From: Actinomadura sp. DC4
GTDB taxonomy: Bacteria; Actinomycetota; Actinomycetes; Streptosporangiales; Streptosporangiaceae
NCBI RefSeq assembly: GCF_030406325.1
Contig: NZ_JAUEQY010000026.1
Location: 1 to 64,000, forward strand
DNA: 64,000 bases
Reading direction: 5' to 3'
The notes below the pieces were generated by a model. That model searched no databases. It had not been told where the DNA came from and was given only the letters and a program-made list of their open reading frames with translations. Both the position numbers and the translations under genes were made by a program. Of this stretch, positions 1 to 64,000 are shown in pieces (within the stretch, counting starts at the first letter, position 1; each line of letters begins with the position of its first letter).

Positions 1-2141
1 GCCGCTCACTCGGCGTCCACCTCCTCCTCGCCTCACAACGCATCGACGACGGCCGCATGCACAAACTCGAAAGCCACCTGTCCTACCGCATCGGGCTACG
101 CACCTTCTCCGCCATGGAAAGCCGGTCGGTGATCGGCGTACCCGACGCGTACCAGCTGCCCAACGCCCCCGGCAACGGCTACATGCGCTCCGACGTCGCC
201 ACCCTCATGCGGTTCAAGGCCGCGTACGTCTCCGGGCGCTACCGGCGGCGCACCGCCGAGCAGCGGCAGGAGGAGGTCCGCCGCCAGGTCGTGCCGTTCA
301 GCGCCTCGCACGTGGCGGTGCCGGACATCGCGCTCGCGACCGAACCCGAGCCCGCCGTCACGGCGGCGATCACCGGAGGCGAGGACCAGGTCGAGACCCT
401 GCTGCAGGTGGCGGTCGGGCGGCTGCGCGACGCCGGTCCGCCGGCGCACCAGGTGTGGCTCCCGCCGCTCGCCGACCCGCCCACACTGGACCAGGTGCTC
501 CCGCCGCTCGTACCCGACCCCGTCCTCGGCCTGACGCCGGCGACCTGGCCGGGGCGCGGTCGCCTGATCGTGCCGGTCGCGGTGGTCGACAAGCCGTATC
601 TGCAGGTACGCGACCTGATGATGGCCGACCTGTCCGGCGTCGGCGGCCACGTCGGCATCGCCGGCGGTACCCAGTCCGGCAAGAGCACGCTGCTGCGCAC
701 CCTCATCTCCGTGCTCACGCTCACGCACACGCCGGCCGAGGTGCAGTTCTACTGCGTCGACCTCGGCGGCGGCACCCTGGCGACGCTCGGCGAGCTGCCG
801 CACGTCGGCGGGATCGCGGGCCGGATGGACGTCGAGCGGATCAGCCGGACGATCGCCGAGGTGCAGGCCGTGCTGAGCCGGCGCGAACGCCTCTTCGCCG
901 AAGAGGGGATCGAGAACATGGCCGCGTACCGCGAGCTGCGGCGCGCGGGCCGGTTCCCCGACGACCCGCACGGCGACGTCTTCCTCGTCGTCGACGGCTG
1001 GGCCTCACTGCGCGCCGACTTCGAGGAGCACGACGCGCCGATCCGGCAGCTCGCCGCCCGCGGGCTGACGTACGGCGTGCACCTGATGCTCAGCTCGGGC
1101 CGCTGGTCCGACATCCCGAGCGCGCTGCGCGACCAGCTCGGCACGCGTCTGGAGCTCCGGCTCGGCGACTCGATCGACTCGGTGATCGACATGCGTGCGG
1201 CGGCGCGCGTGCCGCGTGCCCCGGGCAGCGGGCTCACGATGGACAAGATGAACTTCCTGGCCGCCATCCCGCGCATCGACGGCCGCTCCCGTACCGATGA
1301 CCTGGCGACCGCGACGCGCACGATGGCCGAGAGCGTGGCCGACTGCTGGGACGGGCCGGTCGCCCCGCCCGTACGCATGCTGCCCGCGGTGCTCCCGGCC
1401 GAACGCCTGCCCGACCCGGGCGGGCGGATGCGCGTGGCGCTCGGCTGGGGCGAGGCCGACCTCGCGCCGGTCTGGCACGACTTCGACACCCAGCCCCACC
1501 TGACCGTGCTCGGCGACACCCAGAGCGGCAAGACCGGCGTGCTGCGCCTGATCGCCCAGGCGGTGCCGCGCGCGTACCAGCCGGGCGAGGCCGAGGTCGT
1601 CCTCATCGACTCGCGGCGCGCGCTGCTGGAGGTCGTGCCGGAGGAGTACCGCCTCGGGTTCGCGTTCTCCTCCACGGCGGCGACCGAGATCGTCAACGGC
1701 CTGGCGACCCGGCTGCGCGACCGGATGCCCGGCGCGGACGTGACGCCGGCGCAGCTCGCCCGGCGCGACTGGTGGTCCGGCCCGGACGTGTACATCTTCG
1801 TGGACGACTACGACCTGCTGACCGGCGCGATGGGCGGCCCGCTGAACGCCCTCATCGACCTGCTGCCGCAGGCCGCCGACATCGGGCTGCACGTGATCCT
1901 GGCCCGGAGCGCGGCCGGCTCGGGCCGCCTCTCGATGGACGCGGTCGTACGGCGGCTGCAGGAGTCCAACACGCCCGACCTGGCGCTGTCCTGCCCGCCG
2001 AACGAGATGCCGTTGCTCAACGGCATGCGCCCCCGGCAGTTCCCGCCCGGCCGCGGCCTCGTGGTCACCCGCCGAGGCGCTACCCAGCTCCAGGTCGGCT
2101 GGCTCCCCCCGGCCGACCCCGAGACCGGAGCCGGCCGATGA
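1..2141 (+). CDS. eccC: EccC-type FtsK/SpoIIIE ATPase of type VII secretion, C-terminal part (5' end outside window)
   Basis: The reading frame is open from base 3, so the gene starts upstream; the ATG at 57 is internal. The first residues (LGVHLLLASQR, then LESHLSYRIGLRTFSA) match the end of EccC ATPase domain 1. Two more FtsK-like domains follow. Domain 2 has Walker A GGTQSGKST near bases 664-690 and Walker B DVFLVVDG. Domain 3 has Walker A GDTQSGKTG near 1512-1538 and Walker B DVYIFVDDYD. EccC is the motor and substrate receptor of the ESX membrane complex; domains 2 and 3 normally recognise the EsxB-type signal. Both Walker A lysines are present here, unlike in the paralogue at 19872. The stop overlaps the next ATG (ATGA). 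Confidence 0.93.
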   Translation, partial: RSLGVHLLLASQRIDDGRMHKLESHLSYRIGLRTFSAMESRSVIGVPDAYQLPNAPGNGYMRSDVATLMRFKAAYVSGRYRRRTAEQRQEEVRRQVVPFSASHVAVPDIALATEPEPAVTAAITGGEDQVETLLQVAVGRLRDAGPPAHQVWLPPLADPPTLDQVLPPLVPDPVLGLTPATWPGRGRLIVPVAVVDKPYLQVRDLMMADLSGVGGHVGIAGGTQSGKSTLLRTLISVLTLTHTPAEVQFYCVDLGGGTLATLGELPHVGGIAGRMDVERISRTIAEVQAVLSRRERLFAEEGIENMAAYRELRRAGRFPDDPHGDVFLVVDGWASLRADFEEHDAPIRQLAARGLTYGVHLMLSSGRWSDIPSALRDQLGTRLELRLGDSIDSVIDMRAAARVPRAPGSGLTMDKMNFLAAIPRIDGRSRTDDLATATRTMAESVADCWDGPVAPPVRMLPAVLPAERLPDPGGRMRVALGWGEADLAPVWHDFDTQPHLTVLGDTQSGKTGVLRLIAQAVPRAYQPGEAEVVLIDSRRALLEVVPEEYRLGFAFSSTAATEIVNGLATRLRDRMPGADVTPAQLARRDWWSGPDVYIFVDDYDLLTGAMGGPLNALIDLLPQAADIGLHVILARSAAGSGRLSMDAVVRRLQESNTPDLALSCPPNEMPLLNGMRPRQFPPGRGLVVTRRGATQLQVGWLPPADPETGAGR

Positions 2142-2260
2142 ACCCCACGACGACCACCGGAGACCTGCGTGCGGACGGCGCGCCGCCCACGGCGGCCGTC
2201 ACCGGCACCCGCCGGAGCCCGGCGGGCGCACCGCTCTCCGCACCTGGGAGCCATCGATGA
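2138..2260 (+). CDS. Possible 40-aa protein coupled between eccC and the mycosin gene
   Basis: A 40-codon frame begins at the ATG that overlaps the eccC stop (ATGA, 2138-2141) and ends at a TGA that overlaps the next ATG (ATGA, 2257-2260). The product is rich in Thr, Pro, Ala and Arg, with no predicted domain, signal or membrane segment. CCGGAG lies just before the start. The double coupling and high G/C at third positions argue that it is translated, perhaps only to pass ribosomes to the mycosin gene. It could also be a chance frame in a 115-bp gap. I do not recognise the protein. Confidence 0.35.
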   Translation: MNPTTTTGDLRADGAPPTAAVTGTRRSPAGAPLSAPGSHR

Positions 2261-3441
2261 GCGCCGTGCGACGGCTCGCGGCGATGCTCGCGGGGACCGC
2301 GCTGGCGGGTGCGCCGTTGCTCGGCGGGACACCGGCCTCGGCGGCGGGCGAGCAGAAGTGCGCCGCGCCGGCCAGGACCGTCGTACGGGACGCGCCCTGG
2401 GCGCAGCGGGCGCTCGGGCCGGACCGGGCCTGGGTGCTCACGCGGGGCGGTGGGCTCGTCGTCGGCGTGGTCGACACCGGCGTGAGCGCGGCGTCCCCCG
2501 CGTTGGCCGGGGCGGTGCTGCCCGGACGCGACGTCGCCACGAACCGCGCCGCGAACACCGACTGCCGCGGGCACGGCACGTTCGTCGCCGGGCTCCTGGC
2601 GGCGCGGCCGATGGACGGCCGCGGCCTGGTCGGGATCGCGCCCGCGGCTCGCGTGCTGCCGATCCGCGTCTCCCCCGATGAGAAGCAGGTCGACGCCGGC
2701 CGGCTCGCGGCCGGTATCCGGGCCGCCGTGGACGGCGGGGCGCGGGTCGTCGCGGTGGCCGTCGGCGTGGCGACCGCGCCGCCGGCCCTGCGGGCGGCGG
2801 TCACCCACGCCCACGACCGTGACGTGGTCGTCGTCGCCTCGACCGACGCGCCCGACGCGATCTCCTCCGACAGCGGCGGATCGGTCTTCCCTGCCGACCT
2901 GCCCGGTGTGATCGCGGTCGCCTCGATCCAGTCCGACGGGAGGCCGGCGTCGAGCGGCGCCGGCGCGTCGCCGGCGATCGCCGCGCCGGGCGCCGGTCTG
3001 GTGAGCGTCGCCCCGCAGGGGAACGGGAATGTCACCGCGTCCGGTGGCGGTGTGGCGGTCGCGTTCGTCGCCGGGGCGGCCGCGCTCGTACGCGACTACC
3101 GGCCCACGCTCAAGGCCGACGAGGTACTGCACCGCCTGGAGGCGACCGCCGACCATCCGACCGGGCGCCTCCCCGACCCGCAGCTCGGCTACGGCATGGT
3201 CGACCCGGTCGCGGCCGTGACGACCGCGCTGCCGGAGGAGTCCGGCGAGGCCGCGCCGAAGCCGCAGGCCAGGCCGGTGAAGATCGTCATTCCGGCGCCG
3301 AAGGACCGCAGCGGCGAGCACCTCGCGCTCGTCGCCTCGGCCGCGGTGGCCGGGGCCGCGGCCCTGGGCGGTCTGGTCGTCGCGACGGTCCGGCGCGGCC
3401 GGCAACGTGGCTGGCGGCCAGGGGGTGCCGAAGGCGGCTGA
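2257..3441 (+). CDS. mycP: Mycosin-like subtilase of type VII secretion lacking the catalytic serine
   Basis: A 394-aa protein with GGGAG seven bases before the ATG. It has an N-terminal signal sequence (hydrophobic to about residue 28), a subtilisin-fold domain, and a C-terminal membrane segment near residues 348-368 followed by a basic tail, which is the mycosin layout. Asp73 (VVDTGVS) and His106 (GHGTFVAG) of the triad are present. The serine block, normally SGTS-x-A-x-P-x-VAG, reads SGGGVAVAFVAG, so the nucleophile position is Gly265 (codon GGT at 3049-3051). The oxyanion-hole GN also appears replaced (ASTD, Asp197). It is therefore probably a non-catalytic structural mycosin; MycP is known to stabilise the ESX complex independently of proteolysis. 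Confidence 0.85.
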   Translation: MSAVRRLAAMLAGTALAGAPLLGGTPASAAGEQKCAAPARTVVRDAPWAQRALGPDRAWVLTRGGGLVVGVVDTGVSAASPALAGAVLPGRDVATNRAANTDCRGHGTFVAGLLAARPMDGRGLVGIAPAARVLPIRVSPDEKQVDAGRLAAGIRAAVDGGARVVAVAVGVATAPPALRAAVTHAHDRDVVVVASTDAPDAISSDSGGSVFPADLPGVIAVASIQSDGRPASSGAGASPAIAAPGAGLVSVAPQGNGNVTASGGGVAVAFVAGAAALVRDYRPTLKADEVLHRLEATADHPTGRLPDPQLGYGMVDPVAAVTTALPEESGEAAPKPQARPVKIVIPAPKDRSGEHLALVASAAVAGAAALGGLVVATVRRGRQRGWRPGGAEGG

Positions 3442-3512
3442 GCGGTCTTGGAGATACGGACCAGCTCTAACCGGAGTTAGAACCCGGCATCGAAGTACCG
3501 GTTTCGCCACAG

Positions 3513-3551
3513 GAGCCGGGCCACCCGCGAGCGGCGGGATCGGCCCGGCTC
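3513..3551 (+). terminator. Hairpin terminator after the mycosin gene
   Basis: Ten-base perfect arms GAGCCGGGCC (3513-3522) and GGCCCGGCTC (3542-3551) enclose a 19-base loop and are followed by TTCGTTCTC. There is no long U tract, as is common in high-GC actinomycetes. It would end the eccC-mycosin transcript. Confidence 0.6.
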
Positions 3552-3765
3552 TTCGTTCTCGGCCGGAGGCGACGGCCGGCCGCCTCGCCCGTACGGTCGC
3601 GGTTTCCGCACGTCACGGCGGAGAAGAAGCGAATGCGTGCCCGTACTGAACCGGCCGGCCCACCGCAGCCGTACCAGCCGCTGGCGGGCCGGAGTCCGGC
3701 GATACGGGGGGCGCTTCGTGCTACCAATCTGTTACGACCGATAAAAGTTTGTCGCACAACATCGC

Positions 3766-3793
3766 TTGACTCACTAGTGCTCGCCCGTACTCT
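3766..3793 (+). promoter_or_regulatory. Promoter of the LAL regulator gene
   Basis: TTGACT (3766-3771) and TACTCT (3788-3793) are separated by 16 bases within an AT-richer island. The predicted start point near 3800 leaves a leader of about 45 bases ahead of the GTG at 3847. Confidence 0.5.
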
Positions 3794-3846
3794 GTGTTGG
3801 AGTTCGGTATGAGATATTGGTAAAACCACATCGAACGGAGCGTCTC

Positions 3847-6753
3847 GTGACTGTCTCCTCTCCGTCCGGCTCCCCTATCGGCCGTGACGACGAACTGGAC
3901 CGGCTCCGCCATCTGCTGCATGACGCGATGGACGGCGCGGGCCGTTCGGTGTGGATCGAGGGTGAGCCGGGCATCGGCAAGTCGGCGCTGCTGGAGTCGT
4001 TCCTGAACGAGGCCGCGGCCCTCGGCTGCCGGATCCGGGTCGCCACCGCGGAGGAGTTCGGCCGCCGGCTGCCCTTGCACGCGATGCTGGACTGTCTCGG
4101 CGCCGAGCCGGGATCCGGCGATCCGGAGCTGGGCGAGATCGCCGCCCTGCTGTCGTGCGACGGCGCCACCGGACGCCCGCCCGACCCGGTCGCGGTGGCG
4201 GCGGAGCGACTGCTCAGCCTGGTGGACCGGCTCAGCACCGACGAACCCCTGATCGTCGCCGTGGACGACCTGCAGTGGGCCGATGAGGCCAGCATCCTGC
4301 TGCTGCACCGGCTGAACCGGCTCGCCCAGCGCAGGCCGCTCCTGGTCATCGGCGCGTGCCGCCCCGTACCCCGGCGCTCGGACCTCGTCACGCTGAAGCG
4401 CGGCCTGGCCCACGCCGGCGCCGAGGTCATCACCCTCGCGCCGTTGCCGCCGTCCGCCGTGACCCGCCTGACCACCCAGCTCACCGCCGAACTCACCGGC
4501 GCCCACCTGCTCGGCGTACGGCTGCGCCGCGCCGCCGAGCTCGCCGGCGGCAACCCCGCGTACCTGCGGGAGATGGTCGACACCCTGATCCGCGAGGACC
4601 GCGTACGGCGGCAGGAGGACACCGCGGAGCTCACCGGCGAGGCCGGTACGGGACTCCCCCGCGCGCTGACCGACGCGATCTCCGACCGGCTCGGCTTCCT
4701 GTCCGCCGACACGACCGACCTGCTGCGGTCGGCGACCCTTCTGGGCTCGGCGTTCTCCGTCACCGACCTCGGCGCGATCGTCGGCCGGTCCGCGCTGGAG
4801 CTGACCGCGGCCCTCGAAGAGGCCACCGCAGCGGGCGTGCTCACCGAGTCGGAGGTGCTCCTGGCGTTCCGGCACACGCTGATCCGCCAGGCCCTGTACG
4901 AGCGGTCGCCCGCCGGGCTGAGGCTCGCGTTGCATCTGCAGGCCGCACGCGCACTCGCCGACGCGGGGCTGGCCGTCGAGCGGGTGGCCGAGCAGCTGCT
5001 CGCCGCGCTGCGCGGCCCCGACGCCGTACCCGTCGTGGACGGCTGGACCGTCGACTGGCTGCTCAGGGCGGGCCGGCGGCTGGTGACCCGCGCGCCGGAG
5101 GACGCCGCGGAGCTCCTGCGGCTGGCCGTCGCGTACCTGCCCTCGGACGATCCCCGCCGGGAGTCTCTCGAGGTCATCCTGGCCCCCGCACTCGTCCTGC
5201 TCGGCCAGCGCGGCGAGGCGATCCGGCTCGTCGAGAAGGTGCTGGCCGCCACCGTCGACCCGGCGCGGGCGGCCGAGATGAGCTGGACCGCCGGCTGGGC
5301 GATGACCGACGACCACCGCCACGAGGCGGCGCTGGCCGTGCTCGGCCGCGCGCTGCAGGTACCCGGCCTGGACGACGTCTGGTCCGCGCGCCTGCACGCG
5401 ATGCTGGCACGTGCCGCCATCGCCGACGGCGACCTCACCCAGGCCGAGGCCGCCACCCGGCTCGCGCTGGCCGAGGCCGACCGGTCCGGCGACCGGCAGG
5501 CCGCCGCCGGAGCGCTGAACGCCGCCGGCATCCTCGCCACCCACCACGGCGACCTGGACGCCGCGGCCGTACGGTTCGGCCACGCGCTGGCCATCGCCGA
5601 GCAGTGCGACGATCCGGAGACCCACGAGCTGCGGCTACGGCTGCGGCAAAGCCGCGCGTACGTCCTGCTCGCCCAGGAGCGCCACGCCGACGCCGACCTC
5701 GCGGCACGCGAGCTCCTCGCCGAGGCCGAGCGCAGCGCGTCGCCGCCGCGGCTCGCCTGCGCCCGGATCCTCATCGCCGAGGTGCACTACCACGCCGGCC
5801 GGTGGACCGAGGCGGTCGCGCAGCTCGACGCCGCGGCCGCGTCGGACGACCTGATCCCCGCCGCCGACCGGCAGTGGCTGCACGGCCTGGCCGCGGTGAT
5901 CGCGGTCCACCGCGACGACCAGGCGACCGCCGAGGCACACCTGAGCGCGGTACCGGCCGTGGCGACGGTCTACGCCGGCGCGCAGTACGTACCGCTGGCC
6001 CGCGCGCTGCTGGCCGAGCGGCGCGACCTGACCGACGAGGCGCTGTCCATCCTCACCGGCCTGCTCGACCGCACGGGCGTACGCCCCGCGTACCACCGGC
6101 ACATCTGGCTGCCCACACTGCTGAGGCTGGCCCTGGGCGACGGGAACGCCGAGCTGGCGCGCGCGGTCGCCACGGCCGGCTCGGCGGTTTCGACGGACCG
6201 GCCGACCTCCAGCCTGGCCGCGGTGGCCCGGCACTGCGCGGGCCTTCTCGAGTCCGACCACGTCACGCTCACCCTGGCCGCCGACGCGTACCGCGCGGCG
6301 GGCCGCCCGCTGCACCTGGCGCAGACCCTTGAGGACACCGCGGTCGTGCTCGCCGAACGCGGCGACGCGCGCGCGGCGCGCGCCGCGCACGCCGAGGCGG
6401 CGGAGCTGTACACCGGCCTGGGCGCCACCTGGGACCTCCTGCGCGCCGACACCCGGCTCCGCCGGCACGGCGTACAGCGGAGACGCGGCCCACGCCGCCG
6501 CGCGGTCACGGGCTGGGACGCCCTGACGCCGGCCGAACTCACGGTCGCCCGCCTGGTCGCCGAGGGACGGCCGAACCCCGACATCGCCGCCAACCTGTTC
6601 GTCTCCCGGCGTACGGTCGAGGTGCACGTGTCCCACATCCTGGCCAAGCTGGGCGTACGGTCCCGCGTGGAGATCGCCCGCGAGGCGGCACGGAGATTCG
6701 CCGCCGCGATGGAGGAACACGCCCTCTCGGTACCCTCCGCCCGCGCCGGCTGA
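3847..6753 (+). CDS. LAL-type LuxR family transcriptional regulator
   Basis: A 968-aa regulator of the large ATP-binding LuxR class. An AAA domain carries Walker A GEPGIGKS (residues 39-46) and Walker B LIVAVDDLQWAD (about 136-147). A long helical TPR-like middle follows, and a C-terminal LuxR helix-turn-helix starts near residue 890 (LTPAELTVARLVAEG, then SRRTVEVHVSHILAKL). The GTG at 3847 is chosen because GGAG lies six bases upstream; a TTG at 3817 would add ten residues without a ribosome site. Such proteins activate genes in response to an inducer bound by the middle part. It has its own promoter, is followed by a convergent DeoR gene, and its target cannot be told from the sequence. Confidence 0.9.
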   Translation: MTVSSPSGSPIGRDDELDRLRHLLHDAMDGAGRSVWIEGEPGIGKSALLESFLNEAAALGCRIRVATAEEFGRRLPLHAMLDCLGAEPGSGDPELGEIAALLSCDGATGRPPDPVAVAAERLLSLVDRLSTDEPLIVAVDDLQWADEASILLLHRLNRLAQRRPLLVIGACRPVPRRSDLVTLKRGLAHAGAEVITLAPLPPSAVTRLTTQLTAELTGAHLLGVRLRRAAELAGGNPAYLREMVDTLIREDRVRRQEDTAELTGEAGTGLPRALTDAISDRLGFLSADTTDLLRSATLLGSAFSVTDLGAIVGRSALELTAALEEATAAGVLTESEVLLAFRHTLIRQALYERSPAGLRLALHLQAARALADAGLAVERVAEQLLAALRGPDAVPVVDGWTVDWLLRAGRRLVTRAPEDAAELLRLAVAYLPSDDPRRESLEVILAPALVLLGQRGEAIRLVEKVLAATVDPARAAEMSWTAGWAMTDDHRHEAALAVLGRALQVPGLDDVWSARLHAMLARAAIADGDLTQAEAATRLALAEADRSGDRQAAAGALNAAGILATHHGDLDAAAVRFGHALAIAEQCDDPETHELRLRLRQSRAYVLLAQERHADADLAARELLAEAERSASPPRLACARILIAEVHYHAGRWTEAVAQLDAAAASDDLIPAADRQWLHGLAAVIAVHRDDQATAEAHLSAVPAVATVYAGAQYVPLARALLAERRDLTDEALSILTGLLDRTGVRPAYHRHIWLPTLLRLALGDGNAELARAVATAGSAVSTDRPTSSLAAVARHCAGLLESDHVTLTLAADAYRAAGRPLHLAQTLEDTAVVLAERGDARAARAAHAEAAELYTGLGATWDLLRADTRLRRHGVQRRRGPRRRAVTGWDALTPAELTVARLVAEGRPNPDIAANLFVSRRTVEVHVSHILAKLGVRSRVEIAREAARRFAAAMEEHALSVPSARAG

Positions 6754-6994
6754 GTCACGGTCAGACGCGAAGAACGCGAGGGCCCCCGGGACCGGAGGAC
6801 GGCGCGGGACGCGACCGGCCTGAGAGCGCGACGAGCCCAGGGCGTCGGAACGCGAGGTCCGCGGGGTCCGCGCCGGCCGGGCGTATCGTCCCCGGGGTGC
6901 GGATCAGCTGCGACGCCGCACGAAGGTTCGCCACCGAGGTGGCGGGGAACACCCCGCCCAACTGCCCCACCTGGGCCGACTTCGACGGGGCGCG

Positions 6995-7756
6995 TCAGGC
7001 GCGAAGGACGCGGGGGCCCGCCAGGCCGATCGCGGCGGCGGCGCCGTCGTCCAGGCCGGCATCGGTGACCAGCAGATCGACGTCGGCCAGCGACCCGAAA
7101 CGGGCCAGGGAGTCGTTGCCGACCTTCGTGTGGTCGGCCAGCAGGATGGAGCGCCGGGCCGCGCCCATCATCGCGGCCTTCACCGAGGCCTCGCCGGGGT
7201 CGGGCGTGGTCAACCCGCGTTCCAGGGACAGCCCTCCGGCGCCCATGAAGGCCGCGTCGACGTACATCTGCGACAGCGGCTGCAGCAGCCAGTCGTCGAC
7301 CGTGGCGAACGTGCTGCGGCGGATGCGGCCGCCCAGCAGGATCACGGTGAGATTCGCGCGGGGGGCCAGGAGCACGGCGAGCGGCAGGGAGTTCACGATG
7401 ACGGTGAGCTCGCGGTCCGCGGGAAGGATCTCGGCGAGCCGTCCCGTGGTCGAGCCGGCGTCGACGATGATCGCGCCCTCGTTCGGGACCTCCGCCAGAG
7501 CGGTCTTGGCGATGCGCTCTTTCTCTGTGGTCATGAGGGAGTCGCGCGCCGAGAGCGCCGGGTCGACCGGAGGCCGGCCCACGGCGACGGCCCCGCCGTA
7601 CACACGCCGTACGGTGCCCGCACGCTCGAGGACTGTCAGATCGCGCCGGATCGTCTCGCTGGTGACCGCGAACTCGTCGGCGAGGTTCATCACGTCGACG
7701 CGCCCGTCCGCACGAGCGCGTCTGAGGATCTCCTGCTGGCGCTCCTCCGCTTGCAT
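6995..7756 (-). CDS. DeoR family transcriptional regulator
   Basis: A 253-aa repressor with an N-terminal DeoR winged helix (RQQEILRRARADGRVDV, then VTSETIRRDLTVLE) and a C-terminal sugar-phosphate sensor domain containing IVDAGSTTGRLAE and LLADHTKVG, typical of DeoRC effector binding. Members of this family repress sugar, polyol or nucleoside genes and respond to a phosphorylated sugar. No such operon adjoins it, so the target is unknown. An 8-bp inverted repeat just upstream (7761-7790) suggests autoregulation. Confidence 0.9.
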   Translation of the reverse strand: MQAEERQQEILRRARADGRVDVMNLADEFAVTSETIRRDLTVLERAGTVRRVYGGAVAVGRPPVDPALSARDSLMTTEKERIAKTALAEVPNEGAIIVDAGSTTGRLAEILPADRELTVIVNSLPLAVLLAPRANLTVILLGGRIRRSTFATVDDWLLQPLSQMYVDAAFMGAGGLSLERGLTTPDPGEASVKAAMMGAARRSILLADHTKVGNDSLARFGSLADVDLLVTDAGLDDGAAAAIGLAGPRVLRA

Positions 7757-7760
7757 GGTG

Positions 7761-7790
7761 TGGTTTCACCACCATTCACTGTTGAAACCA
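7761..7790 (-). promoter_or_regulatory. Inverted repeat upstream of the DeoR gene, candidate operator
   Basis: Perfect arms TGGTTTCA (7761-7768) and TGAAACCA (7783-7790) with a 14-base spacer lie 4-34 bases before the deoR-family start codon, where an autorepressor would bind. Confidence 0.5.
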
Positions 7791-7908
7791 TCATCCACGC
7801 CGAAGGGGGAAGCGGTCAAATCTCTGCCCGTCCTCCGGAGCGCGGGTAAGCGCTATCCACCCAGGTCAGACCGGTAGGTGGCCACCTGCAGCCACCGGCG
7901 CGCCGCAC

Positions 7909-8799
7909 TCACCCATCCGCGCCGGCCGCCCCTTCCACGGTTGCACCCGGCGCAGAGGGAGCCGTGCGCGGCGTGGCCGGAGCCGGGCGTCCGGCCGGTG
8001 GACGCGTGCTCGCGCGCACCCCCACGACGTCCCCCGACACGACCGACCCGCCTCCGGCAACCGGCGCCGGCCGTACACGCGGCCTACCGGGCATCCGCGC
8101 CACCTGGCGTTCCCGGGCGCCCGTGCCCGTCAGCACGAGTTCGACGTCCGCCCCCTCCCCCGGTACGGCCGAGCCGGCGCGGACCGGGAAGTAGACGACG
8201 CTCTGGCCGCCGGGGTCCAGCGGGGGCACGACGACCGCGCGGCCGTACGTCTCCTGTCCGGTCGTCCGCAGCGCCGACGGCTCCCAGTCCTCCTCGACCA
8301 CGACGCCGCCCCGCGCCAGCGCGTCACGGCTCGCGTCGGTGACGTCGAGGACCGTTTCGTAGCCGAAGGCGCGGTAGCCGGAGTTGCGTACGGGGACGGC
8401 CAGGTACCGCGCCCCGTCGTCGCGCAGGTTCTCGCCGACCAGGCACGGCGCGGCGGTCACCTCGAAGGTCGCTCCGACGAAGTCGAGCAGCAGCACCAGG
8501 TCGTTCGGGTGTGAGTCGCCCGGCCAGTAGTGGTCCTTGGACGCCACGATCCGCGACGCGCGGCCGTCGCGGTCCTTCACCGGGTCCGCGTGGACGTACT
8601 CGCTCGTCTGCCAGCCCCGCCCCCAGTCGTGCTCGACACCGAGGCTCCAGCGCTCGCCGCTCATCGTCTCCGAGGCTCCCACGACGCCGGGCACGATGCC
8701 CTGCGCCGCCCCCGTGACGACGACGCGCTGGGCCCAGTCGGAGTCCTTGCGGATGACCGTGACACGCCAGCTTCCCTGCAGGACGACGCTCCTGCTCAT
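7909..8799 (-). CDS. Conserved-looking hypothetical protein with proline/alanine-rich tail
   Basis: A 296-aa protein of unknown function. The ATG at 8799 has GGTGAG upstream; earlier in-frame starts lack a ribosome site. Residues 1-230 look like a beta-rich folded region (for example VVLQGSWRVTVIRKDSDW and QSVVYFPVRAGS); the last 60 residues are Pro/Ala/Arg-rich and probably disordered. No signal peptide or membrane segment. It diverges from the ECF sigma gene at 9006 and shares the region with the lectin and AAA+ genes, so it may belong to the same island. No family was recognised. Confidence 0.7.
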   Translation of the reverse strand: MSRSVVLQGSWRVTVIRKDSDWAQRVVVTGAAQGIVPGVVGASETMSGERWSLGVEHDWGRGWQTSEYVHADPVKDRDGRASRIVASKDHYWPGDSHPNDLVLLLDFVGATFEVTAAPCLVGENLRDDGARYLAVPVRNSGYRAFGYETVLDVTDASRDALARGGVVVEEDWEPSALRTTGQETYGRAVVVPPLDPGGQSVVYFPVRAGSAVPGEGADVELVLTGTGARERQVARMPGRPRVRPAPVAGGGSVVSGDVVGVRASTRPPAGRPAPATPRTAPSAPGATVEGAAGADG

Positions 8800-9005
8800 A
8801 CCTATCTCACCCGCCTGGGAAAGGGCACACGTACGTACGGTCCGGCGGCCGCGCCATGTGGCACGCCCTGAATACGTGAGCTCACCGATGTAACAGATTC
8901 GCCGTCGGCGCATCGTGGAATGTGCTGCCGCTTCCCGGCTCCACACCGAAATCGGCGAGCGCGGCACCACTCGGCGTTGAAATGAACTAGGAGAGGCCCG
9001 GATAT

Positions 9006-9662
9006 ATGAGCTCCCTCGTGCTGGAACGTGAATTGCCCCGGGCCTCGTCGACCGCGCCCGGACGTGCCGCCCACGCGGTGTCGCGCCGTGGCGGCCGGGT
9101 CCGCGCCGGAAAGCCCGCCCGCCCGCTCCGTACGGCTCCGGCTCCCGCGCAGGACCCGCGCGCCCTGCTCAAGACGCTGTACGCCGACCACGCGCCCGCT
9201 CTGCGGGCCTACGTCACCCGGCTGCTGTCCGACCCCCACCACGCCGAGGACGTCGTCCAGGAGACCATGCTGCGCGCCTGGCGCAACGCGGAAATGCTGG
9301 TGCCCGAGCGAGGCTCGGTGAACGGCTGGCTGATGCGCGTCGCGCACAACATCGCGGTGGACAAGATCCGCGCCCGCAAGGCCCGGCCGGACGAGGTCGA
9401 GGAGAGCGCCGCCTTGCCGCGGTCTCTCGACGACCACGCCTCCGACGTGGTGGACTCGGTGTACGTCGCCCGCGCGCTGGCCCGCCTCAGCCCGGCACAC
9501 CGCGAGGTGCTGCGCGTGGTCTATTTCGCCGACCGCACCGCCGTACAGGCCGCGGAAGAGCTCGGCCTGCCGGTCGGCACGGTCAAATCGCGCACTTATC
9601 ACGCGCTCCGCCGGATGAAGGTCTGCCTCGAAGAGGAAATGGCCGGCTCCGAGGATCAGTGA
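9006..9662 (+). CDS. ECF RNA polymerase sigma factor
   Basis: A 218-aa protein with a 55-residue basic, Ala/Pro-rich N-terminal extension, then sigma region 2 (AEDVVQETMLRAWRNAE, WLMRVAHNIAVDKIRARKA) and region 4 (LSPAHREVLRVVYFADRT, LGLPVGTVKSRTYHALRRM). This resembles the SigL-like ECF group. AGGAGAGG precedes the ATG. No anti-sigma gene is adjacent on the same strand. Its 3' end overlaps the convergent lectin gene by 7 bp, so it may control the neighbouring island; that is inference. Confidence 0.93.
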   Translation: MSSLVLERELPRASSTAPGRAAHAVSRRGGRVRAGKPARPLRTAPAPAQDPRALLKTLYADHAPALRAYVTRLLSDPHHAEDVVQETMLRAWRNAEMLVPERGSVNGWLMRVAHNIAVDKIRARKARPDEVEESAALPRSLDDHASDVVDSVYVARALARLSPAHREVLRVVYFADRTAVQAAEELGLPVGTVKSRTYHALRRMKVCLEEEMAGSEDQ

Positions 9663-10663
9663 TTCGTGCCGGTCGCCCATAGCGCATTACCGTCGGCGCG
9701 ATAGACGACCACGTTTCCGTCGTCCTGTACGGCGAGGAAGTTCCCTTCGTACCCGTGGGTCCCCGAGGCCCATTCCACGCCGCCGTCGGCGTTGTGGACC
9801 ACGAGGTCGCCGTCGATCCGGAAGGTCGCGTGCACCCCGCGCCCGGCCGTCCCCGACGTCCAGCGGACGCGCGCGTCCTCGTCGTAGACGACCAGGTCCC
9901 CGTCGGCGCGGAACACCAGCCAGGCGCGCCGCGAACGTACGTGGTCGCCGGGGCGCAGCAGCAGGTGGCTCCAGTACGTGGAGGCGACGACGTCCGCGGC
10001 CATCGCCTCGGTGACGCGGGCTCGTCCGGCGGCGCTCGCCTCCCGGCCGACGCCGTCCGGTACGGGCGGTGTCACGATCTCCGCGTGCACGTCGCCGATC
10101 TCGGTCCAGTAGCGCCCGGACGCGCTGGTCACCTTGAGGCGTTCGCGCGGCGCCTCGAGCGCGGGCCAGATCTGCAGCAGGTAGTCGTCCATGACTCCGT
10201 CCTCGTCCGCGTCGCCCACCAGGTCCATGTGCCGCGCGTGGTAGCGCAGCCGGTACGAGCCCGGCCCCGCGAGCAGGTCGACGTCCCGGGCCCGCGGGTT
10301 GGCCGTGCCCCACTCGACCAGTGACATCACGCCGGTGGGCGAGGCGAAGCCCGCCTCCTCGACGTCCTCGTACCAGTCGAGCCGGGCGCCGGGGTCGTGG
10401 GCGGAGACCACGACGGTGCATCCGACGTGGCCGTACTGCGTGCCGGTGACCAGCACGACCTCGCACGGCCGTACCGTGACCAGGCCCGCCAGGCCGCCGA
10501 GCGACACGGTCGGCCGGTACGCGCGGTCCTGGAGGTAGAACCGCGCGTAGGCCACGTCGACGGTGCCGTGGAACACCACGCCGCCGAGCGCTCCGTAGGT
10601 GCCGATGCCGGGGCCTCCCTCCGGTTCGCCTCCCGGGACGGGCCAGGCCTCCTCAAGTACCAA
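9656..10663 (-). CDS. Bulb-type mannose-binding lectin domain protein
   Basis: A 335-aa protein. Residues about 235-335 contain three beta-prism repeats of the bulb-lectin (GNA) type: FRADGDLVVYD, FRIDGDLVVHN and VQDDGNVVVYR, each followed by a W-x-S/T-GT turn. These resemble the QxDxNxVxY mannose-binding motif, though the first Gln is kept only in the last copy. The first 230 residues form an unrecognised domain. Start is TTG at 10663, supported by GGAGG six bases upstream and an 11-bp overlap with the preceding AAA+ gene. There is no signal peptide, so export by a standard route is not evident. It is the last gene of a four-gene overlapping run. Confidence 0.82.
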   Translation of the reverse strand: MVLEEAWPVPGGEPEGGPGIGTYGALGGVVFHGTVDVAYARFYLQDRAYRPTVSLGGLAGLVTVRPCEVVLVTGTQYGHVGCTVVVSAHDPGARLDWYEDVEEAGFASPTGVMSLVEWGTANPRARDVDLLAGPGSYRLRYHARHMDLVGDADEDGVMDDYLLQIWPALEAPRERLKVTSASGRYWTEIGDVHAEIVTPPVPDGVGREASAAGRARVTEAMAADVVASTYWSHLLLRPGDHVRSRRAWLVFRADGDLVVYDEDARVRWTSGTAGRGVHATFRIDGDLVVHNADGGVEWASGTHGYEGNFLAVQDDGNVVVYRADGNALWATGTNH

Positions 10664-13600
10664 CGCGGGCCTCCGGCTCGGCGGGTGCGATCACGTCCTC
10701 GCGCAGCAGCAGGCACAGGTCCTGGACCGTGGGCGACTCCGTACGCCGCAGGCGCCTGGCGTGCCGCGTGACCGCCTCGTCGAGCACCTGGCGCGCGTAG
10801 CGGCCGTTGCCGAAGGACGCCCCCCGCGACACACCGGCGAAGTGCGCCCGCAGCGCCGCCACCGTCGCGCTGCCCAGCTCGTACCCGGCCGTCGCCGCGT
10901 GCTGGCTGACGATCGTGACCAGCTCGTCCGTCGAGTAGTCGGCGAACCGGACCCGGTGGGAGAACCGCGACGACAGCCCGGGGTTGGCGCCGAGGAACCT
11001 CTCCATCTCTCCCTCGTAGCCGGCCGCGATCACCACGACCTCGTCGCGATGGTCCTCCATGAGCTTGACCAGCGTGTCGATCGCCTCGCGCCCGAAGTCG
11101 GCGCCGGCGCCGGGCTGCGACGCGAGCGTGTAGGCCTCGTCGATGAACAGCACCCCGCCGCGCGCCCGGTCGAAGGCCGCCTTCGTACGCTGCGCGGTGT
11201 GGCCGACGTACTCCCCCACGAGGTCGCTGCGGCCCACCTCGATGACCTGGCCCCGCTGGAGCACGCCCATGGCCGCCAGGATCGAGCCGTACAGCCTGGC
11301 CACGGTCGTCTTGCCCGTACCCGGCGGCCCGGCGAAGATCAGATGCCGCGACAGCGGCGGCGCCGGCAGGCCGGCCGCGATCCGCTGCCGGGAGGACGCG
11401 AGCAGGTCGACCATGTTGCCGACCTCGCGCTTCACGTCGGCGAGGCCGACCATCTGCTGCAGCTCGGACAGCAGCGAGTCCACCCGGTCGGTGTCCGAGG
11501 CGCCGGCGTCGGCGCCGACTCCTCCGCTCGGCGGCGGCGCGAGGTCGGAGGGCAGCAGCCGGATCATCTCCACCGGCGTGATGTCGTCCACCTCGGCGAG
11601 GCGGTACGCCTGCCGGCCCACCATCTCCTCGAACACCTTGCGCGCGCTGCGGCCGTTGCCGAACGCGTCGTCGCGCGGCATGTTCTCGAAGCAGGTGACG
11701 AGTGCCGCGCGGGTCTCGAACTCCAGCTTGTAGTCGTGCGCCCGGCACTGCCCCTCGACGATCGTGACCAGGTCGGCGGGCGTGTAGTCGGCGAACTCGA
11801 TGGTACGGGAGAAGCGCGAGGCCAGGCCGGGGTTGCTGGCCAGGAACTTGCGCATCTCGTGCGTGTAGCCGGCCACGATCACCACGATCTCGTCGCGGTG
11901 GTCCTCCATCAGCTTGACCAGTGTGTCGATCGCCTCGCGGCCGAAGTCGGGGCCGCCGGTGGCGCTCGCGGACAGGGTGTAGGCCTCGTCGATGAACAGG
12001 ACGCCGCCCAGCGCCTCCTCGAACCGTTCGGCGGTCTTCATCGCGGTGCCGCCGACGACGCTCGCGACCAGGTCGGGCCGGCCCACCTCGACGAGCTGCC
12101 CGGTGGCGATGACGCCCAGCTCGGCCAGGATCCGCCCGTACAGCCGGGCCACGGTCGTCTTGCCCGTACCCGGAGAGCCGGTGAAGACGAGGTGCCGCGA
12201 CAGCGGCGGCGCCGGCAGGCCGACCGACGCACGGCGCGCGGCCATCTGGTGGAGCCGTACGAGGGTCTCCACCTCGCGTTTGACCTCGGCGAGGCCGACG
12301 AGGGCGTCCAGCTCTTCGAGGAGTTCGCCCAGCGGGCCTCGTACGGCACGCGAGGGCTTCTTCTTCCTCGGCGCCGGCATCGGCTCCTCGCGCGGGACGC
12401 GGGGCGTCATCGGCCCGGCGGGCACGGTCTGCTCGGGCGCCTCCGTCTCGTCCCCGCGCAGGTCGGCGCCGTCCCACTCGGCGGTGTCCCCGCGTACGTC
12501 CGCGTAGGTGTCCTCCGCGCCGTTGTCCCGGCTGGTGACCCGGGTGACCTCCAGCCGGTCGGTGGGCGTCGTGATGCGCAGGCCCGCGCCGGTGTTGTCG
12601 TGGACGAGGCAGTCCCGCAGCAGGACCGGCTCGGTGGAGTGCACGAGGATGCCGTCGCCGCCGGAGGCGCTGACGTCGCACGCCGACGCCTCACCGGACG
12701 AGCCCGCGCTCCACTCGATCCCGGCGCGGCGTGAGGCGCGGATCCGGGTGCGCGCCAGCCGCGCCGTGGCGCGGCTCGCGACCAGGACTCCCTCGGCCTG
12801 GGGGTCGGAGATATCGCCCTCTTCCAGGTCGACCTCGCCGCCGGCGACGTGGACCGCGGCGGCGCCGCTGCGGACGAACGCGCAGCCGCGCACCTCCGGC
12901 CGGCCGCTGTGGGAGACGCGCAGGCCCGCGCCGGCCGACTCGGTCACGGTCGCGTCCTCGAACAGCCCGCGGCCCTGCTCGGTCACGAGGATCCCGTCAC
13001 CGCCGGGCGAGGAGACGATCGCGCGGCGGAACCTCGGGTGCGCGCCGGACCGTACCTCCAGGCCGTTCCCTGCCGGGCGGTCGACGCGCAGCTCGTCGAA
13101 GGTGGGCGTGGCCGACTCGCTCACCGAGACGCCGGTGCCGCCGCCGCCCTCGACGCGCAGCCCCTCGAAGGAGCTGGTCGACGCGCCGGAGACCAGCACG
13201 CCGGTGTCGCCCGAGCCCGCCACGACGCAGTCGTTGAACGTCCCGGTGGAGGAGTCGAGGACGTGCACGCCGTACCCGCCCGACTCGCGTACCTCGACGC
13301 GCTGCAGGTCCGGCGCCGCGCCCTCCACCAGCGCGACGCCCTGGGCGCCGGCGCCGGACACCGCGCAGTCCTCCAGCAGCGGCGTCGAGCCGGACGCGAT
13401 GAGCACGCCGACGCCTTCGCAGTCCTCGATGACGGTCGCGGTCAGGTGAGGCGCGCTGTCGCCCTCGATGGCGACGGCGGGGTTCCCGGCCCGTACGATC
13501 CGGCAGTCGCGTACGGTCCCGCGCGCCCGTTCGGCGGCGAGCAGGCCGCTGCCCTCGATGTCGGTGATCGTGCAGTCGGTGAGCTGGGGGTTCGCGCTGG

Positions 13601-14114
13601 TACGGATGACGACCGCGGAGGCCTTGACGTTGCGCAGCGTGCACTCGGTCAGGCTGCCCTCGGCGCCCTCCACGAAGATCACGCCGGCGCCGGCCGGGTT
13701 GGTGAACTCACAGCCGCGCGCGTTGACCTCGGCGGCGCCGTGGGCGTACAGCGCGGCGGCCGAGTCGGCCTCCACCGTGCACTCGTCCATCCGGAGCCGG
13801 CCGGTGGGCACGTCGATGGCGGAGGTCTGCTCACCGCTGTGCCGTACGACGACGCCGGAGAGCGTGGCCGACTCGCCCGCGATCCGGATCGTGGGGGCGT
13901 CGCGCGACTCGATGCGCACCCCGCCCGGCGCGCCCGCCGCCGAGAGCGTGATCTCCCGGTGCAGCACGACCGCCTCGATGTACGTGCCGGGCTGGATGGA
14001 GATCACGTCGCCGTGGCCGGCGGCGGCGACGGCGTCGCTGATCGTACGGTAGGAGTCCGCGGCGGTCGCCGACACGTTCAGGATCGACCGCGTCGGGGTC
14101 AGCCTGCCTGCCAT
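10653..14114 (-). CDS. Right-handed beta-helix protein fused to two CbbX/EccA-like AAA+ domains
   Basis: A 1153-aa protein. Residues about 10-540 are repeated parallel beta-helix coils of the NosD/pectate-lyase type, marked by recurring D-C-x-V/I-x-x-S-G-x-x-G-V patterns. A short linker leads to two AAA+ domains of the CbxX/CfqX (SpoVK) family. Walker A GSPGTGKTT (near residue 650) and GPPGTGKTT (near 930), Walker B GGVLFIDEAYTL in both, and the SRF arginine-finger region are all intact. EccA of ESX systems has the same AAA+ type behind a TPR domain; here a beta-helix replaces it. The ATG at 14114 has GGAGGAGA upstream and overlaps the previous gene by 16 bp. Confidence 0.85.
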   Translation of the reverse strand: MAGRLTPTRSILNVSATAADSYRTISDAVAAAGHGDVISIQPGTYIEAVVLHREITLSAAGAPGGVRIESRDAPTIRIAGESATLSGVVVRHSGEQTSAIDVPTGRLRMDECTVEADSAAALYAHGAAEVNARGCEFTNPAGAGVIFVEGAEGSLTECTLRNVKASAVVIRTSANPQLTDCTITDIEGSGLLAAERARGTVRDCRIVRAGNPAVAIEGDSAPHLTATVIEDCEGVGVLIASGSTPLLEDCAVSGAGAQGVALVEGAAPDLQRVEVRESGGYGVHVLDSSTGTFNDCVVAGSGDTGVLVSGASTSSFEGLRVEGGGGTGVSVSESATPTFDELRVDRPAGNGLEVRSGAHPRFRRAIVSSPGGDGILVTEQGRGLFEDATVTESAGAGLRVSHSGRPEVRGCAFVRSGAAAVHVAGGEVDLEEGDISDPQAEGVLVASRATARLARTRIRASRRAGIEWSAGSSGEASACDVSASGGDGILVHSTEPVLLRDCLVHDNTGAGLRITTPTDRLEVTRVTSRDNGAEDTYADVRGDTAEWDGADLRGDETEAPEQTVPAGPMTPRVPREEPMPAPRKKKPSRAVRGPLGELLEELDALVGLAEVKREVETLVRLHQMAARRASVGLPAPPLSRHLVFTGSPGTGKTTVARLYGRILAELGVIATGQLVEVGRPDLVASVVGGTAMKTAERFEEALGGVLFIDEAYTLSASATGGPDFGREAIDTLVKLMEDHRDEIVVIVAGYTHEMRKFLASNPGLASRFSRTIEFADYTPADLVTIVEGQCRAHDYKLEFETRAALVTCFENMPRDDAFGNGRSARKVFEEMVGRQAYRLAEVDDITPVEMIRLLPSDLAPPPSGGVGADAGASDTDRVDSLLSELQQMVGLADVKREVGNMVDLLASSRQRIAAGLPAPPLSRHLIFAGPPGTGKTTVARLYGSILAAMGVLQRGQVIEVGRSDLVGEYVGHTAQRTKAAFDRARGGVLFIDEAYTLASQPGAGADFGREAIDTLVKLMEDHRDEVVVIAAGYEGEMERFLGANPGLSSRFSHRVRFADYSTDELVTIVSQHAATAGYELGSATVAALRAHFAGVSRGASFGNGRYARQVLDEAVTRHARRLRRTESPTVQDLCLLLREDVIAPAEPEARVGT

Positions 14115-15109
14115 ACCGGCTCTCCTCCGGTCGGAGCGAACAAGGTCGTGAGCACTCGGTGCCGGGTGAGCCGGTTGAGCGGGCCCGGCGGTCCCTTCTG
14201 GGCCAGCGCGTGCGCGACCAGCTCCGGATCCGGCGCGAGGTGGTGGCGCTTCAGGTAGTACGCGACGGCGTCGGGCCAGACCCACCGGCCGTCGGAGCGG
14301 AACCCCGCCGGGACCGCGCCCAGCCGCCCCTGGTCCAGCACGTCGTCCAGGGCGCCGGGCGTGTTCAGGATCGGCTCACCGCCGCTCAGGTACGCGAGGA
14401 CCCGCTCGCCGTCCGGCCCGCCGAGCCGCGGATGGTCGTCGTGGAAGTACGGCCCGCCGGCGGCGTCCGCGCCGTCGAAGACCCGCACCAGGTGTACAGG
14501 CGTGTCCTCGGCCGCCCAGACGAGGGTCGCGCCGCCGAGCGCGGCGTCGTGGTAGGCCGGAAGCGGCGTTCCCTCTTCGAAGACCTCGACCCGCGGGGTG
14601 TCCTCGCTCGCCTCGGTGAGCGCGTACTGCATCTCCGCGGTCGGCTCGGCCAGGTCCGCGCCGGTCCGCGCCTCGGCGAGGTACACGCGCCGCGCCGGGC
14701 CCTCGTGCGCGTGCCGGAACACCCGCCAGATCCCGATCAGCCCGCCGACGCGCTCACCCGCCTCCACGACGACCGCGTCCATCGCGTCCTTCTGGCTCTC
14801 CCAGCCATCGCCGTTCGGCATGGTGACCCCGTACTCGTCGCCGAAGCGGTACGGCAGGGGCAGCGGCGACCCGATCCGGGGCGCGTGGTCGGCCCGCGCG
14901 GTGCCGGCCTCCTGGTCGGTCAGCGCGAGCCGTCCGGTCTCGATCTCGGCCGCCAGCAGCGACGTGAGCTCGTCCAGCTCTCCGTCGGCCAGGCAGAGCC
15001 GCATCTCGGCCAGCCCTTCGTCCGGGATCCGGCCCGCCAGGCCCAGCAGCAACGCGTACAGGTCCTGCGTCTCGGTTCTCGGTACACCCTCCGCCTCCGC
15101 TGTGGTCAC
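14099..15109 (-). CDS. Hypothetical protein of the T7SS-linked island
   Basis: A 336-aa protein, not recognised. It has an acidic helical N-terminal part (residues 1-70), a beta-rich middle with many aromatic residues (GVTMPNGDGWESQKDA, GLIGIWRVFRHAHEGPARR), and a C-terminal part rich in Leu and Arg. No signal or membrane segment. GTG start at 15109 overlaps the stop of the giant gene upstream (GTGA), and its own end overlaps the AAA+ gene, so these products are probably made in fixed proportion and may interact. Confidence 0.75.
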   Translation of the reverse strand: MTTAEAEGVPRTETQDLYALLLGLAGRIPDEGLAEMRLCLADGELDELTSLLAAEIETGRLALTDQEAGTARADHAPRIGSPLPLPYRFGDEYGVTMPNGDGWESQKDAMDAVVVEAGERVGGLIGIWRVFRHAHEGPARRVYLAEARTGADLAEPTAEMQYALTEASEDTPRVEVFEEGTPLPAYHDAALGGATLVWAAEDTPVHLVRVFDGADAAGGPYFHDDHPRLGGPDGERVLAYLSGGEPILNTPGALDDVLDQGRLGAVPAGFRSDGRWVWPDAVAYYLKRHHLAPDPELVAHALAQKGPPGPLNRLTRHRVLTTLFAPTGGEPVWQAG

Positions 15110-18100
15110 GGCATGCTCCTCGCGGGGTCGCCCGGCAGGGGCGAGAAACGGTCGTCGGGTTCGTCGAACTCACCGGACGGCGCGGCCCGGTTGGCGACCG
15201 CCTCCTCGAGGCGGGCCGTGATGCGGGCGGTCCAGTCGTCGTGGCCCGGCCCGGCCTTGGCCGCCGGAACCTCGGTGAGCAGAACCCTGCGCGCCCCCGG
15301 CGCCCCGGGCGCGAACGGCGGGCCGACGGAAAGGACGCGGAAGACCGTGCCGGGCAGGAAGACCACCTCCGGCGTGGTCCGCTTCTCGACGAACCCGTTG
15401 AGGCGGCGAGCGGTGGCCGACCAGATGATGATCTCGACCTTCCCGGGTACGGGGGCGTCGATGTCGTCGAGCGCGATCAGCGGGGCCGCCTCGATGAGGT
15501 CCTGCCCGGGCCGGTAGGCGTCCGCGGCGGCGGGGTCCACGGGCCCGCCGCGGACGACGACGCCTTGGAAGGAGGGCAGCCGCCGGAGCCCGGCGGCGGC
15601 ACAGACGGCGAGCGCGGCGTCGTGTTCGCCTCCCCCGGACCTGATGGTCTCGACCAGCTCGGTCTCGCTCCGCCCGACGAACACCCGTACGGCGGCGAGC
15701 TCGGTCATCAACGCCTCATCCGTCTGCGCGCCCCGCAGCCCGGGGTGCTCGGCCAGGAGCCGGGCCACGGAACGCGCGGCGGCGTCGTACCGCCAGCCGA
15801 GCGAGGCCCGGAAGGCCTGCCGCTCTTCGGGCGTACTCATCCGATCGGCGAGCCAGAGCCGGTCGTAGTCCTGCGGGAGCGCGGGCGGAACCGGCGGGAG
15901 CACGGGCTCGTGCGCGGGGGGCCGGTCTCCGTCGTTCTGCGGCGGCGCCCACGAGCCCGCGACCGGTGACCCGGGCCGCATCCTGTGGTGATGCGGGCCG
16001 GCGGATGTCTCGTCGGACCTCGGCGTCGCGGCCCGGAGCCCGGCGTCCTGCGGCGGCCCCCAGGCGCTCGCGCCGGGCGCCTGGGGGTCGACCGGCCGCA
16101 CCCACGAACCCGCGGGTGGAGACTGCGGCGGCATCGCGCGCTGACGCGGGCCAGGCGCCTCACCGGACCTGCGCACCGCGCCCGGCTGGCCGCCAGTCTG
16201 CGGCGGCGCCCAAGTGTTCGCGCCGGGCGCCTGGGGGTCGACCGGCTGCACCCACGAACCCGCGGGTGGAGACTGCGGCGGCATCGCGGGCTGGCGCGGG
16301 CCAGGTGCCTCGCCGGACCTGCGCACCGCGCCCTGCCCGCCGTCCTGCGGCGGAGCCCACGCGGAGCGGCCCGGGTTCTCGGGTGTCTCGGCGGGCGTCG
16401 ACGGGCTCGGGGACCGTAGAGGCTCGGCGCGCATTCTCCCTGGCGGCGAGCCTGCGTCGGCCCGCGACGTGCCGGGGCGTGGAGCCGCAGGCTCGCGCGT
16501 GCCTTCGGCCGACGGCGACGGCCAGGAAGCCGGGTCCGCGCCGCCCGGCGACGCGTCGGACCGCCGGGTCCCGGCCTCCGGCGGAGGCCACGAACCGCCG
16601 GCGTTCCCCGCCTCGCCGGGTGGTACGACTCCGTCGCCCGGTGCGCCCTCGTTCTCCGGCGCCCGCGCCTCGCCGGGAGGCGGTGCGGCGGCTCCGTCGC
16701 GCGGCGCGTTCTCCGGTGCCGCACCGGCCTGCCGGAACTCCGCGCTCTGCGGCGACGGCCACGAACCGACGCTGCTCTCCGATACCTCCGTCTCGCCGGA
16801 CGACGGCGGTACGGCTCCGTCGCGCGGCGCGCCTCCGGCCAGCGGCGACGGCCACGAACCGACCACGTTCTCCGGTATCCGCGCCTCGCCGGAAGGCGGT
16901 GCTGCCCCTTCGTCTCGCGACGCGTTCTCCGGCGAAGGCGACGGCCACGAACCGGGGTCCGCGCTGTCGGGCCGCCGGTCTGTGGCGTGCGGTTGGTCCT
17001 GGGATGAGGTTCCCGCTACTGGCGGGGGCGCCCACGAGGGGTGTTCCGCGCTCTCCGCCGCCCATCCGTCGGCGGCCGGGGCGGGCTCCAGCGTCGGAGG
17101 GCTCCAGGAGCCGGTGGTCTCCGACGCCGCACCGCGCGACGATCCGGACGGCCGGGTCTCCGGGATCGGTGGTGCCCAGCGCGTGTCGTCTCGGGGTGTC
17201 GTGCCGTCCGGGGCCGGGTTCTGTGCGGACTCCGCCGGTTCGGCCGGGCTCTGGGCTCTTCTCTCGGGCTGGGTGTCATGGTCGCGTGGGTCCCAGACCA
17301 CCTGGTCGGGCGTGGCCCGTACCTCGTCCGGGACCTCGGATGCCGCCTCCTGCCGTGGCTCCTGCGGCGCGCGGTGGGCCGGCTCGCCCGGCGTCGCGGC
17401 GAACTCACCGGAGGTCCCGGCCGGCGGCGTCGCCGCATGAGGCGTGCCCGGCTCCGGCGGCCGGGACCGCATCGGTACCGCTCGCGCCGTCGGCCGTGTC
17501 TGCGGGAACACCGTGGACACCGTGGTCTGGAAGGCGCTCGGGGCCGTCGGCGCGTCCGTCACCGGACGTGCGGAGCCGGGCGGACCGTCCCCCTCGGCGG
17601 CGAACGCCGCCGGTACGTCACCGCGCGCCGGCGATGCCTCCGGCCCGGCCGTCTCTCCGGTCTCGGCGGCCTCGTCGGTACGCGCGTCCGCGGGAGCGGC
17701 CTCTGCCGGCCTCCGGGCCGCGGACGTCGCCGGTCCGGACTCGGTCACCGCCCTTCCCGCGACCGTCCCAGGCGTCGTCTCAGACGCGGGCCCGGCCTCA
17801 GGTGCGAACAGAGGCCCGGACTCGGTCACCGCCCTTCCCGCGACCGCCCCGGGCGTCGTCCCGGATACGGGCCCGGCCTCAGGCATGAGCGGCGGGCCGG
17901 ACTCGGTCATCATCCCCGCCGCGGCGGCCCTCGGCGCCGCCTCGGGCCCGGGTCCGGTTTCGGGCGCGCCCCCTGCCGCCGCGTTCCCCCACGCCGTCTC
18001 AGAGGCGAGCGGCCCGGCCGTGAACGCCTCCGGCCCGGCCTCCGCCGCCGTCCCCGCCAACGTGGTCCCCGGCATCGCCGTGGGTCCCGTCCCGGGTACG

Positions 18101-19638
18101 AGCACCGCCGGCCCGGCGCCGGTGGCCGTCCCCGCCGCTCCGGGCATCCCCTCGGACATGAATTCCAGGGCCGCTGCCGCCGGTGCGGCCTCGGGGGCGA
18201 AGGCTCCCGGGATCGTGATCGGTGTGATGGACCACCGGCCGGCCGGGCGCAGGACTCCCCCGGCGTCGACCAGGACCACCGCGCCCTGGCCCGGCGGCTG
18301 TTCCGCCGGTGCGGCGAAGGCGCTGCCGTCCAAGGGCGCGATCGGCTGGGTCGGTGTGTCGATCGACGCCTCGAAGACGACCGGGTCGAAGTCGTCCGCC
18401 GCGTCGCCCGTGTCCGGGGCCGTGAACCGGCTCTCCGGCACCCGGCCCGCGACCGGCCCGCCGACATCAGGTCCACCGACATCAGATCCACCGAAATCGG
18501 GCCCACCGGCATCCGGCTCACCCACGACCGGCCCACCTGCGACCGGCCGGTCCATGACCGCCCCGCCGGACACCGGCCCCCGAGAGACCGGCCCGCGAGA
18601 AAGCGTGCCCTGCGCGGCCTCCGCCAGCGCCGGCTCGCGTACGCCCGTGTGCGACCTCGCCGTCGACGTCGCCCGGGCCGGCGCGTAGACGCTCTCAGGC
18701 GTCCGCGTCAGGCTCTCCGGCGCGCCCGTCGTGTTGAAGATGGCGAACCGGCACGTCCCGTCCGTCGCGTAGTGCGGCAGTGCGTGGTACGCGCGGATCG
18801 TGATGTCGAGGCGGTCGGCGAGGCCCTGGGCCAGCGCGGCGCACGTCGACGGAGACTGCCCGTACGGCACGAGGACGGCGTTCTCCCGTACCACCGGCGG
18901 CAGTGACTCGTAGAAGGCCACCAGCTCGCCGACGCCCGGCACCCGCTCGCCCGGCGCGCCCACCAGCACGAGAGGCCGCCCCGGCTCGACGGGGACGCCG
19001 AACCCGAGGTCGACCAGCGGCAGCGGAGCCGTGCCCGCCCCGCGTACCCACAGGCCCGCCGGGATCGCGGTCACCGTCACCGGTACCGTGGCGGCCCGGC
19101 GCTCGCGCGAACGAAACCGGGAGAACGGCCTCGGCTTGGCCGAGCGGAACTCACGCGGCAGCGCGGCCTGCCAGACCGGCGCCGGATACCGGGGGCCGGT
19201 CCATTCCGGAATCCCGCCGCGGCGGAAGCCGAGCCAGCCGGCCCCGGGCCCGGCGGAGAAGAGTTCGCCGCCGCGCAGCGCGATGAGTTCGCCGTCCGGT
19301 GCGACCACGCCGACGCCGAGCCGGTCGGCCAGCCTGGCGGCCAGCGGCGGCGCGCCGGACGGGTCGGGGCGCCCGGCGCGCGCGGCGACGAGCCGCATTC
19401 CCCAGCCCGGGGGCGCGTCGGCGTACAGCCGGCTCTTGAGCTGCTCCAGCAGCCGGTCGTCAAGGGCGTTCAACGCGCCCGCCGCGGAGGCGTCCACCAC
19501 GACGGTGGTCCGCGAGGGCTCGGACGGGAGCGCCGCCGCGAAACCGATCGCCTTGGTATCGGCGTCCGACGCGCGGACCACGAGCGCCCTTTCGGCCCGT
19601 TCGATCACGATCGCGCCGGCATTTCCACCGATCGGCAC
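15106..19638 (-). CDS. Giant protein: folded N-domain, 900-residue disordered Pro/Ala-rich middle, ADP-ribosyltransferase-like C-domain
   Basis: A 1510-aa protein. Residues 1-320 are folded (alpha/beta, WLGFRRGG, PLVLVGAPGERVPG). About 325-1255 are low-complexity Pro, Ala, Gly, Ser, Thr with direct repeats. Residues 1260-1500 are folded again and resemble the R-S-E class of ADP-ribosyltransferases: an arginine in VVVRGG (near 1363), WSATAR (near 1406) as the STS-like strand, and TPEVVFLPGTVFRVLSV (near 1424) as the ExE-like strand, where the second Glu is kept but the first is Thr. Transferase activity is unproven. No signal peptide. GTG start with AAGGAGG. It diverges from the EccC-like gene at 19872 and leads the overlapping run. 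Confidence 0.8.
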   Translation of the reverse strand: MPIGGNAGAIVIERAERALVVRASDADTKAIGFAAALPSEPSRTTVVVDASAAGALNALDDRLLEQLKSRLYADAPPGWGMRLVAARAGRPDPSGAPPLAARLADRLGVGVVAPDGELIALRGGELFSAGPGAGWLGFRRGGIPEWTGPRYPAPVWQAALPREFRSAKPRPFSRFRSRERRAATVPVTVTAIPAGLWVRGAGTAPLPLVDLGFGVPVEPGRPLVLVGAPGERVPGVGELVAFYESLPPVVRENAVLVPYGQSPSTCAALAQGLADRLDITIRAYHALPHYATDGTCRFAIFNTTGAPESLTRTPESVYAPARATSTARSHTGVREPALAEAAQGTLSRGPVSRGPVSGGAVMDRPVAGGPVVGEPDAGGPDFGGSDVGGPDVGGPVAGRVPESRFTAPDTGDAADDFDPVVFEASIDTPTQPIAPLDGSAFAAPAEQPPGQGAVVLVDAGGVLRPAGRWSITPITIPGAFAPEAAPAAAALEFMSEGMPGAAGTATGAGPAVLVPGTGPTAMPGTTLAGTAAEAGPEAFTAGPLASETAWGNAAAGGAPETGPGPEAAPRAAAAGMMTESGPPLMPEAGPVSGTTPGAVAGRAVTESGPLFAPEAGPASETTPGTVAGRAVTESGPATSAARRPAEAAPADARTDEAAETGETAGPEASPARGDVPAAFAAEGDGPPGSARPVTDAPTAPSAFQTTVSTVFPQTRPTARAVPMRSRPPEPGTPHAATPPAGTSGEFAATPGEPAHRAPQEPRQEAASEVPDEVRATPDQVVWDPRDHDTQPERRAQSPAEPAESAQNPAPDGTTPRDDTRWAPPIPETRPSGSSRGAASETTGSWSPPTLEPAPAADGWAAESAEHPSWAPPPVAGTSSQDQPHATDRRPDSADPGSWPSPSPENASRDEGAAPPSGEARIPENVVGSWPSPLAGGAPRDGAVPPSSGETEVSESSVGSWPSPQSAEFRQAGAAPENAPRDGAAAPPPGEARAPENEGAPGDGVVPPGEAGNAGGSWPPPEAGTRRSDASPGGADPASWPSPSAEGTREPAAPRPGTSRADAGSPPGRMRAEPLRSPSPSTPAETPENPGRSAWAPPQDGGQGAVRRSGEAPGPRQPAMPPQSPPAGSWVQPVDPQAPGANTWAPPQTGGQPGAVRRSGEAPGPRQRAMPPQSPPAGSWVRPVDPQAPGASAWGPPQDAGLRAATPRSDETSAGPHHHRMRPGSPVAGSWAPPQNDGDRPPAHEPVLPPVPPALPQDYDRLWLADRMSTPEERQAFRASLGWRYDAAARSVARLLAEHPGLRGAQTDEALMTELAAVRVFVGRSETELVETIRSGGGEHDAALAVCAAAGLRRLPSFQGVVVRGGPVDPAAADAYRPGQDLIEAAPLIALDDIDAPVPGKVEIIIWSATARRLNGFVEKRTTPEVVFLPGTVFRVLSVGPPFAPGAPGARRVLLTEVPAAKAGPGHDDWTARITARLEEAVANRAAPSGEFDEPDDRFSPLPGDPARSMP
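16048..16344 (-). repeat. Two tandem copies of a 150-bp in-frame repeat
   Basis: Copies at 16048-16197 and 16198-16344 (the second is one codon shorter) are nearly identical over most of their length and encode units containing PPAGSWV-PVDPQAPGA and RRSGEAPGPRQ. A third, degraded copy begins at 16345. They lie in the disordered middle of the giant protein. Confidence 0.8.
17737..17979 (-). repeat. Three 81-bp in-frame repeats
   Basis: Copies start at 17737, 17818 and 17899, each opening GGACTCGGTCA on the plus strand, and encode 27-residue units around AGRAVTESGP. The first two are close matches and the third has diverged. Confidence 0.7.
18461..18535 (-). repeat. Five 15-bp in-frame repeats
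   Basis: Units such as CCGACATCAGGTCCA at 18461, 18476, 18491, 18506 and 18521 encode a run of five-residue GGPDV-like units in the giant protein. The last two units are degraded. Confidence 0.75.
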
Positions 19639-19871
19639 CCGTGCCTCCTTCCGCCCGTGACGTCCTCACTGAATTCACGTCTGTGGGGCCGCCGGGAGTT
19701 CACCCCAATGATCGCCGGTCGAGCCCACGGCGAGCACGCGCTACGCTCCGAAGAGTCGGCGCCGCACGCGGTCACCGGCCCCTCCGGGAACCCCCGACGA
19801 GACCCTCGGCGAAACCCCGGACGGGCGGCCGGGGACCGCCGACCCCCCGGCGCGGCGAGAAGGAGGGTTTC

Positions 19872-22094
19872 GTGAGTCGAGATCGGCGCCGCGACCCGTT
19901 CGGAGACGGCGCGGCGGACGTGGGACCGGCGACATCGGTCATGCCGGTCAGGTCAGCACCCGAGCCGACGAGCGGCCGGTGGTCACGTGTCCTGTTCCTG
20001 GGCGAGGACGCGACGAGACGCGCCTTCGCGCACGCCGTGCTCGCCCGGCTCGCCGCGGCCCACCCCTCCGGCCGGCTCGTGATCGTGCTCCGCGTCGCGC
20101 CCCAGCGGCGAGCGGAGTGGGCCTGGACACGCTGGCTCCCCCACACAGGCCGCACGGACGAGACGTTCCAGAGCCGCCCCGCCTTCACGGCCGGCGTACG
20201 CCCCGATCCGGACGAGCCGCTCGCCGTCGTGGTGCTCGACGGCGCGGACCTGCCGCCGGGCGACCGCCTCGCCGCCGCCGGCTTCCGCAACACCGTCGTG
20301 CTCGACCTCGACGGCAGACGCCGCCGGCCGGGCCGTACGACGCTGCGCCTGGACGCCTCTCCCGACGGCGTACGCGCGCTGTGGGTCGACCAGGACCGTA
20401 CGGAACGCTCCACGCCGGTCGCCGACCCGCGGGCCGCCGCCGCCCTGATCGCCCCGGAGACGGCCGAGGTGAGCGACGCCGGGCGACGGCTCGCCGCGGC
20501 GCTCGACGCCGCCGGGGCCGAGCATCCCGGCGGGTGGTCGCCGCCGCTGACCGCCGCGCCGACGATCGACCATCTTCTGCCGCCGCTCGTGCCCTCCCAC
20601 GACCGTGGCCTGACCACCGCCGCGCCGCCCGAGGGCGGGTCGTTGATGGTCCCGCTCGGCATCGTCGACCGGCCCTTCGCGCGCCTTCCCGACGTCCTGC
20701 GGGTCGACCTGTCCGGGCACCTGCTCGTCTCCGGCGCCGCCGGCAGCGGCCGGAGCACCCTGCTGACGACCCTGGTCATCGCGCTCGCCCTCACCCACAG
20801 CCCGCGCGAGGCCCAGGTCTACTGCCTCGACCCCGACGGCTCGCTGGGGGCGCTGTCCGGCCTGCCGCACGTCGGCGCCGTGGCGGGCGACCCCGACACG
20901 GCCGGCGCGACGATCGCCAAGGTCACCGCGCTGCTCGACCACCGCGAACACCTCTTCGCCGAGCACGGTGTCGACGGGATGGACGCCTACCGCTCCCGCC
21001 GCGAGGAGTTCCCCGACGAGCGGTACGGCGACGTGTTCCTGCTGGTGGAGGGCGCGGTGCCGGACGCGTACGAGACCGACCTCGGCCGCCTCGCCGCCGG
21101 CGGCCCCGCCCACGGCATCCGCCTGGTCGTCACCGCCGGGCCCGGCCCCGAGCCGCCCGCGTTCCTGCGTTCCGGTACGGGCCTGGAGCTGCGCCTCGAC
21201 GACCCCGCGGCGGCACCCGGACGCGGCATGATCGGGGAGTCGGCCTTCCTGACCGCGCTGCCGCGCGTCGACGGCGTCGAGAGCACCGACCGCCTGCCGA
21301 TCGCCGTCGCCGCGCTGGTGGCCGAGATCGCCGAACACTGGGGTGAGCGTCCCGGGGCGCCCGGCGTACGCGCGCTCCCGTCGGTCGTGGCCGCCGGATC
21401 GCTCCCGGAGCCCGACGGCCGCCTGCGCGCGGTGATCGGGGTCAACGAGGGCGAGCTCGCGCCGGTCCAGCACGACTTCGCCACCGCGCCGCACCTGATC
21501 GTCATCGGTGACGCAGGCAGCGGCAGGACGAACCTCCTTCGCCTCGTCGCGGAGTCGATCACGCTGTCCCACAGCCCGCTCGAGGCCCGCATCCTCCTGG
21601 TCGACTACCGGGGCGGGCTGCTGCACGCGATGCCGGAGGAGTTCGTGCTGGGCCACGCCTTCTCGGCCGGAGTGCTCGGCGAGCTGGTCGAGGGCACCGC
21701 CCTCGCGATCGGCGAGCGGGTGGCGCCGGCGTCCGGCGGGCGGGCGGCGCGCGACTGGCAGGGGCCGCGGCTGTTCATCCTCATCGACGACTACGAACAA
21801 GTACGCGACCGGGGCCGCGGCCTGCTCGAACCCCTGGTGGAATACCTCCCGCTGGGGCATGAGCTGGGCGCGCACCTGATCGTCGCGTGTTCCTCGGCCG
21901 GCGCCGGGGCCGCGATGGACGACCCGCTGCTGCGCGGCATGCACGACGCGGGCGCGGGCACCCTGCTGCTGTCCTGCCCGCCCGAGGAGGGCGACGTGCT
22001 CGACGGCCTCGAACCCCGCGACCTGCCGCCGGGCCGCGCCCGCTACCGCGTGCGCGGCGAGACGATCCTGGTCCAGACCGGCCTGGCCGAGTGA
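19872..22094 (+). CDS. Soluble EccC-like protein with two FtsK-type domains and arginine in both Walker A motifs
   Basis: A 740-aa protein; GTG start with AGGAGG five bases upstream. It lacks the membrane segments and first ATPase domain of EccC. Residues about 40-150 match the EccC stalk region just before domain 1 (WAWTRWLPHTG), followed by domains corresponding to EccC domains 2 and 3. Walker A reads GAAGSGRST (Arg294) and GDAGSGRTN (Arg552), so the phosphate-binding lysine is arginine in both. Walker B of the first is DVFLLVEG, of the second RLFILIDDYE. It is probably a non-hydrolysing receptor or adaptor. It diverges from the giant gene, and its stop abuts the convergent LysR stop (TGATCA). 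Confidence 0.85.
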   Translation: MSRDRRRDPFGDGAADVGPATSVMPVRSAPEPTSGRWSRVLFLGEDATRRAFAHAVLARLAAAHPSGRLVIVLRVAPQRRAEWAWTRWLPHTGRTDETFQSRPAFTAGVRPDPDEPLAVVVLDGADLPPGDRLAAAGFRNTVVLDLDGRRRRPGRTTLRLDASPDGVRALWVDQDRTERSTPVADPRAAAALIAPETAEVSDAGRRLAAALDAAGAEHPGGWSPPLTAAPTIDHLLPPLVPSHDRGLTTAAPPEGGSLMVPLGIVDRPFARLPDVLRVDLSGHLLVSGAAGSGRSTLLTTLVIALALTHSPREAQVYCLDPDGSLGALSGLPHVGAVAGDPDTAGATIAKVTALLDHREHLFAEHGVDGMDAYRSRREEFPDERYGDVFLLVEGAVPDAYETDLGRLAAGGPAHGIRLVVTAGPGPEPPAFLRSGTGLELRLDDPAAAPGRGMIGESAFLTALPRVDGVESTDRLPIAVAALVAEIAEHWGERPGAPGVRALPSVVAAGSLPEPDGRLRAVIGVNEGELAPVQHDFATAPHLIVIGDAGSGRTNLLRLVAESITLSHSPLEARILLVDYRGGLLHAMPEEFVLGHAFSAGVLGELVEGTALAIGERVAPASGGRAARDWQGPRLFILIDDYEQVRDRGRGLLEPLVEYLPLGHELGAHLIVACSSAGAGAAMDDPLLRGMHDAGAGTLLLSCPPEEGDVLDGLEPRDLPPGRARYRVRGETILVQTGLAE

Positions 22095-23018
22095 TCAGGC
22101 GCGGTTCTCCGGCTGCCGCAGGTGCGCGTCGACCAGCCCGGTCAGGGCCCGTACGGCGGCGGTCGGCTTGCGCTTGCGCGTCGTCGCCAGGTGCAGGGAC
22201 CACTCCAGGGGCTCGTCCTTGACCTTCACGGTCCGTACGGCCTCGTCCCCGCGTACGGCGAACGGCGGCACGATCGCCACGCCGACGCCGTGCCGTACGA
22301 AGTCGGCGGCGTTCTCCACCCCGCCGACCTCGACGGCGATGCGGCGCTCGATCCGCGCGGCGGCGAACACCTGGTCGGTCACGGCGCGACTCGCGTAGCC
22401 GGGCGGGAAGTCGACGAAGTCCTCCTCGGCCAGGTCCGAGACGGCGACCGTACGCCGGCGGGCGAGCGGATGCCCGGCCGGCACCGCGAGGACCTGGGGC
22501 ACGCGGAGCAGCTCACGGGTGCACAGGTCGCGGTTGACCGTGTCGGCGACGCCGAGGAAGCCGACGTCCACCTCGCCGTTCAGCAGAGCGGCCACGATCC
22601 CGGCGGAGCCCGTGGTCTCCACGCGCAGCCGCAGCTCGACGCCTGGATACCGGCGGCGGAAGTCGCCCGCCAGCGCCGGCAGGTCGACGAGGTCCAGCCC
22701 GGCGAGCGAGCCGACCCGCACCGAACCGCGGACGCCGCGGCCCAGTTCGTCCACCGCGTCACGGGCGCCCTGCGCGGCGTCCAGGACCGCCAGTGCCTCG
22801 GGCAGGAGTGCCGCACCGGCCTCGGTGAGCACGACTCTCTGCGCGTTCCGCTCGAAAAGCGTGACGCGCAAGTCGCGCTCGAGCGACGCGATCGCCGCCG
22901 ATACGGCACTCTGCACAACATGCAGCCGTTTGGCGGCGAGAGTGAAGCTCTTCTCGTTCGCCACTGCCACGAAGTAGTTAAGCTGCCTCAACTCCACCTG
23001 AAAAGTGTGCCAGTACAC
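22095..23018 (-). CDS. LysR family transcriptional regulator
   Basis: A protein of up to 307 aa with the LysR N-terminal helix-turn-helix (ELRQLNYFVAVANEKSFT, RLHVVQSAVSAAIASLE) and the periplasmic-binding-fold effector domain (LRVPQVLAVPAGHPLA, HGVGVAIVPPFAV). The listed GTG at 23018 has a GGGGG tract just upstream; a GTG at 22997 giving VELRQLNYF would fit the usual LysR N-terminus better but has no ribosome site. The effector and target are unknown. No divergent partner gene adjoins it, and its 3' end abuts the EccC-like gene. Confidence 0.9.
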   Translation of the reverse strand: MYWHTFQVELRQLNYFVAVANEKSFTLAAKRLHVVQSAVSAAIASLERDLRVTLFERNAQRVVLTEAGAALLPEALAVLDAAQGARDAVDELGRGVRGSVRVGSLAGLDLVDLPALAGDFRRRYPGVELRLRVETTGSAGIVAALLNGEVDVGFLGVADTVNRDLCTRELLRVPQVLAVPAGHPLARRRTVAVSDLAEEDFVDFPPGYASRAVTDQVFAAARIERRIAVEVGGVENAADFVRHGVGVAIVPPFAVRGDEAVRTVKVKDEPLEWSLHLATTRKRKPTAAVRALTGLVDAHLRQPENRA

Positions 23019-23081
23019 CCCCGGGGGTGAGCAATGGCCCCCATCCTGAGAGAAATCGAGCGGGTGACAATATGCCGTTTC

Positions 23082-25232
23082 TCAAGGTAGTGAGGTTCTC
23101 CCCCCGCCCAGGCGGCGTACGGCGGACGTGCCGAGCCCGTTCGCGGTGCCCGCACCCGGCCGTTCAGGCCCCGTCTCAAGGTCGGAACCGGCATAGCGGC
23201 CCGTACGGGAGTACCAGGCGAGGTCTCCGCACATCCAGCGTTCGAGGCTCCGTACGAATGTGAGCACCTGGTCGCACGCCGTGACGTCGAGCCGAAGTTC
23301 TTCGAACAGGACCGGCAGATCCTCTTGGACGATGCGCTGGAACTCACGAAGGCTCGCGGTCATGATGTCGTTGGCGATTTCAACAGCGTGCTGCAGGCCG
23401 CAGTTGAGGAAATCCTGAATGACCAGGACGCCATTGTTGACATCGCCCTCGAATTCGATCTCCTTGCGATAGGAGAAGACATCGTTGCGAAAATCAACAT
23501 TGTCGGCGAAAGCGATGACGAGTTGCCGCAGGGGTTCGGCCGCGAGCAACTCCGCCGAAATTCCGGTCCCCGACATGAGGAACCCCAGGCTCGTCGCCAG
23601 CTCGGTGCCGGCCGTCCGGCGGCGCATCTCGGTGTAGTCGACCGGGTCCGGGATGCGGTTCTGGACGGTGTTGCCCAGCTCCCAGAGGTTTCCCTCGGCG
23701 AACGCCAGCACGTGCCCGGGAAACCGCGTGCGCACGGTGGCGGGGAGGTTCGGCGCGGTCCTGGCCCACAGATCGGCCAGGCCGCGTTCGACGCAGTCGC
23801 GCGGCGGCGGTGTGGGCCCGCAGTCGGCCGGCATGAACTCCGGCAGGCCGGCGACGAACGCGCGGGCACCGGGGAGGTCCCGGTGGGCCTTGAAGGCGGC
23901 GAGGGCATAGTCGTCGAGCGCGAACATCCAGACGTCCCAGAGCGTGACCAGCCGCAGCTTGTCCGGCCCGGCGAGCGGATGGGTGAGGGCGGCGAACACC
24001 GCGAGCGCGAGGGAGTCGAACCGCGCGTCGGTCCAGACCCCGTCGCCGCGCGCCGCGACCGGGCCGATCATCCCCATCTCGTACGCCCAGGCCTTGGCGC
24101 CTCTGCGTGCGGCCTCCAGGTGCGGGTTGGTCGTCGCCCGCCACGGCATGAAGAACAGCGGCAGCCGGAAGGGGTGGCCGGGGGTGCACGGCGCACCGGG
24201 GGTGCCGGGCGGGCGCGGCGAGGCCGGCCGGGTGGCCGGGGCGCCCAGGCCAGGCGGCTCGTCCGGATAGCGGCTCGACCGCCGGTGCCACTCGTCCGCG
24301 CCGGCCTGCCAGTCGCGCAGGGCGCGGACGTGCGCGGCGATGACGGCCTGCTCGTCGGCGGAGACGGCGTGGTCGGTGTAGAGCATCGGCAGCTCGGTCA
24401 GCGCGGTGTCCTCGAACTGGTGCATCCGCGAGGTGATGAGGTCGTTGGTCGTGTCGGCGGCCTCCGACGGCGTCAGGCCGAGGAACTCCTCCAGCACGAG
24501 CACACCGTTGCTGACCTCGCCCTCCTCGGCCTCGCTCCGGTAGCTGAAGAGGTCATCGCGCAGGTGCACGCTGTCGGCGAAGGTGTCCTCCAGCACCCGC
24601 AGCGGCCGTTCGGTGGCGAGGTCCGCGGGCACCTCGGCGGCCAGCGCGTGCTCGACCAGGCGCGCGGCCCACGGTGCCCCGCCGTAACGGCGCCGCATCC
24701 GGACGTACTCCACCGGGTTCGGCACCCGTCCGGCCTCCAGGTTGCGCAGCTCCCACATGGCCCCGGCGAACAGGTCGTGGGTGCCGGCGGCGAAGCGCTC
24801 GCGCCAGGCGGGTGACATCGCGGGCAGCGTACGCGGCCAGAGGTCGGCGAGCCCCCGCTCGACCGGGCTCACCGGCTCCGGGGCGTCGTCGGCCAGGAAC
24901 GCCGCCAGGCGGTCGAGGTGCGTCCGCGCGCCGTCGAGGTCGCCCGGCCGTTTGAAGGCGTGCCGGAAATGGTCGGCGAAATAGAAGACCCAGGCGTACC
25001 AGCCGGAGAGCAGGCCGAGCTCGACGGCGCCGCAGTCGGGATGGGTCGAGGCGGACAACAGCCCGTAGTCGTGCGCGTCCAGGTCGGCCTCGGTCCAGAG
25101 CGCGGGCTCGTCGAGCATGCCCATGCGCCGCGCCCACGACCGTACGCGGGTCCGGGCGGCGTCGACGTGGGGATTGAGGCGTGCGGGGTGCGGCAGGGAG
25201 AACCTCGGGAGCTCGAAGGGCCGATCAGCCAT
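23082..25232 (-). CDS. Two-domain terpene cyclase of the germacradienol/geosmin synthase family with altered N-terminal motif
   Basis: A 716-aa protein collinear with the streptomycete geosmin synthase. The N-domain (1-320) opens FELPRFSLPHPARLNPH and the C-domain starts after a Pro-rich linker near 350. In geosmin synthase the N-domain metal site is DDHFLE at residue 86; here it is ADHFRH (Ala86, codon GCC). The second site NDLFSYQRE is DDLFSYRSE. The C-domain keeps DDY (DDYAL instead of DDYYP) and a full RNDVFSYRKE. Normally the N-domain ionises farnesyl diphosphate to germacradienol and the C-domain fragments it to geosmin. Here product and activity are uncertain. ATG at 25232 follows a promoter at 25276-25304. 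Confidence 0.87.
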   Translation of the reverse strand: MADRPFELPRFSLPHPARLNPHVDAARTRVRSWARRMGMLDEPALWTEADLDAHDYGLLSASTHPDCGAVELGLLSGWYAWVFYFADHFRHAFKRPGDLDGARTHLDRLAAFLADDAPEPVSPVERGLADLWPRTLPAMSPAWRERFAAGTHDLFAGAMWELRNLEAGRVPNPVEYVRMRRRYGGAPWAARLVEHALAAEVPADLATERPLRVLEDTFADSVHLRDDLFSYRSEAEEGEVSNGVLVLEEFLGLTPSEAADTTNDLITSRMHQFEDTALTELPMLYTDHAVSADEQAVIAAHVRALRDWQAGADEWHRRSSRYPDEPPGLGAPATRPASPRPPGTPGAPCTPGHPFRLPLFFMPWRATTNPHLEAARRGAKAWAYEMGMIGPVAARGDGVWTDARFDSLALAVFAALTHPLAGPDKLRLVTLWDVWMFALDDYALAAFKAHRDLPGARAFVAGLPEFMPADCGPTPPPRDCVERGLADLWARTAPNLPATVRTRFPGHVLAFAEGNLWELGNTVQNRIPDPVDYTEMRRRTAGTELATSLGFLMSGTGISAELLAAEPLRQLVIAFADNVDFRNDVFSYRKEIEFEGDVNNGVLVIQDFLNCGLQHAVEIANDIMTASLREFQRIVQEDLPVLFEELRLDVTACDQVLTFVRSLERWMCGDLAWYSRTGRYAGSDLETGPERPGAGTANGLGTSAVRRLGGGRTSLP

Positions 25233-25266
25233 CGGGCGTACCGCGTCGTGACCTTGTGTGCTCGTC

Positions 25267-25279
25267 CACTGACTCAGTG
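25267..25279. promoter_or_regulatory. 13-bp palindrome at the terpene cyclase start site, candidate operator
   Basis: CACTGA-C-TCAGTG is a perfect inverted repeat overlapping the -10 element and the expected transcription start, a position typical of a repressor site. Confidence 0.45.
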
Positions 25280-25304
25280 TGCGTTCGGTTCGGCGGGCGG
25301 TCAA
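25276..25304 (-). promoter_or_regulatory. Promoter of the terpene cyclase gene
   Basis: On the minus strand TTGACC (25304-25299) and CACACT (25281-25276) are 17 bases apart. The start would be near 25268, about 36 bases before the ATG. Confidence 0.5.
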
Positions 25305-25635
25305 CCGACTCTCCGGAGCCGTACTCCCAATTCCCGGAAACCCCGGCAATCACTTCATAAACCGAAGTCTCTGCTTAGACCTGCGTTAACGCCATGTTCT
25401 CGCGCCGTCTGACATCGGACCGCACAACGGGTCGAGGACGGATTGACGGTCGCACCAGATCAGCGGGATTCAGTGCGACGTCATGGGCGATGTCCGACGA
25501 ATACGAAGAAACCTCATGATTAACCATTGATATTTCATAGGGCGTTGTATTTAGTAACGCTCCGTTTTGTCCGGCTGCTCCGTTCGCGCCCAGAAGCCCC
25601 CCACTGGCCGGAGCGACGGGCAGAAGGAGAAGCTC

Positions 25636-26265
25636 GTGAGACGAGTCTTCGCCGTGTTCTCCGCCGCCATCGCCCTCGCCGGCGGCCTCACGCTGGTCTC
25701 CCAGACGGCCGGCGCCACCCCGCCCAACATCCCCTCCGCGAGCACGGCCGCCACTCGGCTCGCCACCCTCACCGTCGCCACCGAGAGCCACCAGTCCACC
25801 TACGACCGCGATCTGTTCCCCCACTGGATCACGATCAGCGGATCCTGCAACACCCGCGAGGAGGTGCTCAAGCGCGATGGCACGGGCGTGGCCACCGACT
25901 CCAGTTGCGCCGCGACCTCCGGCACCTGGCGCAGCCCGTACGACGGCGCGACCTGGACCGCCGCGAGCGACGTCGACATCGACCACATGGTGCCGCTCGC
26001 CGAGGCCTGGCGCTCGGGCGCGTGGGCCTGGACCACCGCGCAGCGGCAGACGTACGCGAACGATCTCGGTGGCCCCGAGCTGTGGGCGGTGACCGACAAC
26101 GTCAACCAGTCCAAGGGCGACCAGGACCCGACGACCTGGAAGCCGTCGCTGACCTCGTTCTGGTGCACCTACGCCCGCGCCTGGATCCAGGTCAAGTACT
26201 ACTACGCCCTCACGCTCCAGAGCGCCGAGAAGACCCAGCTGACCTCGATGCTCGCGACCTGCTGA
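25636..26265 (+). CDS. Secreted HNH-family nuclease
   Basis: A 209-aa protein; GTG start with AAGGAGA five bases upstream. A signal peptide ends near residue 29 (VSQTAGA). The mature part has the DUF1524/GmrSD-type HNH core DVDIDHMVPLAEAW and the later NQSKGDQDP, and conserved Cys residues likely to form disulfides (SGSCN, DSSCA, FWCTYA, LATC). It is predicted to act outside the cell on DNA, for nutrient recovery or competition. It is monocistronic and ends at a strong hairpin shared with the convergent lysozyme gene. Confidence 0.85.
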   Translation: MRRVFAVFSAAIALAGGLTLVSQTAGATPPNIPSASTAATRLATLTVATESHQSTYDRDLFPHWITISGSCNTREEVLKRDGTGVATDSSCAATSGTWRSPYDGATWTAASDVDIDHMVPLAEAWRSGAWAWTTAQRQTYANDLGGPELWAVTDNVNQSKGDQDPTTWKPSLTSFWCTYARAWIQVKYYYALTLQSAEKTQLTSMLATC

Positions 26266-26271
26266 CGCGCG

Positions 26272-26305
26272 GATGGCGCCCAGCGGCGGACCGCTGGGCG
26301 CCATC
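26272..26305. terminator. Bidirectional hairpin terminator between HNH and lysozyme genes
   Basis: Perfect 15-base arms (26272-26286 and 26291-26305) flank a CGGA loop. It lies 7 bp after the HNH stop and 17 bp after the convergent lysozyme stop. Confidence 0.85.
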
Positions 26306-26321
26306 GGCGATGACCGTGGGG

Positions 26322-27161
26322 TCAGGGGGTGTTGTTGGCGAGCGCGAGGAGCCGGGCCGCCGAACCGTTGAACACGTCCTGGTCGCCGGGGAAGGTGCCC
26401 CCGTCGGCCCACTGCCAGAAGGTGTAGAAGCTCCAGCCCGCGGGGAGCGTGCCGACGCTGCTGGAGTAGCGCGCGATGTCCAGCGGGTCATTGCCGGCGT
26501 ACGCGCTGGTGTTGCCCGTGCAGGTGGTCCACCAGTCGGTGGTGGTGTAGATCGTGGCCCAGCGAGTGGTCTTGGCGTGGTACTCGTTCAGGAAGGCCGT
26601 GATCCACGTGCGCATCGCCGACTGGCTGATGCCGTAGCAGGTGGAGCCGTTCGGGTTGTACTCGATGTCGAGCATGCCGGGCAGGGTCTGGTTGTCCTTC
26701 GACCACGCGCCACCGTGGGCGGCGAAGTAGTCGGCCTGCGCGGCGCCGCTGGAGCTCGCCGGCTGCGCGAAGTGGTACGCGCCGCGCACCAGGCCCGCGT
26801 AGTAGGCGTTGGTGTAGTTGGCGCTGAAGTTCGGGTCACGGTAGGTCGTGCCCTCGGTCGCCTTGATGTAGGCGAACTTCGCGCCCTGGTTCTTGACGGT
26901 GGTCCAGTTGATCGTGCCCTGCCAGTGACTCACGTCGAGTCCGGGCAGCCCACCGGGGGCGAGCTTGGGCGTGATGGTCATCCGCTGGCCCTCATGGGCG
27001 GCGATGGTCGAGCCCATGTAGTCGCGCTCGGGGTGGGCCATCGGGTTGGGCGTGGCGGCGTGGGCGGGGACGGTGAGGCCGACGGTCGCGGCGCCGGCGA
27101 CCGCGGCGAGCGTCGTGGTGGTCCTCAGCCAGCCGGCAAGCCGGCGGGGGGATGCGGCCAT
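26322..27161 (-). CDS. Secreted GH25 lysozyme (muramidase)
   Basis: A 279-aa protein with GAAGGAG before the ATG and a signal peptide ending near residue 36 (VPAHAAT). The GH25 fold is marked by GLDVSHWQGTINW, AKFAYIKATEG, GAYHFA and MLDIEYNP, the last carrying the catalytic Asp-x-Glu pair. It should cut the MurNAc-GlcNAc bond of peptidoglycan outside the cell. A lipoprotein paralogue lies at 38135. In-frame upstream starts lack ribosome sites. Confidence 0.92.
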   Translation of the reverse strand: MAASPRRLAGWLRTTTTLAAVAGAATVGLTVPAHAATPNPMAHPERDYMGSTIAAHEGQRMTITPKLAPGGLPGLDVSHWQGTINWTTVKNQGAKFAYIKATEGTTYRDPNFSANYTNAYYAGLVRGAYHFAQPASSSGAAQADYFAAHGGAWSKDNQTLPGMLDIEYNPNGSTCYGISQSAMRTWITAFLNEYHAKTTRWATIYTTTDWWTTCTGNTSAYAGNDPLDIARYSSSVGTLPAGWSFYTFWQWADGGTFPGDQDVFNGSAARLLALANNTP

Positions 27162-27464
27162 GGGGTTCTCCTTCAAGGGGGCGGGGTCCATGAGGACTGG
27201 CAGCACCTAGATTTCGACAGATTCTCACCTTGCTGGCAACGGTCCGGAAGGAATTTTTCTTACCGCGCCTTGACTGGGGCGGCATTTCGCCACGTAAACG
27301 GCATATGTCGCACACCGCGACCGGATGCGGCCAACGGTGACCCTGGACGCCTCTCCTGTCACGTGGGATGGCTCCGGGACACTCCACCTCAATCCGCCCA
27401 CGTCTCTCTAAATACTTAAGTACCTGCTTGACTGTTGTGCGGCTCGTCGTTGATACTTAGGCAC
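27162..27464. other. 303-bp divergent intergenic region
   Basis: No gene is seen. The left part is the AT-richer leader of the lysozyme gene (27180-27260); the right end carries the promoter and paired direct repeats of the ArsR operon. Confidence 0.55.
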
Positions 27465-27473
27465 GTGCTTAAC
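27413..27473 (+). promoter_or_regulatory. Promoter and paired 20-bp direct repeats of the ArsR-SRPBCC-MFS operon
   Basis: TACTTAAGTACCTGCTTGAC (27413-27432) recurs as TACTTAGGCACGTGCTTAAC (27454-27473), 16 of 20 identical, 41 bp apart. A -35 TTGACT (27428-27433) and a -10 GATACT (27452-27457) overlap them. The start would fall at or next to the GTG at 27465, so the mRNA is probably leaderless and repressed by its own ArsR product. Confidence 0.6.
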
Positions 27474-27800
27474 CATGAGCTGGACCGGATCTTCCAGGCG
27501 CTGGCGGACCCGACCCGTCGGGACATCGTCGAGCGGCTGACACGGGGACCCGCCTCGGTCAGCGCGCTCGCCGAGCCCCTGGCCATGTCGCTGCCGGCCG
27601 TCATGCAGCACCTGCAGGTGCTCGAGTCCTGCGGCCTGGTCCGCTCGGAGAAGGTCGGCCGGGTTCGTACGTGCCAGGTCGAACCGGCCGGCCTGCGGGC
27701 CGCCGAAGGCTGGCTCGGCCGGCAGCGCACCGCCTGGGAGGCCCGGCTGGACCGCCTCGGCGGCCACCTGAACGACGACGAACAGGAGGGCAGATCATGA
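27465..27800 (+). CDS. ArsR/SmtB-type repressor (SdpR-like)
   Basis: A 111-aa winged-helix protein: FQALADPTRRDIVERL, SVSALAEPLAMSLPAVMQHL and LVRSEKVGRVRTCQVEP. The ArsR metal-binding CxC is absent, so it belongs to the non-metal SdpR-like group, which often regulates a following SRPBCC gene. GTG 27465 is favoured as a leaderless start; no ribosome site is present. The stop overlaps the next ATG (ATGA). Confidence 0.88.
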   Translation: MLNHELDRIFQALADPTRRDIVERLTRGPASVSALAEPLAMSLPAVMQHLQVLESCGLVRSEKVGRVRTCQVEPAGLRAAEGWLGRQRTAWEARLDRLGGHLNDDEQEGRS

Positions 27801-28252
27801 CCGACCGCTCCGTGACCCACGCCACCTTCGACCTCGAACGCCGCTACCCCGTCCCGGTCGAGCGCGTCTTCGCCGCGTGGGCGGACCCGGCCGCCAAGGC
27901 CCGCTGGTTCGCGGCCCCCGGAGGCGGCCACGAGCTCGACTTCCGCGTGGGCGGCCGTGAGGTCAACCGCGGCAGGCACGGCGACGGGCCGCCGCTGACG
28001 TTCGAGGCCCGCTACCACGAGATCCTCCCGGGCGAGCGGATCGTCTACTCCTCCACGCTGCACGCCCGCGACACGCTGACCACGGCGTCGCTGACGACCG
28101 TCACGTTCGCCCCGGACGGCGAAGGAGCGATCCTCGTCCTGACCGAGCAGGGCACCTACCTCGACGGCCACGAGGACCCGGCCTGGCGCGAGCAGGGCAC
28201 GGCCGGCTGGCTCGACGCCCTGGGCACCCACCTCCGGGAAGGGCCGTCGTGA
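27797..28252 (+). CDS. SRPBCC (AHSA1/START-like) domain protein
   Basis: A 151-aa protein with the AHSA1-type pattern RRYPVPVERVFAAWADP, KARWFAAPGG, FEARYHEILPGERIVY and a C-terminal helix GWLDALGTHL. The fold makes a hydrophobic ligand cavity; the ligand is unknown. It is translationally coupled to the ArsR gene before it and to the transporter after it (GTGA), so it may sense or carry a compound that the transporter exports. Confidence 0.88.
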   Translation: MTDRSVTHATFDLERRYPVPVERVFAAWADPAAKARWFAAPGGGHELDFRVGGREVNRGRHGDGPPLTFEARYHEILPGERIVYSSTLHARDTLTTASLTTVTFAPDGEGAILVLTEQGTYLDGHEDPAWREQGTAGWLDALGTHLREGPS

Positions 28253-29634
28253 GGACCCGCCGCGGAGGGGTGCTCGTGCTGCTCGGCACCGCGTTCCTCA
28301 TGACGATCCTGGACGGGACGAGCCTGCTCACCGCCCTTCCCTCGATCGGGCGCGACCTCCACCTCGGCGGCCCCGTCCTCCAGTGGACCGTGACCGCGTA
28401 CGCGCTGGCGTTCAGCGGTCCGCTGCTCCTGTGCGGGCGGGCCACCGACCTGCTCGGCCGCCGGCGGATGTTCCTGACCGGGATGGTCCTGCGGGTGGTC
28501 GCCTCGCTGCTCTGCGGGCTCACGCCCTCCGCCGGGATCCTCGTCGCCGGGCGGGCGCTGCAGGGCCTGTCGGCGGCGATCATCGCCCCGGCCGCCCTGT
28601 CGATGGTGACGAACGCCTTCCCCGAGGGCCCCGAACGGAACCGGGCGCTGGGGATCTGGGGTGGCATCGGCGGGGTCGGCGCCACCGCCGGCCTGCTGCT
28701 CGGCGGCCTGATCACCGAGACGTTCGGCTGGCCCTGGGTGTTCTGGATCAACGTGCCGGTCGGCCTCGCCGTCCTCGCCCTCGCGCCGGCCGTGCTGGTG
28801 GAGAGCCGCGGGCCGGCGCGCGGCCGTCCGTTCGACCTGGCCGGCGCCGCGACGGTGACGCCGGCCATGACACTGCTGGTCCTGGCGATCATCGGGCTGC
28901 CGGCGGCGAGCCCGGCCCGAACGGCCGGCCTGCTCGCCGGCGCCGCGGGGTTCGCCGCGCTGTTCGCCCTCGTCGAGCGGCGTTCGGCCGCACCGCTGTT
29001 GCCGCTCGGCGCGCTGCGCTCACGGTCGCTCACCGGCGGGAACGTCGTCATGCTGCTCGCCGGCATGACCGTCGACGGCATGCTCGTCACCCTGACCGCG
29101 TACGGCCAGCGGGTCCTCGGCTGGTCACCGATCCGGTTCGGGCTCATGGCGGCGGTCATGACCGTGACGTCGGTGGCCGGCGCGCTGGTGAGCCAGCGGC
29201 GCGTCACGCGTACCGGCGTCCGGCGCGTGGCCGTCACGGGTACGGCCCTGCTCGCCTGCGCGTCGGCCCTGCTCGTACCGGCCGGCTCGCCGTTGCCGAT
29301 CGCCGCCGCCCTGCTGGTCTTCGGCGCGGGCATGGGCGCCGCCGCGGTGGGCGCGCAGATCGCCGCGCTCTCCGGCGTCGCCGTGGAGCACTCGGGACTC
29401 GCCGCCGGGCTGGCCGACACGTCCTTCGCCGTCGGTACGGCGCTCGGTGTGGCCGTCTGCGGGAGCGTCGCGGTGGCCGGCGGACCGCGGGCCGCCTTCG
29501 TCGCGGCGGGCGTCTTCGCCTGCGCCGGAACGGCCGCCGCCCTGACCCTGCTCCCCCTACGGGCTCAGCCGGGCAGCGGGAACTCGGTCACCGTCCGCCA
29601 CGATCCCGAGGACGCCGCCACGAGACGTGCGTGA
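28249..29634 (+). CDS. MFS drug-efflux transporter, DHA2 type
   Basis: A 461-aa membrane protein with DHA2 signatures: ILDGTSLLTALPSIGRDL in the first helix, LLGRRRMFLTG in the first loop, and a fifth-helix motif near GIGGVGATAGLLLGG. About 14 membrane helices are expected. It should export small lipophilic compounds by proton antiport. GTG start overlaps the SRPBCC stop; it is the last gene of an operon repressed by ArsR. Its final 23 codons overlap the convergent 2H phosphoesterase gene. Confidence 0.9.
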   Translation: MRTRRGGVLVLLGTAFLMTILDGTSLLTALPSIGRDLHLGGPVLQWTVTAYALAFSGPLLLCGRATDLLGRRRMFLTGMVLRVVASLLCGLTPSAGILVAGRALQGLSAAIIAPAALSMVTNAFPEGPERNRALGIWGGIGGVGATAGLLLGGLITETFGWPWVFWINVPVGLAVLALAPAVLVESRGPARGRPFDLAGAATVTPAMTLLVLAIIGLPAASPARTAGLLAGAAGFAALFALVERRSAAPLLPLGALRSRSLTGGNVVMLLAGMTVDGMLVTLTAYGQRVLGWSPIRFGLMAAVMTVTSVAGALVSQRRVTRTGVRRVAVTGTALLACASALLVPAGSPLPIAAALLVFGAGMGAAAVGAQIAALSGVAVEHSGLAAGLADTSFAVGTALGVAVCGSVAVAGGPRAAFVAAGVFACAGTAAALTLLPLRAQPGSGNSVTVRHDPEDAATRRA

Positions 29635-30113
29635 TCGACCCTCGCGGGAATGGGGAGTTCGGGCTGGATCGCGACGGCCGCACGTTTCAGGCTTTCGAGA
29701 TTCGCGACCGCCACACTGCCGATCGTGAGGTGCGGGATCGAGTCCGAATGTTCGCCGCGATAAGGCGGGCAATCCGGAAATCTCCGCCAGACCGAACGCG
29801 TCAGTTCACGGAAATGGCGGTCCGGTTCCGGACTCAGCCAGACGACGTCGTCACCGAACCACTTGACCTGGGTGAACGCACAGTCGAAGGCGGGCACCTC
29901 CGCCAGGGCGGCACCGGCCTCGGCGAGGGTCTCGGCGTCGATCCGATCCGGCGCGACAAAAGGGTAAAGAACCGTCACATGCGCCGACATACCCCGAGCA
30001 GCGGATTGGTCTAATTTCTTCCTGAAACGCCCCACCGTACGCTCCGCGGCGCCCACCGGAATGATGATGGCGGTCTCCGTCGCTCCGGCCAGCCGGTCGA
30101 TATCAGCCCGCAT
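29565..30113 (-). CDS. 2'-5' RNA ligase / 2H phosphoesterase family protein
   Basis: A 182-aa protein with the two defining His-x-Thr motifs, AHVTVLYPF and PHLTIGSV. The family contains cyclic phosphodiesterases and RNA ligases; the substrate here is unknown. The ATG at 30113 has GGGGAG eleven bases upstream; a TTG at 30134 with GGGAG is an alternative that adds seven residues. Its 3' end overlaps the MFS gene by 70 bp on the opposite strand. Confidence 0.82.
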   Translation of the reverse strand: MRADIDRLAGATETAIIIPVGAAERTVGRFRKKLDQSAARGMSAHVTVLYPFVAPDRIDAETLAEAGAALAEVPAFDCAFTQVKWFGDDVVWLSPEPDRHFRELTRSVWRRFPDCPPYRGEHSDSIPHLTIGSVAVANLESLKRAAVAIQPELPIPARVDHARLVAASSGSWRTVTEFPLPG

Positions 30114-30228
30114 ATTCCGAACAACTCCCCTCAAACAACTCCCATGTTCAATCGTTACACATGGTGAGATTCACTAACGGGTAGTCAACGGTTCGTCTGC
30201 CTCCGCTCACACCTCCCGAGGAGTCGTC

Positions 30229-30747
30229 ATGGCATTCCCTCGTCGTGGTCGTGTACTCGCCGCGATCCCTCTTCTGCTCTCCGGACCGGCCCTCGCCCTC
30301 CCCGCCGCCGCCTCGCCCGGCGCCCAGCGGCTGTTCACCGCCAACCTCGTCAACCGGCACAGCAACCTGTGCCTGTCGGTCGACGGCGCCGCGTACGACA
30401 ACGGCGCCCGCATGCTGCAGTGGGACTGCGGCCCGCGGGACAACCAGCAGTGGAACTTCGCCCCGACCACCGAGGGCTATTACCAGGTCCGCTCCGACGA
30501 CAGCGGCAAGTGCCTGTCGGTGTCGAACGCCGCCACCCACAACGGAGCCCCGGTCCTGCAGTGGGACTGCGGCACGCGCGACAACCAGAAGTGGAGGCTC
30601 GTCCAGCGCGACGACGGATTCTTCGCCATCGTCGCCCGCAACAGCCAGAAGTGCCTGTCGATCCTCGACCGGTCGACCGACAACGGCGCGCCCGCCCTCC
30701 AGTGGGAGTGCGGTTCCCACCACGAGCAGCACTGGCGGCTGGCGTGA
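30229..30747 (+). CDS. Secreted ricin-type beta-trefoil lectin
   Basis: A 172-aa protein with GAGGAG before the ATG and a signal peptide ending near residue 28 (LPAAAS). The mature part is one beta-trefoil of three repeats, each with CLS(V/I), NGAxxLQW-C and a QxW-like end: NQQWNF, NQKWRL and EQHWRL. There is no attached enzyme domain. It probably binds galactose- or xylose-type sugars outside the cell. The phosphatase gene follows 16 bp later. Confidence 0.9.
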   Translation: MAFPRRGRVLAAIPLLLSGPALALPAAASPGAQRLFTANLVNRHSNLCLSVDGAAYDNGARMLQWDCGPRDNQQWNFAPTTEGYYQVRSDDSGKCLSVSNAATHNGAPVLQWDCGTRDNQKWRLVQRDDGFFAIVARNSQKCLSILDRSTDNGAPALQWECGSHHEQHWRLA

Positions 30748-30763
30748 GCCGAATAATGGGGTC

Positions 30764-31204
30764 GTGACCGATCCTCTCCCCGGCGCGATCCGGCTGCCCG
30801 ACGGATGCCGGGTGCGCGGCCGTGGCCTGCGCCGTCCGGCCCCCGGTGGACCGCCGCCCGGCTTCGGCCTCTACCTGGGTTCGGACCGGCTGCGCAGCCG
30901 CCACGAAGCCGCGCTCACGTGGCCCCACGCCTGGATCGACTGGCCCGACTTCCTCCTGCCGAAGGACCGGGACGAGGCCGTACGCCGGATCAACGCGCTG
31001 CACGACCGGGCGCGGGACGGTGACGCGGTCGAGGTCGCGTGCGGCGGTGGAATCGGCCGTACGGGCACGGTGATCGCCTGCCTCGCCGTCCTGTCCGGGG
31101 TGAACCCCGGCGAGGCGGTCTCCTGGACCCGGGCGAACTACCATCACCGCGCCGTCGAGACGCCCTGGCAGCGCCGCTGGGTCGCCCGCTTCCCCGTCAG
31201 GTGA
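30764..31204 (+). CDS. Small protein-tyrosine phosphatase (dual-specificity-like)
   Basis: A 146-aa protein with the P-loop CGGGIGRTG (Cys-x5-Arg-Thr) and upstream WPDF, matching the catalytic cysteine loop and the general-acid WPD loop of tyrosine phosphatases. The usual His before the Cys is Ala. It has no signal peptide, so it acts in the cytoplasm. GTG 30764 is chosen as it gives the compact family length, but its ribosome site is weak. It may be co-transcribed with the lectin gene. Confidence 0.8.
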   Translation: MTDPLPGAIRLPDGCRVRGRGLRRPAPGGPPPGFGLYLGSDRLRSRHEAALTWPHAWIDWPDFLLPKDRDEAVRRINALHDRARDGDAVEVACGGGIGRTGTVIACLAVLSGVNPGEAVSWTRANYHHRAVETPWQRRWVARFPVR

Positions 31205-31216
31205 GCTCCGGGCGGG

Positions 31217-31687
31217 TCAGCACTCCGGGTCGCTGAGGGCCTCGGCACAGGTCGTGCCGGTCGAGGCCAGCTGGAGCAGGGTGTAGAGCGTCTCGCGCTG
31301 CTCCTTGTCGAGCGCACTGAGCACGTGGTCCTCGACCGCCGCGAGGGCGAACTCGGCCTTCGCGAGGATGCGCACCCCGGCGTCGGTGAGCTCGACGATG
31401 TGCCGGCGGCGGTCTTCGGGTGAGCGCCGCCGCTCGATGAACTCGTTGGCCTCGAGCTCGTTGAGCAGGCCGACGATGTTGGTCCCGTCCATCTCCAGCG
31501 TGGCCGAGAGGGCTTGTTGCGAGCAGCCGCCGCGGTCGCGCAGCACCGTGAGCATGAGCAGGTGGCGCGGGCGCAGGCCGAGCGGCGTCAGCACCGACTC
31601 CCCGCGCTGCCGCATCCGGCGCGCCAGGTGGTCGAGCAGCGCACCCGAGCGGTGCAGCGGCTGGTTGATCACGGGGAGGGAGACCAC
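31217..31687 (-). CDS. MarR family transcriptional regulator
   Basis: A 156-aa winged-helix protein: LGLRPRHLLMLTVLRDRGG, CSQQALSATLEMDGTNIVGL, and the wing ERRRSPEDRRRHIVELT. It diverges from the azoreductase gene, sharing a region with overlapping inverted repeats, so it probably represses both and responds to quinones or phenolic compounds. GTG start with GGGG upstream. Confidence 0.9.
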   Translation of the reverse strand: MVSLPVINQPLHRSGALLDHLARRMRQRGESVLTPLGLRPRHLLMLTVLRDRGGCSQQALSATLEMDGTNIVGLLNELEANEFIERRRSPEDRRRHIVELTDAGVRILAKAEFALAAVEDHVLSALDKEQRETLYTLLQLASTGTTCAEALSDPEC

Positions 31688-31704
31688 GTCCCCAAGTCTA
31701 TCCG

Positions 31705-31751
31705 AGGAGGCCTCCTATCCATGTGATACAAATGGTTTGTCTTACGCAAAC
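31705..31751. promoter_or_regulatory. Operator region between MarR and azoreductase genes
   Basis: Three inverted repeats lie in 85 bp: AGGAGGCCTCCT (31705-31716, perfect), ACAAATGGTTTGT (31728-31740, perfect 5-base arms) and GTTTG-TCTTACG-CAAAC (31735-31751). The last two overlap and fit MarR dimer sites. Confidence 0.5.
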
Positions 31752-31772
31752 GATCCATGAGAGGCCATCGAT

Positions 31773-32414
31773 ATGTCGCATCTCCTGCACATCGACTCGA
31801 GCATCCAGGGCGAGCGCTCCATCAGCCGGCGGCTCACCGCCCGCGCCGCCGCGGCGTGGCGCGCCGTACATCCCGAGGGCACCGTCACGTACCGCGACCT
31901 GGGCCGCGATCCGCTGCCGCACTTCGACGAGGCCACCGGGCTGGCCCGGATGGTGCCGGCCGACCAGCGCACGCCCGCCCAGTCCGCCTCGTGGGAGCTC
32001 AGCCGCGAGGTGATCGAGGAGATCAAGCGGGCCGACACGGTCCTGCTCGGCCTGCCGGTCTACAACTACGGCGCGCCCAGCAGCGTGAAGACCTGGGTCG
32101 ACCACCTCATCGCGCCGGGCCTGTCGATCGACGCCGAGACCAACGCCGGCCTGCTCGGCGGCCGGGAGTTCCTGGTCCTGGCGAGCCGTGGCGGCGGCTA
32201 CGGCGAGGGCGCGCCGCGCCAGGGCTGGGACCACGCGGAGGCCTGGCTCCCGCACGGCGTCTCGCTCACCGGCCTGGAGCCGCGCTTCATCACCGCCGAA
32301 CTCACTCTCGCCCGTACGAACCCGGCCATGGCCGGCCTGATCCCGCTGGCCGACGAGAGCCTCGCCGCCGCCGAGGAGGCCATCGACCGTCTCTGGGCGC
32401 CCGTGAAGGTGTGA
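31773..32414 (+). CDS. FMN-dependent NADH-azoreductase (flavodoxin fold)
   Basis: A 213-aa AzoR-type protein: HIDSSIQGERSISRRL binds the FMN phosphate, LPVYNYGAPSSVKTWVDHL is the FMN-edge loop, and LASRGGGYGEG the second loop. It reduces azo compounds and quinones with NAD(P)H in the cytoplasm. GAGAGG precedes the ATG. Divergence from MarR suggests induction by electrophiles. Confidence 0.9.
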   Translation: MSHLLHIDSSIQGERSISRRLTARAAAAWRAVHPEGTVTYRDLGRDPLPHFDEATGLARMVPADQRTPAQSASWELSREVIEEIKRADTVLLGLPVYNYGAPSSVKTWVDHLIAPGLSIDAETNAGLLGGREFLVLASRGGGYGEGAPRQGWDHAEAWLPHGVSLTGLEPRFITAELTLARTNPAMAGLIPLADESLAAAEEAIDRLWAPVKV

Positions 32415-32619
32415 GACGCCGCGCGGCCCCGGCCCGCCACTTCGGCGACGCGGCGGGCGTGGCGTCCGTACCGACGCGCTCGCCGCGTGGTCGATCGTGC
32501 ACGGGTTCGCCGGCCTGTGGCGGTCAGCGGCCGCCCCTTCACCCCCCGCTGACCGGGCGCCTTGCCGCGGGTTCCACGGTGTGACGTAATGGGCCCTCGC
32601 GCCACGGAAGGAACACCTG

Positions 32620-33024
32620 ATGACGCCTGACGATGCCCGCGAAGCGGCGAGCGCCGCCCGCCCCGCCGCCGAACTGCTCGAACGCCTGGCCGACCGGCTC
32701 GGCGGCCGCGCGTCGGTGTCGGCCGTCTTCGGCGACCCGGTCGAACGCGGGGACGTCACGATCATCCCCGTCGCCACGGTCGGCTTCGGGTTCGGCGCCG
32801 GTGTGGGCGTCGGCCGCAAGAACAAGGAAGAGGACCAGGGCCAGGGCGGCGGCGGAGGCGGCAGCACCTGGGCCGTGCCACGGGGCTACATCCAGATCAA
32901 GGACGGCCAGGCCGTCTACCGGCCGATCCGCGACCAGCGGATGGACCTCCTGCTGGCCGCCCTCGTGACCGGCTCCGTCGCCGTGCGAGTCGCGCGAGCC
33001 CTGGTCAGGTCGCGCGGCCGCTGA
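32620..33024 (+). CDS. GerW/YtfJ family sporulation protein
   Basis: A 134-aa protein with the family pattern ASVSAVFGDPVERGDVTIIPVA, a glycine-rich GFGFGAGVGVG, a charged gap, then PRGYIQIKDGQAVYRPI. The end (LLLAALVTGSVAVRVARAL) could be a short membrane or amphipathic helix. The Bacillus homologue is linked to spores; the role in actinomycetes is unknown. GGAAGGAA precedes the ATG. The 205 bp upstream show no gene. Confidence 0.8.
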   Translation: MTPDDAREAASAARPAAELLERLADRLGGRASVSAVFGDPVERGDVTIIPVATVGFGFGAGVGVGRKNKEEDQGQGGGGGGSTWAVPRGYIQIKDGQAVYRPIRDQRMDLLLAALVTGSVAVRVARALVRSRGR

Positions 33025-33208
33025 GTCCCACGACGCGCCGTCGCGGCTCGTCACGTACCCCGTCCCTTCCGGCACGACTGCGACGCCTCCCCGCAGGTCC
33101 CGGCCATGGCGGTCGCCCGCCGCGCGCCGGCCGGCCGACGGGTCGTAGCCTGTCCGCATCCTCGGCGCTGCCGAACGGCATGGCCCGACCGATGAGCGAA
33201 GGAGCCGG

Positions 33209-33637
33209 ATGAGACTGTCGATCAAGGCGAGGACCGCGCCCGGCCGGGTGACCACCGGTGCGTACATCCTGCATTCCGGGCTCGGCAAGTGGGGCGGCGG
33301 CGACGAGCAGGCGGCCGGGGTCCACAAGACGGCCGCCGCGGCGTTCCCGTTCCTCAACGCGGTCCCGCCGCGTACGTTCCTGCGACTGCTCGCCGGCGCG
33401 GAGATCGCGACCGGTACCGCGCTGCTGGCGCCCTTCGTGCCCGAGGCGATCGCCGGCGCCGCGCTCACCGGATTCTCCGGCAGCCTGATGGCGATGTACG
33501 CGCGGACGCCGGCCATGCGCAAGCCCGGCTCGATCTGGCCCAGCCCGGCCGGCCTCGGGGTCAGCAAGGACGTCTGGATGCTGGGCATCGGGCTGGGCCT
33601 GCTGGCCGACGCCGCGACCGACCGCCGGAAGGACTGA
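33209..33637 (+). CDS. Small membrane protein, DoxX-like
   Basis: A 142-aa protein with about four hydrophobic segments (GAYILHSGLGKWG, FLRLLAGAEIATGTALLAPF, ALTGFSGSLMAMYA, VWMLGIGLGLLAD). Size and layout resemble DoxX/DUF4383-type membrane proteins, without a diagnostic motif. GAAGGAG precedes the ATG. Function is not known. Confidence 0.7.
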   Translation: MRLSIKARTAPGRVTTGAYILHSGLGKWGGGDEQAAGVHKTAAAAFPFLNAVPPRTFLRLLAGAEIATGTALLAPFVPEAIAGAALTGFSGSLMAMYARTPAMRKPGSIWPSPAGLGVSKDVWMLGIGLGLLADAATDRRKD

Positions 33638-33657
33638 TCCAGCGCGGGGCCCGCGCG

Positions 33658-34278
33658 TCAGCCGGGCCCTCGCGTCTCCATCCCGCCCAGTAGGAGGGCG
33701 AGCCCGCCGCGGAACTCCCGGTCGGCGTCGACCCCCGCCGCGTACCGCGCGGTCTCGGCCATGAACGGGAACTCCGGCAACCCGGCGATGACCGTCGTGC
33801 CCCGGCCCGAGAGCGGCCCGAGGTGTTCGAGCTGGATCGCGCCGATGACGTACGCGAGCAGGCCGCGCAGCGCGATGACCCGCCGCTCGCCCTCGATGCC
33901 CGCCCCGGTGAGGACGCCGAGCACGGTCTCGGACCAGCGCAGCACGCCGGGCGACCCCTGCCGGTGCGTGAGCGTCAGCGGCACGATCTCCGGATGCGCG
34001 CCCACGGTGTCGCGCAGCCGCAGGACCAGGACCTCCACCCGCTCGCGCCACGGCAGCTCCGGGGCCGGCGGCGTGGTGTCGACGGCGCCGAGGACGCGTT
34101 CGACGACGAGCCGCTCGAGTTCCTCGCGGTCGGCGACGTACCGGTAGAGCGCCATCGTGCTCACGCCGAGCTCGCCGGCGACGGCACGCATCGTCAGCCC
34201 GGTGAGCGCGTCCCGGTCGATGACGGCGAGCGCGGCCGAGGCGATCTGAGCGTGGGTGAGCGAGCGTGGACGTGGCAT
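33658..34278 (-). CDS. TetR family transcriptional regulator
   Basis: A 206-aa regulator. The N-terminal helix-turn-helix reads IASAALAVIDRDALTGLTMR then GVSTMALYRYVADREEL; the C-terminal part resembles the TetR_C domain of Tet-type repressors (GLLAYVIGAIQLEHL). It diverges from the peroxiredoxin-methyltransferase operon and probably binds the 22-bp palindrome between them, repressing both sides. Confidence 0.9.
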   Translation of the reverse strand: MPRPRSLTHAQIASAALAVIDRDALTGLTMRAVAGELGVSTMALYRYVADREELERLVVERVLGAVDTTPPAPELPWRERVEVLVLRLRDTVGAHPEIVPLTLTHRQGSPGVLRWSETVLGVLTGAGIEGERRVIALRGLLAYVIGAIQLEHLGPLSGRGTTVIAGLPEFPFMAETARYAAGVDADREFRGGLALLLGGMETRGPG

Positions 34279-34283
34279 GGCCG

Positions 34284-34321
34284 TTGACAGCGTACGCAAT
34301 ACGCCTACGATCGTAGGCGTA
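34284..34321 (+). promoter_or_regulatory. Promoter with 22-bp perfect palindromic TetR operator
   Basis: TTGACA (34284-34289) and TACGAT (34306-34311), spaced 16, form the promoter of the peroxiredoxin gene. A perfect palindrome covers 34300-34321 (left half TACGCCTACGA) and so hides the -10 element when bound. Confidence 0.7.
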
Positions 34322-34349
34322 CGCCGTACACCTAAACGTGGAGGCCTGC

Positions 34350-34910
34350 ATGAGCGCGGACCAGGTGCGTCCCGGCACCGTCATCCCGGCACGAGAACTC
34401 TCCACGGTCCCCGGCGGGACGGTGCCCGTTCCCGATCCCGGGCGGCTGACCCACCTGCAGCTGAGGAGGTTCGCGGGCTGCCCGGTCTGCAACCTGCACC
34501 TGCGGTCGGTGGTACGGCGGCACGAGGAGATCGAGGCGGCCGGCGTCCGCGAGGTCGTGGTCTTCCACTCCCCCGCCGAGGAACTGGCCGAGTACACCGA
34601 CGGCCTTCCGTTCGCCGTGGTCGCCGATCCGGGCAAGCGGCTGTACGCCGAGTTCGGCGTGGAGTCGTCGGCCCGCGCGCTGCTCGACCCGCGCGCCTGG
34701 ATCCCGATCGTCCGTGGCTCGTGGCGGGTCGTACGCGGGCGGGTACGCGGCCCGGCGCTCCATCAGGAGCGCGGCCGGCTGGGCCTCCCCGCCGACCTGC
34801 TCATCGCCGGGGACGGCCGGGTCGTCGCCGCCAAGTACGGCACGCACGCCTACGACCAGTGGTCGGTCGACGAGCTGCTGGCCCAGGCCGACGCGATGGC
34901 GCTCCGATGA
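34350..34910 (+). CDS. Peroxiredoxin-like thiol protein (AhpC/TSA fold)
   Basis: A 186-aa protein of the peroxiredoxin-like family with Cys44 and Cys47 in FAGCPVCNLHL, in the place of the peroxidatic site, then VREVVVFHSPAEEL and PFAVVADPGKRLYAEFGV. It probably reduces peroxides or exchanges disulfides in the cytoplasm. The ATG at 34350 has GGAGG five bases upstream. Its end overlaps the methyltransferase start (ATGA). Confidence 0.83.
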   Translation: MSADQVRPGTVIPARELSTVPGGTVPVPDPGRLTHLQLRRFAGCPVCNLHLRSVVRRHEEIEAAGVREVVVFHSPAEELAEYTDGLPFAVVADPGKRLYAEFGVESSARALLDPRAWIPIVRGSWRVVRGRVRGPALHQERGRLGLPADLLIAGDGRVVAAKYGTHAYDQWSVDELLAQADAMALR

Positions 34911-35644
34911 TCGACCGGGCCGCGGACGCCGAGCGGTACGAGGTGGTGTGCGGCGGTTTCGACGCGCCGCTGTTCGCCGCCGCCGCGATCGGCGAGCGGG
35001 ATCGCGTGCTGGACATCGGCTGCGGGTACGGCGGCACGACGCGGTCGGCGGCCCGCCGGGCGCACCAGGGTCACGCGGTCGGCAACGACCTCGCGGCGCC
35101 CGTCCTGGAGCAGGCGCGGTCGCTGGCGGCCGACGAGGCGATCGGGAACGTGACGTTCGAGACCGGCGACGCGCAGACGTACCCGTTCGAAGCGGGCGGC
35201 TTCGACGTGGTCATCAGCCGGTTCGGGATGATGTTCTTCGCCGACCCCGTGGCCGCGTTCGCCAACGTCGGCACGGCCCTGCGGCCGGGCGGGCGGCTGG
35301 TCTTCGCCACGGTCGGCCCGCCGGAGGGCAACGACCTTCCTCGTCTGCTCGCGACGGCGATGGGCGGCGAGCCCGCCGCGGCCGTGCACTCGCTCGCGGA
35401 CCCGGCCCACGTCGAGGACGTGGTCACCGGGGCGGGTTTCCGCGACCTCGCGCTCGCCCCGGCCGAGACGACCATCGCGCTCGGCGCGGACGCCGCCGAG
35501 GCCGCGGCGTTCATCCTCGCCTGGGGCGCCCTCTCGCCGGGCGACCTGGGTGCGGCCCTCACCGAGGCGGCACGACCGTACGAGACCTCCGAGGGCGTGC
35601 ACCTGCGCAGCACCGCGTGGCTGGTGAGCGCCGTACGTCCCTAA
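34907..35644 (+). CDS. SAM-dependent methyltransferase (class I)
   Basis: A 245-aa protein with motif I VLDIGCGYGGTT, an acidic region near VGNDLAAPVL, motif II FDVVISRFGMMFF and LRPGGRLVFATV. It resembles type-11/UbiE-like small-molecule methyltransferases; the substrate is unknown. It is coupled to the peroxiredoxin gene, in an operon likely controlled by the TetR gene at 33658. Confidence 0.88.
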   Translation: MIDRAADAERYEVVCGGFDAPLFAAAAIGERDRVLDIGCGYGGTTRSAARRAHQGHAVGNDLAAPVLEQARSLAADEAIGNVTFETGDAQTYPFEAGGFDVVISRFGMMFFADPVAAFANVGTALRPGGRLVFATVGPPEGNDLPRLLATAMGGEPAAAVHSLADPAHVEDVVTGAGFRDLALAPAETTIALGADAAEAAAFILAWGALSPGDLGAALTEAARPYETSEGVHLRSTAWLVSAVRP

Positions 35645-35657
35645 GGCCTGTCTCGCC

Positions 35658-35717
35658 TCAAGGGCGCAGTCCGTCCAGCATGATCTCCACGGCCCGGCGC
35701 ACGGCCTCGCGGTTCGA
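35658..35717 (-). pseudogene. Remnant: C-terminal end of a TetR-type regulator
   Basis: The minus strand ends with NREAVRRAVEIMLDGLRP and a stop, the typical tail of a TetR_C domain. Upstream the similarity stops abruptly at about 35717, where a monooxygenase tail begins on the other strand. Confidence 0.45.
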
Positions 35718-35719
35718 CT

Positions 35720-35948
35720 GCTGGGGCGGCGGTCGCGCTCCTCGGCGACGCCGCCCTGGCCGGCGAGCTGGCCGCCGGCGGCGACGCCCTCCGGCGGTAC
35801 GAGACGGGACACCGTCGGCTCGTCGACCCCCCGGCGGCGCAACGTCAGGTCCGCCGCCGCCCTGATCGTTCCGGCGAGCCGCCGCGGGATCGCCGTCCGT
35901 AACCTGGCGACTCGGCTGGCACCTCTGGTCGCGGCGGTCCGTCGCTGA
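35720..35948 (+). pseudogene. Remnant: C-terminal end of an FAD-dependent monooxygenase, deleted and frameshifted
   Basis: The plus strand from about 35723 reads GAAVALLGDAALAGELAAGG, then LRRYETGHRRLVDP. This is the FAD-binding GD motif and following helices of PHBH-type monooxygenases, with the segment between GDAA and LAGELA missing. In the C6 run at 35826-35831 the frame shifts; deleting one C restores RRNVRSAAALIVPASRRG and IAVRNLATRL to the stop at 35948. There is no start or N-terminal domain. Confidence 0.55.
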
Positions 35949-36033
35949 GACCCTTTCCGGCCGCCGTGTTCCCAACGCCGGCGGACATGCGATGTCATGT
36001 GCGTACCTTCCTCATGATCCGGACGGAGAACGC

Positions 36034-36501
36034 ATGGCACTGGCCAAGGAGACGATGACCGACGAGCAGCGAAAGTCGGTCGCCCTCGAATACCTGAAGG
36101 CGTTCGACAACGGCGGAGTCACCTCGACCGGAGACGGCATCCTCGACCTTTTCGCCGACGACGCCCAGGTGTACTTCCCCAAGTGGGGCCTTGCCACGGG
36201 AAAGGACGACATCGGCCGTCTCTTCACCGACGTCGGCACCACGATCAAGCAGATCGAGCACCATTACTCGCACTTCAACTGGGTCTTCTCGGGCGGCGAC
36301 GTCGTCGTGTGCGAGGGCACCAGCCACGGAGAGCACCGCGACGGCCCGTGGCGCGCCGGCGTACCGGAGTGGGCCGCGGGCCGCTGGTGCGACGTGTTCG
36401 AGATCCGCGACTGGAAGATCCAGCGCGTCTTCATCTATCTCGACCCCGACTACGCGAGCAAGGACACGGAACGCTATCCGTGGCTGGCGCCTGAGTCCTA
36501 G
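36034..36501 (+). CDS. SnoaL-like / NTF2-fold protein
   Basis: A 155-aa protein of the SnoaL-like polyketide cyclase fold: VALEYLKAFDNGG, LDLFADDAQVYFPKWG, GDVVVCEGTSHG, WCDVFEIRDWKIQRVFIYLDPDY. Family members are isomerases, cyclases or ligand-binding proteins; the function here is not known. GGAGAA precedes the ATG. Its stop overlaps the convergent FG-GAP gene by 4 bp. Confidence 0.82.
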   Translation: MALAKETMTDEQRKSVALEYLKAFDNGGVTSTGDGILDLFADDAQVYFPKWGLATGKDDIGRLFTDVGTTIKQIEHHYSHFNWVFSGGDVVVCEGTSHGEHRDGPWRAGVPEWAAGRWCDVFEIRDWKIQRVFIYLDPDYASKDTERYPWLAPES

Positions 36502-37781
36502 CCCTCTCTGCTGAGGGCGGTGCCGGACAGGGTGTACGGGGTGGCGTCGCGGCCGTCCAGCGCCCACAGCTCGACCTGGCCGGCGGCGTTGACGTCGCCG
36601 GAGACGAGCGTGGGCACGGCGGTCGCGGCCCACGGGACGTCGATCTCGGTCCAGGTGCCGGGGGTGCCGATCGGCGTCGCGGCGCTCTGCGCCGGGTTGA
36701 CGGACTCCCAGACCTGGCCGGTGGTCCTCTTCAGCGCGAAGAGCACGGCCTGCCCGCCGGGCTGGGCGGTGACGAGCGCGAAGTCCTTCCAGTCCCCGTC
36801 ACCGTCGGGAGACTCGCCGGGCCCCGCGAGGGTCTGGGTGTAGCCGTAGCCGCCGACACCGCATCCCCCGCACGTGGTGTAGAGGTCGAGCTGGTAGTCG
36901 TTGTCCTCGTCCCCGGTGATGCCGATCAGGTCGGCGATGCCCGTACCGGCGAGGCTCGCGTCCCCGGCGGCGACCAGCTGCGCGGGGACGTCCCCGTCGC
37001 CGTTGAGCGAGTAGTCGGTGAACTGGTCCTCGGGCACGTTCTTCTGACCATCGATCTCGAGCGGAAGCGCGTCGCCGTTACCGGACGACAGGCTGCCCCG
37101 CCCGGGGACGCTTCCATCGGGGTAGTAGGCGAGGACGTCCTGGACGTGGTCTCCGGTGAAGTCGCCGTGGAGCACCTGAGCCCCGGTCCAATCCTCCGGT
37201 CCGCCGTTCTGCCCCGTACCGACAGTGCCGATGTTCGCGGGAGTGCCCAGTCCTCCCGCTCCGTCACCGCGGGCGAGCCAGAGGCCGGGATCGGCGTCCG
37301 TACCGGCGAACAGCAGGTCCGCGTGGCCGTCACCGTCGATGTCCCCGTCGGCGTACGGAGTGGCGGGTTCGCCGACGATGAACTCCGCCGAGGCCGGCTC
37401 GCCGGAGTTCCCGGCGGCCGAGTAGCCGTACACGGTCAGGGTGTTGAAATCCAGATGGTGCAGTGGGATCTGGACGGTCTGCACGCCGCCGGTCGCGGGC
37501 ACGCTCTGCGGCGCACCGGAGTTGACCTGGTAGGTGTACCGGGCGGGGAACGTCCCGGCGCACGCGGCCGGGGGCGACTCCAGCGCTCCCGCGCACGGGG
37601 CGAGGGTGAGCGTCGCGCGCCCCCCGAGCGGCCCGGCCTCGGCCGCGATCGCGACACCCGGCGGGGACACCTCGTTCGGGGTCGCCGAGGCTGTTCCGGT
37701 GAGGCCGAGGACGCAGGCGGTGGCGATCGCCACCGGTGTGATCGTTCGGCGGCGTCTGGTTTTTCCGGTCGGTGTGACCAC
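36498..37781 (-). CDS. Secreted FG-GAP/VCBS repeat protein
   Basis: A 427-aa protein with a signal peptide ending near residue 34 (TGTASA). An Ig-like beta domain (residues 40-140) precedes a beta-propeller of FG-GAP repeats: YADGDIDGDGHADLLFAG, LHGDFTGDHVQDVLAYY and SGDVNAAGQVELWALDG, whose D-x-D-x-D-G loops bind calcium. It is probably an extracellular binding protein; the ligand is unknown. GTG 37781 is chosen because it is the first start before the signal peptide, with GGGAAG upstream. Confidence 0.85.
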   Translation of the reverse strand: MVTPTGKTRRRRTITPVAIATACVLGLTGTASATPNEVSPPGVAIAAEAGPLGGRATLTLAPCAGALESPPAACAGTFPARYTYQVNSGAPQSVPATGGVQTVQIPLHHLDFNTLTVYGYSAAGNSGEPASAEFIVGEPATPYADGDIDGDGHADLLFAGTDADPGLWLARGDGAGGLGTPANIGTVGTGQNGGPEDWTGAQVLHGDFTGDHVQDVLAYYPDGSVPGRGSLSSGNGDALPLEIDGQKNVPEDQFTDYSLNGDGDVPAQLVAAGDASLAGTGIADLIGITGDEDNDYQLDLYTTCGGCGVGGYGYTQTLAGPGESPDGDGDWKDFALVTAQPGGQAVLFALKRTTGQVWESVNPAQSAATPIGTPGTWTEIDVPWAATAVPTLVSGDVNAAGQVELWALDGRDATPYTLSGTALSREG

Positions 37782-38134
37782 GAAGGCGCTTCCCTTTCCT
37801 GACGGCGAGACGCGAGGATGCGCGTGGGTTGGTGGTGATCGGGGACCGCCATCCAGGACACGGCGCAGGCGAATCACACGGTCTCCCGTGACCGGCGTCA
37901 AGATGACGCGGATCGTCCCCTTTAGGGCTCGATGTCGATATCGCTGGTCACCGGAGAGATCATGAGCGTGGGCAAAGTTTCCTTTACTCGCGGAGCGCCG
38001 CCGCAGCGGCCGTGACGCGACAAAACGGGGTATCTCCCCTCGGAGCTGCGCTAAGTTCTCCAGCAGTCAAGATCGGCTGGCGGGCGCGGGGCTCCTTCGC
38101 ACACGAGCGCGATCGCTGTGCAAGGAGTGTGGTC
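37782..38134. other. 353-bp divergent intergenic region
   Basis: No gene is seen. It separates the divergent FG-GAP and GH25 lipoprotein genes. I looked for a c-di-AMP (ydaO) riboswitch, which often precedes cell-wall hydrolase genes in actinomycetes, but did not find its conserved blocks. No convincing -35/-10 pair was found. Confidence 0.5.
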
Positions 38135-38932
38135 GTGCGGATCCGCGTTGTCCTTCTCGTCGCCGCTGGAGCCTGTGGTGTGCTGACCGCCTGCTCGTCG
38201 GCGGATCCCGGCGTCCCCGCCGACCACGGCTCGCAGCCGCTGACGCAGCCCGAGGACGCGACCGTACGGTCCGCGGCCACGACCGCGGGGCTCGTTCCCG
38301 GCATCGATATCAGCGCCTACCAGCCGCACGTCAACTGGACCACCGTCAAGACGAGCGGCGCCAAGTTCGCCTACATCAAGGCGACCGAGGGCAAGACGTA
38401 CACGAGCTCCACCTTCGCCTCGCAGTACGCGGGCGCGCTCAACGCGGGGCTGGCGCACGGCGCCTACCACTTCGCCACGCCCAACACCTCCAGCGGTGTC
38501 AGCCAGGCCGACTACTTCGTCGCGCACGGCGGGGGCGGCAAGGCCGACGGCCACACGCTGCCGGGCGTGCTCGACATCGAGAAGAACCCCTACGGCAAGG
38601 ACCAGTGCTACGGCCTGACCCACGCCAAGATGAACGCCTGGATCACCGACTTCCTGCACGAGTACCGCGCCCGTACGGGCCGGCACGCGGTCATCAACAC
38701 CTTCCGCGACTGGTGGATCAGTTGCACCGGCAACGCGGGCGCCAAGGCCGGAAGCGTCTTCGGCGCGACGTACCCGCTGTGGGTCAACGACCACAAGGCC
38801 TCCGCCGGAAGCGTCCCGGTCCCGGCGGCGTGGAAGTCCTACACGGTCTGGCAGTGGACCGACAAGGGCACGTACGGCGACGAGGACTACGTCAAGTCCT
38901 CCACCGTCTACAAGAGCCTTCTCGCCAAGTAG
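38135..38932 (+). CDS. GH25 lysozyme, lipoprotein
   Basis: A 265-aa protein with GTG start and AAGGAG seven bases upstream. A lipobox LTACSS follows a short hydrophobic helix, so it should be lipid-anchored on the outer face of the membrane. The GH25 domain is marked by GIDISAYQPHVNW, AKFAYIKATEG, GAYHFA and VLDIEKNP (catalytic Asp-x-Glu). It is a paralogue of the freely secreted enzyme at 26322; anchoring suggests remodelling of the cell's own wall. Confidence 0.92.
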   Translation: MRIRVVLLVAAGACGVLTACSSADPGVPADHGSQPLTQPEDATVRSAATTAGLVPGIDISAYQPHVNWTTVKTSGAKFAYIKATEGKTYTSSTFASQYAGALNAGLAHGAYHFATPNTSSGVSQADYFVAHGGGGKADGHTLPGVLDIEKNPYGKDQCYGLTHAKMNAWITDFLHEYRARTGRHAVINTFRDWWISCTGNAGAKAGSVFGATYPLWVNDHKASAGSVPVPAAWKSYTVWQWTDKGTYGDEDYVKSSTVYKSLLAK

Positions 38933-38939
38933 CCGGCGC

Positions 38940-40103
38940 TCAGGGGCGCCGCACGTTCCCGGTGATGAGGGCGGCCACGCCGAGGAGCACGGCGACCGCC
39001 GTCAGCCCGCGCAGCACGGTGAACCGCTGGCCGAGGAAGCCGATGAGCGGCGGCCCGCCGAGGAAGGCGCAGTAGCCCACCGAGGCGATCACGCTGACGC
39101 GCGACGCGGCTCTCGCCGGGTCGTCGGCCCCCGCGCTCATCCCGACCGGGAAGCCGAGCGAGATGCCGCCGCCCCACAGCACGGCCCCGGCGAACGCGAC
39201 CGGCGCGGACGGGCCGAACACGAAGAGGATCAGGCCGACGAGGGCCAGGATCGACAGGACCCGGATCACGGCGACGCGCCCGTACCGGTCGAGCAGGGCG
39301 GGCCCGAACCACCGGCCGGTCGTCATCGCGGCGAGGAAGACCGCGAATCCCAGCGTGCCGATCGTGGCGGGGGCGCCGTACCCGTCGATGAGGGCCACGC
39401 TGATCCAGTCGTTGCCCGTTCCCTCCGCGAAGGCGAACGCGAGGACGAACACGCCGATCAGCAGCGTACGGGGCTCGAACCAGGCGCCGCCCGCCCCGGT
39501 GTCGCCGTCCGTGGACCCGTCGGGGACGAACCACCGGACCGCGACGGGCACCGCCACCGCCACGATGGCGGCCACCGCGAGCAGGTGCGCGGTGACGGGT
39601 ACGCGCAGCGCGACCATCGCCGCGCCGATCAGCGCGCCGGCGACCGTGCCCACGCTGAAACCGGCGTGAAACCGGGACATGATCGAACGGCCGAGGTGCT
39701 GCTCGACGTGCGCGCCCTGGACGTTCATCGCCACGTCCCACGCTCCGTTGCCCAGACCGGCGAGGAACAGTCCGACGACGACCGGCACGACGCCGTAGAG
39801 GTAACCGAGGGCCGCGACGGCCATCCCGGCCGCGAGGACCACCGACATCACGGTCACGGTCCGTTGCGATCCGAGGCGGTTCAGCAACGGGCCCGACATC
39901 GGCAGCGCGATCACCGAGCCGGCCGCGATGCCGAGCAGTACGAGCCCGAGCTCCGAGGGCTGGAGATGCAGCCGGTCGCGTACCTGAGGGATGCGTGACG
40001 CCCAGCTCGCGAACGCGAACCCCGAACCGATGAAGGCGACGTACGTGGCACGGCCGGCGGCCCTGACCTGGACGGATGAGGGGACGGGGTCGGAAAGGAT
40101 CAC
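38940..40103 (-). CDS. MFS transporter, YbjJ-like
   Basis: A 387-aa membrane protein of about 12 helices, with FIGSGFAFASWASRIPQVRD in the first helix/loop and LSRFHAGFSVGT-like sequence (SRFHAGFSVGTVAGALIG) in the fifth, as in the YbjJ/fucose-permease-like group. The substrate is unknown. GTG start with GAGG upstream. It is convergent with the GH25 lipoprotein gene (8 bp between stops). Confidence 0.87.
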   Translation of the reverse strand: MILSDPVPSSVQVRAAGRATYVAFIGSGFAFASWASRIPQVRDRLHLQPSELGLVLLGIAAGSVIALPMSGPLLNRLGSQRTVTVMSVVLAAGMAVAALGYLYGVVPVVVGLFLAGLGNGAWDVAMNVQGAHVEQHLGRSIMSRFHAGFSVGTVAGALIGAAMVALRVPVTAHLLAVAAIVAVAVPVAVRWFVPDGSTDGDTGAGGAWFEPRTLLIGVFVLAFAFAEGTGNDWISVALIDGYGAPATIGTLGFAVFLAAMTTGRWFGPALLDRYGRVAVIRVLSILALVGLILFVFGPSAPVAFAGAVLWGGGISLGFPVGMSAGADDPARAASRVSVIASVGYCAFLGGPPLIGFLGQRFTVLRGLTAVAVLLGVAALITGNVRRP

Positions 40104-40266
40104 GGAACGACCTCGGGGAAGGGGGGTGAGCGTCCAGGCTATCCCGGGCGCCGGGCGCGTCCCGCGGCCGAGACGGCACGCCCGTCGTACGGCCACGACC
40201 CACGGTGAGATGCTTGACGGAGCGTGACGGAAACACCGCCACCCATGTGCGGAAGGTCACCTTGTC

Positions 40267-41277
40267 ATGGGCATCGCCTCTCTCCTGCCCGGCCGGCTCG
40301 GCTTCGGTACCGCGCCGCTCGGCAACATGTTCCGCGCCGTCCCCGACGAGGAGGCAGCCGCCACCGTCGAGGCCGCCTGGGACGCGGGCGTCCGCTACTT
40401 CGACACCGCGCCTCTCTACGGCGCGGGCCTGGCGGAGATCCGGCTCGGCCGGGCGCTGGCCGCGCATCCGCGGGACGAGTTCGTCCTGAGCACCAAGGTC
40501 GGCCGGGTCATCCTCGACGAGACCGAGGACCCCGCGGCCCGCGATCTCGGCGAGAAGGGCGGGCTGTTCGAGCACGGGCGGCCGAACAAGATCGTCAATG
40601 ACTACTCCAAGACCGCCACTCTCCGCTCGCTGGACGACAGCCTCAAGCGGCTCGGCATGGACCGCGTCGACATCGTGTGGGTGCACGACCCGGCCCAGGA
40701 CTTCTGGCGCGACGAGTGGCTGGCCGCGTACGAGTCGGCCCGCACCGGTGCCTTCCGCGTCCTGCAGGAGCTCCGTCAGGAGGGCGTCATCAAGGCCTGG
40801 GGCGTGGGCGTCAACCGGATCGAGCCGCTGGAGCTGACGCTGGACCTGGAGGAGCCGCAGCCGGACGCCTTCCTGCCGGCCGGCCGCTACACCCTCCTCG
40901 ATCACGAACACGCCCTGCGGCGCCTCTTCCCGGCGGCGGCCGAACAGGGCGTCGACATCGTGATCGGCGGACCGTACAACTCCGGCGTCCTCGTCGGCGG
41001 GGACCACTATGAATACCAGCAGGCGCCCGCCTCCATCCGCGCGAAGGCGGGGCGCATCACGGCCGTCTGCGAGCGGTACGGCGTCGGCGTGAAGGCGGCC
41101 GCCCTGCAGTTCTCCCTCGCCCACCCCGTCAGCCGCGCGGCCGTCCCCGGCGCCACGCGGCCCCGCCACGCGATCGAGGACTCCGCCGCGCTCGGCGAGG
41201 ACGTCCCGCCGGCGTTCTGGGCGGCCCTGCGCGAGGAGAAGCTGATCGCCGAGGGCGCGCCCGTACCCCCGGGCTAG
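40267..41277 (+). CDS. Aldo/keto reductase
   Basis: A 336-aa TIM-barrel oxidoreductase with the AKR tetrad: Asp and Tyr in RYFDTAPLYG, Lys in STKVGR, His in VWVHDP; the C-terminal NADP site is near VPGATRPRHA. It resembles D-threo-aldose 1-dehydrogenase and pyridoxal dehydrogenase members, which oxidise sugars such as L-fucose. The neighbouring divergent MFS transporter of fucose-permease-like type fits a sugar role, but that is inference. Its stop overlaps the convergent hydrolase stop. Confidence 0.9.
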   Translation: MGIASLLPGRLGFGTAPLGNMFRAVPDEEAAATVEAAWDAGVRYFDTAPLYGAGLAEIRLGRALAAHPRDEFVLSTKVGRVILDETEDPAARDLGEKGGLFEHGRPNKIVNDYSKTATLRSLDDSLKRLGMDRVDIVWVHDPAQDFWRDEWLAAYESARTGAFRVLQELRQEGVIKAWGVGVNRIEPLELTLDLEEPQPDAFLPAGRYTLLDHEHALRRLFPAAAEQGVDIVIGGPYNSGVLVGGDHYEYQQAPASIRAKAGRITAVCERYGVGVKAAALQFSLAHPVSRAAVPGATRPRHAIEDSAALGEDVPPAFWAALREEKLIAEGAPVPPG

Positions 41278-42107
41278 CTCAGGAAAGAGGCGACGGCCGC
41301 CACGAAACGGGCGGGGTCGTCGAGCCACGGATAGTGGCCCGCTCCCGGCTGGAGGACGAACCCGGCGGCAGGGAACAGCCCGGCGTACTCCTTCACGACG
41401 TCCGGAGTCGAGTTCAGGTCGACCTCTCCGGCCAGTACCAGCACCGGCGACCCGAACGCGGCCAGCGCCGCGCGCGTCGCCCCGGGCTCGAAGCCGCCTC
41501 CGTACGCGGCCGCGGCCTCGTCGTTCCGCCGGCCGGCCTGGGCCTTCTGATGGGCCTGGGCCGCCGCGTCCCAGCGGCCGTGGAAGAAGGGCTCGATGGC
41601 GTTCCAGCGATCTTCGGTGGCGTCGCCGGCCACGATCTCCTCCAGCGCCGCGAACGCCTGGGCGAACCAGGGCTCGTCCCGCCGGAGCAGCGCGACCGCG
41701 CGCCGGCCCTCCCCCGTCGCGTCGAGGCCGACCGCCCGGGTGCTCGGCGTGACCAGCGCGAGCCTGCCGACGCGTGCGGGATGCCGCTGCGCGTACAGCG
41801 CCGCGAGGTTCGCGCCGGCGCAGTGCGCGAGCAGGTCCAGCCGGTCGAGGCCGAGGTGCTCGCGCAGCGCCTCGACGTCGCCGACCTGCCGGTCGCACCG
41901 GTAGGAGGCGGCGTCCGCGGGCACGGCCGACTCTCCGGTGCCTCGCAGGTCCAGCATGATCAGCTTCCGCCGCGCCGACAGGCCGCCGAGCGAGCCGAGG
42001 TACGCGGTGTCCTGCGACGGGCCGCCCGGCAGGCAGATCACCGGGGCGCCCTCCCCGATGACGTGGTACGCGAGGCGGGTTCCGTCGTAGGTGGGGAAGG
42101 CGGGCAT
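41274..42107 (-). CDS. Alpha/beta hydrolase with a cysteine nucleophile
   Basis: A 277-aa protein of the proline-iminopeptidase-like group: VICLPGGPSQDTAYL (oxyanion loop), LDLRGTGESAVP, the nucleophile elbow LLAHCAGANLA, the acid GEVDLNSTPD and the His GAGHYPWLDDP. The elbow is normally H-S-x-G; here the nucleophile is Cys96 (codon TGC). The substrate is unknown. The ATG at 42107 is chosen; a TTG at 42143 would add 12 residues. Confidence 0.87.
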   Translation of the reverse strand: MPAFPTYDGTRLAYHVIGEGAPVICLPGGPSQDTAYLGSLGGLSARRKLIMLDLRGTGESAVPADAASYRCDRQVGDVEALREHLGLDRLDLLAHCAGANLAALYAQRHPARVGRLALVTPSTRAVGLDATGEGRRAVALLRRDEPWFAQAFAALEEIVAGDATEDRWNAIEPFFHGRWDAAAQAHQKAQAGRRNDEAAAAYGGGFEPGATRAALAAFGSPVLVLAGEVDLNSTPDVVKEYAGLFPAAGFVLQPGAGHYPWLDDPARFVAAVASFLS

Positions 42108-42208
42108 GGCGCGGATGATGTCAGGGGTCTTCCGGCCGGGCAACCGGTTATCCGGCGGGCCGTTTTAATGGGTGGCCCGGCCGCCGCCGCCGCGATTACC
42201 TTGCGCTC

Positions 42209-43276
42209 GTGGCAGACATCCATGGCACGTGTGAGGCACGTTTCGACGGGATACGCGAGGCGCTGGCCGCCTCCCTGGACGCCGACGACGTGGGCGCCTC
42301 GGCGGCGGTGTACGTGGACGGCGAGCCGATGGCCGACGTGTGGGGCGGGCACGTCGACGTGGCGCGTACGGTCCCGTGGGAGCGCGACACCATCACCAAT
42401 GTCTTCTCCACCACCAAGACGATGACGGCGCTGTCCGCGCTCATCCTGGCCGACCGCGGCCACCTCGACCTGAACGCGCCCGTGGCCCGCTACTGGCCCG
42501 AGTTCGCCGCCAACGGCAAGGAGGGGGTGCTGGTCCGGCACCTGCTCGGCCACACCGCCGGCCTGCCCTCGTTCGAGGGCCCGACCGCCGTCGAGGACCT
42601 CTACGACTGGCCGGCCGTGACGGCGCGGCTGGCCGCGCAGACCCCCGAATGGGAGCCGGGCACCGCGGCCGGCTACCACTCGGCCACCCAGGGGTTCCTC
42701 GTCGGCGAGGTCGTCCGCCGCGTCACCGGGCGGAGCCTCGGGACCTTCTTCGCCGAGGAGGTGGCCGGGCCGCTGGGCGCCGACTTCCACATCGGGCTGC
42801 CCGCCGAGCACGACCACCGCGTCGCTCCGGGCATCCCGGCGCCGCAGGGCGACCGGCCGGACGGCTTCCTCCTGGGCGTGTCCGACTCCAACACCGAGGC
42901 CTGGCGGCGTGCGGAGATCCCGGCCCTCAACGGGTTCGGCAACGCGCGCTCGGTCGGCCTCGTGCAGTCGGTGCTGGCGTGCGGGGGCGAGGTCGGCGGC
43001 GTACGGCTGCTGTCGGAGGCGGGCTGCGAGCGCGCCCTCGAGGAGCAGTTCCACGGCACGGACCGGATCCTGGGCATGCCCGTGCGCTGGGGCATGGGCT
43101 ACCGCCTGGAGGGCCGCACGTGCTCGTGGGGCGGCTGGGGCGGGTCGGTGCTGCTGGCCGACCTCGACCACCGGATGACGGTCGCGTACGTCATGAACCA
43201 GGTGCTGTGGGACGGCGACGGGTACGCCCGCGGCCTGTCCATCGTGATGGCGGCCTACGAGGCGATCGCTAAATAG
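42209..43276 (+). CDS. Serine hydrolase, class C beta-lactamase / EstB esterase family
   Basis: A 355-aa protein with the Ser-x-x-Lys motif STTK (in VFSTTKTMTALSAL), a Tyr-x-Ser in YHSATQG in place of Tyr-x-Asn, and a late Gly-rich WGGWGGS in place of KTG. This is the pattern of cytoplasmic esterases of the beta-lactamase fold such as EstB. No signal peptide. The GTG has no ribosome site but TTACCT lies about 10 bases upstream, so the mRNA may be leaderless. Confidence 0.87.
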   Translation: MADIHGTCEARFDGIREALAASLDADDVGASAAVYVDGEPMADVWGGHVDVARTVPWERDTITNVFSTTKTMTALSALILADRGHLDLNAPVARYWPEFAANGKEGVLVRHLLGHTAGLPSFEGPTAVEDLYDWPAVTARLAAQTPEWEPGTAAGYHSATQGFLVGEVVRRVTGRSLGTFFAEEVAGPLGADFHIGLPAEHDHRVAPGIPAPQGDRPDGFLLGVSDSNTEAWRRAEIPALNGFGNARSVGLVQSVLACGGEVGGVRLLSEAGCERALEEQFHGTDRILGMPVRWGMGYRLEGRTCSWGGWGGSVLLADLDHRMTVAYVMNQVLWDGDGYARGLSIVMAAYEAIAK

Positions 43277-43287
43277 AACGCGTTCTC
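43274..43287. promoter_or_regulatory. KstR-like palindrome between convergent gene ends
   Basis: TAGAACGCGTTCTC contains the perfect palindrome AGAACGCGTTCT and matches the promoter-side site at 44182 in 12 of 14 positions. It overlaps the stop region of both the esterase and IclR genes, an odd place for a repressor. Confidence 0.45.
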
Positions 43288-44170
43288 ATGCGCCCATGGC
43301 GCCGCGCAGCTCCGCGGTGACGGCATCCGCCGCCGCGACCAGCGCGGTGCCGCGGCGGGCGATGTCGGCGCCGGTGATGGAGCCGCCGACGTACAGCGTC
43401 AGCACGAGCTCCTGGCGGCCGTCGGCGTCGTACGTGGGCGCCGCGATGAGGTTGACCGGGTGCCTCTTGCGAGGGCCGAGCTCCGCGCCGAGATAGACGC
43501 GCTCGCCCAGGCTGGAGACCATCTCGCCCACCAGCGCGCGCACCTCCTGGGGCAGCTCGTACGCGGCGACGCCGGCCATCAGCGCGTGCAGCCGCATGCC
43601 GGCCGGCGTGAGGCTCTCCACGAGGTACCCCGACGCGCGGCACTGCTCGACGACGACGCGCAGCCGTCCGCGGTCCATCCGCACCGGCAGCGTCGGCTCC
43701 TTGGCCAGCCACCGCTCGAACTCCTCGTCCGGCCCCCACAGCACGTACATCAGCCCGGACGGCGGGGCGAAGGGGTACCGCTCGCCGACACGCACCCTCC
43801 CGGCCGGGCCGGCCGCGTCGAGCACCATGATCTCCTCGCCGACCACCCCCGACGCGACGCACGTCGTGGCGTACCGCTCGGCCAGCGGCGCCAGGTGCCG
43901 CCGCGCGACGTCGCCGGCGGCGAAACCCTGCTGCGCGACCCGGCCCGCCGCGATGAGGGCGGGTCCGAGGCCGTACGTCAGCGTCCGCGGGTCGCGTACG
44001 AGGTAGCCGGCCGCGGTCAGCCCGGCGACGATGCCGAGGCAGGTGGGCTTGCTGATGCCGAGCTCGCGGGCCAGGGCCGACAGGCCGATGCGGCGGCCGC
44101 GCGCCGCGACGAAGTGGTCGAGGACGGCGACCACGCGCTCGGTCGGGGGCGAGCGCCGCGCTGTCGCCAT
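43286..44170 (-). CDS. IclR family transcriptional regulator
   Basis: A 294-aa protein with an N-terminal winged helix (RVVAVLDHFVAARGRRIGLS, ALARELGISKPTCLGIVAGL) and the IclR effector domain (SGLMYVLWGPDEEFERWL, VNLIAAPTYDADGRQ). AAGGAG precedes the ATG at 44170. It diverges from the DUF1214-SDR-sulfotransferase operon across a region holding two inverted repeats, so it probably controls that operon in response to a small acid or ring compound. Confidence 0.9.
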   Translation of the reverse strand: MATARRSPPTERVVAVLDHFVAARGRRIGLSALARELGISKPTCLGIVAGLTAAGYLVRDPRTLTYGLGPALIAAGRVAQQGFAAGDVARRHLAPLAERYATTCVASGVVGEEIMVLDAAGPAGRVRVGERYPFAPPSGLMYVLWGPDEEFERWLAKEPTLPVRMDRGRLRVVVEQCRASGYLVESLTPAGMRLHALMAGVAAYELPQEVRALVGEMVSSLGERVYLGAELGPRKRHPVNLIAAPTYDADGRQELVLTLYVGGSITGADIARRGTALVAAADAVTAELRGAMGA

Positions 44171-44181
44171 TGACCACTCCT

Positions 44182-44195
44182 TAGAACACGTTCTA
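44182..44195. promoter_or_regulatory. KstR-like operator between IclR gene and steroid-type operon
   Basis: TAGAACACGTTCTA is a 14-bp palindrome (arms TAGAAC/GTTCTA) and fits the TnnAACnnGTTnnA consensus known for KstR, the TetR repressor of cholesterol catabolism in mycobacteria and rhodococci. It lies 11 bases before the IclR start codon. Confidence 0.6.
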
Positions 44196-44223
44196 CTCTC
44201 GCCCGGGAAGCAACCTACCGCTT

Positions 44224-44241
44224 CGGTACATATTTGTACCG
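44224..44241. promoter_or_regulatory. Second inverted repeat in the IclR-operon divergent region
   Basis: Perfect arms CGGTACA (44224-44230) and TGTACCG (44235-44241) flank TATT. It lies 18 bases ahead of the DUF1214 start codon and may be the IclR site. Confidence 0.5.
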
Positions 44242-44258
44242 CGGACCGAGGGAGTCCT

Positions 44259-45434
44259 GTGGCCACCGAGTCATTCGCCCAGGCGATCGCCGAGGCCGAG
44301 CAGATCATCCGTTCCGCGCCGCACGTGCGGACCGAGCAGGACCTCGCCGAGGGCCTGGACTACCTCGCCGGCAGCATCAAGGCGTCGCTGCACATGGCCT
44401 GGGCCTACGACCGTGACTTCCCGTTCTTCGCCGCGGGGACGGGCCCGTACACCAAGCTCGGTCTCGACAACCCCGACACGCTGTACTTCAGCGCCAACAT
44501 CCGCGACGACGCCGAGTACGTCGTCACCGGGCGCCGCGGCACCACCGCCGACCTGAGCTTCCAGGTGATGAACGGCGACTACACGCCGGCGCGGTCGCCC
44601 GACAGCCTCGCGGCGTTCGACGACCGCGACATCGAGATCGCGCCGGACGGCTCGTACGAGCTGCGCTTCGGCCCCGCCCGGCCCGATGCGGGCCCTGATC
44701 ACTTCACGCTCGGCGAGGGCTCGGCGCTGCTGCTGGCACGCGAGGTCTACAGTGACTGGGAGACCGAGCGGCGCGGTGAGATCCGCATCCACCGCGCCGA
44801 CACGCTCGGGTCCGCGCCCCCGCCACCGACGCCGGAGAAGATGGCCAGGCGCTACGACGTGGCCGGGCGGATGCTGCTCTCACGGCTGCGCACGTTCCTC
44901 GCCTTTCCCGAGTGGCACTACCTCAAGCTGCCGGTCAACACGATGACCGAGCCGAGGCCCACCCCCGGCGGCCTGGCGACGCAGTACTCCTCGGTCGGCC
45001 ACTACGACCTCGACGACGACCAGGTCATGGTGGTCACGGTGCCGGCGGCGGCGCGGGCGGACGCCCCGTACCAGGGCTTCCAGCTCGGCAGCCTCTGGTA
45101 CATCTCGCTGGACTACATCAACCACCAGACCAGCCTCACCGCCGACCAGGCGAACGTGGACCCCGACGGGAAGATCCGCCTCGTCATCAGCGAGCGCGAC
45201 CCGGGGCTGGCCAACTGGATCGAGCGCACCGGGCACCGCCGCGGCTACCTGCAGATCCGCTGGCAGCGCCTCGCCCGCGCGCTCAAGCCGGACGACGGCC
45301 CGCAGGTCGAGGTGATGGCCTTCGACGAGCTGCCGGGGCTTCCCCACTACGAGACCCAGCGGGTGAGCCCGGAGGACTGGGCCGCCCGGATCGCCGCGCG
45401 CCAGGTCGCCGTCGCGCAAAGGATGCTCGGCTGA
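44259..45434 (+). CDS. DUF1214 domain protein, resembling Rv3531c
   Basis: A 391-aa protein. The C-terminal DUF1214 region reads QANVDPDGKIRLVISERDPG, LANWIERTGHRRGYLQIRW; the N-terminal half has NPDTLYFSANIRDDAEY. GTG start with GAGGGAG upstream. Followed by SDR and sulfotransferase genes with 1-bp overlaps, it matches by order and size the Rv3531c-Rv3530c-Rv3529c block of the mycobacterial cholesterol regulon, as I recall it. Biochemical function is unknown. Confidence 0.8.
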   Translation: MATESFAQAIAEAEQIIRSAPHVRTEQDLAEGLDYLAGSIKASLHMAWAYDRDFPFFAAGTGPYTKLGLDNPDTLYFSANIRDDAEYVVTGRRGTTADLSFQVMNGDYTPARSPDSLAAFDDRDIEIAPDGSYELRFGPARPDAGPDHFTLGEGSALLLAREVYSDWETERRGEIRIHRADTLGSAPPPPTPEKMARRYDVAGRMLLSRLRTFLAFPEWHYLKLPVNTMTEPRPTPGGLATQYSSVGHYDLDDDQVMVVTVPAAARADAPYQGFQLGSLWYISLDYINHQTSLTADQANVDPDGKIRLVISERDPGLANWIERTGHRRGYLQIRWQRLARALKPDDGPQVEVMAFDELPGLPHYETQRVSPEDWAARIAARQVAVAQRMLG

Positions 45435-46210
45435 TGTTGCTGGAAGACAAGGTCATCGTCGTCTCCGGGCTCGGGCCGGGCCTGGGCCGGGGCCTGGCGC
45501 TGCGGTGCGCCGCGGCCGGCGCCGACGTCGTCCTCGCGGCGCGGAACGCGGAGCGGCTCGCCGAGGTGGCCGGGGAGGTCGAGAAACTCGGCCGCCGCGC
45601 GGTGCCGGTGGTGACCGACATCGCCGACGAGGCGGCCTGCGAACGACTGCTCGACCGGGCGCTGGAGTCCTTCGGCCGGATCGACGGCCTGGTCAACAAC
45701 GCCTTCGCGATGCCGCCGATGAGCGACCTGGTCAAGGTCGACATCGACGCCGTACGTACCGCCTTTGAGACCAACGTGTACGCGGCGCTGCGGCTGACCC
45801 GGCTCTTCACGCCGTCGCTCGCCGAGCACGGCGGCTCGGTCGTCATGGTCAACTCGGCCGTGCTGCGGCACTCTCGGCGCACCTTCGGCGCGTACAAGAT
45901 GACCAAGAGCGCCCTGCTCTCCATCGCGCAGAGCCTGGCCACCGAGCTCGGCCCGCGGGGCGTACGGGTCAACACCATCGCGCCCGGCTACATCTGGGCG
46001 GACAACCTGAAGTGGTACTTCGACCACCTCGCGAAGAAGCGCGGCGTCACGACGCGGGAGATCTACGACGAGGCCGCGGCGAGCACCGACCTGCGCAAGC
46101 TCCCCGAACCCGATGAGGTCGCCGACGCCGTGGTGTTCATGCTCTCCCCCCTCGCGCGAGCGGTGACCGGGCAGTGTCTCGACGTCAACGGCGGCGAGTG
46201 GCACCACTGA
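45434..46210 (+). CDS. Short-chain dehydrogenase/reductase
   Basis: A 258-aa classical SDR: nucleotide motif SGLGPGLGRGLALRC, NNAF, and catalytic Ser and Tyr-x-x-x-Lys in VMVNSAVLRHSRRTFGAYKM. The end GQCLDVNGGEWHH is typical. It likely oxidises or reduces a hydroxyl/keto group on a steroid or other lipid. The ATG overlaps the previous stop (TGATG), as does the next gene. Confidence 0.92.
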   Translation: MLLEDKVIVVSGLGPGLGRGLALRCAAAGADVVLAARNAERLAEVAGEVEKLGRRAVPVVTDIADEAACERLLDRALESFGRIDGLVNNAFAMPPMSDLVKVDIDAVRTAFETNVYAALRLTRLFTPSLAEHGGSVVMVNSAVLRHSRRTFGAYKMTKSALLSIAQSLATELGPRGVRVNTIAPGYIWADNLKWYFDHLAKKRGVTTREIYDEAAASTDLRKLPEPDEVADAVVFMLSPLARAVTGQCLDVNGGEWHH

Positions 46211-47349
46211 TGGCCACGGGACGCGAGACCGTCGGGACGGTCGAGGACCTGCACGCCTCGGCCACCAAGATCACCGGTCTGACCGACTTCGGCGACGACC
46301 CCTACCTCGACGGCCTCGAGGTCCTGCTCGACTCCTACGCCCGGGAGGCGGCGCTCACCCCGCTCGGCAACAAGGCCTCGCGCGCGCTCCTGCGCGGCGC
46401 GCTGGTCGCGCGGCTGCTGTCGGAGGCGGCGTGGCGTCGGTATCCCGAGCACGCCGGCGTACGCGTCGAGCGCCCGATCTTCGTCACCGGCCTGCCCCGT
46501 ACCGGGACGACCGCGCTGCACCGCCTCCTCACGGCCGACCCGGGCCACCAAGGCCTGGAGGTCTGGCTGGCCGAGATGCCGCAGCCGCGCCCGCCCCGCG
46601 AGACGTGGCCGGAGAACCCGGCGTTCCAGGCGATCCAGTCCGGCTACGAGCGGCACCACGTCGACCATCCGGAGTTCATGGGCGTGCACTACATGTCGGC
46701 CGGCATGGTCGAGGAGTGCTGGCAGCTGCTGCGGCAGTCGATGCGGTCGATCTCCTTCGAGTGCCTCGCCCACCTGCCGACGTACTCCGCCTGGCTGGAG
46801 TCGCAGGACTGGACGCCGGCCTACCGCCGTCACCGGCGCAATCTCCAGCTCATCGGGCTTCCCGACGCCGGGCGCCGCTGGGTACTGAAGAACCCGAGCC
46901 ACCTGTTCGCCCTGGACGCGCTGATGGAGGTCTACCCCGACGCGCTGGTCATCCAGACCCACCGCTCCCCGCGTACCGCGATGGCCTCGATGTGCAGCCT
47001 CGCCGCCCACGCGACGGGAGGCTGGTCGGAGGTGTTCACCGGCGCGGTGATCGGCCGGGACCAGAGCGACCTGTGGCGGCGCGGCCTCTCGCGGTTCCGC
47101 GCCGAGCGCACCAGGCACGACCCGGCGCAGTTCTTCGACGTGGGCTACGACGACTTCGTGCACGACCCCCTCGGCACGGTCGAGGCCGCGTACGCGCACT
47201 TCGGGCTGGTGTTCGACGACGCGGCGCGTACGGCCATGGCGCGGCTGCACGAGGAGAGCCGCGAGGGCGCGGGCCGGCCGGCGCACCGGTACACGCTGTC
47301 CGACTTCGGGCTGAGCGCCGAGGAGATCGACGAGCTGTTCCCCGCCTGA
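46210..47349 (+). CDS. Sulfotransferase family protein, resembling Rv3529c
   Basis: A 379-aa protein with the PAPS phosphate loop RPIFVTGLPRTGTTALHRLL near residues 90-110 and the later RWVLKNPSHLFALDALMEV and IQTHRSPRTAMASM (3'-phosphate site). It would transfer sulfate from PAPS, though many members of this bacterial clade are uncharacterised. TGATG overlap with the SDR gene; last gene of the operon, 4 bp from the convergent LLM gene. Confidence 0.88.
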   Translation: MATGRETVGTVEDLHASATKITGLTDFGDDPYLDGLEVLLDSYAREAALTPLGNKASRALLRGALVARLLSEAAWRRYPEHAGVRVERPIFVTGLPRTGTTALHRLLTADPGHQGLEVWLAEMPQPRPPRETWPENPAFQAIQSGYERHHVDHPEFMGVHYMSAGMVEECWQLLRQSMRSISFECLAHLPTYSAWLESQDWTPAYRRHRRNLQLIGLPDAGRRWVLKNPSHLFALDALMEVYPDALVIQTHRSPRTAMASMCSLAAHATGGWSEVFTGAVIGRDQSDLWRRGLSRFRAERTRHDPAQFFDVGYDDFVHDPLGTVEAAYAHFGLVFDDAARTAMARLHEESREGAGRPAHRYTLSDFGLSAEEIDELFPA

Positions 47350-47353
47350 TCGC

Positions 47354-48229
47354 CTACAGCAGCGCCTCGGCCAGATGCCGCCACTGCGGCATCGCCGACG
47401 TGCCGGGCTCGATACCGATGACCTGGACGGCGACGTGGTCGGCGCCGGCGTCGAGGTGGTGGTGCAACTTGCCGGCGATCGTGTCGAGGTCGCCCCACGC
47501 CACGAGGTCGTCGACGATCCGGTCGCTGCCACGGCCGCCGTCGATGTCCGCCTCGGTGTAGCCGAGGCGGAGGAACTTGGCGACGTTGAACTTCGAGGTG
47601 AGGTACGTGTGCAGGTGCTCGCGGGCGATCCGCCGCGCCGTGGCCGGGTCGCCCTCGAAGAGCACCGCCTGCTCGACGCCGAGGAACGGGCGCTCGCCCA
47701 GCGTCTCCCGCGCCTGCTCCGTGTGGCCGACGGTCACGTGGTAGGTGTGCGCGCCCGCGGACCGGTCACGGGCGAGTTCGAGCATCTTCGGCCCGTACCC
47801 CGCCAGCAGCCGGCGCATCGGCGCCTGCGGTTCCGGGTTGGCGCTCGTGACCGCGTCCATCGCGTCGAGGTAGTCCGTCATCGCCTGGAGCGGCTTGCTC
47901 CCGGGCCGGCCGCCCCCGACGCCGAGGCCGAGCACGTGGCGGTCCGGGTACGCGTCGGCGAGGAGCAGCGCGGCGCCCTGCGTCCACCGCGCCTCGCGCG
48001 ACCAGATCCGCGCGATGCCGTTGACGATCTTCAGCCGCTGCGCGCCGGCCAGCAGGAACCCGGCGTGCGTCATCGCCTCGCGCCCGTCACGCTCGGGGAT
48101 CCAGAACGCCTGCCAGCCGAGCCCTTCGAGCTCCTGGACGGAGTCGCGCATCAGCGCCGCCGGCTGGTCCTCGAAGTCGAACGTCCAGATCCCGAAGCGT
48201 CCCAGGTCCATTCCATCGATCGCGCCCAC
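47354..48229 (-). CDS. LLM-class F420-dependent oxidoreductase
   Basis: A 291-aa luciferase-like TIM-barrel protein: RFGIWTFDFEDQPAALMRD, GWQAFWIPERDGREAMT, IVNGIARIWSREARW, YPDRHVLGLGVGGGRPGS and the C-terminal AGADHVAVQVIGI. The pattern fits the TIGR03620-type F420-dependent family of actinomycetes. GTG start with AGGAGG five bases upstream. It lies downstream of the ArsR gene on the same strand, with an inverted repeat in the gap. Confidence 0.88.
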   Translation of the reverse strand: MGAIDGMDLGRFGIWTFDFEDQPAALMRDSVQELEGLGWQAFWIPERDGREAMTHAGFLLAGAQRLKIVNGIARIWSREARWTQGAALLLADAYPDRHVLGLGVGGGRPGSKPLQAMTDYLDAMDAVTSANPEPQAPMRRLLAGYGPKMLELARDRSAGAHTYHVTVGHTEQARETLGERPFLGVEQAVLFEGDPATARRIAREHLHTYLTSKFNVAKFLRLGYTEADIDGGRGSDRIVDDLVAWGDLDTIAGKLHHHLDAGADHVAVQVIGIEPGTSAMPQWRHLAEALL

Positions 48230-48251
48230 TGCGTCCTCCTAGGGTTGAAAG

Positions 48252-48279
48252 ATATCGAAGTATCGCAGAAAGTCGATAT
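48252..48279 (-). promoter_or_regulatory. Inverted repeat between ArsR and LLM genes, candidate operator
   Basis: Perfect arms ATATCGA (48252-48258) and TCGATAT (48273-48279) with a 14-base spacer. A GATACT on the minus strand inside it could be the -10 of the LLM gene. It probably binds the ArsR product. Confidence 0.5.
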
Positions 48280-48315
48280 GAGGCAAACCAAGAAGCGGCC
48301 TCGGGGCCGGGTGAG

Positions 48316-48657
48316 CTAGAGCGAGCGTCCGAGCAGGCCGACGATCTCGGCGATGCGTTCCTCGTCGCGCCGGTAGTGCGTCCACTTCCCGACGCGGGTG
48401 GAGCGGACCAGCCCGGCGCGCTGGAGGGACGCCATGTAGGCGGAGACCGTCGACTGCGCGAGCCCGAGCTTCTCCTGGATGTGACTGACGCACACGCCGA
48501 CCTCGCGGGGGTCGGCGATCGCCCTCTCCACCGGGAAGTGCAGCTCGGGATCCCGCAGCCACTGCAGCACCTGCAGCCGTACGGGGTTCGCGAGCGCCTT
48601 GAACACGTCGAGCAGCTGCTCGGCGAGGTCCGGCGGGTCTTCGGTACGTGTGGTCAT
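48316..48657 (-). CDS. ArsR family transcriptional regulator
   Basis: A 113-aa winged-helix protein: LDVFKALANPVRLQVLQWLRD, CVSHIQEKLGLAQSTVSAYM, LVRSTRVGKWTHYRRDEERI. A single Cys (VGVCVSH) is present where metal sensors have two, so the signal is uncertain. The ATG lacks a ribosome site; TATACT lies 12 bases upstream, giving a nearly leaderless mRNA. Confidence 0.88.
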   Translation of the reverse strand: MTTRTEDPPDLAEQLLDVFKALANPVRLQVLQWLRDPELHFPVERAIADPREVGVCVSHIQEKLGLAQSTVSAYMASLQRAGLVRSTRVGKWTHYRRDEERIAEIVGLLGRSL

Positions 48658-48708
48658 GACGTCGACACGAGTATAGATCCACCCCGACGATTCGGAAAAC
48701 GTCGATAA

Positions 48709-50235
<1,527 letters not shown>

Positions 50236-51036
50236 TCACTCCGACCGTACGCCGGGCGGCGCGAGGAGCCGTACGAGCCGGATCGCCGCGAGCGCCGCGA
50301 GGGGCAGCCCGACGAAGGGCAGCCGCGTCACCAGCGCGAGCGGCGTCCCGCCGAGGTGGCCGAGGGTGCCCAGCGCGTCGCCGGACGCGGCGTCGCTCAC
50401 CAGTACCGTCGCGGCGGCGACCAGACCGGCGGCGGACCCGGCGAGCACGACCCGCGCGTGCCGGCTGACGAACGCCGTGGTCACCGCGGCGACGGCGACG
50501 GCCAGCAAGGTCATCTCGATCGCCCAGTGGAGCAGCCGCGGGCGCATGACGATCTCTCCCGGCGGTGCGCTGCCGGGAGAGACCTTCCAGGAGTACTCGA
50601 ACCCGGGCGCGTGCGTACGGGAGCCGGAGGAGGTACGCACCCGGGGCGGCCGGACCGTCAGGGTGTATCCGGGGTAGCCGGCGGCCTTCAGCACCGGCCC
50701 GGCGCCGCCGGAGACCGCGAAGACGGGCCGCGGACCTCGCTCGTACGCGTGGGGTACCTCCGTACGGGCGAACGCGAAGCCCGTGCCCGGCTCGACGCTC
50801 GTCGGGTCCAGAGCCTGCCCGCGGAAGAGCGCGGCCGTCACCTGTTCGCCGAGATCCCGCAGCTCACGGTCCGAATGCACGCCGCCGCCGACCCAGAAGT
50901 CGACCCGGCCGCTGCCGTCCGAACGCAGGAGGAGGACGATGTGCGCGCCCGGGACCGGACGCGGTCCGCCGGCGGCGCACCCGACGGCGAGCAGGAACAG
51001 CACGGCCACCAGCGCGCCCCAGCGTTTCCGTCCCAT
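50236..51036 (-). CDS. Membrane-anchored lipoprotein of unknown function
   Basis: A 266-aa protein with AGGGGGAG before the ATG, a lipobox LLAVGC at about residue 20, a beta-rich outer domain (LRSDGSGRVDFWVGGGVHSD) and three hydrophobic C-terminal segments (WAIEMTLLAVAVAAVTTAFV, VVLAGSAAGLVAAATVLV, FVGLPLAALAAIRLVRLL). The outer part resembles the DUF3153-type LppM-like lipoproteins of actinomycetes, but I am not certain. It follows the WD40 gene by about 90 bp. Confidence 0.75.
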   Translation of the reverse strand: MGRKRWGALVAVLFLLAVGCAAGGPRPVPGAHIVLLLRSDGSGRVDFWVGGGVHSDRELRDLGEQVTAALFRGQALDPTSVEPGTGFAFARTEVPHAYERGPRPVFAVSGGAGPVLKAAGYPGYTLTVRPPRVRTSSGSRTHAPGFEYSWKVSPGSAPPGEIVMRPRLLHWAIEMTLLAVAVAAVTTAFVSRHARVVLAGSAAGLVAAATVLVSDAASGDALGTLGHLGGTPLALVTRLPFVGLPLAALAAIRLVRLLAPPGVRSE

Positions 51037-51125
51037 GCCGCTCCCCCTGGTTCGGGTGTCCATAGCATGACCTGCCGGGATAGCGGTGAGATCTCGTTTT
51101 GGGCACCGGTCCGCCCGCCCGGGCG

Positions 51126-53096
51126 TCAGCTCGCGGTCCGGGAGATCCGGTGGACGACCAGGCCGGTGGGGACGGCGGTCGCGAGCAGGCCGTTCCGCAG
51201 CGGGGCGCAGCCGGCGACCTCGTGGTGGATCGGGATGGCGTGTTCGGGGCGGCCGGTCGCGGGATCCCAGAGGCGGACCGTACGGTCCTCCGCGCCGTGG
51301 GTGACCAGGAGAGGTCGGCCGTCCAGCGTCATCACGCCGGCCCACGCGAAGCCCGTGCCGGCGTCGCCGCGCAGAACGCACTGCTCCTCGGCGGTCATCA
51401 GGCTCCGGATCCGCAGGGTCTCCCGGACCTTGGCCGCCACCACGGGCCGGCCGTCGAGCATGAAGGCGAAGTCCGCGCCGGGCCCCGGGACGTCCTGCCA
51501 GGCGCGTCCGGCCGGATGCCAGACGCGCAGGCCGCCCTCTCGGCCGCCGGCGACCAGCGCGGGACGACCGCCGAGGGTCACGCCGCCGAGCCAGGTCAGG
51601 TCGCACTCCTCCTCGTACGCCAGCGCGCCGGTCGCCGGATCCCAGATCCGGACCACGTCGTCGTGGGCCGCCGCGAGCAGCGTCCGGTCCGCCCCGCGGA
51701 ACGAACAGACCATCGCCGGGCCCTCGTCCCACCGCCGCTCCAGCCGCCTGAGCTGCCGCCCCGCCGCCGGGTCCCAGATCCGGATCCGCCCGTCCTCATA
51801 GGAGGCGAACGCCCCCGCGAGCAGTTCCCGGCCGTCCAGTGTGAAGGCGTGCACGTCCTCGGCGCGGTACATCCGTCCCCGGATCCGGCGGACGCGCGCT
51901 CCCGTCTCCGCGTCCCAGACGCGCAACGACTCGTCGGCGACGCTGACGACCTGGCCGTGGCAGGCCCAGACCCCGTGCACCTCTCCGGTGTGGCCCGCGG
52001 GACGAGGAGGCGTGCCGGGCCCCAGCGGATCCCACAGCCGTACGGTCCGCCGGTGGCCGTCGGCGCTCGCCAGCAGCGTCCGGCCGCCGAGCGTGAACGA
52101 ACGCAGAGCCGTCATCGCCACCCGGCTCTTGTGCACGCGGTTCACCAGGTCGCCGGTGGTGGTGTCCCAGACGTACAGGGACTCGACGTACTTCGCCGGT
52201 ACGGCGAGCAGCTCCCGGCCGTCGGCGCGGAAGAAGCACGCCTGCTCCACCCAGCTCTCGGGCGGGACGAAGACCTGGAGGCACGAACCGGTGTCCTGGT
52301 CCCAGATCCGGACCGTCTTCTGCCCGACGCTGACCAGCCGCTCCCGTCCACCCAGCTCGACGGCGCGTACGCGCTGGATCCGGTCGAGGGTGGCGGCGAC
52401 GAGCGGCGTGTGCTCGACGGCCGCCACGACCTGGCCCGTGAGCGGATCCCACAGCCGGATCCGGCCGCCCTCCATCTCCGTGTCATGGCCCGCGCCGGCG
52501 AGGAGCCTTCGGCCGCCGGCGCCGATCGCGCAGAGGTCCACGGTCGTGCGGTCCCGGGGCCCGGCCACGCCGCGCGACTCCCCCGTGGCCAGGTCCCAGA
52601 GGCCGATCCCCTCTTCCGTGGCCGATGCCAGCACCGTGCCGCAGGCGACGACCCGCCCGGACGCGCCGGCGATGACGTGACGGGCCGCGCGCGTACCCGG
52701 ATCCCACAGCCGTACGGAGTCCCCCACGGTGCTCGCGACCAGGGTCTCCCCGCCGGCCGGGACCGGGATCGCGCCGTCGTGGCCGGTCAGCCGCCCTCGC
52801 TCCGCGCCGGTGACGGGATCCCAGGTCCGTACGGTCCGGTCCCGTCCGGCGCTGACCAGCACGCCGCCGACGTCGAGCACGGTCTCGACCGCGCCCTCGT
52901 GCCCGCGCAGGACGCGGAGCTCCCGCCCGGCGGCGGGGTCCCAGATCCGCAGCGTCCCGTCCGCACCCGCGCTGACCGGCAGCGTCCGGCCCGCGACCCC
53001 GGCCATGCAGAGATCCGCCACCCGGCCCGTGTGCCCTTCGAGGACGGCCCGTTCCACACCCGGCGCGATCGACTCCCAAACCGCCTCAGAACGCAT
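51126..53096 (-). CDS. WD40-repeat beta-propeller protein
   Basis: A 656-aa protein made almost wholly of 13 or so WD40 repeats, ending in LRIWDPAAG, VRTWDPVTG, VRLWDPGT, IGLWDLATG, IRLWDPLTG, VRIWDQDTG, LYVWDTTTG and similar. Two seven-bladed propellers would fit. There is no kinase or HTH domain, signal or membrane segment, so it is likely a cytoplasmic scaffold. The 36-bp gap after the Ig-like gene suggests co-transcription. Confidence 0.88.
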   Translation of the reverse strand: MRSEAVWESIAPGVERAVLEGHTGRVADLCMAGVAGRTLPVSAGADGTLRIWDPAAGRELRVLRGHEGAVETVLDVGGVLVSAGRDRTVRTWDPVTGAERGRLTGHDGAIPVPAGGETLVASTVGDSVRLWDPGTRAARHVIAGASGRVVACGTVLASATEEGIGLWDLATGESRGVAGPRDRTTVDLCAIGAGGRRLLAGAGHDTEMEGGRIRLWDPLTGQVVAAVEHTPLVAATLDRIQRVRAVELGGRERLVSVGQKTVRIWDQDTGSCLQVFVPPESWVEQACFFRADGRELLAVPAKYVESLYVWDTTTGDLVNRVHKSRVAMTALRSFTLGGRTLLASADGHRRTVRLWDPLGPGTPPRPAGHTGEVHGVWACHGQVVSVADESLRVWDAETGARVRRIRGRMYRAEDVHAFTLDGRELLAGAFASYEDGRIRIWDPAAGRQLRRLERRWDEGPAMVCSFRGADRTLLAAAHDDVVRIWDPATGALAYEEECDLTWLGGVTLGGRPALVAGGREGGLRVWHPAGRAWQDVPGPGADFAFMLDGRPVVAAKVRETLRIRSLMTAEEQCVLRGDAGTGFAWAGVMTLDGRPLLVTHGAEDRTVRLWDPATGRPEHAIPIHHEVAGCAPLRNGLLATAVPTGLVVHRISRTAS

Positions 53097-53132
53097 CGGC
53101 CGATCGTAGGCCCCGGCCGGGGCGCGGCCTTG

Positions 53133-54389
53133 TCAGGGCGCCGGGTCGATGAACAGGTCGCTGCTGAGGTAGGTGCCGCCCAGCTCGGCGGTGAGCGTGA
53201 CCACCTGGAACTCATCCACCGGGTCGATCGTGACGGGGAAGGTCACCGACGAACTCCCCGCGGGCACGGTCACCTCCTCGGGCACGTGGAGAATCGGATT
53301 GTCGCCGCTCAGCCGGACGGTGAGCGGCTCGCTCGTCACGGTGCCCAGGTCGATCGTCCCCTCCACCGACTGACCGCCGTACAGCTGCCAGGGCGTTTCG
53401 ATCTCCTTCAGCCCCGGCAGGACGCGCACGGTGAAGGAGCGGGTGCCCACGCCCTCGATGTGGGCGTCGACCGTGGCATGCCCGTCGATGTCGTACGGAA
53501 CACTGAACTGGAAGTCCTTCGTCCCGCTCGTCCCCTCGACCAGGTTCGTCCTGCTCGGCAGGCCGATCCGCGGGTCGTCCGCTCCGAAGGTGACGTCGAC
53601 TCCTCCGTGAGGGACGGGATTGGGCAGGTCGAGCGCCATGTCGTACAGGAAGCCGCCGCCGTGGACGGTCTGCGGCCCGGTCAGACTCCAGGCACCGGCG
53701 TCGTACGTCCACGCCTTCAGCGCGACCGTGGCGGTCTTGACCTGATCCGGCAGCTCGGCCGTGATCGTGACATCGGCGTCCTGCGGAACGCGGACGGTCG
53801 TGGCGTACGACCCGGCGACGCCAGAGGCCCCACTCGGGATCTTGATGGTGGCCGGAAGCCGTACGGCGGGGTCGTCGCTCTCCATCGTGACCACCGTCCC
53901 GCCGTCGGGGGCCGTACCGTTCAGCCCGATCTGCACGAAGACGCTGTCGCCGCTCGTCACCGGGGAGTTCACCACGAGATACTTCAGCCCGGGCTGCAGT
54001 TCGAGGGAACGGCCGACCTGCCGGTCCCCGAGGCTCGCCGTGAGCGCGACGCTGAAGTCGCCGGAGAGGAAGTCGGGCTGGTGGGTCTGGATGGGGACGT
54101 CCGCCTCGCTCCGCCCGGCCGGAACGACGACCTGCTGCGGCACGCTCACCCAACCGGCGTCGGCGGACGCCAGCTCCACCTCGGTGTCCTGGGAGGCCGG
54201 GCATCCGAGCCGGACCGTGCCGTGCACCGCCGCGCCGGAGTGCACCTTTCCAGGGGGAAGGTCCAGGCTCTCCAGCGAGCAGGCCGTGGACGTGTCGGCG
54301 TTCGCCGGCACCGCGAGGCCGAAGACGGCGACCAGGTACACCGCGACGGCGATCCGGACGAGCGTCATCCACGTGACTGTGCGGTTCAC
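53133..54389 (-). CDS. Secreted protein with four Ig-like repeats
   Basis: A 418-aa protein. GTG 54389 has GAGGAG four bases upstream; a GTG at 54401 lacks one. A signal peptide ends near residue 32 (VPANADT). Four beta-sandwich repeats of 80-95 residues share a pattern ending in P-x-x-V-x-V-P-x-G-x-S, such as SVPQQVVVPAGRSEADVPI, LPATIKIPSGASGVAGSY and VPEEVTVPAGSSSVTFPV. It is probably exported and adhesive or structural; no anchor is seen. Confidence 0.8.
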   Translation of the reverse strand: MNRTVTWMTLVRIAVAVYLVAVFGLAVPANADTSTACSLESLDLPPGKVHSGAAVHGTVRLGCPASQDTEVELASADAGWVSVPQQVVVPAGRSEADVPIQTHQPDFLSGDFSVALTASLGDRQVGRSLELQPGLKYLVVNSPVTSGDSVFVQIGLNGTAPDGGTVVTMESDDPAVRLPATIKIPSGASGVAGSYATTVRVPQDADVTITAELPDQVKTATVALKAWTYDAGAWSLTGPQTVHGGGFLYDMALDLPNPVPHGGVDVTFGADDPRIGLPSRTNLVEGTSGTKDFQFSVPYDIDGHATVDAHIEGVGTRSFTVRVLPGLKEIETPWQLYGGQSVEGTIDLGTVTSEPLTVRLSGDNPILHVPEEVTVPAGSSSVTFPVTIDPVDEFQVVTLTAELGGTYLSSDLFIDPAP

Positions 54390-54569
54390 TCCGCTCCTCA
54401 CTCATTCGTACGCGCCGATGCGTTGAGCGGCCGGAGAGCGGCCGAACCTCGCGAACGGGGCGGCCGGCACCCATCGGACCGGAGTCGCGCAGTAGGTCTA
54501 CGACGAAGATCGTAGCTACGTGATCCCGACCATTGCCATACAAATTGGACGCGGCTGTCCGACCTGGAT

Positions 54570-55070
54570 CTAAAACTCCCGCCGGGAGGTCAGGAGTGGG
54601 CGGAGGGCCGTCGCCTCGGCCTGTAGGCGTTCCTCGGGGACGGGGGGACCGTCGTGGGATCCGAGGGGGAACGGGCGCCCGGGGAAGGGGTCGTCGCGGT
54701 ATCTCGGGACCAGGTGCGTGTGCAGATGGGGAAGGCTGTTGCCCAGCGTCTCGTAATTCATCTTCAGCGGTTCGTAGTGCGCTAAGAGCGCGCGTGCCAC
54801 CGTCAGCACGTCATTCCCGTACGCGCGGGCCTCGGCCGCGTCGAGTTCCGTCGGCTCGGTGACGTGGCGGCCGCGCCAGATGACGATGGTGTACCCCCGC
54901 TGGACGCCGGCCCGCTGGAGGTACGCGTCGGTGCACTCGGACGCGTAGATCCTCAACCCGTGTTCGTCTGACTCGGGCCGCCCGGACCGGCACATGCCGC
55001 AGCCGATCCCCCGGGTGAGCCGATCCCAGTCGGCCGGCCACTCGCCGGTCGTACGCCTCCTGCCGAACAT
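54570..55070 (-). CDS. HIT family hydrolase
   Basis: A 166-aa protein with the histidine triad LPHLHTHLVPRY and an upstream Cys pair (GIGCGMCRSG). HIT proteins hydrolyse or transfer nucleotides such as AMP from AMP-N or dinucleoside polyphosphates. The ATG at 55070 is chosen for compact family length; the ribosome site is weak. It lies 156 bp after the sigma-like gene on the same strand. Confidence 0.85.
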   Translation of the reverse strand: MFGRRRTTGEWPADWDRLTRGIGCGMCRSGRPESDEHGLRIYASECTDAYLQRAGVQRGYTIVIWRGRHVTEPTELDAAEARAYGNDVLTVARALLAHYEPLKMNYETLGNSLPHLHTHLVPRYRDDPFPGRPFPLGSHDGPPVPEERLQAEATALRPLLTSRREF

Positions 55071-55226
55071 GCCGCCGACGATACGCGGTAGGGGTGCCCC
55101 GCCGCCCCGGGAAGCGGCGAGGCACCCCGCAGACGTCGGCCGAACGGCAGCGCGGCCGGGGGCTCCGGCCTGGTGTCGGCCCACTTCGCCGCGCGGCCGG
55201 CCCGTGCTTCCCGCCCAGGAGCCGCG

Positions 55227-56471
55227 TCACGGCCAGGGGTACGGGCGGGGCCTCATCTGCGAGCGCCACGGGCGCGGTCGCTCGCAGCCGAACGCCGGGT
55301 GGCACGTCCATTTGGGGCGGCGGCCGACGGTCGCGCGGCTGCTCGGAGTGTGCCGTGGTCTCGGCCGGGTCGTCGACCGGCTCGGGCGCTTCGGCTTCGC
55401 CGGGGAGGAAGTGCGGGTCGGGTCGGCGGTGGCCGGCTTCAGCGACGGGGCGTCGTCCGACGGCGTGGGCGTGGGCGTAGCCGTACGGCTCGGCCGCACG
55501 CTCTGGTGGACGACCACGCTGGACTGGCTCGCCCGATGGGAGTGCGGCCACGCCAGGGCCGTCACGGTCGCCGCCGCGACGCAGGCGACCAGGGCCGCGG
55601 CCGGGAGGAACCGGCGGACCGGCCTTCTCTGCCTGACGTGCGTGCCGTGGACGACGGGCGGCTGCTCTCCCGTGCCCGCGCTCGCGGACTCCAGGCCGAC
55701 CGCTGCCAGGCCGGGGCCGTCCGGCCGTACGCCGGGCTCGACCGCGCGCAGCGGCGCCGTGGGCGGCTCGTCCGAGGAGATCACCGGGAACTGGTGGGTG
55801 GCGTCGTCGGCCTGGGCGGAGAACGCGTTCGGCGGGAGCGGCGTCCCATCCGGGGCGAACACCGGGGCGAACACCGGTGCGGACACCGCGGCGCCGCCGG
55901 CCGCGCCGAGGGCCGCCGCGCACGAGGACAGTACCCACTCCCGCTGCCGCGGGGACGGCTCGTAACCGAGCGTAACCATCCGGTGCAGTGCCGCCCCGCT
56001 CAGCGCGGAGAGCATGGCCGATCCGCCATCCGCGGCGGCCCGGTCCAGGCGCCTCCTCGCCTCCCGTACGAGGGTCTCGGCGGCGTCCCGCGTCACGCCG
56101 AGGACCTGGGCGGTCCCCTCCAGGTCGAGAGTGGTCGACAGCGCCAGGACCTCGCGGTTGCCGGGCCCCAGGAGGGCCAGCGCGTGCCGCAGGGGATCGG
56201 CCGTCTTGGGCGTCACGACGCCGCGTACGAAGGCGCCGCGCCGTATGCACTCGGCACGGGCGAGGGAGTGCAGCCACACCGGCAGTCCCGCGTCGCCGGC
56301 CGGGGCGGCGCCCGGGCGCTGGGCGACCGTGATGAAGACGTCGCGCAGCGCGTCGCCCGCCTCGTCGCCGACCATGACGTGGCAGAAGGCGTAGAGCGTC
56401 TCGGCGTACTCGTCGTAGAGCGCGCCGAGCGCCTCCGGAGCATTCGCCCGCAGGGCATCGGTCAGGGACAC
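55227..56471 (-). CDS. Membrane-anchored ECF-sigma-like protein with disordered C-terminal tail
   Basis: A 414-aa protein. Residues 1-60 resemble sigma region 2 (LGALYDEYAETLYAFCHVMV, ALRDVFITVAQRPG) and 95-150 region 4 (LLGPGNREVLALSTTLDLEG, VLGVTRDAAETLVREARRRL). A linker with Phe/Pro repeats (VFAPVFAPDG) leads to one membrane helix near 285-305 (FLPAAALVACVAAATVTALA), then a Ser/Thr/Pro/Arg-rich tail ending with a Cys pair (WTCHPAFGCE). GTG 56471 is chosen because GGGAG lies six bases upstream; GTG 56477 would touch it. It diverges from the SigE-type gene at 56661. Confidence 0.78.
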   Translation of the reverse strand: MSLTDALRANAPEALGALYDEYAETLYAFCHVMVGDEAGDALRDVFITVAQRPGAAPAGDAGLPVWLHSLARAECIRRGAFVRGVVTPKTADPLRHALALLGPGNREVLALSTTLDLEGTAQVLGVTRDAAETLVREARRRLDRAAADGGSAMLSALSGAALHRMVTLGYEPSPRQREWVLSSCAAALGAAGGAAVSAPVFAPVFAPDGTPLPPNAFSAQADDATHQFPVISSDEPPTAPLRAVEPGVRPDGPGLAAVGLESASAGTGEQPPVVHGTHVRQRRPVRRFLPAAALVACVAAATVTALAWPHSHRASQSSVVVHQSVRPSRTATPTPTPSDDAPSLKPATADPTRTSSPAKPKRPSRSTTRPRPRHTPSSRATVGRRPKWTCHPAFGCERPRPWRSQMRPRPYPWP

Positions 56472-56660
56472 CGGCACCTCCCGTTAGACATCGTAAAAAA
56501 TCTACGTATGGCGTCAGAAAATGGATACTATCTTGCAGAATCGCCTCGCGACAGCTCTGAGCAGGCAAAATGCCATTCGGTCAGTGGAGCGCGCACCGGC
56601 GAACGGCCTGCCATAGAACCTTTTCGCCGCCCGTTCCGTCCAGGGCGCGAGGAGGTACAC

Positions 56661-57176
56661 ATGATCCGAACAACCCGGGACCGTGAGTTCTCGGACTTCG
56701 TCGGGGTGAGCCGGGTGAATCTGCTCCGCACCGCCTGCATGCTGACGGCGGGCGACAGGTTCCTCGCCGAGGACATCGTCCAGACGGCGCTCGCGCGGGT
56801 GTACGTCGCGTGGCCGCGAATACGGGAGCGGGCCAGCGCCGAGGCGTACGCCCGCAAGGCCGTCGTCACGGCGTTCCTGGACGAGACCCGTCGGCCGTGG
56901 TGGCAGCGGGAGAAGGCGACCGGCGAGCTACCCGAGCCCGCGATGTCCGGCGACGCGTTCGGCGAGGTCGACGGGCAGCTCGACGGCGGGGCGGTACGCC
57001 TGGCCCTCGCGGAGCTGCCGCCGCGGATGCGCGCGGTGATCGTCCTACGCCACGAGCTCGACCTGAGCATCGAGGAGACCGCCTCGGCGCTGGGCTGCGC
57101 GAAGGGGACGGTGAAGAGCATGAACTCCAAGGCCCTGGAGAAGCTGCGGGCCGCCCTGGTCGCGGCGCCGTCCTGA
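56661..57176 (+). CDS. SigE-family ECF RNA polymerase sigma factor
   Basis: A 171-aa sigma factor: region 2 LLRTACMLTAGDRFLAEDIV and ALARVYVAWPRI; region 4 LPPRMRAVIVLRHELDLSIE and LGCAKGTVKSMNSKALEKLR. It matches the SigE-type ECF group widespread in streptomycetes and relatives. GGAGG precedes the ATG by five bases. A membrane protein gene follows 37 bp later and is its likely regulator. Confidence 0.93.
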   Translation: MIRTTRDREFSDFVGVSRVNLLRTACMLTAGDRFLAEDIVQTALARVYVAWPRIRERASAEAYARKAVVTAFLDETRRPWWQREKATGELPEPAMSGDAFGEVDGQLDGGAVRLALAELPPRMRAVIVLRHELDLSIEETASALGCAKGTVKSMNSKALEKLRAALVAAPS

Positions 57177-57213
57177 TCCGCTCCAACTCCACCGACCCAG
57201 ACAAGGAATCTCG

Positions 57214-57897
57214 ATGAACGACGTACGTTCGCTTCTCGCGGAGGCCGTCCCCCAGGACCTCCGTACCACCGACCACTGGCCGGACGCCGACTCCGACGTC
57301 GCTCGCGGCCGGGCCCTCCTGGTGCGGCGCCGCCGCCGCTTCGTCCTCGCCGGGGGAACCGCCGCCGGCGCCCTGGCGCTGGCGGGCGTCCTCGTTCCGA
57401 CGGGACACGCGCCGGGCCGCGCTCCGGCCGCGTCCAGCGTCGCGCTGGTCGCGTACGAGGGGACGCAGCCGAAGGGCTACACCCTGAAGACCATCCCGAA
57501 GGGCTGGGAGGTCGCCACCGCCGACAACACCGCCCTCGTACTGCACCGGATCGGCACCCCGAAGAGCGGCGACTTCCAGGACAAGATCCTCGTGGAGGGC
57601 GACCTCAACGCGTTCCCGCGCTCCGGTGACCAGGCGGTCGCGGTCAACGGGCACAAGGGCTGGTTCTTCGGCCACAGGGACGCCGACCACTCGGTCACCC
57701 TGATCTTCCAGACCGATGAGCGCCGGCAGGTCGACGTCACGCCCGGGAAGGCGAACCCGCGCCACCCCAGGCTCGCCAGCACCTCGCTGAACATCATGGT
57801 GCAGCTGCCGCACTCGCTGAACTGGGACGTCACGACCACGGTGAGGTTCGCCTCGGGCATCACGATGGCGCCGGGCGCGGGCGGCGCCGTCGGCTGA
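57214..57897 (+). CDS. Single-pass membrane protein, likely partner of the SigE-type sigma factor
   Basis: A 227-aa protein with a 42-residue cytoplasmic N-terminus, one membrane helix (FVLAGGTAAGALALAGVLVP) and an outer beta-rich domain with no cysteines (GYTLKTIPKGWEVATADN, GHKGWFFGHRDADHSVTLIF). This architecture is standard beside SigE-family genes, where the protein is thought to act as anti-sigma factor, but no zinc-binding anti-sigma motif is seen. AAGGAA precedes the ATG. Confidence 0.78.
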   Translation: MNDVRSLLAEAVPQDLRTTDHWPDADSDVARGRALLVRRRRRFVLAGGTAAGALALAGVLVPTGHAPGRAPAASSVALVAYEGTQPKGYTLKTIPKGWEVATADNTALVLHRIGTPKSGDFQDKILVEGDLNAFPRSGDQAVAVNGHKGWFFGHRDADHSVTLIFQTDERRQVDVTPGKANPRHPRLASTSLNIMVQLPHSLNWDVTTTVRFASGITMAPGAGGAVG

Positions 57898-57937
57898 TGG
57901 CCCGGCCCATTCGGAGGGTGAAGGTAGATTTGACACC

Positions 57938-58363
57938 ATGACCGCATCCCACCCCGCCGAGGAGCTGCGCGGCGCCGGCCTGCGCGTGACGGCCGCCCGG
58001 GTCGCGCTTCTCGACGCCGTGCGCGACGGTGACCACCTCGGCGTCGAGGCGATCACGTCCCGGGTGCGCGACCGTGTGGGCCGGATCTCCCACCAGGCCG
58101 TCTACGAGGCTCTGCACGCGCTCACCGCGGCGGGGCTCGTACGGCGGATCGAGCCGGCCGGCAGCCCGGCCCGGTTCGAGGGGCGGGTCGGCGACAACCA
58201 CCATCATCTGGTGTGCCGGAGCTGCGGGGCGATCGCGGACGTCGACCGCGTGGTGGGGCGCGACGTCTGCCTGGGACCGCTGGACGACGCCGGCTACGTG
58301 GTCGACGAGGCCGACGTGACGTTCTGGGGACTCTGCCCGCGGTGCCGTCCGAAGACCGGCTGA
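57938..58363 (+). CDS. Fur family regulator, FurA-like (downstream of katG)
   Basis: A 141-aa protein with the Fur winged helix (LRVTAARVALLDAV, ISHQAVYEALHALTAAGLVR), the metal site GDNHHHLVCRSCG and the zinc pair CPRC. TAGATT lies seven bases before the ATG and no ribosome site fits, so the mRNA is probably leaderless. It closely resembles the Fur protein at 60682 (shared SHQAVY, LVRRI-P-GS-AR and GDNHHH blocks), and the two lie on either side of katG. Confidence 0.9.
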   Translation: MTASHPAEELRGAGLRVTAARVALLDAVRDGDHLGVEAITSRVRDRVGRISHQAVYEALHALTAAGLVRRIEPAGSPARFEGRVGDNHHHLVCRSCGAIADVDRVVGRDVCLGPLDDAGYVVDEADVTFWGLCPRCRPKTG

Positions 58364-58379
58364 CACCGCGGGGCACAGC

Positions 58380-58405
58380 CGGGCCGGCCCCTGCGGGCCG
58401 GCCCG
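58380..58405. terminator. Bidirectional hairpin between fur and katG
   Basis: Perfect 11-base arms CGGGCCGGCCC (58380-58390) and GGGCCGGCCCG (58395-58405) with a CTGC loop, between two convergent stops. Confidence 0.8.
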
Positions 58406-58415
58406 GACATCATTC

Positions 58416-60677
<2,262 letters not shown>

Positions 60678-60681
60678 TTAC

Positions 60682-61113
60682 TCACGAACGGCTTGCGGTG
60701 GAGCAGCCGGGGCACAGGCCCCAGTAGATGACCTCGGCCTCGTCGATCGCGAAGCCGTGGTCGTGGGAGGCGGTCAGGCAGGGCGCCTCACCGACCGCGC
60801 AGTCGGCGTCTTCGACGACACCGCACGACCGGCACACGACGTGGTGATGGTTGTCCCCGACGCGCGACTCGTAGCGGGCCACGGACCCGGACGGCTGGAT
60901 GCGACGCACCAGACCCGCCCCGGTGAGCGTGTGCAGCGAGTCGTACACGGCCTGATGGGACACATCGGCCAGATCCTGGCGTACGGCACGGATGATCGAG
61001 TCCGTGTCGGCGTGCGGATTCGCGTACACCGCGCGCAGCACCGCCACCCGAGGGCGGGTCACGCGCAAGGCGGCCCCGCGCAGCAGCTGCTGGAACTCCG
61101 AGGTCGTGGCCAC
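60682..61113 (-). CDS. furA: FurA-type repressor of katG
   Basis: A 143-aa Fur protein with winged helix (LRVTRPRVAVLRAVYANPHA, VSHQAVYDSLHTLTGAGLVR), metal site GDNHHHVVCRSCG and zinc pair CPGC. The GTG start at 61113 falls seven bases after a CACCCT -10 element, so the mRNA is leaderless, as known for furA in mycobacteria and streptomycetes. It should repress the furA-katG operon and release it on peroxide oxidation. Confidence 0.93.
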   Translation of the reverse strand: MATTSEFQQLLRGAALRVTRPRVAVLRAVYANPHADTDSIIRAVRQDLADVSHQAVYDSLHTLTGAGLVRRIQPSGSVARYESRVGDNHHHVVCRSCGVVEDADCAVGEAPCLTASHDHGFAIDEAEVIYWGLCPGCSTASRS

Positions 61114-61120
61114 GTCCCAC

Positions 61121-61151
61121 AGGGTGGACCATTCTCTTGAATGAGTCAAGA
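61121..61151 (-). promoter_or_regulatory. furA-katG promoter and FurA operator
   Basis: On the minus strand TTGACT (61149-61144) and CACCCT (61126-61121) are 17 bases apart. An inverted repeat TCTTGA-n5-TCAAGA (61135-61151) overlaps the -35 element, where FurA would block RNA polymerase. Confidence 0.7.
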
Positions 61152-61248
61152 AAAGCCGGGCGCGTTTCAGGCGGTGTTCGCCCACCGTTAACGATCTTGC
61201 TCGGGCGCCCGGATCGTCGCACCCAGAGAGAGGTAGCGTGAGCCTCCT

Positions 61249-62904
61249 ATGACCGCAACCCTTGTCGCGAAGGAGCTCGCCGCCGGGCACGGCGACCGCG
61301 CTCTGTTCTCCGGCCTCGACCTGGTCGTCTCCACGGGAGACGTCATCGGGCTGGTCGGGGTCAACGGAGCGGGAAAATCCACCCTGCTGCGCACTCTCGG
61401 GGGCCTGCTCGCCCCCGAGAGCGGTTCGGTGACGCTCAGCCCGTCCTCGGCGGCCGTCGGCTACCTGCCACAGGAGCCGGAGCGGCGCGAGGGCGAGATG
61501 GTGATCGACTTCCTCGCCCGGCGTACGGGGGTGGCACGGGCGCAGCGCGACCTGGACGCCGCGACCGAGGGCCTGGTCGGCGGCCGCGAGGGGGCCGACG
61601 ACGACTACTCCTCCGCGCTGGAGCGATGGCTCGCCCTGGGCGGCGCCGATCTGGAGGACCGGGCCGGGGAGGTGGCCGCCGAGCTCGGGCTGGCGACCGG
61701 TCTCGACCAGCCGATGACCGCGCTGTCCGGCGGGCAGGCGGCCCGCGTGGGCATGGCGTCGCTGCTGCTCAGCCGCTATGACGTCTTCCTGCTCGACGAG
61801 CCCACCAACGACCTCGACCTGGACGGGCTGGAGCGGCTGGAGCGGTTCGTGGGCGGGCTGCGGGCCGGCACCGTGGTGGTCAGCCACGACCGGGAGTTCC
61901 TGGACCGTACGGTCACGCGGGTGGTGGAGCTCGACCTGGCCCAGCAGCAGGTGAACGTCTACGGCGGCGGTTACGCCGCGTACCTCGCCGAGCGCGAGGT
62001 CGCCCGCAGGCACGCCCGCGCCGACTACGAGGAGTACGCGGGGAGGGTCGCCGCGCTGGAGGACCGCGGCCGGACCCAGCGGGACTGGGCCGCCAAGGGC
62101 GTCCGGAACGCCAGGAAGAAGGCCCGGGGCGCCAACGGCGGAGACAACGACAAGGTCGGCCGCAACTTCCGCGCCGACGCGAGCGAGAAGCAGGCCTCCA
62201 AGGTCCGCCAGACCGAACGCGCGATCGAACGCCTCGACGTGATCGACGAGCCCCGCAAGGAGTGGGAGCTCCGGATGGAGATCGCCGTCGCGCCGCGTGC
62301 CGGCGCCGTGGTGGCGACCCTGCGCGCCGCGGTGCTGCGGCGCGGGGACTTCACGCTGGGCCCGGTCGATCTGGAGATCGGCTGGGCCGAACGCGTCGCG
62401 ATCACCGGGGCGAACGGGGCGGGCAAGTCGACGCTCCTGGCGGCGCTGCTGGGCCGCGCCGCCCTGACCGAGGGTTACGCGGCCCTCGGCCCGGGAGTGG
62501 TGATCGGCGAGGTCGACCAGGCGCGGGCCCTCTTCCTCGGCGAGAGCGCCCTGCTGGACGCCTTCGGCGCGGAGGTCCCCTCGCTGCCACCGGCCGAGGT
62601 CCGTACGCTGCTGGCCAAGTTCGGCCTGCGCGCGGACCACGTGACCCGCCCCGCGGCGACCCTGTCCCCGGGCGAACGCACCCGGGCGGCCCTGGCGCTG
62701 CTGCAGGCGAGAGGCGTGAACCTCCTCGTACTGGACGAGCCGACCAACCACCTCGACCTGCCGGCGATCGAGCAACTGGAGTCCGCGCTCGACTCTTATC
62801 CCGGCACCCTGCTGCTGGTGACCCACGACCGCCGCATGATCGACGCGGTCCACACCACCCGCCGCCTGAACGTCACGGACGGCCGGGTCACCGAGACGGC
62901 CTGA
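61249..62904 (+). CDS. ABC-F family ATPase (ribosome-acting)
   Basis: A 551-aa protein with two ABC domains and no membrane segment. Walker A GVNGAGKST and GANGAGKST; signatures LSGGQAARV and LSPGERTRA; Walker B LLDEPTND and VLDEPTNH. The inter-domain linker is long and basic (GVRNARKKARGANGGDNDKV). ABC-F proteins bind the ribosomal E site; some protect against ribosome-targeting antibiotics. This one cannot be assigned to a resistance class. TAGCGT about 10 bases before the ATG suggests a short leader. Confidence 0.9.
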   Translation: MTATLVAKELAAGHGDRALFSGLDLVVSTGDVIGLVGVNGAGKSTLLRTLGGLLAPESGSVTLSPSSAAVGYLPQEPERREGEMVIDFLARRTGVARAQRDLDAATEGLVGGREGADDDYSSALERWLALGGADLEDRAGEVAAELGLATGLDQPMTALSGGQAARVGMASLLLSRYDVFLLDEPTNDLDLDGLERLERFVGGLRAGTVVVSHDREFLDRTVTRVVELDLAQQQVNVYGGGYAAYLAEREVARRHARADYEEYAGRVAALEDRGRTQRDWAAKGVRNARKKARGANGGDNDKVGRNFRADASEKQASKVRQTERAIERLDVIDEPRKEWELRMEIAVAPRAGAVVATLRAAVLRRGDFTLGPVDLEIGWAERVAITGANGAGKSTLLAALLGRAALTEGYAALGPGVVIGEVDQARALFLGESALLDAFGAEVPSLPPAEVRTLLAKFGLRADHVTRPAATLSPGERTRAALALLQARGVNLLVLDEPTNHLDLPAIEQLESALDSYPGTLLLVTHDRRMIDAVHTTRRLNVTDGRVTETA

Positions 62905-62909
62905 CGCCG

Positions 62910-63593
62910 ATGGATCTTCACGCCGTGTACCTCCAGGGGGAGGCCGCCTACTTCGCGGGCCTGCCGCGCAAGGCCGAGCCGCTCTTGCTGACGGCGGCCG
63001 AGGCGGGTCACCTGGACGCCGCCACCCGCCTCGGCCGGCTGTACGACGCCGCCGGCCGTACGGAGGAGGCGATCCGCTGGTACCGCTCGGCCGCCGATCG
63101 CGGCGACACGGGCGCGATGATCAATCTCGCGGTCGACATCGAGGACGATGACCGCGAGGCGGCGCTGGCCTGGATCCGGCGTGCCGTGGCCCTCGGCGCC
63201 GGGCGCACGGCCCGGTACGACCTCGGCATCTTCTGCGAGGAGGACGGCCTGCTGGACGAGGCGGAGGACTGTTACCGGAGAGCCGCCGACGTGGACTACC
63301 CCGCGGCCCGTAACCGCCTCGCCTGCCTGCTCATGGAGACCGGACGCCTGGAGGAGGCGGAAGCGTGGTTCCGCCGGGCGCTGGACGAGCGGGACGAGTC
63401 ATGCGACGTCCCGGACGACGACGACTACGACGCCGGCACCGGACTCATGTACAACCTCGCGACCCTGCTGGAGGAGACCGCCCGCCCGCGCGAGGCCCTG
63501 TCCTTCTACCGCCAGGCCGCGAGACGAGGAGACACCGAGGCCGCACGGGAAGCCGCCCGGATCAAGAGAGCGCACCCCGGCTCACAGCCGTAA
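62910..63593 (+). CDS. Sel1/TPR-repeat protein
   Basis: A 227-aa all-helical protein of about six Sel1-like repeats (AEAGHLDAATRLGRLYDAAG, AADRGDTGAMINLAVDIEDD, AADVDYPAARNRLACLLMET, AARRGDTEAAREAARIKRA). Such repeats bind other proteins. It begins 5 bp after the ABC-F stop, so both are likely expressed together. No signal peptide. Function unknown. Confidence 0.82.
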   Translation: MDLHAVYLQGEAAYFAGLPRKAEPLLLTAAEAGHLDAATRLGRLYDAAGRTEEAIRWYRSAADRGDTGAMINLAVDIEDDDREAALAWIRRAVALGAGRTARYDLGIFCEEDGLLDEAEDCYRRAADVDYPAARNRLACLLMETGRLEEAEAWFRRALDERDESCDVPDDDDYDAGTGLMYNLATLLEETARPREALSFYRQAARRGDTEAAREAARIKRAHPGSQP

Positions 63594-63607
63594 GGCCCCG
63601 TTCCCGC

Positions 63608-64000
63608 CTAGCTCAGCCAGATCACGATGCCCGTACGGCCGGTCAGCACGGCCGCGGTCCCCGCCCGGACGGCGCGCGCGGCACGTTCGGGGGTGAACGT
63701 CGCGGGATCGTACTTCGAGGACATGCCGAGGCCCTCGCCGCGGAACGACGCGCCCGTCCAGTCGGCGGCGGTGACGTTCGCCGTGGGCTCGGCCAGCTCC
63801 GCGCCGACCACGAGGAACTGCTGGCCGAGGTGGCTCGGGGTGACCATGGCCAGCGGGTCGATGAGGTCGTCCCCCACGCTGATGATGAGGTGGGGTGCCA
63901 GGCCGATCGCCCTGCCGATGCTCGGGACGTACTGGTCCGGCCGCGTGGCCGTGATGGTCCTGAGGCTGACGTGCTCCTCGCCGGCCCACTTCCTGACGGC
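63608..64000 (-). CDS. C-terminal part of a protein resembling BMP-family substrate-binding proteins (5' end outside window)
   Basis: The minus-strand frame is open to the window end, so at least 130 residues of a longer protein are seen: YVPSIGRAIGLAPHLIISVG, LGQQFLVVGAELAEPTANVT, WTGASFRGEGLGM and the terminal AAVLTGRTGIVIWLS. The pattern of a serine/glycine-rich ligand loop and repeated beta-alpha units fits a periplasmic-binding fold, and I associate it with BMP-type proteins, but only the C-terminus is visible. Confidence 0.5.
   Translation of the reverse strand, partial: AVRKWAGEEHVSLRTITATRPDQYVPSIGRAIGLAPHLIISVGDDLIDPLAMVTPSHLGQQFLVVGAELAEPTANVTAADWTGASFRGEGLGMSSKYDPATFTPERAARAVRAGTAAVLTGRTGIVIWLS

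Follow-up and report, generated by a model that had tools for sequence, protein, structure and literature searches.

The window, the 64,000-nucleotide stretch of Actinomadura sp. DC4 DNA analyzed here, contains four consecutively overlapping genes on the minus strand that encode a bulb-type-lectin-like protein (9656..10663), an EccA-type protein in which a right-handed beta-helix precedes two AAA+ domains (10653..14114), a two-domain protein without a known family, denoted UNK (14099..15109), and a protein with a C-terminal domain resembling mono-ADP-ribosyltransferases, denoted ART-like (15106..19638). The overlaps are, respectively, 11 bp (TTGGTACTTGA, 10653-10663), 16 bp (ATGGCAGGCAGGCTGA, 14099-14114) and 4 bp (GTGA, 15106-15109), and the set is divergent from a plus-strand gene for an EccC-like protein (19872..22094) that lacks the N-terminal membrane part and the first ATPase domain (D1). 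All these ORFs, with GC3 of the coding type, and all three junctions agree with the preliminary description of the locus. A GGAGG- or GAGGAG-type stretch lies upstream of all four minus-strand starts, and the lengths of the ART/UNK and UNK/AAA overlaps are, by coordinates, identical in both same-genus relatives (G006 and G003), as is that of the AAA/lectin overlap in G006, the one relative that possesses the lectin gene. The four genes are probably translated together. For the AAA gene, a start at 14114 is more likely than the first GTG of the ORF at 14285, and for the EccC-like gene, 19872 is more likely than 19641, given the upstream stops in the G003 copy and the AAGGAGG upstream of the former position. 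Under this re-assignment of the start, the intergenic stretch 19639..19871 is predicted to be a probable divergent promoter; Rfam yielded no match at the gathering score in the window. In all ten genes or domains compared, dN/dS is between 0.12 and 0.51, a coarse guide only, as obtained by the Nei-Gojobori method on GC-rich genes.

Base 1 of contig C30 is also the first base of the window, and the contig start truncates a normal full-length EccC of which the C-terminal part (D2 and D3, Walker lysines intact; 57..2141, plus strand) is left; its product matches residues 665-1360 of the EccC of G006 (1360 aa; an EccCa plus EccCb protein by NCBIfam) at 92.5% identity. In G006 and G003, the block lies directly to the right of genes for EccB, EccD, full-length EccC and mycosin and also adjoins WXG100-like genes and a large LXG-like gene; the core proteins of G006 score above the cut-offs of TIGR03919, TIGR03924/03925 and TIGR03920, and the layout in G003 is the same. 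Synteny extends to nine of nine genes in G006 and seven of nine in G003, and the module is present in only three of the eight genomes of the genus. The missing left half, with EccB and EccD, is found at the end of contig C47 of the window genome, and synteny suggests that C47 and C30 join. EccB, EccC and EccD are thus encoded together, as in T7SSa/ESX systems, in G006, in the like layout of G003 and, across C30 and C47, in the window genome, and a mycosin, albeit with a replaced catalytic serine, accompanies them. These sequence comparisons are best explained if the window carries the right-hand portion of a complete ESX-type cluster of the actinobacterial, T7SSa-like kind. The small genes to the left of EccB score 19.5 bits (G006) and 22.1 bits (window genome) with WXG100 models, below the cut-off of 44.85; in G142, a pair of small genes beside the EccB, ART-like and EccA-type genes passes PF06013. 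The previously proposed accessory ESX pathway hence stands with respect to T7SS membership and conserved linkage but not as a separate pathway in this organism, where a full ESX core adjoins the block.

The mycosin (MycP; 2257..3441, plus strand), a member of the S8 family (PF00082, 6e-29) encoded beside EccC, has Gly in place of the catalytic Ser in the motif alignment, with Asp and His kept, in line with the pseudo-mycosin surmised earlier; the loss is common to the three species, and the protease function is probably inactive. A mycosin of this kind fits the finding that the protease activity of MycP1 is dispensable (PMC5082899). Also within the conserved block and syntenic in both relatives are a LuxR-type regulator (3817..6753, plus strand) and, at the edge, a genuine ECF sigma factor gene (9006..9662, plus strand; PF04542/PF04545) convergent with the lectin gene. 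A tRNA-Leu predicted by ARAGORN inside the LuxR gene was taken to be false since it falls within a conserved coding frame. The lectin ORF itself is real (75% identical in G006, not found in G003), but its assignment is weak by itself, with B_lectin at 21.8 bits, under the Pfam cut-off of 32.4, and NF033557 at 75.6 bits, also below cut-off.

The EccA-type protein (88% identical in G006 and 84% in G003) combines a beta-helix (PF13229, 4.2e-49) with two AAA+ domains in which the Walker A and B motifs are intact. With its two SpoVK/EccA-type AAA+ stretches summed, it scores 471.8 bits against the EccA model TIGR03922 (cut-off 466.65), although TIGR02881 (spore_V_K) scores higher, at 523.5. The N-terminal TPR of the mycobacterial form is absent, and the beta-helix is found there instead, exactly as the preliminary description had it; the description of the module as new is, however, accurate only in part, as the beta-helix variant of EccA has already been published (PMC10659427), whereas no literature description was found of UNK or the ART-like protein. 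The function of EccA is called unknown in a 2024 survey (PMC11217815).

UNK has no Pfam, PDB or NCBIfam family. Its two halves, UNK_N and UNK_C, are each also found separately; in Pfam scans of 15 UNK_C and nine UNK_N members, no immunity family was among the matches, the best of which (0.0012) was to a DUF. The structure model is weak (mean pLDDT 52), and a Foldseek search with it gave no match at <=0.001 and no EspG among the 50 matches listed. A contig scan with the UNK sequence of the window alone recovered one locus; a family alignment would be the better query. In at least eight of the ten loci read (the neighborhoods of L030, L032, L033 and L034 are outside this count), the UNK family is found beside ORFs of more than 1300 aa or T7SS genes, and in L019, three UNK-type genes follow in tandem a 3316-aa ORF, which looks like an immunity array.

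The ART-like protein (1510 aa) comprises a conserved N domain (1-320), a low-complexity linker of approximately 920 aa and the ART-like domain (approximately 1240-1510). Neither the whole protein nor the C domain alone has a match in Pfam, and neither an NCBIfam family nor a recognized T7SS export or trafficking domain was found for the protein. Searches of Pfam, NCBIfam and the PDB with the N domain (15 members) produced nothing convincing, its single-sequence fold (mean pLDDT 40.5) is useless, and a degenerate caspase-like domain, suspected by eye, gained no support. The profile of a 17-member ART family matches XopAI, its best solved relative, at 1.4e-14, as well as Vis, the 6DRE/6DRH chains and the ART repeats of a toxin, so that assignment to the ART fold is indicated by profile comparison. 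The motifs in the window copy are V-R-G, S-A-T and T-P-E, with the Arg, the Ser and the catalytic Glu kept, and enzymatic activity may accordingly still be conceivable for this copy. None of these agrees with the full R-S-E class patterns, given in PMC6829252 as [YFL]-R (arom-R), S-[TS]-[STQ] (STS) and [QE]-x-E (ARTT). Among 33 domain rows, representing 27 ART-like proteins and six toxin repeats, R, S and E are kept in 16 of the 27 proteins, and [QE]xE is missing in 26 of them, compared to its presence in four of the six repeats. The linker, at 382 and 319 aa, is much shorter in the two same-genus orthologs, and the ART-like proteins encoded between EccB and the beta-helix/AAA+ gene in four clusters are approximately 815-980 aa long. 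The large size of the window protein therefore reflects a variable linker, and the notion of a giant export substrate, one option in the preliminary description, was rejected as unsupported.

The EccC-like protein scores 411.5 bits with TIGR03925 (EccCb; cut-off 346.55) and 114 bits with the EccCa model (cut-off 509.15), and thus corresponds to the D2-D3 portion, EccCb. The D1 Walker region is absent in all three orthologs, as are the first 150 residues in the G006 copy. The Walker A lysine of D3 is replaced by Arg in all three species and that of D2 in two of the three. The protein is altered by the loss of D1 and by the Walker changes, but at dN/dS of 0.43-0.46, the gene is not evidently a decaying pseudogene. 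The loss of D1 is not unique to this locus, given that contig C34 of G000 bears a second, lone EccC-like gene that is without D1 and has its Walker lysines intact. A short frame on C38 is simply cut off by its contig end.

The gene set is not confined to the genus but is found again in other families; it is co-located in genomes of the same genus and outside it rather than scattered. In 197 genomes of the class, an EccA-type gene is present at a distance of no more than 10 kb for 11 of the 13 near-full-length UNK genes (approximately 0.06 would be expected by chance) and for ten of the 16 ART-like genes (approximately 0.10 expected), where EccA-type places were taken at E <=1e-60, many with the AAA+ part only, and the distances miss weaker and beta-helix-only copies. 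The 13 UNK genes are the near-full-length ones among 32 matching rows; the 16 ART-like genes, likewise from 32 rows, remain after omission of three toxin repeats on C62, 12 weak matches and the second piece of one locus. UNK, ART-like and EccA-type genes occur together in seven of the eight genomes with near-full-length UNK (families f1, f19 and f39), and the nearest UNK is at most 2.6 kb from the ART domain in seven genomes. The other six of the 16 ART-like loci lack an EccA-type gene within that 10-kb distance; one of them is the L082 copy, which neighbors a giant ORF and an NF033532 protein. In L099, L155, L213 and L159 (the last on a plasmid of Streptomyces sp. NBC_00055), EccB is followed by the ART-like and then by the beta-helix/AAA+ gene. 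UNK was not found by six-frame search in these four EccB-adjacent clusters and, accordingly, is not part of a universal core. A second beta-helix match, here without AAA+, comes after the ART-like gene in G403 and G289. Annotation covered 19 of the 20 EccA-type regions, the remaining contig being only 4.2 kb, and a six-frame check revealed some genes that the simple ORF caller had missed, for example EccB in L213 and the beta-helix genes of L211 and L212.

From the observed gene identities, overlaps, order, core linkage and co-location, we infer a mechanism in which the four minus-strand genes and the EccC-like gene would provide the cytoplasmic substrate-handling set for large T7SS substrates within an ESX-type cluster, a reading to which we assign about an even chance. 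The beta-helix/double-AAA+ protein may act like EccA and use the beta-helix as a recognition arm while remodeling substrates or their adaptors. UNK might bind those large T7SS substrates whose genes recurrently have members of its family nearby, as an adaptor or chaperone (the part of EspG in mycobacteria) or as an immunity protein. The ART-like protein would be a scaffold whose fold binds a peptide or target without modifying it, much as an Arg peptide is captured by XopAI; the EccC-like protein, a D2-D3 end without D1, could be a soluble substrate receptor for the real EccC of the cluster, and the lectin would be an accessory rather than a core part.

A rather unlikely alternative is a toxin-immunity pair, in which the ART-like protein would be secreted as an ADP-ribosylating toxin, with UNK as its immunity protein and with the EccA-type and EccC-like proteins aiding export. 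The ART_C domain does align by profile with repeated ART domains in a large toxin-like ORF, two of three repeats matching PF01129, the window copy keeps R-S-E, UNK is translated from the overlapping next gene and remains close to the ART domain elsewhere, and the tandem copies in L019 resemble the immunity strings described in PMC9484751. However, the ART-like protein has no WXG, LXG or PPE export domain, [QE]xE is nearly always missing from the family, all four EccB-adjacent copies examined have lost the catalytic Arg and Glu and are not accompanied by UNK, and UNK relatives follow large ORFs in L019 and L031, stretches in which no ART-like protein was found. Still less probable is a free-standing accessory pathway exporting the giant ART-like protein, as first suggested. 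Six genomes (G343, G289, G306, G403, G420 and G367) have no EccB, EccC, EccD or mycosin match in the 16-40 kb around their UNK, ART-like and EccA-type genes, so the set may occur apart from a core, but in the genus of the window, the full core adjoins it, the set showed no membrane component of its own, and the size argument falls with the linker. Least credible of all is a decaying duplicate cluster, with the four genes as leftovers under weak constraint: the Walker A replacements, the D1 deletion and the loss of the mycosin Ser are what decay could produce, yet the frames are open in three species, every gene tested has dN/dS below 1 on the coarse estimate above, D1 loss and Ser loss are kept in all three, and the main EccC is intact, which largely refutes decaying pseudogenes.

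To our knowledge, little is known of how T7SS outside mycobacteria recognize very large substrates, and the conserved genes are concrete candidates for adaptor, scaffold and remodeling ATPase. Extending the substrate-handling reading, we tentatively propose that in T7SS of non-mycobacterial actinomycetes, an undescribed pseudo-ADP-ribosyltransferase (N domain, disordered linker and ART fold), whose gene stands between those for EccB and an EccA with a beta-helix and double AAA+, might recruit substrates via its disabled active site, that for very large substrates a paired UNK adaptor might replace EspG, and that in the genus of the window a motor-less EccC receptor might be added. If true, this would be one more enzyme fold reused as a secretion part.

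As in mycobacterial ESX (T7SSa), EccB, EccC, EccD, mycosin and an EccA-type AAA+ protein are encoded together, along with small genes that match WXG100 models below the cut-off, but mycobacterial EccA has TPR and one AAA+ domain where the protein described here has a beta-helix and two; we know of no counterpart of UNK or the ART-like protein in mycobacterial ESX clusters. In the ESX-1 type, EccC is split into two proteins, and EccCb, like the EccC-like protein, has D2 and D3 without the membrane part and D1; here, however, a complete EccC is also encoded, a pre-D1 piece remains and Walker lysines are mutated. The NBC_00055 plasmid (NZ_CP108260.1) shares the order eccC-eccD-eccB-ART-like 'hypothetical protein'-'right-handed parallel beta-helix'-WXG100 but has a single EccC in the stretch, no UNK found, and an ART domain without the catalytic residues kept in the window. 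XopAI, a type III effector with the mono-ADP-ribosyltransferase fold (6K93, 6K94), belongs to another host and secretion route; its altered active site is reported to be unsuited to NAD+ binding and to capture an Arg peptide, with [QE]xE kept and FTG replacing arom-R (PMC6829252), whereas the window copy keeps Arg and Glu and has T-P-E. Finally, 'lonely Cys' giant-protein loci of Streptomyces plasmids (NF033532 and RICIN proteins), an annotation on which no paper was found, also encode an N-domain/linker/ART protein beside a lectin, and L082, in the genus of the window, resembles them in having an NF033532 protein. L082, L156 and L157 differ in that their stretches contain no beta-helix or AAA+ match; R-S-E is kept in L082 and L156, the two tallied.

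The four minus-strand genes of the block, which encode a lectin, an EccA-type protein, a two-domain protein of no known family (hereafter UNK) and a protein with a mono-ADP-ribosyltransferase-like C domain (ART-like), are real coding genes, as is the divergent gene for an EccC-like protein. The arrangement given in the preliminary description, with overlaps of GTGA, 16 bp and 11 bp between successive minus-strand genes diverging from the altered EccC gene, was verified, and a GGAGG- or GAGGAG-type sequence lies upstream of all four starts and of the re-assigned EccC-like start. By coordinates, overlaps of equal length are found in two same-genus genomes with a syntenic block, between the ART and UNK genes and the UNK and AAA genes in both G006 and G003, and between the AAA and lectin genes in G006. 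The conserved overlaps together with the sequences preceding the starts suggest that the overlapping genes are translationally coupled.

From the LuxR regulator through the EccC-like gene, the window shares 9 of 9 genes in synteny with G006; with G003 it shares 7 of 9, since the lectin and the hypothetical gene at 7909 were not found there. To the left of the block, both genomes carry a large LXG-like gene, small WXG100-like genes, EccB and EccD, followed by divergent full-length EccC and mycosin genes; EccB, EccD and EccC of G006 pass the NCBIfam cut-offs, and its WXG100-like genes score below them. In the window genome (G000), the matching left half is the end of contig C47, where EccB and EccD are 82% and 90% identical to those of G006 and an LXG-like ORF of ~4149 aa extends past the stretch read. 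The window EccC (57-2141) is truncated by the start of contig C30 because the window comprises bases 1-64000 of that contig. These core genes and the matching half on C47 indicate that a complete ESX cluster is, in all probability, present here and that the window block forms its right half. The proposal of an accessory ESX pathway thus stands insofar as the genes are tied to the T7SS, but not as a separate system: here they make up the accessory half of a full ESX cluster. The block is present in 3 of the 8 genus genomes; no full-length UNK and no EccC match spanning the N-terminus of the EccC-like protein were found in the other five. Seven EccD matches, one of them weak, are present in the window genome (contigs C55, C10, C57, C27 and C47), so several ESX clusters coexist there.

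The EccA-type protein consists of a beta-helix and two AAA+ domains and is 88% and 84% identical to its counterparts in G006 and G003. A beta-helix as the N-terminal domain of EccA has already been stated in a passage of PMC10659427, and PMC11217815, which lists T7SS variants, calls the function of EccA unknown. The EccC-like protein lacks the first ATPase domain (D1) in all three orthologs, and the Walker lysine is replaced by arginine in D3 of all three and in D2 of two. Among 43 EccC-like places in the eight genus genomes, the D1-less forms are these orthologs and one orphan of 626 aa on contig C34 of the window genome (L210:8716-10596), which comprises only D2-D3 with intact Walker lysines; two further short EccC frames, truncated by contig ends, are not counted. 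No other T7SS gene was recognised around the orphan within the stretch read. The catalytic serine of the mycosin is replaced by glycine in the window, G006, G003 and a paralog on C38. Since the protease activity of MycP1 is reported to be dispensable for secretion (PMC5082899), this loss need not mean an inactive system. Another mycosin of the window genome, on C10 (L147:11777-12940), has Asp, His and Ser all replaced; its immediate neighbours are EccC and a beta-helix EccA. The similarity of the lectin is weak; lectin-like or RICIN proteins adjoin several ART-like genes elsewhere.

The N domain of the ART-like protein (80/71% identity) and its C domain (76/68%) are conserved in the two relatives, and the linker between them spans ~920 residues in the window and 382 and 319 in the relatives. 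A profile built from 17 members matches XopAI with the C domain at 1.4e-14, as well as other ART structures. Profile comparison further connects the C domain with three ART repeats in a large ORF that resembles a toxin; two of these repeats match PF01129. According to passages of PMC6829252, XopAI is unsuited to NAD+ binding yet captures an Arg peptide. Arg, Ser and Glu are all kept in 16 of 27 ART-like proteins, including the window copy; in the other 11, Arg, Glu or both have been lost, and these include every one of the four copies adjacent to EccB, in which Arg is replaced by Leu or Val and Glu by Arg. The [QE]xE pattern is found in only 1 of the 27 proteins, compared with 4 of 6 toxin repeats. 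Large ORFs with three ART repeats each occur at L086:1-9303 (3100 aa) and L097:6101-13258 (2386 aa), the latter close to EccC and mycosin genes. In the family of the window genome the ART-like protein is rare, each of its domains being present in 11 of 250 genomes, 8 of them from the genus itself.

For UNK, no relative was found in Pfam, NCBIfam or the PDB, and its two halves also occur apart from each other. Ten UNK-related loci were examined (L019, L022-L029 and L031), and T7SS core genes or an ORF >1300 aa lie within the stretch at eight; neither was found at L022 and L023. At L019, three UNK-type genes stand behind a 3316-aa ORF.

Outside the genus, 197 class genomes were searched for each of three proteins, apparently in the same draw every time, to go by the handles. 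The EccA-type protein was detected in 55 genomes at E 1e-60 or better, a count that includes matches to AAA+ alone; at 1e-6, the ART C domain was detected in 20 and UNK in 17. Co-occurrence, the comparative check proposed in the preliminary description, was found for three of its genes: an EccA-type gene lies within 10 kb at 11 of 13 near-full-length UNK loci (~0.06 expected for random positions) and at 10 of 16 good ART loci (~0.10 expected), and 8 of the 13 UNK loci have an ART gene at that distance. Near-full-length UNK occurs in eight genomes, and seven of these (G000, G289, G306, G343, G367, G403 and G420; families f1, f19 and f39) have all three genes together, side by side as EccA-ART-UNK in G343 and UNK-ART-EccA in G306. 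A further beta-helix match, without AAA+, directly follows the ART-like gene at L211:3258-4457 (G403) and L212:5506-6747 (G289). EccB, EccC, EccD and mycosin were not found in the 16-40 kb read around the three-gene loci of f19 and f39. ORFs of ~6223 and ~5371 aa (L214:1132-19800 and L103:2-16114) lie near UNK, ART and EccA genes. In 19 EccA-type neighbourhoods, chosen as best matches and not a random sample, called ORFs include EccB/C/D or mycosin in 8, ART in 6 and UNK in 6.

A second arrangement runs EccC-EccD-EccB-ART-EccA and continues with small genes of WXG100 type. It is found in G142, G368 and G429 and, with the ART gene annotated 'hypothetical protein', on a plasmid of Streptomyces sp. 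NBC_00055; none of the four clusters yielded a UNK match. In a third, with no beta-helix or AAA+ match within the stretch, the neighbours of the ART-like gene are giant ORFs, which carry the annotation 'lonely Cys' on one Streptomyces plasmid, together with RICIN or bulb lectins and a T7SS-associated protein, identified as NF033532 in L082. On a Streptomyces plasmid, a T7SS-associated protein and an ART-like gene lie downstream of a single gene of 90 kb annotated 'glycosyltransferase' (NZ_CP109179.1, 175202-265261, at the edge of L157).

Taken together, UNK, the ART-like protein and EccA form a unit that travels together, attached to ESX cores or large genes. This distribution fits a role in substrate handling better than a structural part of the secretion machine or a toxin pair. 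Several observations stand against substrate handling: Arg, Ser and Glu are kept in the window ART copy, the tandem UNK genes resemble immunity genes, no UNK was found in the EccB-adjacent clusters and six ART loci have no EccA-type gene within 10 kb. In the favoured reading of the gene order, EccA would remodel substrates or their adaptors, UNK would recognise or neutralise the substrate, the ART-like protein could hold the parts together via a reused ART fold, and the EccC-like protein might serve as a soluble receptor.

In titles and abstract openings of the open-licence literature, we found no description of the ART-like protein or UNK as part of a T7SS cluster, and the relevant passages of PMC3482391 treat toxin domains with ART and the T7SS without mentioning EccA. 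The ESX cluster itself is of a known kind; its accessory half contains two conserved families that we found undescribed.

Elsewhere in the window, 23082-25349 encodes a tandem terpene synthase with two PF19086 stretches, which we read as geosmin-synthase-like, and 26322-27206 encodes a glycosyl hydrolase family 25 protein. The tRNA-Leu called by ARAGORN at 5499-5590, inside the LuxR-type gene, is probably false.
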